The notes under the pieces are model-generated. The model did not search any database and was not told the DNA's origin. It saw nothing but the letters and a program-made list of their open reading frames with translations. Position numbers and translations under genes: made by a program. From NCBI GenBank assembly GCA_029339505.1, contig JAQISU010000163.1:2852001-2916000 (forward strand): 64,000 nucleotides of DNA. The letters are read 5' to 3'. Shown here in pieces: positions 1 through 64,000 of the stretch (position 1 is its first letter; each line of letters starts with the position of its first letter). Source of the stretch: Unio delphinus. Taxonomy: Eukaryota > Mollusca > Bivalvia > Unionida > Unionidae.

Positions 1-1240
1 GCGCCTCTCGCTGAGAATGGAGAACATGCTGTTCATGCCGGTGCATTTCAGAACCTCTGTGTTGGGAACTTTGTCCTGCCACTGGATACGCAGAATGCGA
101 CGCAACCATCTCAGGTGGAAGCTGTTGAGTTTCCTCACGTGACTCGCGTAGGTGGTCCATGCCTCGCTGCTGTAAAGGAGTGTGCTGAGCACGCATGCCT
201 GGTAGACGCGCAGTTTGGTCTTTTCTTTGAGGTTGTGATTGTCCCTGACCCTCTGGTTCAGTCTCGCCATAACTGCTGATGCCTTGGCAATCCGGCCATG
301 TACATCAGTATCAACGGAGAGCAAGTTGGAGATGGTGGACCCAAGGTATATGTAGTCCTCAACAACTTCCAGGTAGTACCCATCAATGGCGATGGTGGGA
401 GAGGAGTCTGCGTCCTGCACTATTACATTCGTCTTCTTCAGACTGATGGTCAGTCCGAACTCCTTGCAGGCGTGGGAGACGCGGCATACTAGCTGCTGCA
501 GTCCATCTTCCGTGTGTGATGTCAAGGCTGCATCGTCGGCGAAGAGCAATTCACGGATGAGAACCTTTGTAACTTTAGTCTTTGCACAGAGCAGGGCGAT
601 GTTAAACAGCTTTCCGTCAATCCTGGTGTGTATATTCACACCCTCGCTGCAGTCCTTGAAGGCGTACTGGAGGAGAATGGAAAAGAAGATGGCAAGAAAA
701 GCTGGCGCAAGGGCACAGCCTTGCTTCACTCCGTTGCTGACTGGGAAGGCCTCTGATGTTGCGCCGTTGAAGCACACTGTGCTGTGCATGTTTTCGTGGA
801 ACGATGTTATGATAGCGAGCAGTCGTGGGTGGCAGCCTATCTTCTTAAGGATCCTGAAGAGTCTGCTCCGGCTGACCAGATCAAATGCCTTGGTCAGGTC
901 TATGAAGGCAATGTAGAGGGGCATCTGCTGCTCACGACACTTCTCCTGAAGCTGTCGTAGTGAGAAGATCATGTCTACAGTTGACCTGCCTGCTCGGAAG
1001 CCACACTGGGACTCGGGGTAGACTCGGGATGCTAGGGTCTGCAAGCGTGCCAGAACGACACGGGCGAACGCCTTTCCAACAATATTGAGAAGAGAGATGC
1101 CCCGGTAGTTGTTGCAGTCACTGCGGTCTCCTTTGTTCTTGTATAGAGTGACAATGTTTGCATCTCGCATGTCCTGGGGGGGGATGTGTCCTTGACCCCA
1201 GCAGAGGCAGAGGAGTTTGTGCAGAGGCTGGATTAGTGAC
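1..1240 (-). CDS. LINE reverse transcriptase, partial (runs off window start)
   Basis: The minus strand is one uninterrupted reading frame of about 410 codons entering from the window edge. It shows reverse transcriptase motifs in order: [20 protein letters not shown] (palm motif A), [18 protein letters not shown], then [12 protein letters not shown] (the catalytic FADD box), followed by the connection region [22 protein letters not shown] and [16 protein letters not shown]. This copies LINE RNA into DNA at the insertion site. The endonuclease half is absent because the frame stops at the (AT)n tract, so the copy is 5'-truncated. The clade (RTE- or CR1-like) is not resolved. The absence of stops suggests a young copy. 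Open frames on the plus strand here are shadows. Confidence 0.85.
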
Positions 1241-1241
1241 T

Positions 1242-2950
<1,709 letters not shown>

Positions 2951-4004
2951 GATAAGTGTAGTCTTACTTAAGCCAAAGCATAACGGTCTTGTTTTATTTC
3001 TAAATACGAATAGTAAATAATTTCATAGCGTTTGTTGCAAATTATAAATACCATCAGTACTTTGATTATTCTTATGTTCAGAAATAGCACTTAAAGCTTG
3101 AAAAATGAGGAATAATTGTCTTGATAACGCAATTTGAAAAGGTGAGATAGACAATAGTACAACATGGATAAATATTGGAAAAGTAATCCAAATATTTCAG
3201 AATAACAGTCTATTAGACACAATCTAATAAAAAAAATAGCCTAATGTGTGCTTAAAACATTTAGAAACTATCTCAAGTAGTTTCTTCAAGCGTCCTTATA
3301 ATCCTCAGTCATTCATTCCTACTCGTGATGGCACCCTTTGAGACTTCAATCAAACATACATACCAGCTTTTACTACAAAATCCACACCCAGTAATATTTT
3401 GGATATGTTTTATTTTTAAATTCAGAATTACAGTGTGCATGAACAGAAATTACAAATTATTGGATAGCTACAAACGGACAGTCAACGCGATTTTTTTCTA
3501 TTAACATTTTAAATGTTAAAATGATATGTGTCTTCATTCGCTCAAGATCTTTTTTAAATCCGATTATTTTGTTATCTTAGATTTAAAGTTATTTAAAGTC
3601 TCGATTAAGATAAACCTATAAACCTTCGAACTAATAGTCGATCAGATCTGATGTCGAATCAACAAGTGCTATTAGCAAGACAACCAAAACAACAAAAAAT
3701 GACCTAGCGGATTACAAAGTAATCAAGGAATAAAAGACTGATTCTAAAAAAACAAAATTATTTCCAACGTTTTTTCCAAGTCTACACTATAATGGTTGCT
3801 CCCATGCAATGATAATTTACAGTTATTCTGTTTGTCCGAATAACGCATTTTGAATATTGTTCCATTCCGATGGGATAACAAAGGACCACCAATCCCATAT
3901 CTCTATATGTTTTAGCACGCACTATAATCCCAATAGACCTACCGTTCTCCATAACGTCATGGACACCAGAACCCCTGGGGCACTTCCCTAACCAGGAACT
4001 ATGG

Positions 4005-4005
<1 letters not shown>
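2951..4005. other. Gene-free AT-rich stretch
   Basis: No coding frame, RNA gene or repeat family was recognised. Short open frames here lack codon structure or motifs. Confidence 0.6.

Positions 4006-4049
<44 letters not shown>
4006..4049. repeat. (AC)n microsatellite
   Basis: Twenty-two AC dinucleotides without interruption. Confidence 0.98.
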
Positions 4050-4050
<1 letters not shown>

Positions 4051-5660
4051 TTACTCCTGCAGTATATTTCCGTTTCCCTTTATATGTATGTTGTTGGAAA
4101 CCATACCAATATGTCAGCTGAGTGAATGGTCAAACGCTTCTACAAGGAACCAGCTTGCATCATCAACGTGATATCCCAGGTAGATCATAGGTCTTATAAG
4201 CACTAATATCTCTTTATCTCCGGCTGTATAAAATAATAAAAACATAATCGAACCGAGTTCATTGGCTGTTAAACTTTTGTCATTGATATAAGTGTCTGCT
4301 ACCAAGATATTTAGAATGTTTTGCTGTGTCTTCTTCAGAAATTAGTGTGGAGAGAAAAGAAAACGGGAAACAGTTCAACTTAACTTTTATTTACTGATGC
4401 AGGTTTCAAGGAAATGTTATACTTGATATTATCCTACTGAGATTCTGTGTTTGAAAACATTTCCATTTCTTTGGGTTAAGAACACAATTTTATATTTAAA
4501 CAAATACTGAGACTAGTTTGATTTTATTCAAACCCATTTTATGTTTACTTCTCTGAACATTTACCATACCATGCAATGAGGACTTTCGGCGTCTTTAAAT
4601 CTGGCACATATTTTGAATAAATCGGCATTGTTATAGCTGTGAATTTGACGATTCTAGATTGTCAAGAAATAACGCTGTTTGATCGTCTTGGAAACAACGA
4701 TGCAAGTTCGTCACGAAATAACAATTACAAATCGTCCCGACGTTATAAAGATGATCGATCGTCAAGAAATAACGACGCTAGATTGTAAAACAAATATGGT
4801 GCTAGCCCATAATGAATCTAGATCGTCAAGAAATAATAATGCTAGAAATCAGGATTCAGATGCGCTTGTATGTGCGGCTGTTACGATATTTGAGAAGCAT
4901 GTGACGATATGGAACAAGCGACCACAGTGCGTGATGAGAAGCGAGAAGTTGATGGTAGTATTCGAAACTGTCTGGTGCGCTTGCAAATGTGGACATTTCT
5001 TTTGTTTTAGTAGTACACTCCATGCAGTGTATTTCCGTTTCCCTATAACGTGAATGTCTATCAGCGAAGACTTAGATTTATGTCGGTCTATAAATGTCAG
5101 AATTTCAAGCAATCAATACAGAACGTTTCCATGAGTGATCGAAGTACTTAGGATGGTTTCCTGCCAATCTCTTCCATTTCCTAAGTTGTGGTTAACACAG
5201 TTGATAAGCCATAAAAACCTCGATCATTTGTTTTAGATGAAATCGTGATTTAAAAATATGACATTGTCACTTTGATATGTGGTTATGTTTTGCAAACATG
5301 TTAACATATCTGAGATATGCATGGCCGACTTTATATACTCACAACTGTGTTTAGGGAAAATAAAACAATAGAGTTACATATAAAAAACGAAGTTGGGACG
5401 TATGTACTTATCAACATTGAATTATGCAGTCCCATTACGGGAATTTCGGGCTATTTATTTCATTTGAAAACTATGTCAGAATAAGCTGGCCCAGTTAACC
5501 AGGATATTGCAGGTTGGGCCCAGAGAAAATTAGAGTTTTCCTTATAAAGATGTAAAGATGGTCGAGGATGGTCAATTTACAAAATATTTTCGATAAATCA
5601 AAGAGCTGACTAACGTCCGGTTAGTAAATATTGCATGAAGATATAAGTTACACATAGTAT
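4050..5660. other. Gene-free stretch with a degenerate short repeat
   Basis: No gene was recognised. Between about 4650 and 4860 the phrase gatcgtcaagaaataacga and variants recur at irregular spacing, which looks like an eroded minisatellite. The 124-codon open frame over it (4679-5053) has no recognisable motif and is not called. Confidence 0.5.
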
Positions 5661-5663
5661 GTA

Positions 5664-5710
5664 TATGCTATGCTATGCTATGCTATGCTATGCTATGCTA
5701 TACTATACTA

Positions 5711-5788
<78 letters not shown>
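5664..5788. repeat. Compound (ATGCT)n-(ATACT)n-(AT)n microsatellite
   Basis: Seven ATGCT-type pentamers pass into ATACT pentamers by a G-to-A change and then into about 37 AT dinucleotides. Confidence 0.97.
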
Positions 5789-5791
<3 letters not shown>

Positions 5792-6063
5792 ATAGGTACT
5801 CATTACTCATATTTCCATTGAAAGTATGAAAATGGGAAAACAAGAAATTAATGCTGACGACCATTGTCAAGATGGAGAGAAGGTTGTACAGACATGAAGA
5901 GGACATGTAAGAAATTTCGGCACATGGCATTTTTTGTGTGAGCATTACAAACTAATGAAATCCATTGAAGAAAAACTATTTTTGTCCAATGATGAAAGTG
6001 AAACAAGCGGATATCGAAATAGAACACGTAAACAATGGTAATAAGTGTATACCTATGCACAGA

Positions 6064-6332
6064 ATCACAGAGTGTACAGTATTACCGAATGCACAGTATC
6101 ACCGAGTGCACAATATCACCGAAGGCACAGTATCACCGAGTGTACAGTATTACCGAATGCACAGTATCACCGAGTGCACAATATCATCGAGTGCACAGTA
6201 TCACCGAGTGCACAATATCACATAATGCACAATATCACCGAGTGCAAAGTATCACCGAGTGCACAATATCACATAATGCACAATATCACCGAAGGCACAG
6301 TATCACCGAGTGCACGGTATCACAAGGGCACG
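6064..6332 (+). repeat. 17-bp minisatellite
   Basis: About 16 copies of acagtatcaccgagtgc with single-base variants (acaatatc, gaaggc, gaatgc). Because 17 is not a multiple of three, all plus frames read a 17-residue repeat without stops. That explains the long open frames at 6035-6485, which are not considered genes. Confidence 0.93.
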
Positions 6333-6970
6333 GTCCGAATAATGACCATAAATCTCGACGTGAAAGATGCTTTCATATTACAGAGACAAAGTATTATAAA
6401 TATCCACAAATATATTCCACATAGGATACGGAGTGATCGTAAAATTGTTTCCGAATGGGCACAAGTCAGTCTGAAATATAAATAGATTAGAAAATTCCCA
6501 GTCTGCTACGCTTTATACAGTCTTAGCCAGCTGTAACCTTGTAGCCTAGGTATTAATTTTGCTCTCTGAATGGTGATGGGCTTTTGGTAATAGTAATATC
6601 TTAACATCTAGTGGTGAAGACTTGCACTTACGCATTTAGATTGTATGACAAAGCAAAAACTTATCTTGTGAATTAAATTCAACAATGTGTGCTTGTAAAA
6701 TATTTTGGTTTCATTATTTCTTATAAAATGGTACAACAGAACCAGAAATGGGGGTCCAAAGAGGACTACTGACTTGTCAGGAAAGGTAATGCAGACTGTC
6801 AAATTCTTCTGTACAAGTTAGACAAATGACCTGACGACAAGTCTATAGTTGATTATTGATGAGGTGTACGCCCTCTCTCTAATTATTGATGCAAGTCTTA
6901 GAGTTCCGGTCAACCAATTAAAAACATCTTCACAACGATTGCCAAAATATGAATATCTTCTTCTAGGAAA
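6333..6970. other. Gene-free stretch
   Basis: Nothing recognisable on either strand. Confidence 0.5.
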
Positions 6971-6971
6971 G

Positions 6972-7785
6972 TAAATTACTATATAAGTAAAACGTTTGCA
7001 ACTATAAAGTCTTTTACAATCTACATAAATTACTATATAAGTAAAACGTTTGCAACTATAAAGTCTTTTACAATCTGCATAAATTACTATTTATATAAGT
7101 AAAACTTTAGCAAGTATAAAGTCTTTTACAATCTACATAAATTACTATATAAAATAAAACGTTTGCAACTATAAAGTCTTTTACAACCTACATAAATTAC
7201 TATTTATATAAGTAAAACTTTAGCAAGTATAAAGTCTTTTACAATCTACATAAATTACTATATAAGTAAAACGTTAGCAGCTATTAAGTCTTTTACAACC
7301 TACATAAATTACTATTTATATAAGTAAAACTTTAGCAAGTATAAAGTCTTTTACAATCTACATAAATTACTATATAAGTAAAACGTTTGCAACTATAAAG
7401 TCTTTTACAATCTACATAAATTACTATTTATATAAGTAAAACTTTAGCAAGTATAAAGTCTTTTACAATCTATATAAGTAAAACGTTTGCGACTATAAAG
7501 TCTTTTACAACCTACATAAATTACTATATAAGTAAAACTTTTACAACTATAGGTCTATTACAATCTACATAAATCACTACATAAGTAAAACTTTTGCAAC
7601 TATAGGTCTATTACAATCTACATAAAACACTATATAAGTAAAACTGTTGCAACTATAGGTCTATTACAATCTACATAAAACACTATATAAGTAAACCTTT
7701 TACAACTATAGGTCTATTACAATCTACATAAATCACTATATAAGTAAAACTTTTACAACTATAGGTCTATTACAATGTACATAAG
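6972..7785 (+). repeat. 54-bp minisatellite
   Basis: About 16 units whose core reads ataagtaaaacgtttgcaac followed by tataaagtcttttacaatct. Units fall into subtypes: gcaagtataaagtc, gcaactataaagtc and, in the right third, gcaactataggtctat. Neighbouring units are most alike, as expected from local expansion. Confidence 0.93.
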
Positions 7786-9805
7786 ATACATACCAGAGAT
7801 GAGATGCAAACAACAAATGATTACTTAGTGTCATCAATTAAACAAGAAGAATCTGCTTTTGATGGATTTTAAAATGTCTTTCCAATCAAATGATTCTGTA
7901 TCGCATGATGCCAAAAGCGATACCATTTTAACTGAGGAATGTATTTAGACAGAGTGAGCTGCTCTGACAGTCCCTGTGTTTGTCAGTTAAAAACTAGAAT
8001 TATATATATGAATTGTGTGTACCATTTGTACAAATTAAAAAAAATGAAGATAAGAACAGAACATATTTTTAGCTATTGCATTAGAACATGTATAACACGT
8101 GACCAATCAAAACTATGTCATTGGAGAAATTGAACGAAACGATAAGTAGGGTGTTTTATGTGTGGAAATGACTCAAATTTAAATTACAAGTAAACGGAAT
8201 CATATTTGTCAGTCTTCGAAATATGTGCTGTACCGAAAAGACATCAAAACTAGAATAATAACTATGATGCTTTTTAATGCTTTTTGTCCACTTATATTTT
8301 ACATATTGAATTTACACGCAAAGATAAAATTGGGTAAAATATATGAAATTTGATTATGTTCAATTTATTGTGGCAGCGATTAGATCTGAAACGTGTCCTT
8401 TAAGAATATGAATTCACCAGTTAGTGATTTTCAGCGATAGTCGATTTAATTGTCCAAGCAAATAGAGACTTTTTAAACATCAGTGGCAGAAAACATAATG
8501 CAGTGCATTATTCGGGTGCAAAGACCTCCTTTGAAATAGCAAAACATCTAAATATAATGTGCTGGGTGTGTCTATTTTGAAGAAGATGTCTAACATCTGA
8601 GATAAACATAATCATAAAAACATAGAATACATGCGCCAGTCGAAATCGGTAAAAAGTGATCCAGTCAAAGTTATTGATTAAAAGCCTAAACAAGAGACTA
8701 AACCCAAGGAACTGGCAAAGTTTTGTAATACCTATGTTCCGTGCCAAAACCAGGAAGAGATTTACTAGGTGCGTGTCCTCTAAAGCTGCGTTCGCTTTTT
8801 ACGTTTTATTACTAATGTGTTTTCTTTCCCTGACACTAGGTTCGTATTTATCAGCGGCATTTACTCGCGGGAGAATTTAATATGACTTGAACGTGTCAAA
8901 TGGTTAAAAAGACTTATTTCAGTAAATAGAACATCTGATTTACAGCGGGTGATTTGATCTTCTATATCCTGACAGGTGTTATAAGCAACATTCGACGAAT
9001 ACATTGGATCTATATGAGTTCTCTGATTACGCATTCGTGCAATCTAAACACGTTCCAAGAGATAATTGAATATTCAATTTGTTCAACTTGTTATGTGTTG
9101 TTCTAACCCTGTTCTTATTGAAAGCTGTCATTTTATTGTGGCTTAATACACCGTCATTTTCCGAGTAAATATTTAATTGAGATTCTTAATTTTAAAAAAA
9201 GGAAATGTACAATGTAGATGTGAACTGTAACGAAATAACAATATTGGGCCAACAGATGATGTGTCCAGAGACATCGAAGTGTTCTTAAGTATAGACATCA
9301 ATTTGCAGGGCATCACCAATACAAGTAACGATATTGGTATTACAGTCCACACATCACCAATACAAGTAACGATATTGCCATTACAGTCCAGTAAACAGGA
9401 ACGGTCAAAGCCTATCCATCATCCTTCATGGCCTCGAGAGTTTAACTTAGACAAAATAAATAATACCTGGTTTTGTTTCTTTTCTAAAACGTATTAAGTA
9501 AAAATTACAGTCGTTTAAACTTTTAACAGTAAATATACCAGACTGGTTCCTTTCTTTTCTAACGTTTTTACGTCGAACTAGCAATGAGGAGGACGTGTAC
9601 AAAATTCTAGTGTTTTATGCATAATTGCCTCATCAATTAAATTCTTTCATAATTAACAAGTATTTTCTTTCATTATAGAAACACCTGACTTCCAGCTTTC
9701 ATCCAATATTCACTTTTATCGTTGATATTAAAAAGCATCGTTATTCTGGTATGTTTGGGTAGAAATTCGTCTAATTATAAGATGAGTTATTTATTAGAGA
9801 ATACA
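7786..9805. other. Gene-free stretch with one short direct repeat
   Basis: No gene was recognised. A 28-bp segment beginning catcaccaatacaag occurs at 9311 and again at 9355. Confidence 0.5.
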
Positions 9806-10140
9806 CACTGTAACAATAAAGAAAGTCTTTTAACAACCAATTAGTTTTATATGCACTTTATCACTAATGAAAGTCTTATAACAACAACTAATTAGTTTTA
9901 TATACACTGTATTACTAATGAAAGTCTTGAAACAACAACCATTTAGGTTTATAGATACTGTATCTCTAATTAAAGTCTTTTAACAAAAAACCAAACAGTT
10001 GTATACACACTGTATTACTAATGAAAGTCTTATAACAACAACCAGTTAGGTTTATAGACACTGTATCACTAATGAAAGTCTTATAACAGCAACCGAACAG
10101 TTTTATACACCTTGTAACACAAACGAAAGTCTTCCGACAC
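9806..10140 (+). repeat. About 51-bp minisatellite
   Basis: Roughly six to seven diverged units containing actaatgaaagtcttataac and ttatagacactgtatcac. It lies just left of the 31-bp array but shares no unit with it. Confidence 0.85.
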
Positions 10141-10261
10141 TTGTAACGGTTTGTAAGTAAACACTTTGTACTTAGTTTTCATTTGAATTTCTATCTTTAG
10201 GTATTTTTTGGAATATAAGATGTCAGTTACTTGCTGGGTTTACACTAAGCTGTGTCATTCA

Positions 10262-13200
10262 TTTGCAAATTTACATAAACATAAGTCACTCATATGCCAT
10301 GTTACATAAACATAAGTCACTCATCTGCCATGTCACGTAAACAAAAGTCACTCATCTGCCATGTTACGAAAACATAAGTCACTCATCTGCCATGTTACGT
10401 AAACATAAGTCACTCATCTGCCATGTTACGTAAACATAAGTCAATCATCTGCCATGTCACGTAACCAAAAGTCACTCATCTGCCATGTCACGTAAACAAA
10501 AGTCACTCATCTGCCATGTTACGTAAACATAAGTCATTCATCTGCCATGTCACGAAAACATAAGTCACTCATCTGCGTAAACATACGTCACTCATCTGCC
10601 ATGTTACGTAAACATAAGTCACTCATATGCCATGTCACGTAAACAAAAGTCACTCATCTGCCATGTTAGGTAAACATAAGTCATTCATCTGCCATGTCAC
10701 GTAAACATAAGTCACTCATCTGCGTAAACATACGTCACTCATCTGCCATGTTACGTAAACATAACTCATTCATCTGTCATGTCACGTAAACATACGTCAC
10801 TCATCTGCCATGTTACGTAAACATAAGTCACTCATCTGCCATGTTACGTAAACATAAGTCACTCATCTGCCATGTTACGTAAACATAAGTCACTCATCTG
10901 TCATGTTACGTAAACAAAAGTCACTCATCTGCCATGTCACGTAAACAAAAGTCACTCATCTGCCATGTTACGTAAACATAAGTCACTCATCTGCCATGTC
11001 ACGTAAACAAAAGTCACTCATCTGCCATGTTACGTAAACATTAGTCATTCATCTGCCATGTCACGTAAACATAAGTCACTCATCTGCGTAAACATACGTC
11101 ACTCATCTGCCATGTTACGTAAACATAAGTCACTCATCTGCCATGTTACGTAAACATAAGTCACTCATCTACCATGTAACGTAAACATAAGTCACTCAAC
11201 TGCTATGTTACATAAACATAAGTCACTCATCTGCCATGTTACGTAAACATAAGACACTCATCTGCCATGTCACGTAAACAAAAGTCACTCATCTGCCATG
11301 TCACGTAAACAAAAGTCACTCATCTGCCATGTTACGTAAACATAAGTCATTCATCTGCCATGTCACTTAAACATAAGTCACTCATCTGCGTAAACATACG
11401 TCACTCATCTGCCATGTTACGTAAACATAAGTCACTAATCTGCCATGTTACGTAAACATAAGTCACTCATCTACCATGTAACGTAAACATAAGTCACTGA
11501 ATTGCTATGTTACATACACATGAGTCACTCATCTGCCATGTTACGTAAACATAAGTCACTCATCTGCCATGTTACCTAAACGTGTCACTCATCTGCCATG
11601 TTACGTAAACATAAGTCACTCATCTGCCATGTTACGTAAACATAAGTCACTCATCTGCGTAAACATACGTCACTCATCTGCCATGTTACGTAAACATAAG
11701 TCACTCATCTGCCATGTTACGTAAACATAAGTCACTCATCTACCATGTAACGTAAACATAAGTCACTCAACTGCTATGTGAAATAAACATAAGTCACTCA
11801 TCTGCCATGTTACGTAAACATAAGTCACTCATCTGCCATGTCACGTAAATAAAAGTCACTCATCTGCCATGTCACGTAACAAAAGTCACTCATCTGCCAT
11901 GTTACGTAAACATAAGTCATTCATCTGCCATGTCACGTAAACATAAGTCACTCTTCTGCGTAAATATACGTCACTCATCTGCCATGTTACGTAATCATAA
12001 GTCATTCATCTGCCATGTCACGTAAACATACGTCACTCATCTGCCATGTTACGTAAACATAAGTCATTCATCTGCCATGTTACGTAAACATAAGTCACTC
12101 ATCTGCCATGTTACGTAAACATAAGTCACTCATCTGCCATGCTACGTAAACATAAGTCATTCATCTGCCATGTCACGTAAACATAAGTCACTCATCTACG
12201 TAAACATACGTCACTCATCTGCCATGTTACGTAAACGTAAGTCACTCATCTGCCATGTCGCGTAAACAAAAGTGACTCATCTGCCATGTTACGTAAACAT
12301 AAGTCATTCATCTGACATGTCACGTAAACATAAGTCACTCATCTGCGTAAACATACGTCACTCATCTGCCATGTTACGTAAACGTAAGTCACTCATCTGC
12401 CATGTCACGTAAACAAAGTCACTCATCTTCCATGTTACGTAAACATTAGTCATTCATCTGCCATGTCACGTAAACATAAGTCACTCATCTGCGTAAACAT
12501 ACGTCACTCATCTGCCATGTTACGCAAACATAAGTCACTCATCTGCCATGTTACGTAAACATAAGTCACTCATCTACCATGTAACGTAAACATAAGTCAC
12601 TCAACTGCTATGTTACATAAACATAAGTCACTCATCTGCCATGTTACGTAAACATAAGTCACTCATCTGCCATGTTACGTAAACATAAGTCACTCATCTG
12701 CCATGTTACGTAAACATAAGTCATTCATCTGCCATATCACGTAAACATAAGTCACTCATCTGCGTAAACATACGTCACTCATCTGCCATGTTACGTAAAC
12801 ATAAGTCACTCATCTGCCATGTTACGTAAACATAAGTCACTCATCTACCATGTAACGTAAACATAAGTCACTCAACTGCTATGTTACATAAACATAAGTC
12901 ACTCATCTGCCATGTTACGTAAACATAAGTCACTCATCTGCCATGTCACGTAAATAAAAGTCACTCATCTGCCATGTCACGTAACAAAAGTCACTCATCT
13001 GCCATGTTACGTAAACATAAGTCATTCATCTGCCATGTCACGTAAACATAAGTCACTCTTCTGCGTAAATATACGTCACTCATCTGCCATGTTACGTAAT
13101 CATAAGTCATTCATCTGCCATGTCACGTAAACATACGTCACTCATCTGCCATGTTACGTAAACATAAGTCACTCATCTGCCATGTTACGTAAACATAAGT

Positions 13201-14510
13201 CACTCATCTGCCATGTTACGTAAACATAAGTCACTCATCTGCCATGCTACGTAAACATAAGTCATTCATCTGCCATGTCACGTTAACATAAGTCACTCAT
13301 CTGCGTAAACATACGTCACTCATCTGCCATGTTACGTAAACGTAAGTCACTCATCTGCCATGTCGCGTAAACAAAAGTGACTCATCTGCCATGTTACGTA
13401 AACATAAGTCATTCATCTGACATGTCACGTAAACATAAGTCACTCATCTGCGTAAACATACGTCACTCATCTGCCATGTTACGTAAACGTAAGTCACTCA
13501 TCTGCCATGTCACGTAAACAAAAGTCACTCATCTTCCATGTTACGTAAACATTAGTCATTCATCTGCCATGTCACGTAAACATAAGTCACTCATCTGCGT
13601 AAACATACGTCACTCATCTGCCATGTTACGTAAACATAAGTCACTCATCTGCCATGTTACGTAAACATAAGTCACTCATCTACCATGTAACGTAAACATA
13701 AGTCACTCAACTGCTATGTTACATAAACATAAGTCACTCATCTGCCATGTTACGTAAACATAAGTCACTCATCTGCCATGTTACGTAAACATAAGTCACT
13801 CATCTGCCATGTTACGTAAACATAAGTCATTCATCTGCCATATCACGTAAACATAAGTCACTCATCTGCGTAAACATACGTCACTCATCTGCCATGTTAC
13901 GTAAACATAAGTCACTCATCTGCCATGTTACGTAAACATAAGTCACTAATCTGCCATGTTACCTAAACATAAGTCACTCATCTGCCATGTTACGTAAACA
14001 TAAGTCACTCATCTGCCATGTTACCTAAACATAAGTCACTCATCTGCCATGTTACGTAATTATAAGTCACTAATCTGCCATGTTACGTGAACTTAAGTTA
14101 CTCATCTGCCATGTTACGTAAACAAAAGTCACTCATCTGCCATGTCACGTAAACAAAAGTCACTCATCTGCCATGTTACGTAAACATAAGTCATTCATCT
14201 GCCATGTCACGTAAACATAAGTCACTCATCTGCCATGTTACGTAAACATAAGTCACTCATCTGCCATGTTACTTAAACATAAGTCACTCATCTGCCATGT
14301 TACGTAAACATAAGTCAGTCATCTGCCATGTTGCGTAAACATAAGTCACTCAACTGCTATGTTACGTAAACTTAAGTCACTCATCTGCCATGTTGCGTAA
14401 ACATAAGTCACTAATCTGTTATGTTACGTAAACATAAGTCACTCATCTGCCATGTTACGTAAACATAAGTCACTCATCTGCCATGTTACGTAAACATAAG
14501 TCATTCATTT
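10262..14510 (+). repeat. Large 31-bp minisatellite array
   Basis: About 4.2 kb, near 137 copies, of a 31-bp unit containing catctgccatgttacgtaa followed by acataagtcactc. Recurring variants include ccatgtcacgtaaacaaaag, taccatgtaacg, ctgctatgttac and a shortened unit catctgcgtaaacatacg. Most units carry the palindrome TTACGTAA and the overlapping GTAAACA. Variants are not random: they recur in blocks (see the higher-order repeat). Units abut directly with no unique spacers, so this is a satellite and not a CRISPR array. Confidence 0.97.
11641..13851 (+). repeat. 1,105-bp higher-order repeat inside the 31-bp array (two copies)
   Basis: Rare variants recur at fixed spacing: taccatgtaa at 11741 and 12846, ctcttctgcg at 11951 and 13056, and gtcg (in tgtcgcgtaa) at 12257 and 13362 are each 1,105 apart. 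taccatgtaa at 12575 and 13681 is 1,106 apart because of a 1-bp indel near 12416. Copies run about 11641-12745 and 12746-13851; similarity ends near 13945. A partial relative lies further left (11160-11500). Confidence 0.9.
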
Positions 14511-15163
14511 GCCTGAAGTGAGTAACATAGTCTAACCTTGCTTGTGTAAACACATGCACATCCAAGTGATTGAAGACACTAACGTGTCATATTATAAGCG
14601 GGCAAAATTGGGATGCACATAAAGACATGCACTTTTGTACGCGTCAAGCAGACTCCTGTCAAAGCATTTTATGATAAATTACATTCATTTGCAACCATGG
14701 GATCCCCGCCGTCAATACACTCACGAACATTCGTTACTGTCACATTATGTTTAAGTTAAGAATTGTTATCTCTTTTAAGATCTATAAAATCATTGATTGC
14801 ATCCAATTGAGTGTCATATCAGTTTTGAAACCTAAGAAGCCGTACGGGATATCTGATGGTACACACAAAAACCATGATAACAGATGGAATAGACAGCAAT
14901 GTTTACAGTCACGTTGACGAGGTTTTTTGTTTTTGTCAGTATATGTTTCTTTCCCTGAAATGTTTGGGAGCTCAACTAACTTAATCTAGAGATTTAATTC
15001 CTCCCTCACAGTTACTAACAATAATGACTTATGTATACTCGTTGCTTGGTATGTTGTTTTTATATTTAATACACACTTAGTTTTCATGACAGATATGAGG
15101 TTCGAATTGCTTATTTCAATTAATATCATATAAGATATTCATCTATATAACCCTAATAAAATC
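14511..15163. other. Gene-free stretch
   Basis: Unique sequence with no recognised gene. Confidence 0.5.
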
Positions 15164-15277
15164 AATGTATGTATGTATGTATGTATGTATGTATGTATGT
15201 ATGTATGTATGTATGTATGTATGTATGTATGTATGTATGTATTGTACGTACGTACGTACGCACGCACGCACGCACGC

Positions 15278-15341
<64 letters not shown>

Positions 15342-15344
15342 ATG

Positions 15345-15399
<55 letters not shown>
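15164..15399. repeat. Compound tetranucleotide/dinucleotide microsatellite
   Basis: (ATGT)n, (ACGT)n, (ACGC)n, (CTGT)n, (CTAT)n, (AT)n and (AG)n follow one another, each block differing from its neighbour by a single base change. The long plus-strand frames across it are artefacts of the repeat. Confidence 0.97.
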
Positions 15400-15400
<1 letters not shown>

Positions 15401-15719
15401 ACCTTAAATTGAAAAGATGTTTTTCTTATGATGTTACTTATATAATACAACACGGAAAGTCAGACTAGAACGTTAGCGAATAATCATGACTTCAGTTAAT
15501 GTACATCACACGGTCTCTTTAGTGAAAACATTTATTTATTTATATACTATATAATTATTTTCCAAAGCAGAAATTAATAAGTGAAGTTGATAAGATGTTT
15601 AATTAAAAATACCTCATTATTCCAGAATTTCCATATTCATAGCTACTATGACAGTAACATCAGCATACGAACTCATCGCCAAATTTATTTGGCTTCATTC
15701 TGTTATTCTGTCATGAAGC

Positions 15720-15790
15720 CTAAATTATCGTCTCTCAGAGCCTTAATAATCGTCTCTCAGAGCCTAAATTATCGTCTCTCAGAGCATTAT
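15720..15790 (+). repeat. Short tandem repeat, three units
   Basis: Three copies of cgtctctcagagcctaaatt with small changes, about 25 bp apart. Confidence 0.8.
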
Positions 15791-15924
15791 ATTGTCTCAT
15801 CTATTCACTGGATCTCATCTAACTCGCTTTATGTAGAGCACGGTTTGGTTATGTCGACCTGTCAGTACGTAATTATATACCATCATAATATCCCCAACGG
15901 TGGCCTCATTATTAATATGTATGC

Positions 15925-16135
15925 ATCGATATCCACAACGATTGTCTCAGTATTAATATGTATGCATCGATATCCACAACGATTGTCTCAGTATTAATAT
16001 GTATGCATCGATATCCACACCGATTGTCTCAGTATTAATATGTATGCATCGATATCCACAACGATTGTTTCAGTATTAATGTGTATGCATCGATATCCAC
16101 AACGATTGTCTCAGTATTAATGTGTATGCAATAGT
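15925..16135 (+). repeat. 41-bp minisatellite
   Basis: About five units containing tatgcatcgatatccacaac and gattgtctcagtattaata. Units are nearly identical, so expansion is recent. Confidence 0.93.
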
Positions 16136-16482
16136 GAGACAAGTAATGATTATTTTGAAGCGTTATAGAACAACAATAATGTTATGGAAACCCCGCTGAT
16201 TTATGCCATGCAGTAACCGTATTTCCTGTACAAAAGATTTTATTTCAGGAAGAGACAAAACATTATTGGTATAAACTGTTATCAAATATCTATTATTTAA
16301 TTTTGTTTGTACCAATGTGTGGACCTCTTTTATTTTCTCCCTTCCCACTTTCTTTGAAATATGGTTTACGTTATTGCACACACATTTCCATAGTTTTCAT
16401 TATGGGACAAAATCATGTTAGGGCATTATATTATTTCCATCTGATGTTAAAAGGATTGCCGACTTAAAACATTGAAGATATA

Positions 16483-16633
16483 GAGAATATTTGCTTGAAA
16501 CGAGTTTATAACGGATATATTTCATCGAGTTGAAGCAAATATCAGTAACGCCAACGCCACGAGTGAAAATTCTAGAGTTTTTCACCCACGAGATGAAATG
16601 TATCCGTTATTCACTCGTTTCAAGCAAATACTC
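16483..16633. repeat. Imperfect palindrome, foldback/MITE-like
   Basis: A left arm starting gagaatatttgcttgaaacg and a right arm ending cgtttcaagcaaatactc are inverted repeats of about 46 bp with few mismatches. The centre (about 16557-16592) is itself palindromic (cgagtgaaaa against ttttcaccca). No transposase is present. It could be a non-autonomous element or a foldback repeat; target-site duplications were not identified. Confidence 0.75.
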
Positions 16634-17104
16634 TTTTCATTTTATGCTCACAGTTGGTTACCTAAAGTTTGTGACAATGAATTAGCAGAATTCTTAAGGT
16701 AATGTGAGCTGTTTACTGTATATGTTCTGCTGTGTTATGTGTACCTGTGCATACAATTAGCTCCACACCAGATTGATAGAAATTAACTGATATTTCCAGA
16801 ATAACAAACTACAAGTTTCAAGGATAACAGAGAGATTATTTATAAGAAGTAATGCACTGACAAAAAATGAAGTATGTTATGACCAAACAAAATAGTTATG
16901 TTGTGAAAAAATGTTGTTCTTGTTTTACTACAGCGAAATATCAATATTATATTAATTAAATTAGAAAATCAAGTAATTCAGTGTTTAGAAAAAAACTAAA
17001 GTAATATATTAATTCAAACACTATAGAAAATGGTTGCTAACAAAATAAAGCATCAGCATCTAATATATTTGATCTTGAAAGCTTGACAGCAAAAAATTAC
17101 TATG

Positions 17105-17725
17105 TACTTTGAGTTAACGCCAATTATAAAATATGACCGCTACAAAATATTGTAAGCCTTGAGTTAACGCCAATTGTAAAACATGACCGCTACAGAATAT
17201 GTTATGCCTTGAGTTAACGCCAATTTTTAAAATCTGTCAGCTACAAAAAATTTTATGCCTTGAATTAATCCCAATTGTAAAATCTGTCAGCTACAAAATA
17301 TTGAATGCCTTGAGTTAACCCCAATTGTTAAAATCTGTCAGATACAAAATATCGTATGCCTTGAATTAATCCCAATTGTAAAATATGTCAGCTACAAAAT
17401 ATTGAATGCCTTGAATTAACCCCAACTGTAAAATCTGTCAGCCACAAAATATTGAATGTCTTGAGTTGACCCCAATTGTAAAATATGTCAGCTACAAAAT
17501 ATTGTATGCCTTGAGTTAACCCCAATTGTAAAATATGTCAAATACAAAATATTGAATTCCTTGAGTTGACGCCAACTGTAAAACCAGACCGCTGGAGAAT
17601 ATTTTATGCCTTAAGTTAACGCTCACTGTAGAATCTGATAGCGACAGAACATTTTGTGTCTACAGTTAACCAAAATTGTAAAATCTGACCACCACAAAAT
17701 ATTGTATGCCTTGTGTGGACTCTGA
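17105..17725 (+). repeat. 50-bp minisatellite
   Basis: About 12 units containing gccttgagttaaccccaatt and tgtcagctacaaaatattg. Units start at exact 50-bp intervals (gagttaacgc at 17111, 17161, 17211) and diverge toward the right edge, where the array runs into the gene fragment at 17731. Confidence 0.93.
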
Positions 17726-17730
17726 ACTCT

Positions 17731-18345
17731 AAAATCTAACAGATACATAATACCACCTTTTGATTTTACCAATGATTCCCTTCTTCTTTTCGTCCTCGGG
17801 AATCCAGTCAGGATGTCCCATAGCTCTAAACTTCTCTTGTATCTTTATCCAACTGTTATTTAATCTTTCAAATTCCTCTTTCTTTTTTGTTTTCATTGTC
17901 CTTTCTCTCCTTACTCCAATTATCTTTTATCTTCTTCACTTCTTCTAATAGCTCCTTTCTCATCAGTTCTTCAGCTTTCTTGATCGGGTCCAAACCATTT
18001 TGGACATGGGGGCACTCTGTCAAGATATTATATAAAAAACACTTTACATTTTCGACAATATCTATCACTTGTTTCAATGTCCCCACTCTAACATAGGGTG
18101 GGTTAATGCAGCCTTGTAACTTTTTGGCTTCTTCTTCTAGCATTCTTTCTAAGAGCTCCCTGGCTATTTTCAGTCTTTTTGCAAAGTCCAGGCTGTTCGT
18201 AAACTTCCATTTATTATGTAGTTTTTCCACTTCATATTCCCGGTCTAATATCCAGAAATAGCTGTGTCCTAAATTGTTGAATAAAGTTTATGCTATCACC
18301 ATCTTCTTTGGTTATTCCGTGGAATGGTTCTAATGCCAATCCAAT
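17731..18345 (-). pseudogene. Fragment of an unrecognised charged, helical protein gene
   Basis: Leftward coding-like sequence of about 200 codons in three frame blocks: 18345-18240 (HGITKEDGDSINF), 18230-17868 (long Lys/Glu-rich helices, a CINPPY and a CPHVQNGL segment) and 17890-17731 (WIKIQEKFRAMGHPDWIPED). The blocks follow in order, so they are probably one gene with at least two frameshifts. Similarity to coding sequence ends where the LINE 3' end begins at about 18346, suggesting the LINE interrupted or truncated it. The family is not recognised; a retroelement gag or a host exon are both possible. Confidence 0.45.
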
Positions 18346-18354
18346 CCAGTTTGA

Positions 18355-18490
18355 TTATAGTTGTATTCGCCCGTTTGGGCATGGACGACTGGTTAATGCC
18401 CCTTTTGGGGCTAATTGATTTATTCGAGAGAGGTGGAAAGAAGCCACACCTCCCTACGCATTAATGCACTCATTTGGTGCTAATTAAGTT
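18355..18490 (-). other. Structured LINE 3' end (hairpin module)
   Basis: In plus orientation three short hairpins follow one another: cgcccgtttgggca, tgccccttttggggct, and an arm pair ggtgg/ccacacc, then the self-complementary gcattaatgc. Related modules lie at 27135-27215 and 28185-28290. LINE reverse transcriptases commonly recognise RNA structure at the 3' end, so this is probably the priming signal. Confidence 0.6.
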
Positions 18491-18789
18491 ATCTGGTTTC
18501 GAGACATTTATGTCTCACGGGATATAATTTCAGTCTTATCAATCGTATGGGAATAGACACACTCATTCGTTGGCAGCAGTGCTATAAGTCAGGCGGAGGC
18601 AAGGTCGGTCGGACTATCTGGAGAGTGCATGCATCCAGTGTATTGTTTTTGATTCCCATTTCCGAAAATTAATAGTGTCGTCTGACGTATTTGAATTTGG
18701 AATTCAATCATTTGTGCTGTTTATAGAGTAGTAGTAGTAGATGGCATAGTTGACATAATTTTTAATCCTTAAAAAAAAAACCCAAAAAC

Positions 18790-19040
18790 CCGTCTTATAT
18801 GAGTGCCCTGATGGCTGGGTTTAAGCCACCTTATATATTTAATATTTTGGTTTCCTATTTTATCTTATCTATTTAGTTACCGCTTTGTGCAGTTGGCCCT
18901 GATAGCTCTGGGAGTTAAGCCACTTTATAGATCTAATTCTGAGGTTCTATTTAAACCTCAAAATGAAATTAATGCCGCTTTCATGCGGCTGGCCTTGATG
19001 GGTTGGGAATTTAGTCACCTTATAATCTTAAGTTTTAAGG
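18790..19040 (-). repeat. Three-unit repeat in the LINE 3' region
   Basis: Units of about 95 bp beginning near 18800, 18895 and 18980 share ggccctgatggctgggtttaa-like starts followed by gccaccttat. They lie between ORF2 and the terminal hairpin module. Confidence 0.7.
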
Positions 19041-19368
19041 TTTTTAACTAATTCTATTAATATATCATATTCAATAATGGAATTAAATGAGATTATAGAT
19101 GGTTAATCAGCATTTTTATTTCTTTTAATTGGGAGTCACACAGACATAAACCGGGCTGTTTACTTGTGTGGACCCAATACAGGTACCTCTAGTATGATTC
19201 CTAGAACCTGTTTGCAGAAATAGGTGCTGATTGAACCATTATCAAATGCCCATAGTCTTAATATAGATTATAATTATTATAATTATATGCAATATATACT
19301 ATGCCAGAAAAGTGAAGAGAAGAAAGTATATTAGTTAGGTATGTTAGATTGTTTTGTTATGTTAAATA

Positions 19369-22300
19369 TTAAATTTTCCCTATTTTATCAATTTCTTTAA
19401 TAAATTTTAATATTATTTCATTGGTCAGGTTTGGATTGTGGTTGGTTTCCAATAGAAATTGTGGGTATGAAGTTGGTGAGCCAATTTTCTTGAGAGAACA
19501 TTTTAGTTTGTTCCTTTGTTCTTTATATTTATGGCAGATGTTGAATACATGGTGTAGATTCTCATCTAATGTGCAATGTGGGCATTTCGAGCCGTTGGTC
19601 TTCAGGGCTGATATGTATTTTCCCTTACTGCCCGCCAGCAAGGTTTTTCCAGTTCGAATCCGGTTAATAATCCTTTGATGGTGTATGTTGTTGATGATGG
19701 GGCCTTTGGTTTTATGAATCACAGTTTTTTTGGATTGCGTACGGCGTGCGACCCCTAGGGCATATATCCCATTCTTTTTGCCATTTGTTGGTTATCTGCT
19801 TGGATATAATGCTGTAAAGTTCAGGGACACTGTATTCAATGTTTATTGGTTCCTGCTCTGTGAGTTTATTTTTGGCTGCTAGGTCTGCTTGTTCGTTTGG
19901 AATGTTGATATGTGACGGAATCCACAAAAATTCAATGCGTTGATTTCGCTTATTCATATTGGTTAGTAACAAAAGCACATCTTTAAGGAGGTTTTCACAT
20001 CCATTTGAGTGTTGTGATTCCAATGTCCTTAATACACTGAGAGAGTCGCTTATTATCAGTGTTTTTTGGTGTTTTTGTTCCTGTATAATTTTTAGTGCTT
20101 CAGAAATTGCCCAGAATTCTGCTGTATAGATTGAACAGTTATTGGGTAATCTATTTCCTAGTTACAGTTGGAATTCAGGGATGATTAGAGCTGCGGCTGT
20201 TCTATCTGGGTTTGGAGTTTTTGATCCGTCTGTGTATATTTTGACGTAATCTTTATACGTGCTGTCTAACAACGTCAATATCCGGGATCTAATTTCCAGA
20301 GGTTTAACTTCTTTTGATCCAAATGATGTTGCAATTGTGTTGACGTTGGGTTGTTTAATCGTCTATGGGGTGGGGTTAGGATATCGGGTTTGTTCTGCTT
20401 GTAGTTTATCTATTTGTAGATCTTTACATAGTATATGGATCAATTTTCCGGATGGTGGATTTGGAACTAATTTCCTGCTAAATGCGGTATCACACTTATC
20501 GATAATTTCTCGTGTTGGATGTCCTGTAATGTTAATGGAGATTCTGGCAGCATATCTGAGTAGGAGTTCTTCCCTTCTTATTGATAGCGGCATTTCTCCA
20601 GTGAGTATTAGTAATTCTTCCTTAGATGTTTCTTTAAGTGTGCCTGTGCAAATGCGAAGCGCTTCAGTCTGTATGTTGTCCAAGCGCTTAAGCAAAGTGG
20701 TTTCAGCGGAGGCATACACTTGACACCCATAGTCCATTTTAGATCTAATTAGGGATCTATAGAGTGTTACTAGGGTATTTTGATCTGCTCCCCATTGAAA
20801 ACCTTTGAGGTTTCTCAACAGGTTCAGATCTCTGTTGCCTCTTTGTATCAATTCAGTGATGTGATATTGCCATGTGAGATGTTGATCATAATACATACCA
20901 AGGAATTTTGCCATCTTTTCGAATTTGATTAATTCTCCATGTATATATAGTGATGGTGGTTCGATCGGGTTTTTTATGTGATGTAAATATAATTCCTGTT
21001 GTTTTACCTTTTGATAGTTTGAATCCCCATTTGTCCGCCCATTTACCGATGTTATTTAGGGTTGATTGGAGTTCTGATATCACTATTTGACTTCTTGAGT
21101 TTCCTGCCTTCCATAATCCACTGTCGTCTGCAAATTGGGATAGGTCTACTGTTGTTTTAGTGGTTGCTTTTCCAAGGTCATTTATCATGATGTTAAAAAG
21201 TGTAGGACTCAAAACACTTCCTTGTGGTGTTTCATTTTCCAGGGGATATTCTTTGGAATATTGGTCTCCTATCCTGGCTCTGATGCGTCTATTGGTTAGG
21301 AAGCTTTTGATCCAGTTGAACATTTTTCCATTGATTCCATAATGGTTCAGTTTTGCAATTAGTCCATTAGTTCAGACTAAATCAAAGGCTTTTTCGAGAT
21401 CAAAAAAGATTGCTACGAGGTGTCGATCGCATTTTCGTTTAGCATTAAATGCTAATTTTATGCGCGATTCTAGCTTTATTAGTTGGTCTATGGTGGACCT
21501 TTTGTTTCTGAATCCACTTTGATTTTTGGATATGAGATTGTTAGTTTCCAAATGGTGTTAAAGTCTGTTGTTAATCATCGTTTTAGTCACCTTACAAATT
21601 GTGTCGGTGAGTGAAAATGGGCGATATGATGTTAATTCTGCAGGGTCCTTCCCTACTTTTGGAATGGGGATAACTATCGCTTCTTTCCATTTCCTAGGTA
21701 TATTCCCAGTTTTCCAAGATTGATTGATCATATCCAATAAAAATGTTTCCATGTTAGGTGGAATATTTTTGTATATTTCATAACCTAGGTTGTCTTCTCC
21801 TGGTGATGTAGATTTTTTGTTTCTGATAGCAGCTTTCCATTCTGTTAGGGAGAAAGCTGCATTCAATGGTGATGTTCTTGTGTCATGATCTTTGAAATAT
21901 TCCGGGTGTTTGCTTTTAACCATTTCTCTATGTTTTTGAAATTGTGTAGAGTGGTTACTATACACACTTATCCCGGCGAAGAATTTGGCAATAGCTTCTG
22001 CTTTCTCTTTGTTTGTTGCTGTATCCTTGATAATAGGTGTGCTGGATTTGCTGTTGCCCTGCATGGCTTTTATTCTACTCCAGACCTGTTTGGCATTACA
22101 TTATTTTATTTCAATGGTGGAGCAGTAATTTCTCCAGGATGTTTCCTTAGCCTTTTGATAGTAGTTTTCGCTAGCTTTTCTTGTGCTTTGTAATGTTTGT
22201 AGTCTGTTGCAACTCCTGTATGGCTGAATTTATTGAGTGCCTTTTTCCCCTGATCCTGGCTGTACAGTCATCATTCCACCATGGGTTCGGATTCTTTATG

Positions 22301-23225
22301 GTAGACTTGATCCCTGTTCCTGTTTTGGGGATGCAGGTTGATGCAGCTGCATTTATTGCTTCGAGGATATTATTATTGTAAATATCTATGTTGTCATCTT
22401 GTAGGTCTGTAATTGTAAAATTGGTAAGTGATTTCTGAAATAAATTCCAATCAGCTTTATCGAGTCTCCATTTTTATATCTTTGCTGGAAGGATGGTTGG
22501 GACAGTGAGATTTATAGTTATAATGATGGGAAAATGATCACTGCCTAATGTGGAGTCTCTGTCAACTTCCCAATTTGATAACGCTGCTAATTTTGGTGTG
22601 CATATTGTCAGGTCGAGTGCTGATAATGTTCCATCAACTGGGAAAGTCTTGTTTTGCTTCTGTCATTCAATAGCACAAGATTGTTGCTGAAAATCCATTT
22701 TTCTAAAAGGTCTCCTTTTGCATCTAAGTGGTTTCCACCCCATGTTTTGTTATGTGCGTTAAAATCGCCACATATTATGTATTCATTTGCTATACTTACT
22801 AGTTGGTTATAATTTCCAGGTATAGCTGGGTTTAGTTTTCCGGGATCATATATATTAAAGAGTTAAAAAGAAAAATTTCCAAATTTGATGAGTATCGTTT
22901 GATACTCTAAGCAAATATTATTGGTAGGGTCTGTTAAAGTTTGGGATTGTTGTTCAAAACGATGTATTGGGAAGGTTGTCGCTGACAAAAATAGTCAATC
23001 CTCCCCCTTTTTCCCTTCTTTTCGTGTGGTGTATTTTGAGTTGGCGTATCCGGGGATTTTTGGTAGTTGTTTTGAATTTAGATGGATTAATGTTTCTTGT
23101 ATACATATTATATCAGGTTTATTTTTAGAATTATGTATTTTATTTAATAATTCAGATTTATTTGTCATTAATCTCTGGCAGTTCCATTGCCATATAGTCA
23201 GTTTCGATTTGGGTTTTTTGTCCAT
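19369..23225 (-). pseudogene. LINE ORF2: endonuclease, reverse transcriptase, RNase H
   Basis: The start at 23225 gives a typical APE endonuclease N-terminus (IWQWNCQRLMTNKSELL, then PDIICIQETL). After frameshifts the fingers region appears (22064-21558, GNIPRKWKEAIVIPIPKVGK), then the palm (21323-20886, NETPQGSVLSPTLFNIMIND and SQFADDSGLWKAG with the FADD box) and the thumb (20914-20363). The RNase H domain is at about 20245-19740 with YTDGSK, YTAEFWAISEA and ISDSLSVLRTL, so all three early catalytic acidic residues are present. The C-terminal block (19722-19369) has CPHCTLDENLHHVFNIC, a Cys/His motif common at LINE ends. At least four frame changes are visible. Confidence 0.85.
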
Positions 23226-23289
23226 TTTGTAGAAAGTTTAGTCATAAGTATATATATTTAGTGATAATTATTCCATAACCACTAGGTGT

Positions 23290-25790
23290 TTCTCTATTAA
23301 AACAAAAGTAAACGTATTAATGGTATACAAGGTATAAAATTGTTTTTAGTTAATGATGTGATACCATATTGTAGATCTTGTAAGTAATTTGATATAGTGA
23401 TTTGGGTGAAATATTCTAAATTATATCCGCCTGTACCATTTGCATTGTTATTCGACCCGACTATTGCATTGTTCTGTTTAGGGTTTGTTTGTTTTTCATC
23501 CGTGACAGAATTTGTCTGAGTACGGATTTCCTTAATAAGTATTTCTATTTTCGATTGGTTAGGATTGGGTTTATTGTTTGCAGCTGGTATAGATTGTTGT
23601 TTTGTTATTTGGATATTCTTTGCTAATGTTGGTTGAGGATTTTTCTCTGTCAGCTTTTGGACTGATTGTTCAGAAATTGAGATAGTGTCTTCGGTTGGTG
23701 TTGGGCAAATGATTGAAGTCTTCTGTTGATTTCTTTGGATGTTTGCCTTTGTCTTGGCTATGTTATAGGGCAATTTCTCTTAATTCATTATTGCAACAAT
23801 TTCGATTTCATTTTTCGAATAAATGCAATTTTCTTAAATGGGGCTGTGTGTTCCATTACAGTTCGCTCACTTAGGTTCTTTTCTGGTGCAAACGTTCTTA
23901 TGGTTTCCACCACCGTTGTTGCATCTGGTTCTGTTTTTGCAGTTACTGGAATAGTGGCCCCATCTCTTGCATTGCTGCAAAAGCGTGGCTTATTTATGTA
24001 TTCCAGAGTGGGATAAGAGTGTCCATCAAAGTAAACCAACAGTGGGGGAGTAGAGTTGAAGTTAACGTTTATTACATTTGATATGTATACACTGTTGGTT
24101 TTTAATCTGGTTGCATTGTTGATGTCTGCCCCTTCTTATGATATTTCCTCGTTGTATTGCATGCAGCTTAATGATATTTTTGTAGACTATGTTGGTATTC
24201 ATTTCAACTTTGATATTTTAAACTTTGATATTTTGTTTTTTTCCTTCTATGTTGTCCTCTTTCCGTGTGTTATACGGTTTAATGGGATTGTTTGTCTTCG
24301 TTACATTGTAGGTAGTTGTGTTGGTGTTGACTGCTCTATGTCTTGTGATCTTGATATTAATCGGTCCTATTTTCTCCAACTCCATGTATTTGGCAACTTG
24401 TCTCAGTGTATTGCACTGAACAATTACATAGTTTGTTTTCGGTCTCATGATCTTGTATTCGCCTTGGTGTGCTTTAGTTAGTGCCGCCGCTTTGGTTTTG
24501 GTGCTCAAGTTGAATAATTTAGTGTTTCCACTACTAATGTATATTGTGTTCCTTGTTGTGATAATGTGGTCTGCTGTCTCTATTTCGATCCATGCTCGCT
24601 TGTTTATTGTTTTTGTTCGATTGCTGTTGATCTTGTTCCTTCTTTACTGTTATTGTTATTTTGCTTTTGTTATTCTCTGTAGTGTTATGCTTGATTGATT
24701 AAAATTGTGTTTGTTTAGATTTGGGTTTTCCATTCATGGGTTTGTTTTCCCTTGCCTCGTGATGTTGCTTGTCTTTTGGATTGGAAGGTTTGCAATTTAC
24801 CAGATGATAACAAATGGATGATTGTTGATTGGTCCAGGTTGCTAAGGTTTATTGGCTCTTCTAGATCAGTTGTGTTGTATTCCTGTGGTTGAGTATCATG
24901 GAGTATATCTTCAAGTTTTGTTTCCTTGGAGGGTCCTGGTGTTTGGCTCATATGATATTTGTGTTTGTTTCTCTTCAATGATTGGTCCAATTCCTTATTA
25001 TTTTGTTGTTTTGGAACTATTTTACTTCCTTTTCCTTTTGGAATTTGCGTCTGTGGTGGAGATGGTGGTAGTGGTGACAAACATGGAGGTGGGCTTTTGA
25101 AAGGTGATGTCCTTTCTAGGTGAGGTGTAGGGACAGTTGTTCCAAGCATTTATATTGTTTGGGTATGTTGTGTTGATGATGGTGATATTGAGGATACTTC
25201 GGATAAAGTTGTATCCTTCTCCAATTCTATGTTCTTCTCTATGTGAGAAGGTGTTAAGGGATTTACTTGATTTACCCCCTCCTTCACATTAGTCTTGCTT
25301 ACGCATATAATATATTGTGGTAGTTTGGTTTTGGGTGAGGTGTTCATCTTTTCCATAACACTCATAGCTGTTGTGTTGATTGGTGAGCATACTTGGGTTC
25401 CAAAGGGTTGAGATATTATTCTCTCCATCTCCCCATTCTCCATTGAATATTTGGTGTTGTTGTCAGAAATGTGTGATAAAACAATCAAAGGGCGCTCAAC
25501 AACTTGGTTTGATGTGGGGCTAGAGGAAAATGTGCCAAACACTTTTTTAAAGGAATATGGGCTATCCACGGTGGGAAGGGTAGCCGATCTGTTACTCAAA
25601 GAATTGCTTTGGCTGTTAATGTTGGTGGTATTTGTCTCCCCGCTACAACATGTACTCATTGTAGAGGAGTTGCCAATGGGGCTCATTTTTGAGTTGCCAA
25701 TGGGGCTCATTTATTCTACGAGTTTGAGGATGTTGTTTGTTTTTCTCATTGCGTACCGATTGGTATTCATTTTGATCTGTGATCTAGTGA
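23290..25790 (-). pseudogene. LINE ORF1 (gag-like, CCHC zinc knuckle), broken
   Basis: Leftward reading frames 25710-25150, 25149-24715, 24508-24218 and 24039-23788 are Ser/Thr/Asn/Pro-rich and of low complexity. One ends close to a CCHC-type zinc-knuckle region at about 23990-23900, where Cys and His spacing of the CxxCxxWGHxxxxC kind is visible in a neighbouring frame, so a frameshift lies nearby. 23773-23297 is a further Gln/Asn-rich tail. ORF1 proteins of this group bind the element RNA and form the transposition particle. Confidence 0.65.
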
Positions 25791-26428
25791 CACATGACAT
25801 ATCTATGCTATAATTAGGATGTCAGTAATTTCAGTATGCACACTACTTGTTGTGTGTATAGTAATATTATGAAATGAAGTAATAATGAAGTAATAATGAA
25901 AATTTGAGTATGTGAGTATTGGAGTATAGATGATAGATAATTTAAACAGCACAAATGAATGATTTACCCGTAAGTTTAGCGAAAATAATTTGTAATTACC
26001 TTTTGGATCCCGTTTATAAAATAATAATGAATTGAGTGGTGTAAAATGTTATTGATGCTGCTGGGCGGGCTGCCGGGCCACTTCTGTAGAAGAGACTGCT
26101 GGGCAGGTTGCTCCGCGGGCTGCTAGGCCACTTCTGCAGGTCTGGACTCTGCTTGGCGGGCTGCTAATGAAGAACGTTTCTTGAATTCACGATGATGACT
26201 TGTGTTGTGAATGGCGTGTGTTGATTATCTAGCGCAGATCACCATTTTAGTATCCGGGCCCCCACTTCTTTCGAGTGAGGATAACCCAGTTGACAATAGT
26301 TTTCCGCTCCCTGTAAACACGTCTGTCTGAATGAAGGAAATGAATCACACCATTTACTAACCACACACACGGGAAGCAGCCAAAACAAACCATATCATTT
26401 ACTATCCAAAATCACACCATTTATTAAC

Positions 26429-26444
26429 CACACACACTCACACA

Positions 26445-26502
<58 letters not shown>

Positions 26503-26505
26503 GAT
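26429..26505. repeat. (CA)n microsatellite
   Basis: Mostly pure CA dinucleotides with a few interruptions. Confidence 0.95.
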
Positions 26506-26586
26506 TAAAGGGTCAGTGTGTATAATTACACTACTCTTCTCTCATATCCATTGGCAATTTGAACAGTCTCTTTCCTAGACATTTGG

Positions 26587-26606
26587 TTAGCCCTGAGAAG
26601 GGCTGT
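26587..26606 (-). other. Histone-type mRNA 3' stem-loop, copy 1
   Basis: The minus strand reads a 6-bp stem AGCCCT/AGGGCT with a 4-base loop TCTC, preceded by an A-rich stretch and followed by AACCAA. Stem length, loop length and ACCA-like flank match the histone mRNA 3' element. No histone reading frame lies upstream on this strand. Confidence 0.5.
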
Positions 26607-27059
26607 TTTTTAACTTCAAAATGCACCTGGCTAATGCTGGCACCTCCCAGGTCTAGCCCCGCACACACATCTCCTACTCCAATCGTTCTCCCAATTCACT
26701 CTTGTGATCGGGAGCGCAGACGAAGCTTGAGTAGCCTCACTCTCCCAGTCTTCACTTTGAGGGATAGTGAAAACCTCCCTCTCTCTCTTCTCCTATGCGA
26801 CAAGCGTGGATGGTGTGGTCTCCTGTTATCATTCACATTCACCTGTACTGGTAGCGGTTCTTGTGGTTGTTGTGGTTGTGGTGTCTGTGGAGGTGTCCTC
26901 ACCATGGGCGTGACTTTACTAGTCTGTCTCATGATACGGTGAGGTAAAATTGTCATTTTTATTTCCTTCTCCTCTTCTTTCTTTTCTTTTCTTTATCAGC
27001 TTTTGTAGTCTACTCATCTTCTTTTGGTTGATGGGTCAACGATAGGTAACCAGACTGAC

Positions 27060-27250
27060 TGACTGACCTGGTTGTTTTATAGATGCAGCCGTCTACTAGA
27101 GACATATGTGCAGCTTTTATAGACACCATATCGGTGTCCATTTAGTTCCTTCGGGGAGGGGAAGGATGCACTCCCTCCCCTTAGGGTTTGAGTGCTTAAT
27201 TGCACCACATTTCAGTCTTTGTTAGGCGTTCCCCTGAATTACTAAAAAGT
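27060..27250 (-). mobile_element. LINE 3'-end fragment, copy 2
   Basis: A G-rich arm ggggaggg pairs with ccctcccc across a short loop, followed by gcttaattgcacc, in the same arrangement as the 3' module of the LINE at 18.36 kb. The loop and arms differ in sequence but keep pairing. No coding part is attached. Confidence 0.5.
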
Positions 27251-27711
27251 AACTATCAAGGGAAATGGTAGCCTATAGGGTGGATAGGACTGGCACTACA
27301 CACATCCACCCCCAGTTAAGTTCCAATCGATGTATTATTAAAGGTAGCAAGGAGAATTTTCTCACTTCGCTAGTAATGTCATGTCCGGAAGCGGGTAACC
27401 AGACTGACGAGTTCTTCTTTATATATAGCACAAGCGCGGACGTGAAGGAAAACACCCCTACAATCCAAAAACTTTCATTATCCCTATCATCACCAAAACA
27501 CGCGGACTTAAAAGAAAACACTCACTCACTTTTTACTTTACTCACATAAATTATAAATTTCACAAGTTTTTTGCAAAAATACGTTGTGCTTATAGACGCA
27601 CTTCAAACAAACTAAAAAGAGACAGTGATTATAGACTCACTTCTATTTTTTTCTAACTTCCTGACATACCATTAGCAAATTGAATTATTAATTCTTTTTG
27701 AAAATATTTGG

Positions 27712-27731
27712 TAGCCCTGAAAAGGGCTGTT
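27712..27731 (-). other. Histone-type mRNA 3' stem-loop, copy 2
   Basis: The minus strand reads AGCCCT-TTTC-AGGGCT preceded by AAAAAC and followed by ACCAAAT. The loop TTTC is the canonical histone loop. The surroundings resemble copy 1 (cattggcaatttgaac-like sequence to the left), so the two are related copies about 1.1 kb apart. Again no histone gene is seen. Confidence 0.5.
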
Positions 27732-28149
27732 TTTGTGTATACGAGGAGGGATGACAATCTTTTATCGTCTAAGATTGCGTCCTCGTCTGGCAACAGGATA
27801 GGGCCTGTTTCGTCGGAAAGAGAAAGAGAACTATTTCGTGTCCACACGGCAGTCGACAAAACCTCTGTCTGGTTCCTGCTGCTGTTGTTGCTGCTGCTGT
27901 TCTCTCTGCTCTCTCTTCTGCTTCTGAAGTCTATACTTCTCAGTCCATTATTCTTTGTCTTTTTTAATTTCCTCTCTGAAAAGTTCTTCTATGAGGTCTT
28001 CCGTTACTTGTAACATTCTAACATTCTCTGCCTCTTCAGGCTTTGGCATCAGATTGTGTCTGATACGATGCAGAGTGACTTAAGCTTCGTTCAGCTTAGC
28101 TAGCTAGCCTTGAACACATCTTCGTAGGAGGATGAGTCAAACAATGGAT

Positions 28150-28560
28150 AGTCATACTGGTTGATTGATTAATTGGATTTAAGACGTTTTCGCCCATTGG
28201 GCATTTACGTCTGTTTAATGCCCCAAAAGGGCTAATTAATTGTTTCGGGGGACGGAATAGTGCCACGTCCCCACGCATTATTGCACAATGTTATGCTAAT
28301 TAATTGATACCAGCCGTCGGAAGCAGAAGAGGCAAAGGCGGAACGAGACTGCATTGGAAGGAAGGTGATATACCCAATAATTTAATCCCCCGAATATAAT
28401 TTAGTATAATTGTCGTCCGGCATTTAAAAATAAGTGGTTGGGTAGGGACAATTGGAATGGGGTGCAGTATTAAATACTGTCAGACTTGTCTATTTCCCGG
28501 AGGAATAATAGGATCAGTTCTGCAGTTAGGTTGGGATTAGGGTTTGTGATACTGGAGACT
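28150..28560 (-). mobile_element. 5'-truncated LINE 3' end, copy 3
   Basis: At 28560-28470 the minus strand encodes TNPNPNLTAELILLFLREID, related to the C-terminus of the ORF2 at 19369 (NHNPNLTNEIILKFIKEIDK). Downstream are the same three hairpins (cgcccattgggca, tgccccaaaagggct, ggggacg/cgtcccc) and gcattattgcac. The truncation at about 28560 is typical of incomplete target-primed reverse transcription. Confidence 0.75.
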
Positions 28561-28776
28561 ACCACTGCTTTATATGGTTCATGCGCGGACGCGATAGAAA
28601 ACACCCCTCTACGGTTTAGGGTTGGAAACGTTTGGATAGTTTGATGCAAGGGATAGAAAGAAGTCAAAGAGTATCTATATTAATAAAATGTAAAACAAAC
28701 GACAGACGCATTGGTTTTAAAACACAACAATTTTATTTAAATAACAAACAACTCACAAAACACAATTTTTATCAAC

Positions 28777-28872
28777 TAACAAACATTTTTTAATTCACCA
28801 ATATTTTTTTCAAATAACAAACATTTTTTCAAATAACAAACATTTTTTTTCAAATAACAAACATTTTTTTCC
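28777..28872 (-). repeat. Short tandem repeat beside the poly(A) signal of element A
   Basis: Four copies of caaataacaaacatttttt with varying T runs lie downstream of the protease gene. On the minus strand AATAAA (28731-28736) follows and could end the transcript. Confidence 0.6.
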
Positions 28873-28879
28873 TTCAATA

Positions 28880-29478
28880 ACACCAGTACATTATCTTTGA
28901 CATGGCTGACAACGTTGTGAATTAAATTGAGATTTCCACTGTTGGAAGTCATTGGGCCATTGATGTACACACTACGTTTCCTAGCTAAAGACAACATATA
29001 GCCATAATGGTCACAAAACCATCGATCTACTTTTTCGAGACGAATGACGCTCAAAATAAGTCACTAAATGTTCTAAAGAATGTCCATGACTGCGATGATG
29101 CAGATAATAGACAAAAAATTGTCCACACACCATAGAATCTGTGCCTTGTAATTTCACATTATTGAATCGTGTCGTCTGGGCATTTCTTCTCATAAAGTCA
29201 ATGATATCATCTTATAAAGGAGGCAATCCATACAAATCAAAATACTCTACATAACCCTCTTGAGGAAAGTAGACAGGTACCCAATGAGTTCCTGGAAGAT
29301 GACTGTCATCTGTGTTGATGACATAAGCTTGATTCTCTTGAGGCTTGCGATGAGGTAGTTCATCTTTAGCACACACGACAGGATTCCAAGAAGCAGTGTA
29401 CGAACTACGGTTCAAAAGATAATAAAGTTCCCAGGTATCCATTCTTTTTGTTGTAGCCTTGTTTTTTCCGTTCTTCAC
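28880..29478 (-). pseudogene. Adenain-like cysteine protease (Polinton PRO), broken
   Basis: The frame from 29478 reads DSHLPGTHWVPVYFP and VEYFDLYGLPP, giving the His and acidic catalytic residues. An in-frame TAA at 29212-29214 follows, then the same frame continues with KLQGTDSMVCGQFFVYYL, giving the oxyanion Gln and the catalytic Cys. The order His-Asp-Gln-Cys is that of adenovirus-type maturation proteases, which cleave core and minor capsid proteins. A frameshift near 29050 would extend it into the frame with EKVDRWFCDHYGYML. The start overlaps the end of the upstream gene by 4 bp (ATGA), typical of compact viral operon-like layouts. Confidence 0.8.
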
Positions 29479-29972
29479 AGGTGATGATAAGTCATCAATT
29501 CAATCCAGACTTTTTGCTTGAAAAGGTCTGTCAAGTAACTGTTGGTTTGCTTTGTCTCCTTACTCTTGGCCAAGAGAGCTTCGATGCGATCAATTTCTCG
29601 AGCAAACATTGAAGGAGAGGAATGATCACGTAAGCCTTTATACCACTGAAGTAACACGGCTTCTTCTAAGATGAGACTCCAAGCTTCGTTCAGATAATCG
29701 TCCAATTTTTCTTCTTGACTCATCATCATACGTTTATCGTGTTGAATTTGACTGGGATGATCGATTTGACAACCATAACAATCTTTTTTAATCATGTCTC
29801 TCATTGTATCCTCCAAGTGTTGTGCAAAAAAGGCAAATTACTGTTGTTCCTGTTCTGGCTATCTGGACTACATGATCACTACTTCTTCATTTTGGTCTTG
29901 GGGTTCGCCTTTCTCTGTAACCTCCAATTGCATAGATTCTCCACTATTCAAAGAAGGACAAGGGTCTTCCAT
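29475..29972 (-). pseudogene. Polinton small CxxC protein, three in-frame stops
   Basis: A single frame from an ATG at 29972 to 29475 (about 165 codons) is interrupted by TAG (29868-29870), TAG (29859-29861) and TAA (29838-29840). The C-terminal part has KKDCYGCQIDHPSQIQHD, a Cys-x2-Cys motif with His residues that could bind zinc, and then a helical region with LLQWYKGLRDHSS. Proteins of this kind sit beside the protease in invertebrate Polintons; their role is not known to me. It begins 5 bp after the capsid gene. Confidence 0.65.
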
Positions 29973-29977
29973 AGTGT

Positions 29978-31312
29978 TTAATAGTCTAGAATGACTTCTC
30001 TCAAACTGTTGATTTCTATGGTATTATCGAATTCGGCATACAGAATGACATTCACCGTGTCTTCAAGAGCCTCTGCAAACTGAAGTTCCACACGCAGTTG
30101 CCCAGATTTTATAGGTTGGAAATGTCCCTCTTTGCTGCCTTGGTCTGGAGTGAAATCAAAACCCCACAAAGTGTAACCTCTTGCATAATCGTCGTAGGAA
30201 ATGCCGTGACTGGTGTTGGTTCCTAATTGTCCTGTGCTTTCGTACAGCGACAAGTACGACTTCAAGTAATTCTTCTGTGCAAAGTTGGGGTCGAAAGGTC
30301 GGGTACACAAAGTTTTGCCATCGCGACTGACATCGATTTTGGATACTCTGCAGTGCTTAAACTGGAATTGATTTTGATTGTGGACACCGTTGAGGGCTGA
30401 ATTGTCGACGATACCAATGAATAAACGTTTGGGTAACTGTCCTTGGAACAAATGATCTTCGATCTTAGATCGGAGTCCAGCGGCAATGGTGAAAGTTTTT
30501 ACTTCTACGCGTCGTATCGGATACTTGGCTGTCGTTCTGCTCAAAGTGTGACTGATATCGTTTCCCACTTTAGGTAACACTTCCACACGACACACGTATA
30601 ACCTGGCTTCTTGGATAATGGTTTTGTATTCGTTGGCATGAGCCATCAAATGGAAAGCAGTACTGCTACTATTCAGTCTCAAGCGAATCTATACTCCGTT
30701 CAGCAAATACTTCTCTTGAAACCACACGTCCAAATGCAAACGATCGAATAGTTCTAAACTATGTCTTTGCAGAATTTTCTTTCGACGCTCGAGAAAACCC
30801 TCATTGACAACAACGTTTTCTGCACCACCCGCGACCAAGGCTGTGCTGTTAAACTTAGTATTATCATCTGCTGTGTCGGGTTTCCATACCACGCAAGCAT
30901 CTGAATGAGTGTTCATGGCTTCTTTTCCGTACGTCAAGAGATTTTCGAGGTACGATCGGTAAGGGTAAATATCCATGCTACTGCTGATCTGTTTGTTATT
31001 CAGGTACAAATCCACATCGCTTAACAAGGAATGCATGAAATTGTTGACGGAAGCTACTCGGTCATTGACTCATAGATTGGAGTTGTCCACCGTTTTGGCC
31101 ACTTTCACTTTCAAATACAAGTAACTGTTGTTGAGATCGATGTAATCTTTGGGTTTTCCTTTGATTTCAAACTCGATGGGAGCTGAATCCGTCAAAGAGG
31201 AGACGGGATGAAATTCAACCCATTGGTATTCTTGCTTGGTCATCATCGTGGGTGGCATGGAAAAGAGATCCAGTTTCGACTTGGAACAGGGACACGATTC
31301 TTGGTGCATCAT
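29978..31312 (-). pseudogene. Polinton major capsid protein (double jelly-roll type), two in-frame stops
   Basis: One frame of 445 codons from ATG 31312 to the stop at 29978, interrupted by TGA at 31070-31072 and TAG at 30689-30691 without frameshift. The N-terminus shows LDLFSMPPTMM, VEFHPVSSLTDSAPIEFEI and DYIDLNNSYLYLKVKV, followed by SVNNFMHSLLSDVDLYLN. These blocks characterise the F54H12.2-like hexon proteins of Polintons, which form the pseudo-hexameric capsomers. The length matches a full-size protein. The C-terminal half (30682-29978) is fully open. Confidence 0.85.
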
Positions 31313-31342
31313 TTGTTTTCTCTCAGTCTCAATGTTTTACTT

Positions 31343-31730
31343 TTAATAATCAAAAATGTCTAAGTCTCGAGAGGTTCTTTTTTTCTTCGTCTTTCTAGCA
31401 TTAGAGGTACGGAGACTTTTGGAAGGATGCCCTCGTCGACACTTTCTGCCTTGTCCTTGCTGTGTCCTCAGGGAAGCAGGAATGTCGGAATCGGTACCGT
31501 TCAGGGCATTTATAGGACTTTCTCGTGGAAACAAAATCTATTTGCCCGTTTGAAGCAAGACAGTTTTGCCTGCTCTTAAAAATGCTTCTTTGGGGTTTTT
31601 GTTTGTCAATGAGGACATTGTGAAGAAAATCTTTGCCGTGAGTCAATGCGGCATCTTTTAAGGCATGCAATCCTCGTGTCACCATCGCCTTCAAAAGAGG
31701 GACCACGGAACGAAAGGCTGATTTAAACAT
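31343..31730 (-). pseudogene. Basic core/minor capsid protein, frameshifted
   Basis: The start at 31730 gives an amphipathic helix MFKSAFRSVVPLLKAMV and LHALKDAALTHGKDFL. After a frame change near 31550, the frame 31534-31343 gives an Arg/Lys-rich C-terminus ending TKKKRTSRDLDIFDY. A helical N-terminus with a basic tail resembles adenovirus-type minor core and capsid proteins that are cut by the protease and condense DNA. It lies 30 bp before the capsid gene. Confidence 0.65.
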
Positions 31731-31754
31731 ATCTCCTATTTTGAAAATGAAGTT

Positions 31755-32658
31755 TCACTGTGACATTCTCTTTGGTAAATGGAATATTTTGTCCCAGTTC
31801 TGTTTTATAGTAATGTTGACACTGTTGAAATACGACTTACTGACGGGCAAATAACGAGAATGTAACAATTCGCGATGAACGTGATAGGAATTTCCACCTT
31901 CCTCATCAGCGGAGACCATAGAATCCACTTTGAAAGGAATGAGACTCAGTAACGGTACAGAGGTGTGTCCTACCACGTTGTACTCCACCACATCGGAGTA
32001 CACAAACATCAAGTTGAGTCCTTGGTTCATTTCTACAGGGAATCGAAAATATTTCGCAAAATCCAAGTTACTGGTAATGGCTGGTATTTCTTTTTTTTCT
32101 GGAGCATCTTGAGGTCTCCACCCAAAATGTCAAGCAATTCAGGACAAAATGTAATGACCATTATTTTATCCTCTGCAAATTTCATCATGAGGCGACGAGC
32201 CACTTTATGGTACTCAAAGGTAACACTTTTTTGGGGTGTCTGTCCATGTCTTTACCAAACACAGTATTGAACCTGTTTGCGAGTGTAGTCACTAAATATT
32301 GACCACTAAAATAGTAGCCTGCATGAATGAAGAACAGATAGGTGGTCCGTTTAGTTTTGGGGTCATCAGATTTTGTTGTGTCACCACTCCAAGAAGCAGT
32401 GATGCCTCGTTCGTCTAAGGCTTGTTGCAATTGTTCGTCATACACTTCTACTGTAAAAGTGTTTTGATTTTCGACGATGTTTTTGGTTCGTTTCGGGTGT
32501 ATCATTTCCACTAAAGCCACTTTCCAATGAGCATCTTGATCTGAATGAATGGTTTGAGGTAATTTAGCCGTGTAACAGCACAACCTGTTGTTAGGAAACA
32601 CCTGCATGGAACTGTCACTGGGTAACTTTAAGTAAATTTGGTTAATAGTGTTGTTCAT
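31755..32658 (-). pseudogene. Penton-like minor capsid protein, two frameshifts
   Basis: The frame 32658-32185 gives the N-terminal half (INQIYLKLPSDSSMQVFPNN, WKVALVEMIHP, YYFSGQYLVTTLANRF). The frame 32066-31755 gives the C-terminal half (NLMFVYSDVVEYNVVGHTSV, VHRELLHSRYLPVSKSYF, NSVNITIKQ). Frame changes fall at a 6-base A run near 32225 and an 8-base run near 32092. The strand-rich C-terminus beginning VYSDVVE is the signature of Polinton minor capsid proteins taken as pentons at the vertices. Its start overlaps the upstream gene by 4 bp. Confidence 0.75.
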
Positions 32659-33062
32659 AATTCCAACGTTCTTCTGTCCGAGGAGTCACTCGAAGTTAAA
32701 GGAGTGTCCAAAAGAGGATTGTGATTGACGGGGTGACTGTTAGGAGAATGACTAACGTTGGATGCAAGACTCCCAATAGTGTTACTGTTGTTCCCGTTGT
32801 AAGAGTATTTCAGGGAAGGATTGGGAGGAAGATAACCGGTGCAAAATTGTTTGTCTCCTTGTTGCAAACTCTAATTAGCAATGGTTGCACCGATGACACA
32901 ATACACCACAAAGATTTGACAGAAAAAGACGATTTGCATTTTAGGGACACGTTCTCCACACCACACCCACAAGGGTTGCTTTTGTAAATTTTGCAGAGAA
33001 GAAGTGGGTGAAGGAGTAGTCACTGTGGTCGCTGAAGCTGAATTAAAGGGCATGATGGTCAC
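32655..33062 (-). pseudogene. Single-span membrane protein, one in-frame stop
   Basis: A frame of 136 codons, interrupted by TAG at 32871-32873. Ser/Thr/Pro-rich N-terminus, then a hydrophobic stretch MQIVFFCQIFVVYCVIGATI (one membrane span), and an Asn/Ser-rich tail after the stop. Its role is unknown. Confidence 0.5.
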
Positions 33063-33170
33063 TTCTTTTTATAGTCGATGACTTGCGAGGCGTCAATCCA
33101 AGAATCCAAGAATCAAAACTAGGAGGATATCCTTTCCAACGTACTTTGACTTCTTTCACACGCCTTTTCC

Positions 33171-34179
33171 CTACTTTACGGGTTCTTCGTTCGAGAATGC
33201 TTTCAATGTCGTACACGTCGTCTTCTTTTTGGTGACACGTTGTAACTCAGGCATGTAAAACGTTCCTTTTAATACTTCTCCATTCATGTCTTCCAATTTA
33301 TAGACAGTAGGATGACGATCACGCAATCGTCCAGTAACATGAAACAATTTGGTGGTCCAGTTGGGTAAGTAACCTTTGTCGAAAGTGCGTTTGGTTTTGC
33401 CAATGCGTACCCAATCTCCCGGGGTTAACACTCCTCCACCTTTCTTGGGGACAACCAACGTCCGGGACGTACCAAACAGACGCTCAAAAACAGTCACTTC
33501 GTTGTCAGGTGTCACATCTTGTGGGGTACGTCCAATGCTTCTATGGTAAGATTGATTGTAGGCTTGGACTAAGTACGATAAGATGTCGATGTACTTGAGA
33601 GTGTGTTGATGCGTAAAATATTGCCACATGCGTTCTTTCAAGGTACGTTGAAAACGTTCCACGATACTGGCTTTGTTTTCAGTATTTTCGGTGGTGAAAA
33701 ACAAAGTCACGTTTCTTTAATTCTCGTTGGAAAGCTTGGTTCAGAAATTCGGTACCTTTATCGGTTTGCCATCAAAGAGGGTGACGACCACTTTGTTTCA
33801 ACACCAGTTGCAAAGCTCGTACTAACTCTCCGCTCGATTTGGATGTCAATGGCACGACCCAGACAAATTTAGAAAAGACGTCAATGACACAAAACAAATA
33901 TTTGTAGCCACGATTGTAGGTGGCTAAATGAGACACATCGGCTAAATCGGCTTGCCATTGATGATCGATCAATGCCTTCCACCAGAGTGCGACTTCTGTG
34001 AAATTTTCATCGAATGGGTTTATGTAAAGTTTACGTAGCTTGATCTTGTAACCATCGTTGTACTTCAGGTAAACGGAGCTTTTCAGGCGAGTTTTTGCAG
34101 CACGATACAATTTCTGAATACCTCCGTAACCTGCAGGGTGAGCTGGATCGTAGGAAATGCTGGCTAATACCTTCTCCAT
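33171..34179 (-). pseudogene. Polinton integrase (retroviral DDE type), broken
   Basis: The frame from 34179 shows YDPAHPAGYGGIQKLYRAAK at the N-terminus, then the catalytic core with WQADLADVSHLATYN (first Asp) and FCVIDVFSKFVWVVPL (rve fold). A TGA at 33772-33774 follows, then TDKGTEFL carries the second Asp. A one-base frame change near 33710 leads to KASIVERFQRTLKERMWQYF (catalytic Glu) and a C-terminal DNA-binding part with TPGDWVRIGKTKRTFDKGY. All three acidic residues are present. It would insert the element, leaving short target duplications. Confidence 0.88.
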
Positions 34180-34287
34180 GGTTTTGTTAATAAGGTACCC
34201 ACTCTTCGATCATACTGCTTTGAGTGAGACGAAATGGGGGTTGTTTAAAAACGGTTTTACGTGTCCGACGTGCCACAGGAGTTGACG

Positions 34288-34735
34288 TCAAGGGTACTGG
34301 TGGTGGTGGTAGTGGTGGAGGTGGTAATGAGATATCTTTGGTCTTCTTTTTTTTCTCACTTCTGGTTTCCTTTCTTTCTTTTTCACATCTGTCGAAGGAG
34401 GAGTGGCCATCATCTTTTTAACCCAAGTTTTGAGTTCTTCTCGTTGGGGAGTGGGGGAAGGGGTAAAGAAGGAAGCGGCAATCTTACTTGGAATGGGAGT
34501 GGCGGTGGGTGTGTGAAAGATATCGTGGGGTTCTTCTTCTTCCTTGAGTAATGGTGGGGTGACGTCTGTTTTGGTCACTGTAGATGGTGAGAGCGACAAA
34601 CTGTTCATGAGAGCCTTCAAATTGGCCAGAGTGGGTAGAGCTGTTTGTTCCACATCTTTTCGATGAAAGAGTTGTAGTCGTTGCAAGAGTTGGCCGTACT
34701 TTTGCGAGGTTTCTGTTGGTGGTTGGCCCTCATCT
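34288..34735 (-). pseudogene. Polinton ORF with KYGQLLQRL motif, 5' end lost
   Basis: The frame begins inside the fused polymerase-helicase frame and reads ETSQKYGQLLQRLQLFHRK at its start, then Ser/Thr/Pro-rich and Lys-rich linkers and a His-rich tail. A short conserved QLLQR helix followed by a disordered tail resembles an uncharacterised protein next to the integrase in invertebrate Polintons. Its own start codon is absent, so the junction cut it near its N-terminus. Confidence 0.5.
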
Positions 34736-37301
34736 CCACACATTATCACTTTTGTATTCGCACGCATTAACTAATCAAGAAACATTTTTAATACATCTAC
34801 CGAAACCGTACATATCTCATCCCAAATAATGATTTCAGGAATGAATTTCTCACCCATTATTTCAGAGTTCCATTCATCGCCCTTGTATCGAAAAAAGCTG
34901 TAATAAGTGCAAGCTTCAACGTTTCGTTGTTTTATCTCTCGCGCTAATCTATGGGTTGGTGTCAGCACAATCATTTTTGTGAAATCCGGAGGATTTTTCC
35001 CACGATATAATTCAATCGCACGAGTCGTCTTTCCCGACCCGCCACAACCGTTTAAATAAACTGTTTTATATCTACAAATTGGATAAGATATCGGTGGTGC
35101 ATTAGAACATTCTGATAAATTATCACCGTGTAAGAAATTATTTGTAATCTCAACGTCTGCTGATTCAGAATAATCACGCAGCGTTTCCCTTTTAATTCTC
35201 CATGTACCCCAGTGCTCTTCGCTACCGCTAGTAAATTTAATCACCTCGTTGATGTACTTTTCGTCAATGTAAAATGAATCAACAGCGACTCTAACTGCAG
35301 TGTCAGGAAATCTATTTATCATTGAAAATAAATTGATACAATTATAACCCAGCATAGGCGACCTCAAATGTGTATACGGAGAACTGTGTCCATCGTTATA
35401 AGTAACAATTGTACCCAATTTTGTTCCATCGGACAATAAAGCATCCTTACGATCAACATATATGTTTTTAGATACTGCATCTGCAATTATAAAGTCATAT
35501 TCGGTGCTATCTATAATCAAACGAGAAGAATATCTTTTGTAGTCACATTTTTCCCTCCCTGAGTGAATTTTCCAATTATTCTTCTGCCGAGATCTTTTGC
35601 TTCGTTGTTTCGTTGATTAAATACCCGTTTGGACCACTCAATAATATATTTTTCATCTGCCTGAATATATTTTCTGGATTCGTCAATTATACTATCAAGA
35701 CTTTCTGGTTCTGGTAGCCAGACATTAGTTTGTTTCCGATATGATATAATAGCTTCACTGGCTGTCAACGAAATTAACATTTTTGTATCAATCATGAAAC
35801 GTAATAACGTTATTGGCAGCCACTTTTTTCAGACGTGTGTCTACCAATCCAAATATAACAAACGCGATGAAGTCCTGCAGCAAATTCAAATGATACTACA
35901 CGAGCAAAACCGGTTAAATCAAAATTAGGCAGAGGTCCAATAATCGCAACACGAGTCATTTCATGTACGGGGTGTCCAAATCGTTTAAAACTCTCAGTAC
36001 ACTATCCATAACCAAGAAAACTCGCTGGATAACAAGCAACCATATCAACTAAAATGATACTTTCACGGTCGTATTTGCTATTGTATAAACCGCCATGATT
36101 AAATTCGAGGCAACTAGCCTGAATGTCTGGCAAGAATTAAGTTCGTGTTGGTTTCCATGTGTTTTTCTTTCTCGCAAAATGAGATGCAGCCGACGGAATA
36201 GTAAAACAGTCTGTCAATAATTGTTCATCGGTGGCTTCGCCACATGTTAAAAACCCACTAGCTGTTTTTTCATCTTGTTGTGAAACGTTTCAGCGCGGTA
36301 TAATTCACAATTTGGTCGTACAAACTGATCAATAATATCCGTTTGATTTTCAGCGCTGCGAAGTAACCACACTGATACGGGTTCGTTTTTACTCAAAAGC
36401 GCAATAGCATCGAATAGTTTCTCTTCAACGAGAAAACCATCCCTGGAGAAATCTTCTCCCAAGAATTTCGTGGGTATATACTTTATTTTTCTATTCCGTG
36501 GAAATATTGTGACCGCGGATGTCCATGCGTGTTCGTTATGATCAATAATTTTAATTGGGGCTCCATTTTTTTATATTTTGATTCATATAATACTTTTCCG
36601 GTTATTGTCATAACGGTTAATGGAAATCTCAGTGATGTTTCTAATTTTGCTATATCGCTAATAGTTGCTCCGCGTTTTTTGACTGTTAAACACCATTGAG
36701 CTATTTTGCTACGCCGTAAATCAGTTAGTTTGTTCCCTCGGGATGCATTTGTAAAATGCTCTGTTATTCGTTCTGCTACACAATTTATCCTCGTTGACTG
36801 CTTCATTGGTTTTAGTTTGCTTATATCAGGATTTTCATTTAACGGATATATCCCATAAACAACTGCTGTTTCAGGGTATGCTCTTTCATAGTATGATTTG
36901 TCAATTCCAGTTAACAGACCCGGCTTAGAATCACGGCTAACAACGACTGTTTTCTTGTCTTTGAGAATTGGTTCAAATTTGTCTCGTATAATCCAACCGG
37001 TTGATTCTACACGGATAATGAATTTCACTCTAAAAAAATATTTTTTGGCTGTCAAGTTGTGATATTATCGTTGCTCCATTTTCGTCGTTCATGGTGGCAT
37101 CAACAACACCATCAATTCGAAATGTTGACCAGCTATTAGATGCTCCATCACGCTTGAATTCAACAGCACAGTCACGAATTTTTTTGTCAAGCTGTTATCA
37201 TTTATTGCCAGTTTTGGCACATCTTTGAGGGTTCTATCGAGATTGAATTTAATATTTCTATAGGGCTTAATTGCTGATAATGTCTCGAATTCCTCAGTCA
37301 T
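34735..37301 (-). pseudogene. Element B: DNA polymerase B fused to SF1 helicase, truncated and broken
   Basis: Leftward frames in order: 37301-37089, 37055-36483 (KYFFRVKFIIRVESTGWIIR), 36462-36247, a frame-shifted stretch 36240-35800 with IILVDMVACYPASFLG (polymerase motif A), 35795-35517 (NNEAKDLGRRIIGKFTQGG, motif B-like) and 35520-34771. The last has RVAVDSFYID (motif C-like, residues 77-86), YLNGCGGSGKTTRA (Walker A), TPTHRLA and IIIWDEI (Walker B). An in-frame TAG at 34771-34773 precedes helicase motif III (IMCGDEGQPP), and the sequence then switches to element A, so motifs IV-VI are lost. The polymerase copies the genome and the helicase unwinds it. It is more AT-rich than element A and matches element C. 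Confidence 0.75.
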
Positions 37302-37340
37302 ATAATTAAAACAAGTATTTAAATAAAAAAATTATATATA
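37302..37340. promoter_or_regulatory. Divergent (bidirectional) promoter
   Basis: Only 39 bp separate the leftward polymerase start (37301) from the rightward zinc-protein start (37341). The gap is almost pure A/T and contains tatttaaata and attatatata, TATA-like on both strands. Confidence 0.55.
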
Positions 37341-37601
37341 ATGAATCACTGCAAATGGCTTATGATTGGATCAACAACCCCGTGTAACAAATCATGCAGA
37401 AGCGAATTCTGTGGGTATCATTTACAAAGCGTTCACAACGGTTCCTTTAGCCCTCTTCCGTGCCTCCGATGTAGGGTGGGGGTAACGGGAAAATCACAAT
37501 TATGCCTCAGTTGTGGCGGCAAACGATACAGGGAACTAAAGCGCTATTACGACAAGCGAAAAAAAATACCGTCATTGACCCCAACGAAGACAAAATTATA
37601 A
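37341..37601 (+). CDS. Small zinc-ribbon protein of element B/C
   Basis: An intact 86-residue frame. Cysteines are paired: HCKWLMIGSTTPCNKSC, then FCGYH, PCLRC and LCLSCGG, followed by a Lys/Arg-rich tail (KRYRELKRYYDKRKK). At least two zinc sites are likely. The start is preceded by attatatata directly before the ATG, as for the structural genes. It resembles small Cys-rich proteins found with the same capsid and polymerase genes in other animal genomes, and may act in nucleic-acid binding or transcription. It is the only unbroken gene of the left element. Confidence 0.65.
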   Translation: MNHCKWLMIGSTTPCNKSCRSEFCGYHLQSVHNGSFSPLPCLRCRVGVTGKSQLCLSCGGKRYRELKRYYDKRKKIPSLTPTKTKL

Positions 37602-38122
37602 GAATCCCTCAAGATTACATACAGAGACTTATAATTAAAGCAAATAATAAATTAGACAAACAATAGTATATAAATGAACCAAGAATTCCGAGCACACACC
37701 CGCGATTCCAAACTACGAAGCGTCCCGTGCAGCATTAAGTTTTCGTATATCTAATCGTGTTTTATACTATTTAGTATTAAGGGAGATAACTTGTTTAGGT
37801 ATGTTTACTGCCTATGAAATAGTTATCTCCCTTGTGTGTCACCGCTTTTGATGGGCTGTTATAATTTTCATGATTCTCAACGGAGATAATCAATTATCTG
37901 TTTTTGTAGGAAAACTAATGAAATACACGCTTTTAGCTAACAGCTATATTCTTTTTTTAGTGTTTTATTCAAATTTTCAGTCTCATTTAATTGTTGTGAA
38001 ACATCATTGACAAGTATTCAAGGAAATAAAATAACACACCCTGTGGATTGACGCTACTGTATTAGTCACCTTATATACCATATGAAAGGTATTAAGCTTG
38101 GGGCTTGCAAAAGCCAATCCCA
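37602..38122. other. Gene-free leader of element C
   Basis: AT-rich with several short inverted repeats, such as gggagataacttg against atagttatctccc around 37780-37835. No gene was recognised. Confidence 0.5.
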
Positions 38123-38219
38123 CCGATCAAAAGTAACCCACGCCGTTGACACGGGGCGTGGTTGTCTTTTGTCAATCATGCAACCGGGTTGATTTCATGG
38201 GTTGCTTTTGATTGGTCGG
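38123..38219. other. Cruciform/T-shaped inverted repeat
   Basis: An outer stem ccgatcaaaagtaaccca (38123-38140) pairs imperfectly with tgggttgcttttgattggtcgg (38198-38219). Inside lie two more stems: ccacgcc (38138-38144) with ggcgtgg (38155-38161), and ggttg (38160-38164) with caacc (38181-38185). The plan is that of hairpin telomeres or origins in small DNA viruses. Confidence 0.65.
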
Positions 38220-38534
38220 ATGGCCGTAGAAAATCCGCCCCGTCGTCTCATGTTTGTATCGTCTAGTGCTGTCCCATCATCATCATTGTATCATATATCA
38301 TCACTGTATATAATTCATCCTTAATTAAATTAATTAAGTTAATTAATATGTATGCCTACAACCTGCCAAACACTCGATGGAGATTACCGGCATTGTAAGT
38401 ACATGTAGTGACGTCCCCCAAGCATATCTTCTGGGCGGTCTAATATGACAGTTGTCACGTTTTATGTTTCGGGCCCCCTTGGGCTTACTTGGATGTGAAG
38501 GCAGCCAAGGAGTTCCAAAGATGTGTTGATATAT

Positions 38535-38882
38535 GTAACCTCTGGGTCTCTTTCACGTTATTTGACGCGAAAGGGGTTTCCAAATGGGGTTTTCATGTAT
38601 GTGCTGTCCTTAATTAAGTTAATTAAGTAACCTTTGGGTCTCTCTGACGTCATATGACGCCAGCGAGATCGCCTAATGGGGTTTTCATGTATGTGCTGTC
38701 CTTAATTAAGTTAATTAAGTTAATAAAGTAACCTCTGGGTCTCTTTCACGTTATTTGACGCGAAAGGGGTTTCCAAATGGGGTTTTCATGTATGTGCTGT
38801 CCTTAATTAAGTTAATTAAGTAACCTTTGGGTCTCTCTGACGTCATAAGACGCCAGCGAGATTGCCAATGGGGTTTTCATTT
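38535..38882 (+). repeat. 193-bp dimeric repeat with alternating hairpins
   Basis: Blocks start at 38535, 38627, 38728 and 38820, each beginning gtaacct and ending ggggttttcat. Odd blocks hold ctttcacgttatttgacgcg with aaag closing a stem. Even blocks hold a gacgtcatatgacgcc palindrome. Blocks are joined by cttaattaagttaattaa. It ends about 35 bp before the first rightward gene of C. Confidence 0.88.
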
Positions 38883-38915
38883 TTCAAATTGGAGATAAAA
38901 TATATTATAATAATA

Positions 38916-39301
38916 ATGGATATCCAAGATGTAAATAATATAATTGCTGAAATTTCAAATTTGAAAAATCGCGGAATTGTATTATCGGAAAATCTAGACA
39001 TTGAACGCATTATGTCTGAATTTGAGCATATCGATGATCAATCAAAACGAGGTCGTTACGTTTTATCCAAGATGTATTCGCTGATAAAGCGAATACAAAA
39101 TCAATTAATGCCTCGTTGTATCGTAACGACGTTACTGTATTCATAGTTATTCAGTATCGTTGAATCAATTAGACAGAAATTAGGGCAACAGTACCAGATT
39201 AGATCCGAGATAGCCTCTAAAGTTCGTAACATTAAACGGCTGATTGAAGAATCCCATATAGACCCTCACGCTATCGTGAATGATAACAAACACACGTTAT
39301 G
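38916..39301 (+). pseudogene. Small helical protein of element C, one in-frame TAG
   Basis: The start at 38916 is preceded by attataataata. The frame reads MDIQDVNNIIAEISNLKN with several heptad-like helices, meets TAG at 39144-39146 and continues in frame with LFSIVESIRQKLG to TGA at 39299-39301. About 127 codons in all. No family was recognised. It is the first gene of the rightward cluster. Confidence 0.5.
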
Positions 39302-39466
39302 AATGGAATTTCTATGGAAGTAAATGCACGCACAATAGAATTTATCTACGGGTGGATTCCTTTTTTTCCCGGTAAAATCAAATGCGATTTTCACGATTTC
39401 ATAAATTGCTTGCAATTGAAATCGTTTACGATTTCGCATTTGAAAATTCAGTGGGTTTTTACAATA

Positions 39467-39928
39467 ATGACCGCAACAGCATTAACTACTAAATTGGCAC
39501 GAGAAAGACTGGCAGCCATTAAGAAGTTTTTACCAGTCAGAGACCGATTACGTGATAAACTTCAACGACGACAAGAACTGCAAACTGACTTTTCTGTTTC
39601 AAGTGAACATCTGTTTGCCCCAATAACGAGCGTGACCAAAGATGTAAAAACGGCAACAGAGCGTGCGATATACGGAGATAACCCTGAGGAAGGAGCGCAA
39701 CGAGAAGTTCCTGTTCTTGGTGTGCTTGAAAAGATAGCAGCGGAAACTGAAAAGACATCAGCGCTGTTACAAAAAAAAACACCTGGTCCGAAAAAGACTA
39801 ATGATGAAATAGTAGATGAATTACGTGCGCGATTTAACGAAGAAGGGTTAGCAAAAATTGATAAGACTGACCCAGCAGAGTTTCCTGTACTTGTTGTTAC
39901 GACGTATGAAAACAGAAAAAAATGTTAA
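39467..39928 (+). CDS. Element C ORF, charged helical protein
   Basis: I chose ATG 39467 over the longer frame from 39299, because the intergenic hairpin and ttttacaata lie directly before it, as for the neighbouring genes. The 153-residue product is highly charged, with long helices (KLARERLAAIKKFLPVRDRL, then KPRO-free acidic stretches such as NDEIVDELRARFNEEGL). No known fold was recognised. Its end overlaps the next frame by 7 bp inside an A run, so the two may be one gene split by a frameshift. Confidence 0.55.
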   Translation: MTATALTTKLARERLAAIKKFLPVRDRLRDKLQRRQELQTDFSVSSEHLFAPITSVTKDVKTATERAIYGDNPEEGAQREVPVLGVLEKIAAETEKTSALLQKKTPGPKKTNDEIVDELRARFNEEGLAKIDKTDPAEFPVLVVTTYENRKKC

Positions 39929-40515
39929 AACCAGAACAACACAAGTATGTAGGAGGTATACAACATTGGGCTGATATATTTTACAAAATTAAAACTAACA
40001 CAAGTAGAGTTGACAAGGACAATACGTCATATATTGAATATCTCAAAATGGTGAGAACAGTTTATAATGAATATGAAAAACAAAAATCACAAGGACTGCT
40101 GAGGTGGCGACAACAACCTGCAAAAAAAAAATATCTTTTTCACCTGCTAAACAACAACCGGTCTGATCAGCCCGAAGATGATTTAGAAGAAGACAAAGCA
40201 GCTGTATTTAGTAGTGGAAAGGGTTTTTCTGGTAGCGGCAATGACAAAGTCAATGATGGAAACTCTTCGAGTGAAAAATCTTCGATTTTGAACTCAACCG
40301 TGACATGCCCTGGTAATATTCTCAGTGATATATCACGGTTAGAGGTACTTGTGGGTGGAAAACGAGCCGGAAACAACTCCGTTGAAATAATTAATGAAGC
40401 AGCTGATATCTGCAGACGATTATTTGCCAGTGGTATCATGGACATTGATGTATATCGAGAACTCATTGATGAATTAGTAGATGTGTTTGACCACCATGAT
40501 GTTTACAGCGATTAA
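39922..40515 (+). CDS. Element C ORF with conserved GGKRAGNN block
   Basis: 197 residues. N-terminal part YVGGIQHWADIFYKIKTNTS and a helical region, a central disordered Ser/Asp-rich linker, then a C-terminal domain SRLEVLVGGKRAGNNSVEII with NEAADICRRLFASGIMD. That C-terminal domain looks conserved in related virus-like elements, but its function is not known to me. The ATG lies in the run gaaaaaaatg at the end of the preceding frame. Followed by a 154-bp hairpin-rich spacer. Confidence 0.6.
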   Translation: MLKPEQHKYVGGIQHWADIFYKIKTNTSRVDKDNTSYIEYLKMVRTVYNEYEKQKSQGLLRWRQQPAKKKYLFHLLNNNRSDQPEDDLEEDKAAVFSSGKGFSGSGNDKVNDGNSSSEKSSILNSTVTCPGNILSDISRLEVLVGGKRAGNNSVEIINEAADICRRLFASGIMDIDVYRELIDELVDVFDHHDVYSD

Positions 40516-40669
40516 ACTCGGAGAGTTTCAAATCGAAGATTTTTCACTCGAAGAGTTTCAAATCCATAGGTGAAAATTTCAAAAGAAATTTTCCATTTTC
40601 ACTCAAGGAGTTTCACACTAGTATTTAGAAATTGCTAGCAATTGAAAACACTAGTGTTTTTATAACAAG
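40516..40669. promoter_or_regulatory. Hairpin-rich intergenic region before the core gene
   Basis: Contains gagtttcaaatc repeats, a gtgaaaat/attttcac stem (about 40572-40603) and the perfect 16-bp palindrome aaaacactagtgtttt (about 40645-40660), followed by tataacaag before the ATG. Confidence 0.6.
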
Positions 40670-41181
40670 ATGATCATACACTACAACCATGATAAACCAA
40701 CAAGCGTGTATGTGGTAAACTCACGATTGCCTGTTTATAGAGCATATTACGGAGATGGTTTTGGCAATACCATTGTGGGGTTATTTACAAGAATGGCCCC
40801 CAAAGTGGCGCCGCTAGTTAAACAATTAGGAATGAAAGCCATTGATGTTATTCGTGATAAGGGTATTAGCGCTGTTGGAAATCTTACCGAAAAGGCATTT
40901 TCTGCAGCGAAAGATAAAATAACATCATTGGTGCGACGACGAAAAAAGCAACCAGTTGTACTGCCATCTACAACAGAGATGCCTGCAAGTGTCAGCAAAG
41001 CAATAAATAACGCAGTCAAAGAAAAACTAGCGTCAATGGCGGGGCTACACCGGTGACTCCATCACTTGATCTACAAAATAGCGCTATCATGAACGCGATA
41101 GCGGGAAGTGGTTTGAAACCAAAAATGAAATTAGAAGACTTTTCAACGACGATGATGATTACAAAGAGTTTCACAAGTGAA
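40670..41181 (+). pseudogene. Core/minor capsid-like protein of element C, frameshifted
   Basis: The frame 40670-41056 shows VYRAYYGDGFGNTIVGLFTR, an amphipathic stretch PLVKQLGMKAIDVIRDKGIS and basic RRRKK. The coding trend then passes into a second frame at a GGGG run near 41040 (LQNSAIMNAIAGSGLKPK) and probably a third at an A run near 41124, ending just before the next palindrome. YGDGFG and a basic middle recall the precursor core proteins of adeno-like viruses, substrates of the element protease. Confidence 0.55.
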
Positions 41182-41204
41182 AACACTAGTGTTTTTATAA
41201 TAAA
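41182..41204 (+). promoter_or_regulatory. Palindrome plus A/T start context before the capsid gene
   Basis: The same perfect palindrome aaaacactagtgtttt as at 40645, followed by tataataaa and the ATG at 41205. Confidence 0.65.
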
Positions 41205-42653
41205 ATGTTTAAACAACAAGCTGATCCAGCGTTTGACATGCCCCAGTGCGCGAGGACGATTCCGTCCGCGATCATCAATAATATTCCTATCATGCAATAC
41301 AACCCAACTTACGATCGCGAATTGAACTTCAAGTTCAAGATACCAGTAAATAGTTTTTGCCGTGTGAAGCATTTATTGAAGTAGAAGGAGAACTTGTAAC
41401 AAATGTTGCAGCTGATACACCATATGCAGATAATGCAAATATTTGAGTTGGGTTCGTCAACAACGGCATCATGGCGTTATTTGAAAGTGCAAGATATCTC
41501 ATTGATGGAAAAGAAATTGAATCAATAGACCGTGAGGTTGATGTTGCAACAACAATAATCGGGCTAGCAAGATATTTTGATGAGTATACAAGGTCGGCTG
41601 GTCCGTCTATGATGTTTGCAAAGGATACCTCTGATAACGCTGACCACCTTCAGTACATTAAAGTACGAACAGCGCAGGCTACTGCAGAAGCCGATCAACA
41701 ACTCGCAGCTAATCTAGACCGCGAAGCAAGACCAGCCGCTGAATTCGATATTATAAAAAGAGTCAATGAACGTTTCAATTTAGGGTTTTCAACACTAAAG
41801 GGGGCATTGCAAGGGCAACGCCGTCAGTTTTCATGTGCAATTCCGTTGCATCATATTTTCGGATTCTGTAGAAACGTCAGAAAAGTCATCTATGGAGCGA
41901 AGCATACAGTAGCGTTAGTGCGAAAGGGTAATGACAATGATGCAATCTGGCGTGCTAATGGTATCGATGATGGTAAAGTTGTTTGAACTAAATTGGTATT
42001 GTTGATGCCAGTGTTAACTCCATCAATTACCGCAGAAGAGCGGCTACTCTCATTTATGGATGCGGGTGGCAAATCATTGCTAAGTTGGCTAACAACAACG
42101 ACTGATGCCAAAGAGGATAATGTAGATGGTACATTTACATGGCATTTAGCATCCAAACAAGGCATTTCAGCTCCACGCCATATATTTATAGCGCTGCAGA
42201 ATAGGGAACGATTAGGTCGTCAGCTATCCAGCCATATGATATTTGATCAGTTAGGGGTCGAGGAGGTTTCGCTGAGAATAAACGGACAACAGGAACCATC
42301 CGAGGATATACAGCTTGATTACAATAGCAACCACATAGCACGTGTGCATCATAGAATGCTGTCATATATGCTGTTATCAAAATGTTGATACTGCTTTACA
42401 AATATCGCAACTTGATTTTAAAAGCCTCTATCCGATTTATTACTTTTCACTTGAACATCTTGATTTAACAAGACAATCCACTGTTGATATATATTTTCGA
42501 GCTCGTGTGAAACGCCCAACTAATGCGGCGGGGGATGTTATCCTTATCCCAAATTACAGAGCGGTTGCTGTCATTCTCAGTGATAAATCAATGTTGTTAG
42601 AAGGAGTTGGCGGACAAATGAGACTTATTGATGCACTAGTGGAAAATCTTTGA
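41205..42653 (+). pseudogene. Major capsid protein of element C, broken
   Basis: A gene of about 480 codons in four frame blocks. 41205-41383 reads QYNPTYDRELNFKFKIPVNS. A frame change near 41360 and a TGA near 41446 precede 41471-41986 (LFESARYLIDGKEIESID, ARYFDEYTRSAGPSMMFAKD, FSCAIPLHHIFGFCRNVRKV, IYGAKHTVALVRKGNDNDAI). A TGA at 41984-41986 is followed in frame by LLMPVLTPSITAEERLLSFM and ASKQGISAPRHIFIALQNRE. After a frame change near 42382 comes DFKSLYPIYYFSLEHLDLTR. This is a capsid family found across animal genomes, of double jelly-roll type by inference, unlike the Polinton protein of element A. Confidence 0.7.
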
Positions 42654-42675
42654 TTGAAAAATCCTTGTTAAAATC

Positions 42676-42698
42676 GTGAAAATCGTTTACGATTTCAC
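42676..42698. other. Intergenic hairpin
   Basis: gtgaaaatcg, loop ttta, cgatttcac. A close relative (aaatcgtttacgattt) lies at 39419-39434 before another gene, so it is a recurring element of C. Confidence 0.6.
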
Positions 42699-42737
42699 AA
42701 TTAGATCAATTGAAAGCATAACGTGCTTTACAATAAA

Positions 42738-43654
42738 ATGCCATATAGTGTTGTTAGTGTCAAGTTGAATGATGGTCAGGTTAAGAAATTAAAATCAAAA
42801 TTCGCTAAAGAATGCGGAACCACAATAACGTTGAAACCAGCGCAGATGTCCGGCGGTACACATAAAATATCATTGACGGATCGTCAAAAAAAAACATTTC
42901 AATGATGCGCTAAAAAATAAGCGAGGGGTTCAAACTGTATTTTCAAAGGCTGCAGTCGCCAACATGATAAAATCAGGTGGTATATTTACGTTGTTAGCTG
43001 CAATACCAGCGTTGATTGCAGCGGCTGCCCCAGCGGTGGCGAATGCGGCTGCGTTGGGGACCGTTGGTACCACGGCAGGGATGGCACTAAAAAAGGCGAC
43101 TGGACAGGGTTTTAAAAAAGGGAAAGGGTCTAAGACTACCAGGAACTCCGTATTCATGGTACAGCGGAAAGGGTCTGAGAATCCCAGGAACGGTTTATTA
43201 GTGGAAAACCCAATTATCCCCATGTCCAATTTTGATTTAATTGATGCTGCTGTAAAACTAGCGATAAAAAACTTCAGAGGTTTTTTTTATGAGAGATCAA
43301 TTACCGAGAAAACCAAATAACGTTGAAACCGGTATCATCAATCTTGATAACTCCAACGGTGAGGGAACTCACTGGGTTGCATACGCGATTGATCCACGTG
43401 GGATTGTTTATTTCGATTCATATGGATTAGCCCCACCAAAAGAGTTTATGCGGTATATATCAAATCGCTCAATTCCGATTTTTTATTTCACGCTGCCAAC
43501 ACAACAATTAAATGATCCACCAATATGCGGCCGTGAAGTATTAAATGTCCTCGCGGTGATATTAAAATCCTTTGGATTTCCGTGGAAACCACCACATGTG
43601 GTTGTAAACGAATATACCAGTGGGAGGTTTTTAGTGAAAAAATCCATAAATTGA
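42738..43654 (+). pseudogene. Adenain-like protease with long N-terminal extension (element C), two frameshifts
   Basis: Start 42738 after caataaa. N-terminal block VKLNDGQVKKLKSKFAK and ISLTDRQKK. A frame change at a 9-base A run (42886-42894) is followed by an Ala-rich hydrophobic stretch LLAAIPALIAAAAPAVANAA and a Gly/Lys linker. A second frame change at an 8-base T run (43281-43288) leads to the protease domain: GEGTHWVAYAID (His), GIVYFDSYGLAPP (Asp) and NDPPICGREVLNVL (Cys). The adenain order His-Asp-Cys is kept. The C' copy at 63478 is unbroken over the same domain. Confidence 0.75.
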
Positions 43655-43677
43655 AAACACAAGTTGCGCTAACAATA

Positions 43678-44660
43678 ATGATTGATATTTGGGGACGTTC
43701 TATTTCAATGTGGAAACCAACAGCGGAAACATCTGCGGATTCTATCAAGGATGTAAAAAAAAAATAATTGAAGATGAAATCGCTGAGACGTTGAATTTAG
43801 CAAGTGTTGACCCCGGGGAAATAGTTGTATTTCAAGATCGCCAGGGCAAATTGAAAACCAGTAATGTGTCCCTGGATGACATTTTAACACGACAACGTGG
43901 TGTCGCTGAAAACACAATAGCGTTATATTCCAACGATGGCAAACTCAAACCAGGCGCACTTATATCTACAATCACAGATAAACTTGCCGAATACGATAAA
44001 GAATTTGACGATCATGTGAAAAATTATAACCAATTTCGCAAAAATGTCATCAATAAGTTCTTTGGATCCCCGATTGTAATTACGTCGTCTCTCGCTGAAA
44101 TTAATTCGTTTATTGATGATCAAAAGGTCATCAATGACCTCAATGATAAATTTTTTACAAAAACATCCGAAAATGTTAAAACTACATATTTGGAAATAAT
44201 CAAAAAACTTAATGAAATCGCTGATATTAAAAAATCTATCGAGGATGGTGAAACAATAATCGACGCCGTCAAAGATGATTTTCCTAAAATGGTCGAACGA
44301 CTCGATAAGGTAAAAATTCCACATCCCGTAGATGGTATCCGTAATGTTGTGTACACGGTCAGATATGGAATCAAGGATTGGATCAGAGACGCCAATACCA
44401 CGATATCTTGGGGTGCTCCCTCTGGCAGTGATTACAGTAATGCGATTTACCGATTTACAATAATATCTGATGATCAATTTACAATAACATGTAGAAATCT
44501 TATTGACAAATCTATTTTTACAACAGGTATCAACGTGGTAACATTTAAATATCATCCAAACGGTATAGAATTTGAAATGCAAGCGGTTAAAGATAACACG
44601 GTTAGAAAAACAATATCGTGGATTATGGAAATTGTAACAAATATACCTGTAGAAGATTAA
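43678..44660 (+). pseudogene. Fibre-like protein of element C, one frameshift
   Basis: ATG 43678 follows aacaata. The first frame runs to a 10-base A run (43755-43764), then the frame 43689-44660 continues: NLASVDPGEIVVFQDRQGKL, a helical shaft region with DDHVKNYNQFRKNVINKFFG, and a strand-rich C-terminus. The N-terminal 70 residues are nearly the same in C' (63396-62368) whereas the C-terminal third differs strongly, as in fibre or receptor-binding proteins. No sequence family was recognised; the role is inferred. Confidence 0.55.
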
Positions 44661-44667
44661 TTCAACG

Positions 44668-45134
44668 ATGACATTTCCAAAAACGATGACATCAACCACG
44701 TCACCGATGATTTCATCATCGCAATATCGCTATGATACGGTCAAAGAATTTTCAATGAAACTCAAAACACTCGCTGATGAGTATGCAATGAAAAATATCG
44801 CAGGAGAATTACAGTCATTGACGTTACAGTGTATTCGGTATCTGGTGTAATGGCCGGAGCTGGTATTACACTGTCTTCAGTGACAATGATAGCTGCGGTT
44901 GTTGTTCCAATTTGTATATCCGCGGTGACAACAATTGCTGGGGATGCAAAAGCAATCACTAAAAAATTATCAAAATGTTCCCAGGGAAAACTCAACGAGT
45001 ATACAGTAAAACATCAAATAGCATCTAACGGTTACTCGCAATTATCCTCGTTGATATCATCATCGATTGATGACACAGTAATTACCGAAGACGAGTTCTC
45101 CGCGATGGTACGTATTTATGATTCCGCGGTATAA
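44668..45134 (+). pseudogene. Two-helix membrane protein of element C, one frameshift
   Basis: The frame from 44668 reads SSSQYRYDTVKEFSMKLKTL. A frame change near 44792-44800 (short A run) leads to 44829-45134 with hydrophobic YSVSGVMAGAGITLSSVTMI and AAVVVPICISAVTTIAG, then KLSKCSQGKLNEYTVKHQIA and SLISSSIDDTVITEDEF. Two adjacent hydrophobic segments with a C-terminal helical domain match the intact C' copy (62295-61738). It may be a virion membrane or membrane-penetration protein. Confidence 0.65.
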
Positions 45135-45162
45135 AAATTAGAAATTGTAAACAATGATAATA

Positions 45163-46507
45163 ATAATGTCACTAAAACTCGAAGAGTTTCAACTACTTCA
45201 ACGAATAGCAGAAAATACCACTCCGGTGAAAACAAGCATGATATCAATAACATCAACAAACCCTGAATTCAGTGTGAATTTCCCTTCCCCGATTCCAGTG
45301 AAAGAGATAGCGCTAGCTAAATTACGAGTATACCATAGTTGGCCCAATATTAGGTCGGTTGCATTTGGCGGTCAACAACCCAATAATTCGTTGGTGTTCT
45401 CGTATAAGAATAAACCCTATGATACCCCAGACTGGAACGTTGTTTCCATACCAACTGGGTCGTACCAAATTGAACAAATTGATGCTGAATTGCAACGTAG
45501 AATAAAATCAATCACGGGAAAAGAATCAAAAATAGCTATTATAGTTCATCAACCGACGTTCTCATCCGCGATTGAAATAAGCTCAGAGGGATACACCGTG
45601 GATATTTATAACAGCTCAATAAGAACAGTGCTAGGTTGGCCTGAAATACCACTTCAGGGAGGAACAGTTAATATACCACCTGAACCTAAAAAATCTGATT
45701 ATGTCACAGACAAGATAAAACCTGATAATCCAGTAAAAAGCTATAGCGGTTACACCAAATTGAATTTTTTCACTATAATAATAGAAAATCGCGTTAAGAT
45801 AAAATCACTGAAAATTTCACAGCGTTCAATGACGGTTTTTAGCTGTTGTTAATATCTCTTAAATTCGGTACTCTCACTCGAGATGAATTTATCAGCGTCA
45901 TAGAAACATGTAACAAAATCATCAATGACAAGGAAATATTTCATTTGCAAATCATTCAAGAGGTATTAATTAACAGTAATCCTAAAACAAGAACAGAATT
46001 TGAAACGAAGTATAGTATACGCGTAGAAGATATTCCAACATTCAAACTACACGGATATAATATATCAGAACTACAAAAAATCTCTCAATGATGCCATCGA
46101 TAAAGGTTTCAAAAAAAATCCATGATGAATGGAAAAAAATAACATCACCGGAAATAAAAATCCTGACACATAATAATGACCCAGACGGAGGCGGCAGGCA
46201 TATTGCCCCGCACAATGTAAATATTTCATTGGTGATTGCGCTCAATTTAGTATGTGATGCTATCGAAGGAAGCTATCTAATTAATCTTGAGCAATCAAAT
46301 CAAGCCCAACAAGGATATATTCTTTATTCATTTGCACCAACAGCTCCTCCAGGATTTTTAATAGTTGAGGATCCGACCAATCCCGTCTATATGCGATGCC
46401 ATAATAATTCACTAACGAGAATTAATTTCCGACTCACCGACCAGTCAAATAATTTGATTGATCTACAAGACGAAACGTTACAAATTAGTCTGTTTGTAAG
46501 GTCTTAA
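45163..46507 (+). pseudogene. Penton-like protein of element C, two breaks
   Basis: I chose ATG 45163 (aatgataataatg) because C' starts at the equivalent place. The frame reads PIPVKEIALAKLRVYHSWPN, VSIPTGSYQIEQIDAELQRR and RTVLGWPEIPLQGGT. It breaks at about 45780-45840, resumes at 45846-46091 (LKFGTLTRDEFISVIETCN) and breaks again at an A run near 46077. It ends with 46088-46507: VIALNLVCDAIEGSYLIN, YILYSFAPTAPPGFLIVEDP and NFRLTDQSNNLIDLQ. The strand-rich C-terminus with LVCD...EGSY parallels the penton-like protein of element A. Confidence 0.72.
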
Positions 46508-46905
46508 AGGACTTGATCAAATATTCGGTTGAAAATCTTCGATCCGTGATGCAGCAGCACATGGCGACAATAACCCGCGTCGATATTTTTTTAGTTTTGT
46601 TTTGCCGAATGGAGGCTTCTATAAAGCATTTGTAGGAAGCCTTGGATTAGCGAATGGACGCCTGGAAAAAGTTGTAGGATTTTCATCATAAATGATTGTT
46701 AACCAATAGCAGCAGAGGGGGCGATGACAACATCATTGCGACCCCCGATGATTGAAAAATCGCTAAGTCTCCGTTTGCCAAATGGAGACTTTTTTTTTTT
46801 TGTTTAATACATGAGATTTCGTAGGAAGGCTCTATTTGCCGTTTTGACGGTTTAAATCGATTTATCGCAAAAAGTTGTAGGATTCGCCTCCTCTGCTGCT
46901 GTATA
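46507..46905 (+). other. Right terminus of element C: palindrome with inner hairpin and T run
   Basis: Starts with aaggacttgatcaaatatt, shared with C'. Outer arms agcagcagagg (46708-46718) and cctctgctgct (46890-46900) are perfect inverted repeats 171 bp apart. Inside is a hairpin (46767-46789, arms gtctccgttt/aaatggagac) directly followed by 12 T, terminator-like. aaaaagttgtaggatt occurs twice (46665 and 46869). The same plan is seen at 60288-60467. Confidence 0.7.
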
Positions 46906-47973
46906 GTATACGATAAAGTAGGGAAATTGACAACTCCGGACTTTTTTACTTGGATGTGGCTTTATATGTTTGGCGTTATGTTATGGAAAGTCCGTACAAA
47001 ATAGTAGACTCGACATGGGTTCTGAACAAACTTTTATGACGTTATTTCCTGCTTGAGTACAGGTATAGAGCCTTGGTCAGATGTAGATGGACGAGTACAT
47101 TCCAGATGCCCTATCTTTCTGTAGTTTTCTTGGGTGGAATGGAATAGCTGATTATCGCAAGAATTAAATAGCACGCAAACATTTGCAAACTAACGCGTCA
47201 TGTCTCAATATACAACTATAATCCAACGACGAACAAACTCGTGTCAGTGTTACTGGAAGAACTGATGTGCGGATGGAGAATATAGTTAATAATAATAGCT
47301 GAAATAATGTCATGCGTGTCTTCGAGTTACGCAGATATATTCTAGTTGGCTTAAAAGTCAACTTTCCTAAACTTCAATATTTATTTTGCTGGTTACATCC
47401 GATAGCCTAGGTCTGATATTAAATAATGCAAATAAGCATCACGAAATATTCCATACCGTGTGTATCGACATCCATTAATATTACTTGTGCTGGGAATTTA
47501 ATATACGATATTTCTTTACTGATCAATGTCTTTTGGACGATCCATTATGTAGCATTCAGTTGTGAGTTGTTACGAGTCTTGGTTTTAGAACATGTAAAAG
47601 AACTGAAGTGAAAATGTTTCTGCAATAAAGAACTTATTTCTCAACGGTACAGAGTGGAAATTTAAGACACTTGCAGTATTGTGGCTCCAATCCCCAATAA
47701 TCCTAAGTGTTCTATCACAAGCCAAATTATAGAATGTTCGAAATTAATTCCAATAGTTCTGAATGTCTTGATGTACCACAGTGATTCAATCCATGTATTG
47801 GAATGAGTTCTTAATGATCTCAAAATATGTTTAGTTCAATGGTTCAATGAGCTTCTTATCTAATAATTCCAAAGAATAATCTATGTATATAATTCCTCTC
47901 AAATTATATATGAACATAACTGTAAATTATTCCAGATACCGACCTTAAAAATAGTAATGAACACATTTTTATT

Positions 47974-47977
<4 letters not shown>
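46906..47977. other. Gene-free stretch
   Basis: Unique AT-rich sequence with no recognised gene. Confidence 0.5.

Positions 47978-48023
<46 letters not shown>
47978..48023. repeat. (AAT)n microsatellite
   Basis: About 15 trinucleotides; they form the edge of the interspersed repeat to the right. Confidence 0.96.
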
Positions 48024-48026
<3 letters not shown>

Positions 48027-48300
48027 GACTTTGTATAGCGCCTAATCTTTCGAAGCTCTGAGCGCTTTACACCATCAATAATGATATGACTACACTACAG
48101 AACAACAAATGACAAAAACAATGAAATTGGAAAACATAAAAACAAAAACATGCTGAAAACATATAAGATACAAAACATGATTAGGTCGCTAAGTTTGTCC
48201 CTGCAGTCGAAACAGGTGAGTCTTAAGAGCACTCTTAAAAGGGACCACTGTGTCTTTGTCATCAGCAGCTTCGTTTCGTTTTGCACCTGTATTCTGTCAT
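48024..48300. repeat. Interspersed repeat with tatagcgcc / gagcgcttta core
   Basis: After the (AAT)n tract comes gaggactttgtatagcgcct, then gagcgctttacaccat and a segment caggtgagtcttaagagcac. Sequences of this kind are dispersed in many marine invertebrate genomes, usually next to (AAT)n or (TAA)n. No coding capacity is seen. Confidence 0.6.
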
Positions 48301-49383
48301 AAAGCCTAAATTACCAACTCTTAAATCGTTTATAGTCGAATCTGATCGCGTGCCTCTTCCAAAAATCCTTACAAAGTTTTCAGAGTTCTCTAAACGTACC
48401 AATTGTATTTTCAATGCGTTAAGTAAGTACAACATTGATATAACTAATCAGCAGTATTTAATCGGGTAGTACCAATTAAGTACCGTATGTGGCTTTTCGT
48501 TTTGCGGTAGAGCCTTTTGCAGTAAACGACAATAGCTCATGGACAGAAGCCAGAAATACTTATTCATTATTAAATTTGTAGTGCCGTTCATTTGATTTGG
48601 TGCAAGACAACAATGAGAAAAATTTATTGTACCCACATATGCGTAGATGGAGCAAGTAAATGTAAATTTTTTTTTACAAGAATTGATGATATTTTATAGA
48701 GGTTGTTTCTATACTCGTCATTTATGCAAATCTAAACCAAATAATGTCTGTTTTTCTCCACGTTTTGTGATTTGAATGATGACATTTTGGCAGAGGCTGT
48801 ACATTTTTGTAGCACTACTGAAGCCAAAGTCAGCGATTTCTTCTTTCACAATGTTAATAACCGGAATAGAATAAAACATTTAATAAGCGTGATTTGCATT
48901 TTTGGATTATTACCTGAATATATGTCAAGTTGCAGAAGCAGCTAGATGTGGATCACGAAATGTGTGTTTTAGGGTGGGGGATGAACGCCTAAGGAAGTAG
49001 GAAAGGGGTATATGAGATGGAATTCCAGGTTAGAGCACTGGGGCAAAGACCCCAGACACTTTAGCGTGTTAAGAGATTCAAGTTAATATTTTTTTTTATA
49101 ACTTTGAAACGTCGCGGTTGTTTTAAGCTGATTTTATGTGGTGGTAATGGGTGCATGGGCTTTTACCTTCCATTCTCACTTATCTACCCCGGCAACATTT
49201 ACACACTGTTCCCTGAATGACAACATGCATCTTGTTATATTAGAATGCCTATCAAATTCAATACTAAATGTGTATGAATTAAAACGCAAAAAATGGTCGA
49301 TACAACCTATTTCAACGAAAACGGTTTACGTTTAAAAACAACCAGGGAAATTTTCATATGATGATCTTATCCTTTTGTTAACA

Positions 49384-49387
<4 letters not shown>
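48301..49387. other. Gene-free stretch
   Basis: No gene or repeat was recognised. Confidence 0.5.

Positions 49388-49464
<77 letters not shown>
49388..49464. repeat. (TC)n(AC)n microsatellite
   Basis: About 26 TC followed by 11 AC dinucleotides. Confidence 0.97.
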
Positions 49465-50019
49465 GAGACGCATACACACACAATCCCTAAAAGAGAAGGA
49501 AGACGGTGTGGTGGTATAAGGTAATATAAAAATATTCTACAACTGTGCATAATGTAAGTTGCATTTTCTAATCAACTTCAAAATAATATTACGGTCATAT
49601 TTTTGGTAACTTTTGTTCATTTGATGAAATTTTCCTATAACGCATATCAACCAGATTTAATTAATTTAAATACGATTAATTCAAGGGATATGAAATAAAT
49701 AAATAAAACAAAGATTCATTACACACTCTATGACGCATAGAGTTTAAAAACGAAAATCGTGTTTTCTGTGTAAAACTGGCTCTCTGTTCAGGTGATTCTT
49801 CAGGCGTTCGAACAAACGTTATGACGTGTAATACGCTGCATATGTTTTAGTTTTGGCACAAAACGTCAAAAGCCAACACCCAGAAGCAAAGAGATAGATC
49901 GTCCACCGGGTGCATTGCGCCAATTATGAATGATACCCTGCGACCAGTAGCATGTGTTACATAAACCTTTTCTCCGCTTTGATTATGTGTGCGTGTTGAA
50001 CGTACCCAAAATCCTTTTG
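49465..50019. other. Gene-free stretch
   Basis: Nothing was recognised. Confidence 0.5.
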
Positions 50020-51850
50020 GATTTTATGTTATTGTATGGGAAAGTACCCTATATGATTTGAATATTATGAAGTCGTAGGGGAAAGTACCTTATATAATTT
50101 TGAATATTATGATGTCGTATGGGAAAGTACCCTATATGATTTGAATATTATGATGTCGTATGGGAAAGTATCCTATATGATTTGAATATTATGATGTCGT
50201 ATGGGAAAGTACCTTATATGATTTGAATATTATGATGTCGTATGGGAAAGTACCCTATATGATTTGAATATTATGATGTCATATGGGAAAGTACCCTATA
50301 TGATTTGAATATTATGATGTCGTATGGGAAAGTACCCTATATGATTTGAATATTATGATGTCATATGGGAAAGTACCCTATATGATTTGAATATTATGAT
50401 GTCGTATGGGAAAGTACCCTATATGATTTGAATATTATGATGTCGTATTGGAAAGTATCCTATATGATTTGAATAGTATGATTTCATATGGGAAAGTACC
50501 CTATATGATTTGAATATTATGATGTCGTATGGGAAAGTACCCTATATGATTTGAATATTATGATGTCGTATGGGAAAGTACCCTATATGATTTGAATATT
50601 ATGATGTCGTATGGGAAAGTACCCTATATGATTTGAATAGTATGATTTCATATGGGAAAGTACCATATATGATTTGAATATTATGATGTCGTATGGGAAA
50701 GTACCCTATATGATTTGAATAGTATGATGTCGTATGGGAAAGTACCATATATGATTTGAATATTATGATGTCGTAAGGGAAAGTACCCTATATGATTTGA
50801 ATAGTATGATGTCTTATGGGAAAGTACCCTATATGATTTGAATATTATGATGTCGTATGGGAAAGTACCCTATATGATTTGAATAGTATGATGTCGTATG
50901 GGAAAGTACCCTATATGATTTGAATATTATGATGTCGTAAGGGAAAGTACCCTATATGATTTGAATATTATGATGTCGTATGGGAAAGTACCCTATATGA
51001 TTTGAATATTATGATGTCGTATGGGAAAGTACCCTATATGATTTGAATATTATGATGTCGTATGGGAAAGTACCCTATATGATTTGAATATTATGATGTC
51101 GTATTGGAAAGTACCCTATATGATTTGAATAGTATGGTTTCATATGGGAAAGTACCCTATATGATTTGAATATTATGATGTCGTATGGGAAAGTACCCTA
51201 TATGATTTGAATAGTATGATGTCGTATGGGAAAGTACCCTATATGATTTGAATATTATGATGTCGTATGGGAAAGTACCCTATATGATTTGAATAGTATG
51301 ATGTCTTATGGGAAAGTACCCTATATGATTTGAATATTATGATGTCGTATGGGAAAGTACCCTATATGATTTGAATAGTATGATGTCGTATGGGAAAGTA
51401 CCCTATATGATTTGAATATTATGATGTCGTAAGGGAAAGTACCCTATATGATTTGAATATTATGATGTCGTATGGGAAAGTACCCTATATGATTTGAATA
51501 TTATGATGTCGTATGGGAAAGTACCCTATATGATTTGAATATTATGATGTCGTATGGGAAAGTACCCTATATGATTTGAATATTATGATGTCGTATTGGA
51601 AAGTACCCTATATGATTTGAATATTATGATGTCGTATGGGAAAGTACCCTATATGATTTGAATATTATGATGTATAATGGGGAAGTACCCTATATGATTT
51701 GATTAGTATGATGTCGTATGGGGAAGTACCCTATATGATTTGAATAGTATGATGTCGTATGGGGAAGTGCCCTATATGATTTGAATAGTATGATTTCATA
51801 TGGGAAAGTACCCAATTTTATTTGAATAGTATGATGTCATATGGGAAAGT
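50020..51850 (+). repeat. 41-bp minisatellite with 492-bp higher-order repeat
   Basis: About 44 units of gggaaagtaccctatatgat followed by ttgaatattatgatgtcgtat. Variant units (tattggaaag, taagggaaag, gaatagtatg) recur every 12 units: the taaggg unit at 50940 and 51432, and the tattgg unit at about 51105 and 51594, show a higher-order period near 492 bp. Units decay at both edges. Confidence 0.95.
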
Positions 51851-52845
51851 AACTAGTACAGCGCCCAAATCCCTCTGGGTGTTCATTGTCGCCCAGGGCG
51901 CAATTTCCCTCAGTACGTCACTTGTAAAACTATACATAATATAGACATAATCATGGACTAAACATTATAGTATACATGACACTTGATGATTTGGGTCTTG
52001 TTTTGTTGGATAGGAAATTACGCTAAATCAGTTGGATGGTATCTTTGGAAAGCTAGATTATCTGAATATTATCGTGTCTGACAGACAGTATGGGTCTATT
52101 ACCTTAACCCTCCACCTGGTTTTAAAGATTGTTTACATGTGTGCACCAATGTTTTCTTCAATGTCAATGCCAATTTTATATATTTACAATTACTATGTTT
52201 GTTATACAGAAAACCAACAAAACATCTACATTTGTGAAAATAATAAAGCAGTATATTAGAAAAATTAACTGCAAAAATGTTTCAGAAAATTGATCAGTAC
52301 TTTATTGATTAGGTCTTAAAACTGAAAATCTGACAGCTATAAATATTCTTAAGCAAATGAGCACATTAATTGTTTCGATGTCGCAGCTCTCGTTATGAAA
52401 ATATCTAATGAGTATCACATGGCAGTGCAACCAGTATTTCTGCACTAAGTTTTAATGATTTCAAATCAGTTGGAATATTGAACATTAAGTTCATAATACG
52501 AAAAGTCACGTTATACACCATGTGTGGCATCAATCGCATATCTTATCATACTTCCCCGACAAGAAAGGATAAGATCATATAGTCATATTTTACATGTGTG
52601 GAGGAATATTCTGAACACAGAGAAAACATGAGCAAAATATATATATATCTGTCACCTACCTTTATAACAAACGTTATACTAGTTGGTTTTATTTCAGATG
52701 TACATGTAGTTTTATTGATGTCACTACTAGGCGTGTCGTATGCTAAAATTTAGACGTGGATAAATGATAATCAAAATGAAGTTTGATATATATCCCGTTA
52801 TCAGCACAGGTCACGAAACATTAGACACTTTAATACCCACCCACC
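51851..52845. other. Gene-free stretch
   Basis: No gene was recognised. Short inverted repeats (cgcccagggcg) lie at the array edge near 51890. Confidence 0.5.
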
Positions 52846-52852
52846 CCTAAAA

Positions 52853-52875
52853 TATAAAAGCATTGCATTTCAGTC
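52853..52875 (+). promoter_or_regulatory. TATA-like promoter before the candidate secreted ORF
   Basis: aatataaaag at about 52851-52860 lies some 45 bp upstream of the ATG at 52905. An initiator-like tcagtc follows at 52870, closer than the usual 30 bp, so initiation probably falls a little further on. Confidence 0.4.
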
Positions 52876-52904
52876 TGTTAGATTAATTTCTATACACTCG
52901 TATC

Positions 52905-53135
52905 ATGGAATTAAGCATTTTTGGTGTTGTTGTTGTTCTAGGCTTATTGCCATTATCAGCACATGGTACACTATATATGGAGGCCGGTATATATGGAGGC
53001 CGGTATATATGGAGGGAGAAACCTTTGAAAGCCTACAAGAATCCTACTCATAGACTCCAATCCTGGGACAGAGGTAATATGCAAATGACCTGTATAGATG
53101 AGCGCCGTAGACGGCTGTGCATATTGTACAGTTAA
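52905..53135 (+). CDS. Candidate secreted small peptide (76 aa)
   Basis: The N-terminus MELSIFGVVVVLGLLPLSAHG is a textbook signal peptide with a likely cut after AHG. The rest is short, with a triplicated DNA segment (tatatatggaggccgg) giving Tyr/Gly-rich residues, a basic ERRRRLC processing-like site and two cysteines near the C-terminus. A TATA-like box lies at a plausible distance upstream. Either this is a complete small secreted peptide or it is a signal exon with a splice donor soon after the signal peptide. No family was recognised. Confidence 0.4.
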   Translation: MELSIFGVVVVLGLLPLSAHGTLYMEAGIYGGRYIWREKPLKAYKNPTHRLQSWDRGNMQMTCIDERRRRLCILYS

Positions 53136-53179
53136 AATATATGGCATTAAAATTTGTGGTCTTATGTATTCCATAAGGA

Positions 53180-53288
53180 CATTCCCAGATACATACATGA
53201 CAAACAAAACAAACGGACATTCACATATACATACTTGACAAACAAGACAAACGGACATTCACATATACATACTTGACAAACAAGACAA
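53180..53288 (+). repeat. 38-bp tandem repeat, about three units
   Basis: Units contain acattcacatatacatac and ttgacaaacaagacaaac. Confidence 0.85.
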
Positions 53289-53733
53289 AATCACTAATGT
53301 ACATATATGCAAATGTTAGTTTGACTGATTCAACAGTTAAATGACATAAACAATCGTATGTATGTGATTTTGACAGAACCATGGATTAAATATAAAGGAA
53401 ATCTCTGAAACTGTACAGTTGGTTTAAAGATCTAAAGCATTATATTTTATCCTGTATGTAGGACCAATACCCCTAAGCGCGTAATGATGGATCGACCTAT
53501 TAGCCCTCTGTAATACATACGTGAAAATGTCACTATTGATGTTGTGCTGAGTTTCGTCCAGGGCACTGTCAGAGGTTAGCCCGAGTAGTTCAGCATTTGG
53601 GACTCATCATCATTGTGGCTGAACTTCACTGATCGCATACATACCAGTAAATTCCATTGGCAACCTGTCTCATATAAAATATATGAGAACGTCTTGACAT
53701 CTTGCAATAAGTCAGAATATCGTAGCCTGCCTT

Positions 53734-53736
<3 letters not shown>
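53289..53736. other. Gene-free stretch
   Basis: Nothing was recognised. Confidence 0.5.

Positions 53737-53792
<56 letters not shown>
53737..53792. repeat. (GA)n microsatellite
   Basis: Twenty-eight GA dinucleotides. Confidence 0.97.
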
Positions 53793-53795
<3 letters not shown>

Positions 53796-54750
53796 TGTAA
53801 GTTAATTTTAGAGCTCACGTAGTCACTAGGCATTTTTATTAAAACTCGTAAATGTTCATTGCAGTGGAATGAACAGTCAATGGAATAATATCTGTTGGAA
53901 AAAGTCCAAACGGAGAGAAAAAATAATTACTACTTATTCTGTCTAACCAAACTACATCGTCATTCTCGCAAATAGCTTTGTTAACTAATCTCTTCCACTA
54001 AAATTTTTTTGGGAAGAATGTCTCATTTCTTGAAATTTATGAGGAGTGAGGGCATAATTATGAAAATATCGGTAGTATAATCAATTTGCATTGAACATGT
54101 GCCATCAAAAAAACAGACAGACGCACGAAAAATGTGTATTTGAAGAGAGCATGATTTGCCAGGCGAAAGAGTTTTTCGAGAAAGGGATTTGCTAAGATTA
54201 ATCGCAACTGTCATTCCTTTAAACCCTACCATATACTCTCATATAATGAAGCGACTATGATCGTGGAATCCGTATTTTATTCGCAATAAAATGCTGACGT
54301 TTACTGGGCTATAGACGTCAATATTTTGAAGCGGGTTCCAAATTTTGCAGTCATACAGTAGTGTTGGGCTCACACATTCCTTAAATAAACTGACACACCT
54401 TACTGGGTTTAGATTTGGAATTCCAACTCGAAGATTAATACGATCCATAAAATGTGCTAGCATTGCTTTCATGCAGGCTTGGCAGGTTCGAATAATATAA
54501 ATAGCTGACCTATTTTATAATATACACAAGTTTGGTAGCCGAATCGGTTTCACGAACGATTTTATCAGCAAATATTTGGGACAACTTATAGTTTGAGCCT
54601 ATCCTCTTTCCAAATACAATACACGACTTTTGAGCATTTATTTCGTAGCGCCATTTTTGTGAGCATTCGGCAATTGTTGCACACATCAATTACCAAATGA
54701 GTTTGCAAGACACATAAGGTCATCTGTAGGTGATGGGTAGAAGCATTGTG
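53793..54750. other. Gene-free stretch
   Basis: Nothing was recognised. Confidence 0.5.
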
Positions 54751-54751
54751 A

Positions 54752-54963
54752 ACTGCCTATTGTACAACCGACGTTGCTAGGTTACCTATTTTACAACCCA
54801 GGTTGCTAGGTTGCCTATTTTACAACCCAGGCTGCTAGATTACCTATTTACAACCCAGGTTGCTAGATTACCTATTTTACAACCCAGGTTGCTAGATTAC
54901 CTATTTTACAACCCAGGCTGCTAGGTTGCCTATTTTACAATCTTGGTTGCTATGTTGCCTATT
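54752..54963 (+). repeat. 29-bp minisatellite
   Basis: About seven units of ttacctattttacaaccc followed by aggttgctag. Confidence 0.92.
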
Positions 54964-55813
54964 TTCACATTGAACTGCTTCCTGAATTTCATTCCATGAA
55001 TTAGATAAAGAAACATCACTAGCAGCAAGCTGAGTAAGGAAAACACCCAAATAAACCTAGGGTATAAGAGAGACAGAAAAAAGTGTTCCTTTGCTAGTAA
55101 ATTACATGAATTATATCTAAGAAAGAAATAAAAAACAACAACAAGGAATCGGAACCTTATTTCACAATTAGGGAACATTTACCATTCCTAAAAGACATCC
55201 AAATTTGATATTACTAGCATGGACTATTATGTTGAAATTTAATTACTTTGAAGTCTACTGACTTAAAGTACCCTATTTAGTCAAAATTAGGAGACAATCT
55301 AGAAGTGACAACTAAAGGGAATAAAAGTGGTAGGGAAATATATGTCTTTGCTTATCGTTGTTGTAATTATTACAGTAAACTCTATCAAAACTACATGAAA
55401 AAAAATCATATCACCTTTCCTAACATCAGATCTTCTCAGTGAAGACAAATATTTTTATGTATTAATCTGCAATGGAAAATCAATTTGTCATACTGACAAA
55501 TATTTTAATGTATTAATCTGCAATGGAAATCTTTTTGTCCTACTGACATCTACTAACACTGAAATTGCATTTCAGGAATTTACGGATGCGTCAATGCAGA
55601 AGCAGTTATATGGTAGTATTAAAGTCCGAGGAAGTAATTATTTAAGCACAGTGTATGCGAAAACTAACATGTACCTTGCATGCAACGCCTCTGTTAATCT
55701 ACAAGAAATAGGTCATATGTTTAAAAACACTGATGAATGGATCAAATCCAAATGCAAATAGTAAAGTAAATTTAGTATCCTTACAGACACATTTTCTTAA
55801 TAAATAAATAAAT
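54964..55813. other. Gene-free stretch with a short duplication
   Basis: No gene was recognised. A segment containing tattaatctgcaatggaaa occurs twice (about 55460 and 55515). Confidence 0.5.
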
Positions 55814-55941
55814 AGGTGTTATTTTTATAATCAGTAATCAATGGATTGAATAAATTATGTGTTATTTTTATAATCAGTAATCAATGGATTGAATAAATTA
55901 TGTGTTATTTTTATAATCAATAATCAATAGATTGAATAAAT
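55814..55941 (+). repeat. 43-bp tandem repeat, three units
   Basis: Units contain gtgttatttttataatcagt and aatcaatggattgaataaat. Confidence 0.9.
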
Positions 55942-56109
55942 ATCCAAAAGTAAACGAAAGTTACAATCCTTACCAGGGACATTTGCTTAATAAATAGCAA
56001 ATCAAACATATAACGATTGAAAACAAGTTATGGAAATTCAAAAAGGAAACTCAAACACGTGATTCGTTTACATAAAGGCATAGTTCAACCAGCAGTTACT
56101 AGAGGCAGC

Positions 56110-56785
56110 AGTGAAATAATCAGTTTCTAATATCCAGACAATACTGATATACACAGAATAATCAGTTTCTAATATCCAGACAACATTTAAAAAAAAAGGA
56201 TAATCAGTTTCTAATATCCATACAATAATTATATACAAAGGATAATCAGTTTCTAATATCCATACAATAATTATATACAAAAGATAATCAGTTTCTAATA
56301 CCCATACAATAATTATATACAAAGGATAATCAGTTTCTAATATCCATACAATAATTATATACAAAAGATAATCAGTTTCTAATATCCAGACAATAATTAC
56401 ATACAAAGGATAATCAGTTTCTAATATCCATACAATAATTATATACAAAGGATAATCAGTTTCTAATATCCATACAATAATTACATACAAAGGATAATCA
56501 GTTTCTAATATCCATACAATAATTACATACAAAGGATAATCAGTTTCTAATATCCATACAATAATTATATACAAAGGATAATCAGTTTCTAATATCCATA
56601 CAATAATTACATACAAAGGATAATCAGTTTCTAATATCCAGACAATAATTATATACAAAGGATAATCAGTTTCTAATATCCATACAATAATTATATACAA
56701 AAGAAAATCAGTTTCTAATATCCAGACAATAATTACATACAAAGGATAATCAGTTTCTAATATCCATACAATAATTATATACAAA
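56110..56785. repeat. 42-bp minisatellite
   Basis: About 16 units of aaaggataatcagtttctaa followed by tatccatacaataattatatac. The unit length is a multiple of three, so the minus strand is open for 238 codons (56784-56068) as a 14-residue repeat. Lack of any upstream or downstream coding context argues that this frame is incidental. Confidence 0.94.
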
Positions 56786-57620
56786 ATATGTATATGGTGA
56801 ATAACAGTGGCTTATAACAGGCTGTTTTGTGTGCTTATCTGCATGTGTTATTATTTACAACAATTAGCAATTACGTTTGATTTATCTACCTTGACTAATT
56901 ATTAGTACAATACAGAATGCTCATAATGCCGAATGAAACGTTAGCTTAGATAATGTGATAGGTATGTGTTCTTTTAACAATACCTTCACTGATAGCTTGA
57001 TTGTTATTTTGTAGTTCAGTGGGCCAACATTTGCTACGATATGTGGTTGCGTTAAAATAATGGCATATATTTATAATGGTGGCGTGGATCATAAGCTGAA
57101 GATGCCTATGTTTTAATACAGATTGTAAGAAATGTATGAATTCGTTCAATAGGAATTAAGGTAAAATGAAGGATCGAGAGTGAACAAACATCTGATAAAT
57201 GTATTGACTTAAATGAAACATGTACCGAACAAACGTGCAAACACGTGTATTTCATATTTTAAACCTTTATGATTTATTTTGTGGTAATATTGTAGAGATT
57301 TCAACTTTTTAGAATGGAATAGAGAGCTACATCCTTGTCATCATTAACGAGTGCAGTTAAATGTAAAAGTTCAGAAATATCATGCATATTCATAGTGCAA
57401 CAATAAAGCAATATCCAACAGCAAAGGGTCTGATAAAAGCACAACGTCATCAAACGGCGATAAAAAAACAGATGGTATTAGCAAAGGCAAGATGAATTTC
57501 AACAACGAGAAACATCAATAAAATGAAATCATTGGAAAGCCGTAGACTAAAAATCCTAATCTTAGGCAACTTTGTCAGCATCAAAGTAAACTGAAGAAAA
57601 ATAAAACAATATATAGTTTG
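56786..57620. other. Gene-free stretch
   Basis: Nothing was recognised. Confidence 0.5.
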
Positions 57621-59737
57621 AAGATTCTACTGTAGCAATAACTAAAATCTCTACGGATTCCTTAGTCAGTAGAAATAATACTTTACAAGATTCTAGTGTA
57701 GCAATAACCAAAATCTCTACGGATTCCTAAGACAGTAGAAATAATACGTTATAAGATTCTACTGTAGCAATAACTAAAATCTCTACGGATTCCTTAGTCA
57801 GTAGAAATAATACTTTACAAGATTCTACTGTAGCAATAACCAAAATCTCTACGGATTCCTTAGTCAGTAGAAATAATACGTTATAAGATTCTACTGTAGC
57901 AATAACTAAAATCTCTACGGATTCCTTAGTCAGTAGAAATAATACTTTACAAGATTCTACTGTAGCAATAACCAAAATCTCTACGGATTCCTTAGTCAGT
58001 AGAAATAATACGTTATAAGATTCTACTGTAGCAATAACTAAAATCTCTACGGATTCCTTAGTCAGTAGAAATAATACTTTACAAGATTCTACTGTAGCAA
58101 TAACCAAAATCTCTACGGATTCCTTAGTCAGTAGAAATAATACTTTACAAGATTCTACTGTAGCAATAACCAAAATCTCTACGGATTCCTTAGTCAGTAG
58201 AAATAATACGTTATAAGATTCTACTGTAGCAATAACCAAAATCTCTACGGATTCCTTAGTCAGTATTAATAAGACTTTACAAGATTCTACTGTAGCAATA
58301 ACCAAAATCTCTACGGATTCCTAAGACAGTAGAAATAATACTTTACAAGATTCTACTGTAGCAATAACCAAAATCTCTACGGATTCCTTAGTCAGTAGAA
58401 ATAATACGTTATAAGATTCTACTGTAGCAATAACTAAAATCTCTACGGATTCCTTAGTCAGTATTAACAATACTTTACAAGATTCTACTGTAGCAATAAC
58501 CAAAATCTCTACGGATTCCTTAGTCAGTAGAAATAATACGTTATAAGATTCTACTGTAGCAATAACTAAAATCTCTACGGATTCCTAAGACAGTAGAAAT
58601 AATACTTTACAAGATTCTACTGTAGCAATAACCAAAATCTCTACGGATTCCTTAGTCAGTAGAAATAATACGTTATAAGATTCTACTGTAGCAATAACTA
58701 AAATCTCTACGGATTCCTTAGTCAGTAGAAATAATACTTTACAAGATTCTACTGTAGCAATAACTAAAATCTCTACGGATTCCTTAGTCAGTAGAAATAA
58801 TACTTTACAAGATTCTAGTGTAGCAATAACCAAAATCTCTACGGATTCCTTAGTCAGTATTAACAATACTTTACAAGATTCTACTGTAGCAATAACCAAA
58901 ATCTCTACGGATTCCTTAGTCAGTAGAAATAATACGTTATAAGATTCTACTGTAGCAATAACTAAAATCTCTACGGATTCCTTAGTCAGTAGAAATAATA
59001 CTTTACAAGATTATACTGTAGCAATAACCAAAATCTCTACGGATTCCTTAGTCAGTAGAAATAATACGTTATAAGATTCTACTGTAGCAATAACTAAAAT
59101 CTCTACGGATTCCTTAGTCAGTAGAAATAATACTTTACAAGATTCTACTGTAGCAATAACCAAAATCTCTACGGATTCCTTAGTCAGTAGAAATAATACG
59201 TTATAAGATTCTACTGTAGCAATAACTAAAATCTCTACGGATTCCTTAGTCAGTAGAAATAATACTTTACAAGATTCTACTGTAGCAATAACCAAAATCT
59301 CTACGGATTCCTTAGTCAGTAGAAATAATACGTTATAAGATTCTACTGTAGCAATAACCAAAATCTCTACGGATTCCTTAGTCAGTATTAATAATACTTT
59401 ACAAGATTCTACTGTAACAATAACCGAAATCTCTACGGATTCCTTAGTCAGTAGAAATAATACGTTATAAGATTCTACTGTAGCAATAACTAAAATCTCT
59501 ACGGATTCCTTAGTCAGTAGAAATAATACTTTACAAGATTCTACTGTAGCAATAACCAAAATCTCTACGGATTCCTTAGTCAGTAGAAATAATACGTTAT
59601 AAGATTCTACTGTAGCAATAACTAAAATCTCTACGGATTCCTAAGTCAGTAGAAATAATACTTTACAAGATTCTACTGTAGCAATAACCAAAATCTCTAC
59701 GGATTCCTTAGTCAGTATTAATAATACGTTATAAGAT
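57621..59737. repeat. 66-bp minisatellite, mostly alternating as a 132-bp dimer
   Basis: About 32 units of gattctactgtagcaataac followed by aaaatctctacggattcct and tagtcagtagaaataata. Two forms alternate for long runs: one ends cgttataa and is followed by aactaaaatc, the other ends ctttacaa and is followed by aaccaaaatc. A third variant has gtattaa. As 66 is divisible by three, minus-strand frames of up to 192 codons appear, broken wherever cttag becomes ctaag. They are treated as incidental. Confidence 0.95.
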
Positions 59738-60287
59738 TTAAAAGCACTATGATACAAGGATGAAATTAATTGTTTGTTATCGCTGAAACTGATACTTTTT
59801 TACAGCGAACACCCAGTCCATTGACACCAGCGATTACTTCAAGGAAATTGTGGTTAGTATAACTAGAAGTAAACAGGAACATAAAATGCCTTTTCCAAGT
59901 ATAACCTAAATGGTACAAATAGTAAGATAAATGGGCGTTCTGGATTATGGTCTAAACTCGAGAAACGATAGTATGCAAAGGCATACACTAACTTCTTGGA
60001 AAATAATTGTTGGTGTCTTGTCATCAACAGATCGTCAATACAACGATAATCAACGCATCGTTTGGCAGTTAGTGACCATAAATAGCTTTTGCTATTAGAT
60101 TAATATACTTTCAAATGCCAATTAAATTTTAAAACAATTGTTAAAACATGAAACAAATATATCTGCTACAAACGAGTTGTGTTAATATAGGAAGCATTCA
60201 GTCAAAACCCACCAAAATTTGTACAGTTCATATATTAAATACCTGCCAAGAATACGAAAAGGAAAAGAAACAAAAAACATAGAAAAA
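59738..60287. other. Gene-free stretch
   Basis: Nothing was recognised. Confidence 0.5.
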
Positions 60288-60500
60288 AGCAGCAGAGTGG
60301 GTGAACAGACTTTCTCTAATTGGGGTATATTTTAAGCAAAAATATTCTAAGTCTCCATTTGCCAAACTGAGACTTAACAATTTTAGAGCTCTGTTTGTCA
60401 AACGGAGCCTTCCTCAAGGGTAAAAAAAAAAGATGCCATTTAGTTGACGTTCACCTCCTCGGCTGCTAATGCGCTAACTAAATATTTGATCAAGTCCTTA
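60288..60500 (-). other. Terminus of element C': palindrome with two inner hairpins
   Basis: Outer arms 60288-60306 and 60449-60467 match at 16 of 19 positions when inverted (agcagcagagtgggtgaac against gttcacctcctcggctgct). Inside are two stem-loops, 60351-60373 and 60388-60408, each with a TTTG..CAAA core, and a 10-base A run (T run on the minus strand). The phrase tgatcaagtcctt at 60488-60500 is shared with C. The layout equals that of 46507-46905. Confidence 0.72.
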
Positions 60501-61832
60501 AGATTTCACAAACAAACTAATTTGTAAAACCTCACCTCGTAAATCAATCAGATTATTAGATTGGTCAGTGAGTTTGAAATTAATTCTCGTTAACAAATTA
60601 TTATGACATCGCATATAGACTAGATTAGTTGGGTCTTCAATAATTAGAAATCCTGGAGGAGCCGTTGGTGCAAATGAATATAAAATATATCCTTGCTGAG
60701 CTTGATTTGATTGTTCGAGATTTATTTGATAATTTCCTTCGATAACGTCACATACTAAATTGAGCGCAATCACCGTTGAAATATTCACATTGTTCGGAGC
60801 AATATGTCTACCGCCGCCTTCTGGATCATTATTATATTTCAGAATATTTGCTGTAGGATTCTTCAATTTTTTCCAATTATCGTGGATTCTTTTGAACCCA
60901 ATATCAATAGCATCGTCAAGTTGTTTCTTTAGTTTATCCGGGTTATATCCAGGGATTTTAAAATCTTTAATCTCCGTTTTATTAATATTGTATAGATCCG
61001 CAAACTTATCATGTAATATCTCTTCATTTAATACTTCTTGAATAATTATCGAGTGAAATATTTTCATATCATAGATGATTTTATTACCCGTTTCTACGAT
61101 GCTGATAAACTCGTCTTTAGTGAGAGAGCCGGATTTAAGAGATATTAGCAGTAGTGAAAAATCATTATTCATTACTGTGAAATTTCCGTTGATGAGAGGG
61201 AGGTAGATTGAATGAAAAACTTTTTTATTTATGAACTTATCGGGGGTATAATCTTGATAACTTTTGACTTCATTGACGGGTTTTATTTTGTTGGTGATAT
61301 AATCGGATTTTTTAGGTTCGGGTGGAAAATCCTTCGAATTTTCTCGCGAGTTATCCGGTGGTAATTCAGGCCATCCTAACACTGATCTTATAGAACTCTG
61401 ATAAATATCTACAACGTATCCTTCTGTATTTATCTCGATAGCAGATGATAGTGTTGGTTCATGAACTGTTATAGCGATTTTTGATTCTTTTCCAATGAGA
61501 GATTTTATTCTTCGTTGAAATTCAGCGTTGATCTGTTCGATTTGATATGACCCAGTTGGTATAGAAACAACCTGCCAATCTGGTGTTCCGTCTTCACGAT
61601 TCTTGTTTGCAAATACCAAGGAATTATTTGGTTGTTGACCACCAAATGCTACCGATCTAATATTAGGCCAGCTATGATACACTCGTAGTTTTGCTAGTGC
61701 GATCTCGCTCACGGGAACAGGAATTGGAAAATTAACACTAAATTCGGGACGTGTTGAGGTTATTGATATCGTGCTTGTTTTCACTGGTGTTACATTTGTT
61801 ACTATTTGTTGAAGTAGTTCTTGCGACAACAT
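60498..61832 (-). CDS. Penton-like protein of element C' (intact, 444 aa)
   Basis: A complete frame. N-terminus MLSQELLQQIVTNVTPVKTS, then VSEIALAKLRVYHSWPNIRS, VSIPTGSYQIEQINAEFQRR, RSVLGWPELPPDN and a helical middle region (SLTKDEFISIVETGNKI). The strand-rich C-terminus is VIALNLVCDVIEGNYQINLE, YILYSFAPTAPPGFLIIEDP and LLTRINFKLTDQSNN. C-terminal domains starting with a VCD..EG motif are shared by minor capsid proteins of Polinton-type elements; by inference it forms capsid vertices. The ATG is preceded by aataataata and overlaps the upstream membrane gene by 95 bp in another frame. Confidence 0.8.
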   Translation of the reverse strand: MLSQELLQQIVTNVTPVKTSTISITSTRPEFSVNFPIPVPVSEIALAKLRVYHSWPNIRSVAFGGQQPNNSLVFANKNREDGTPDWQVVSIPTGSYQIEQINAEFQRRIKSLIGKESKIAITVHEPTLSSAIEINTEGYVVDIYQSSIRSVLGWPELPPDNSRENSKDFPPEPKKSDYITNKIKPVNEVKSYQDYTPDKFINKKVFHSIYLPLINGNFTVMNNDFSLLLISLKSGSLTKDEFISIVETGNKIIYDMKIFHSIIIQEVLNEEILHDKFADLYNINKTEIKDFKIPGYNPDKLKKQLDDAIDIGFKRIHDNWKKLKNPTANILKYNNDPEGGGRHIAPNNVNISTVIALNLVCDVIEGNYQINLEQSNQAQQGYILYSFAPTAPPGFLIIEDPTNLVYMRCHNNLLTRINFKLTDQSNNLIDLRGEVLQISLFVKS

Positions 61833-62295
61833 TATTATTATTATTCTGCTCTAATTTCAGCATTGTTGATTTATACAATTGAGCCATAGTTGAAAATTCG
61901 CTATCTGATATTGTTGTGTCATCCAACGACGATGATATCAACGAGGATAATTGCGAGTAACCGGCAGATGCAATATGATATTTAATTAAATAATCATGTA
62001 GTTTACTCTGGCTACACGATGATAGTTTTTTTGTGATCCCAGTTAATATACCAGCAATTGTAGCCACTGCGGAAATAGCGATTGGAACTACGACCGGAGC
62101 AATCATTGTAACCGAAGATAGTATTATTCCAGCAGCAGTGATTACTCCTGACACCGAGTACACGGTGATATCAACTGTGGTTATTCTTCGTTTGTATTTT
62201 TTGATTTTTATTTGATACTCCTCACAGAGAGAATTGAGTTTAGTTTGAAATTCTCTGACTTGATCATAGCGATACTGATTCGATGATGGAGTCAT
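61738..62295 (-). CDS. Two-helix membrane protein of element C' (intact, 185 aa)
   Basis: N-terminal helix QYRYDQVREFQTKLNSLCEE with a basic KKYKRR end (residues 7-37), two adjacent hydrophobic segments (about 41-62 and 63-85, rich in Ala, Val and Ile), then a helical domain with KLSSCSQSKLHDYL and QLSSLISSSLDDTTISDSEF. The hairpin-like membrane design with an EF-hand-like DDTTISDSEF helix start is shared with C. The Asn-rich tail (EQNNNNNVVARTT) runs into the overlap with the penton gene. Function unknown; membrane penetration or virion membrane anchoring are plausible. Confidence 0.72.
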   Translation of the reverse strand: MTPSSNQYRYDQVREFQTKLNSLCEEYQIKIKKYKRRITTVDITVYSVSGVITAAGIILSSVTMIAPVVVPIAISAVATIAGILTGITKKLSSCSQSKLHDYLIKYHIASAGYSQLSSLISSSLDDTTISDSEFSTMAQLYKSTMLKLEQNNNNNVVARTTSTNSNKCNTSENKHDINNLNTSRI

Positions 62296-62367
62296 TTTAT
62301 TTTAAAAGTGTTAGCATTTTCAATTACGAAATTCAAAATTGCAAAGTAATTTTTAAGGATTTTATTT
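62296..62367 (-). promoter_or_regulatory. A/T-rich spacer before the membrane gene of C'
   Basis: Inverted repeats of caattttgaa / tttcgtaattg type, and aaaataaa directly before the ATG on the minus strand. Confidence 0.45.
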
Positions 62368-63396
62368 TCAATTTAATTGTTTACTTAAATCCACTACGAA
62401 TTCTACGTACCACGTTACTGAAACCTTGGCTAGATTTCCATCTGTATTTGTTATCGTGAATTGTTCAGTTGTATCCTTGTCGATGATCGTTGATATCGTA
62501 TTATTGACTCCAGATGAACTACTTGATGATATTTCAAACTGAGTCGGTGATACTATTATTAATCGATAAATACCCTTGACTGCTGCGGTTACGGTTAAAA
62601 TATTGTTTGTGGGAGTCCACATAAATGATCCGTATTGAATCGTGTATACTACGTTGTTGACGATAGATTTATTATGAGGAATTTTTACTTTTTCAACAAC
62701 GCTTATCATTCTCATTGCATCATCCCTTATTGCGTTGTTGAATGTTTTAAGTTCATCGATGGATTTTTTAATATCGGGAAGTGTTATTTCAATTTTATCA
62801 AATGGGCTCCCAATAAACTTGTCCATGAGGTTTTTACGAAACGTCATAAATAGTTTCGTGTGTTTTTCATATTCGGATTGAAGAGTTGCTAGTTCCAATA
62901 TAGAATCTTTTATTGTGGTGAGTTTTGGTGTGGTTACTGGTGGATTTCCAAAAAATTCTAGTATGGGTTTGTCAATTTTGTCAACTATATTTCTTTGTAA
63001 TGCAGTAAACTGATCAAATGCAACTATATGATCGTCATACTTATCATTAAGCGATTTTAATGAATTCACCGTGTTATCGTATGTTGTTAATTTATCCGTA
63101 ATTGTTGAAACAAGTACACCTGGTTTGAGTTTACCCTCATCAGAAAATAACGCGATAGCATCCTCTGCTGCGTCTCGTTGTTTAACCAAAATATCATTAA
63201 GAGAGATATTACTACTTTTCAACTTACCCTGACGATCTTGAAAAACAACTATTTCACCAGGATCAACATTTGCTAGGTTTAATATTTCGGATATTTCATC
63301 TTCGATTAATTTTTTAACATCCTTGTTATCAACGGTTTCAACTCCACTATCAGGTTTTTTCAGCGATGATAAAGATCGTCCCCAAATATCAATCAT
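62368..63396 (-). CDS. Fibre-like protein of element C' (intact, 342 aa)
   Basis: MIDIWGRSLSSLKK leads into LNLANVDPGEIVVFQDRQGK, nearly identical to C. A long helical or coiled middle (residues about 90-230, NSLKSLNDKYDDHIVAFDQF) and a strand-rich, Ser/Thr-rich C-terminus follow (SSSSSSGVNNTISTIIDKDT). It is about 20 residues longer than C, with the extra in the middle and end, which hardly resemble C. A conserved N-terminal anchor, helical shaft and variable head are typical of viral fibres; the role is inferred. The ATG follows tataata. Confidence 0.6.
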   Translation of the reverse strand: MIDIWGRSLSSLKKPDSGVETVDNKDVKKLIEDEISEILNLANVDPGEIVVFQDRQGKLKSSNISLNDILVKQRDAAEDAIALFSDEGKLKPGVLVSTITDKLTTYDNTVNSLKSLNDKYDDHIVAFDQFTALQRNIVDKIDKPILEFFGNPPVTTPKLTTIKDSILELATLQSEYEKHTKLFMTFRKNLMDKFIGSPFDKIEITLPDIKKSIDELKTFNNAIRDDAMRMISVVEKVKIPHNKSIVNNVVYTIQYGSFMWTPTNNILTVTAAVKGIYRLIIVSPTQFEISSSSSSGVNNTISTIIDKDTTEQFTITNTDGNLAKVSVTWYVEFVVDLSKQLN

Positions 63397-63477
63397 TATT
63401 ATAGAAATATTTTCATCGTTTAAATCCGATGGATTTTCAATCTAAAGATTTTTAATCCAAAATTCTTTCAGAATTTT
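63397..63477 (-). promoter_or_regulatory. Hairpin-rich spacer before the fibre-like gene of C'
   Basis: Contains attctgaaagaat and an aaaatccatcggattt-type inverted repeat, then tataata before the ATG; comparable to the spacers in C. Confidence 0.5.
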
Positions 63478-64000
63478 TTAAAGAGATTTGCCGCTAGTAT
63501 ACTCATTTACTACTATATGAGGTGGTTTCGAAAATCTTTTGGATATAGCATCAAGTACGTTTAATACTTCATTACCACATATTGGTGGATCAAGCATTGT
63601 TTGTGTTGGTAACGTAGAATACCAAGTCCTCACTGGAAAATCTTTTATATAACGCATAAATTCTTTCGGCGGCGCTAATCCATATGAGTCAAAATAAATA
63701 ATCCCACGTGGATCAATTGCGTAACAAACCCAGTGAGTTCCAGGTCCGGAGCTGTTATCTAAATTAATAATACCGGTTTCAACATCATTTGGTTGTGCCG
63801 GTAACTGATCTCTCATAAAAACCCCTCTGAAATTTTTTATTTTTAATTTTTTAGCGGTATCAATTAAATCAAAATTGGACATGGGAACCATCGGTTTGGA
63901 AATCGAAGATTTCGGAACTATATCGTTCCTGGAATTCGAAGACCCTTTCCGCTGTACCATGAACTCGGGGTTCCTGGTAGTCTTAGACCCTTTCCTTTTT
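63478..64000 (-). CDS. Adenain-like protease of element C' (partial, open to window edge)
   Basis: The frame is open from the window edge to the stop at 63478; an internal ATG at 63960 is not the true start, because the Lys/Gly-rich linker (KGSKTTRNPEF) upstream is conserved with C. Counting from that ATG: FDLIDTAKKLKIKNFRGVFM (30-49), GPGTHWVCYAID with His76, GIIYFDSYGLAPP with Asp91, and LDPPICGNEVLNVL with Cys128. This is the adenovirus-type cysteine protease order. It would process core and minor capsid proteins during maturation. No break is seen, in contrast to C. Confidence 0.82.
   Translation of the reverse strand, partial: KRKGSKTTRNPEFMVQRKGSSNSRNDIVPKSSISKPMVPMSNFDLIDTAKKLKIKNFRGVFMRDQLPAQPNDVETGIINLDNSSGPGTHWVCYAIDPRGIIYFDSYGLAPPKEFMRYIKDFPVRTWYSTLPTQTMLDPPICGNEVLNVLDAISKRFSKPPHIVVNEYTSGKSL

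Follow-up and report, generated by a model that had tools for sequence, protein, structure and literature searches.

What kind of element carries the virus-like genes of this locus, and how did it enter the genome of the bivalve Unio delphinus? An earlier note on the window (the whole analysed stretch of 64,000 nucleotides) described two gene clusters, B and C, as the halves of one DNA-virus-like element that joins a polymerase-helicase fusion to adeno/Polinton-type virion genes, is distinct from a neighbouring element A, has neither integrase nor ATPase, and entered the genome by a route left open. We could confirm the virus-like character, the fusion, the virion-type genes and the distinctness from A. 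However, B and C are very probably separate copies that belong to a single family of virus-like, integrating dsDNA elements of ~16.2 kb.

Element B is an old, truncated copy

Element B (34714..46901, no strand assigned) is an old, decayed and left-truncated copy of the virus-like element, with its genes in the same order as in C. Its left limit is sharp, similarity stopping at 34714 in 26 and at 34717 in 3 of the 29 fetched relatives, and its right limit, 46901, is a terminal AGCAGC repeat; the previously given extent of 34735..46905 was corrected to these two limits. At 34713/34714, B adjoins a different, separate Polinton-type element, the A of the earlier note (29212..34713, minus strand; rve match E 5.6e-6, below the cut-off). 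Over short stretches, A was 35% (integrase, 67 residues) and 43% (protease) identical to the genes of C.

The left break falls inside the helicase of the replicase gene (34714..37301, minus strand), which is frameshifted and cut after CGDEGQPP, so that its HNH end is gone. The zinc-ribbon gene (37341..37601, plus strand; 83% to the C copy) lies, as the earlier note had it, divergently from the replicase, and the two start codons are 39 bp apart when counted from the reading frames. All further genes of B are on the plus strand: a small conserved gene (38940..39263; 42% identical to a 160-aa frame of the C copy), a broken conserved gene of unassigned fold (39416..40497; matching a 380-aa frame in the C copy), and a small basic protein (40655..41056; 67% to the C copy, which has no Pfam match) that we take to resemble adenovirus core/pVI-type proteins. 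They are followed by the double jelly roll (DJR) major capsid gene (41202..42650; PF21738; 69-78% to the C copy) and by a hydrophobic protein and then a frameshifted adenain-like protease (42681..43633), recognized by sequence comparison with the C copy and by the catalytic pattern. The last three genes keep the names of the earlier note: a putative 'fibre' gene (43758..44645; 38% to the C copy), a membrane-protein gene (44713..45257; 59-65%) and a frameshifted, putative penton-like gene (45151..46504; 52-82%). B ends in a right terminal repeat (46702..46901, minus strand) that is self-complementary (AGCAGC...GCTGCT; fold z -5.7, five ends aligned).

The intact copy C carries an integrase and an ATPase

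Element C (60288..64000, no strand assigned) makes up the left 3.7 kb of a copy that is intact, 16,126 bp long and mostly outside the window, running on to G000:C172:2928413. It begins with a left terminal inverted repeat (TIR) of 210 bp (60288..60497, plus strand; 99% to the right repeat), and AAAAA is present on both flanks of the element. On the minus strand follow a putative penton-like gene of 450 aa, which is open (60498..61850; 94 scored copies at 97-100%), a membrane-protein gene (61738..62301, a stop-to-stop frame that overlaps the next frame), a putative 'fibre' gene (62368..63441), and the adenain-like protease, in a stretch that also takes in the end of the gene before it (63478..64000). 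Between its TIRs the intact copy has genes for an RVE integrase, for a packaging ATPase of the A32 type (Pox_A32, E 1.6e-12) and for a phospholipase A2 (PLA2). The integrase matched PF00665 with E 2.5e-8, above the cut-off, rve being its sole Pfam listing, and its candidate catalytic residues are D72, D131 and E166.

These data bear directly on the proposal of a single element that has B and C as its halves and lacks integrase and ATPase. In its favor, neither gene was seen in B itself, either among the frames of B or in comparison with the genes of C. However, C repeats the late genes of B in inverted orientation, 70-73% alike where the DNA aligns, which rules out B and C as a single element. 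An integrase within intact copies had been set beforehand as the observation that decides against the proposal, and the intact C copy contains one, together with the ATPase. Moreover, integrase, phospholipase and ATPase are kept beside the replicase in all three close relatives of B, indicating that B lost them by truncation, and as an old copy without its left part B is uninformative on how the family entered the genome. An integrase-less element is thereby ruled out as well, and we regard the proposal as almost certainly wrong.

An exact 5-bp target-site duplication (TSD) was present in 10/10 other copies checked. These came from 10 of the 12 listed repeat pairs, the window copy apart, and all belong to one young subfamily; with lengths of 3-10 and five offsets allowed in the script, all ten are accounted for by 5 bp at a single, constant offset. 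The layout of the family is one divergent gene set between TIRs, with a terminal block of integrase, PLA2 and packaging ATPase, a replicase arm (a pPolB palm that runs into an SF1 helicase and then an HNH-type end), and a late arm of DJR capsid, adenain-like protease and several genes of virion type. When 138 polymerase places and 150 capsid places were scored, 12 fusion-capsid pairs lay within 12 kb of each other (the window's own included), all 12 divergent, where 0.2 were expected, indicating that fusion and capsid gene go together, as the earlier note had supposed.

The replicase resembles polymerase-helicase fusions of the Tlr1 type

The leftward polymerase B palm that runs into an SF1 helicase, as first described, was borne out. 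Motif C (AVDSFYID) and the P-loop NGCGGSGKTT share one open frame of B (34771-35616, minus strand), and the helicase matched Pfam AAA_19 with E 1.4e-5, just above the cut-off. Motif A (DMVACYPAS) lies upstream in a different frame, showing that the window copy is frameshifted; in C, palm and helicase are in a single frame. Since no Pfam polymerase match was obtained for the replicase of B or of the C copy, the palm assignment rests on motifs and a predicted model. A 68%-identical relative has a model whose residues 268-722 match phi29 polymerase and whose residues 745-1067 match Pif1, and the viral structure matches include mavirus polymerase (E 1.1e-12). The phi29 alignment begins at phi29 residue 52, which we take to lie inside the exonuclease part of that polymerase.

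In the replicase alignment A1 (44 of 53 matches), the first Asp of motif C (DTD) was replaced by Ala in 44/44 relatives, with T-D next in 43/44. At the genome loci the motif pattern was matched in 26/30, reading A-V-D or S-V-D and never D-T-D, and 4/30 gave no match. Before the palm, N-C was present in 41/41 and H-N-x-H in 41/43 of the lettered rows of the 44; we assume these to be vOTU-type Cys/His motifs. Downstream, at least one of two HNH-type motif patterns was found in 29/29 genome relatives, some frame-shifted; the coding strand of the window copy B had neither pattern. A stricter HNH-type pattern was found in 27/44 sequences of A1, and of the 17 misses several stop short of the region and several show cysteines. 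Another alignment, A2, comprised 15 of 16 matches plus the window. PHROGs gave matches for the helicase, the endonuclease (weak) and the ATPase. Judged by its sequence, the replicase has the hallmarks of the 'Tlr1-like' pPolB-S1H fusion already described: A-T-D for D-T-D, an SF1 helicase after the palm and an apparent HNH-type end.

Capsid, protease and other late proteins

Profile searches of the reading frames supported the capsid in this cluster. Two pieces of the major capsid protein (MCP) of B matched DJR with E 1.6e-8 and 7e-4, the second below the cut-off, and that of an intact relative matched with E 5e-16; a PDB sequence search with the MCP gave no match, nor did PHROGs for MCP or penton. 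The proteases of both B and C show H-W / D-S / Q...C-G, presumably the adenain catalytic pattern, and their Pfam matches were below the cut-off (E 0.009 in B; Peptidase_C5, E 0.034, in C). The claim of an adenain-type protease thus holds for the catalytic pattern only, by which we call it adenain-like. The 'fibre' and 'penton-like' identities were not borne out: neither protein of C had a Pfam match, the predicted penton model (60498-61832 in the earlier note) was poor (mean pLDDT 56.9), and the penton profile found nothing better than E 0.06 in PDB, with no match in one frame of element A or in phage records.

We then estimated selection on the capsid from 8 of the 150 matches, chosen for open frames and a spread of identities, plus C. 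For pairs with dS above 0.6, dN/dS was 0.11-0.26, showing that selection has maintained the capsid between subfamilies.

Copy number and a possible life cycle

A word from the integrase was found 2,217 times in the 2.5-Gb genome (100 of the 2,217 places and 100 of 146 TIR places were listed), and these counts may include fragments and haplotype duplicates, such as equal-scoring matches on contigs C18 and C268. The element has thus multiplied to about two thousand places. We are highly confident of which genes and repeats the family has, of its 5-bp target duplications and recent mass multiplication, and of purifying selection among open capsid copies, and equally so when insertion by the RVE integrase is added.

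The genes suggest the following cycle. Linear DNA would be copied by protein priming from the (AGC)2 ends while the fused helicase separates the strands, and the vOTU-like part would release the priming domain. The ATPase would fill capsids and the protease mature them. In parvoviruses PLA2 aids membrane crossing, and here it may help the particle across a membrane. The integrase would insert the element ends with a 5-bp stagger. A particle-making life cycle seems to us somewhat more probable than its absence.

Comparison with known systems

Tlr1 elements and polinton-like viruses (PLVs) are the known systems to which this animal family is related. Tlr1 of Tetrahymena thermophila, as portrayed in parts of PMC11071308, PMC4028283 and PMC12721341, combines an RVE integrase and a packaging ATPase with a DJR capsid and with a palm-S1H replicase whose C-terminal part is an endonuclease, and the present element likewise unites RVE integrase, Tlr1-like replicase, DJR capsid and packaging ATPase. 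In those accounts, however, Tlr1 has a ciliate host, a GIY-YIG end and no adenovirus-like protease, whereas the present family has an HNH-type end, PLA2 and the protease pattern seen in B and C. The label 'non-Polinton' given earlier is right only narrowly, since the element is related to Polintons, in the manner of Tlr1. PLVs and transpovirons with a 'Tlr1-like helicase' (pPolB-S1H) are described with the palm-S1H order and the loss of the first motif C Asp seen here, and with an HNH or GIY-YIG end and vOTU-type Cys/His before the palm, for which like motifs occur here. They differ, in the same descriptions, in their protist or giant-virus context, most PLVs having no RVE integrase and transpovirons no capsid. 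OmPLV of Oxyrrhis marina, an endogenous PLV, also has SF1 helicase and pPolB in one protein, but there, according to the portion of PMC12721341 that treats it, the helicase forms the N-terminal part, the exonuclease has been retained, and in place of RVE there is a tyrosine recombinase.

Animal Polintons/Mavericks and adintoviruses share integrase, ATPase, adenain-like protease, DJR capsid and TIRs with the family, and one could ask whether this is an ordinary mollusc member of these groups, at most with an exchanged replicase. The RVE integrase and A32 ATPase agree with this, as does the fact that Mavericks are a sizeable class in the bivalve repeat table of PMC8905726. In the available descriptions, however, their pPolB has no fused helicase, whereas the replicase here consists of palm, SF1 helicase and HNH-type end, with A-T-D in motif C, and the neighbouring element A is merely 35% alike in its integrase stretch. 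Adintoviruses have an integrase with a C-terminal chromodomain and a hexon recognizable by BLASTp. The vertebrate Mavericks covered in PMC8097293 have a 6-bp TSD and (AG)3 or (AGT)2 ends, in contrast to 5 bp and (AGC)2 here. We therefore consider an ordinary Polinton unlikely.

A different question is whether the family is now a transposon only, its capsid genes being baggage and its copies spreading in germ-line nuclei without particles. A transposition burst would also produce the many integrase sites and near-identical open copies, and no confirmed relative appeared when a viral contig collection was scanned by pattern, using the replicase piece of the window, the penton, the replicase alignment and the MCP. 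The low capsid dN/dS, in a sample picked for open frames, speaks against it, and we judge it to be rather improbable. We also consider, as less likely than not, a metazoan, still-propagating Tlr1-type integrating virus lineage, with real particles, adenovirus-like maturation, PLA2, pPolB-helicase-HNH replication from self-complementary repeat ends, and thousands of invasions of the bivalve germ line.

In the literature covered here, Tlr1-type replicases are described from algal and metagenomic viruses, from transpovirons, from a giant virus and from a ciliate, and we found no paper on one in molluscs in the CC-licensed PMC literature. The Tlr1 figure legend in PMC3671162 names Hydra among its sequences, and a homologue from an animal may thus be on record already. 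The mass expansion, in an animal genome, of an element that joins integrase, protease and PLA2 to a selected capsid gene would connect Tlr elements with Polintons and adenovirus-like viruses within a single host. Finding actively reproducing polintoviruses has been called an important experimental challenge (in a passage of PMC4028283), and with a young family of many near-identical copies such reproduction becomes directly testable.

Results

Element B, a copy spanning 34714-46901, contains a leftward replicase gene (pPolB palm fused to an SF1 helicase) and, beginning 39 bp from it, a rightward series in the order zinc ribbon, two conserved genes, small basic protein, double jelly-roll capsid, hydrophobic protein, adenain-like protease, 'fibre', membrane protein and penton-like protein. 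The copy is decayed: in the replicase, one frame holds both motif C and the P-loop, motif A lies in another, and the matches are split over three frames for the replicase, two for the capsid and three for the penton.

DNA alignment revealed that the late genes of element C, which enters the window at 60288-64000, are the late genes of B in inverted orientation. Positions 60481-62295 aligned with 46525-44707 of B at 73% identity and 63074-64000 with 43999-43116 at 70%; the stretch between these blocks gave no alignment at the DNA level. Beyond the window, C keeps the order of B (hydrophobic protein, 471-aa capsid gene, small basic protein, 380- and 160-aa frames), followed by a free HNH endonuclease (HNH_3, E 4e-9), a zinc ribbon and a divergent replicase open over at least 1207 aa. 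Past the replicase lie a 318-aa integrase on the opposite strand and then a phospholipase A2 (PLA2) and a packaging ATPase. The far end is a 210-bp repeat that matches 60288-60497 in inverted orientation apart from two differences, giving a total of 16,126 bp with AAAAA at both flanks. The free endonuclease gene (HNH_3/NUMOD type, L031:5641-6093 in the fetched intact copy) has the zinc ribbon on one side and the late genes on the other; none was found in B, and it may be an optional passenger that adds to element length variation.

Similarity to B stopped at 34714 (26 copies) or 34717 (3 copies) in all 29 relatives fetched. This break lies within the helicase, directly after motif III, where the neighbouring, different Polinton-type element A starts. 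At least one HNH-type cysteine pattern occurs downstream of this point in each of the 29, with the frame shifted in some. Three close relatives of B all have an integrase (cut by the stretch end), PLA2 and ATPase downstream of the replicase. The earlier note had described the genes largely correctly, but its inferences that B and C form one element and that this element lacks integrase and ATPase were wrong, because the late genes of C are inverted copies of those of B and both enzymes are present in intact C and in the close relatives of B. Element A itself (29212-34713) holds an integrase piece (E 5.6e-6, below cut-off) and a protease frame with T-H-W and D-L-Y-G, and an open frame crosses the A/B junction at 34713/34714.

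The same genes are linked across the genome. With 138 places scored for the replicase and 150 for the capsid, 12 pairs, counting the one in the window, lay within 12 kb, against 0.2 expected, all divergently oriented. For the penton (94 places) and the integrase (125 places), 11 pairs, again counting that of the window, were 13.2-13.7 kb apart, against 0.19 expected, all on the same strand and in the expected order. Missing pairs mean little, because these lists hold only the best-scored matches among tens of thousands of first-look candidates.

Target sites were examined in 60 bases fetched per end for 10 of the 12 listed repeat pairs, apart from the window copy. An exact 5-bp duplication was found at the identical offset in 10/10 copies, with ten different sequences; a single such match at a fixed offset has a chance of about 1 in 1,000. 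These duplications indicate that the element inserts with a 5-bp stagger, which we assign to its own integrase.

The element ends read AGCAGC//GCTGCT. Adenovirus uses protein-primed replication with jumping back, and short repeated ends of this kind would suit the same process here. The terminal repeats (46702-46901, 60288-60497 and the fetched ends L053-L055) carry an inverted inner copy of their own end 180-240 bp inward in 5/5 aligned ends, and 4/5 contain an inner hairpin, AAGTCTCC...GAGACTT. Single-strand folding was stronger than in shuffled sequences, with z -5.7 for the B end (0/200 shuffles equally good) and z -2.8 for the C end (1/200). Elsewhere, at G000:C35:7684528-7684889, two end-repeat words stand inverted just 362 bp apart, possibly a minimal (MITE-like) derivative.

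The 94 best-scored penton frames were 450-451 aa long with 97-100% identity, 93 of them stop-free; of the 125 best-scored integrases (99-100% identity), 124 were stop-free. When up to 3 mismatches were allowed, a 45-base word from the integrase occurred 1,090 + 1,127 times, and a control 0 times. If all were full length, the family would amount to about 36 Mb, or 1.4% of the 2.5-Gb genome, a guess on the upper side given haplotype duplicates and fragments. The capsid gene of C, compared with eight other open copies, gave dN/dS 0.19-0.26 at dS 0.68-0.97; for the full set of 36 pairs, median dN/dS was 0.27 (range 0.11-0.75, the maximum from a very close pair). The capsid was thus kept by selection during subfamily divergence. 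Choosing open frames biases the sample towards intact genes, but that bias alone does not produce low ratios at such dS.

The 64-kb window is part of a 6.65-Mb contig. It also holds large tandem arrays of 31-bp (10271-14513), 41-bp (50016-51851) and 66-bp units (57621-59738, ending about 550 bp before C), and, judged from translations only, non-LTR retrotransposon fragments at 19369-25710 (minus strand) with a FADD reverse-transcriptase motif and an RNase H-like frame.

Discussion

For the penton and the replicase of the window, the nearest named database proteins belong to two freshwater mussels, Sinanodonta woodiana and Potamilus streckersoni (45-65% identity), which makes a unionid-like bivalve the likely host. 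One Sinanodonta protein model, P0014, combines a CABIT domain with a penton-like stretch, probably through annotation fusion or host capture. A load such as that estimated here has precedent in bivalves, to judge from the Maverick entries of 1.69 and 1.93, taken here to be percent, in a repeat table (PMC8905726).

Judged by the presence of replicase, integrase, ATPase and capsid, the family is of Tlr1 type. Its PLA2 and protease set it apart from Tlr, in which the protease is reported to be absent (PMC4028283). From Mavericks it differs in the fused replicase and the 5-bp duplication; vertebrate Mavericks have a 6-bp duplication and (AG)3 or (AGT)2 ends, according to PMC8097293. In the survey of PMC10120064, cnidarian major capsid proteins are reported to be the sole ones from metazoans that fall outside its main Maverick-Polinton cluster. 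Taken together, the data give good support to the view that the element belongs to a known kind of virus-transposon and is a variant of it in animals.
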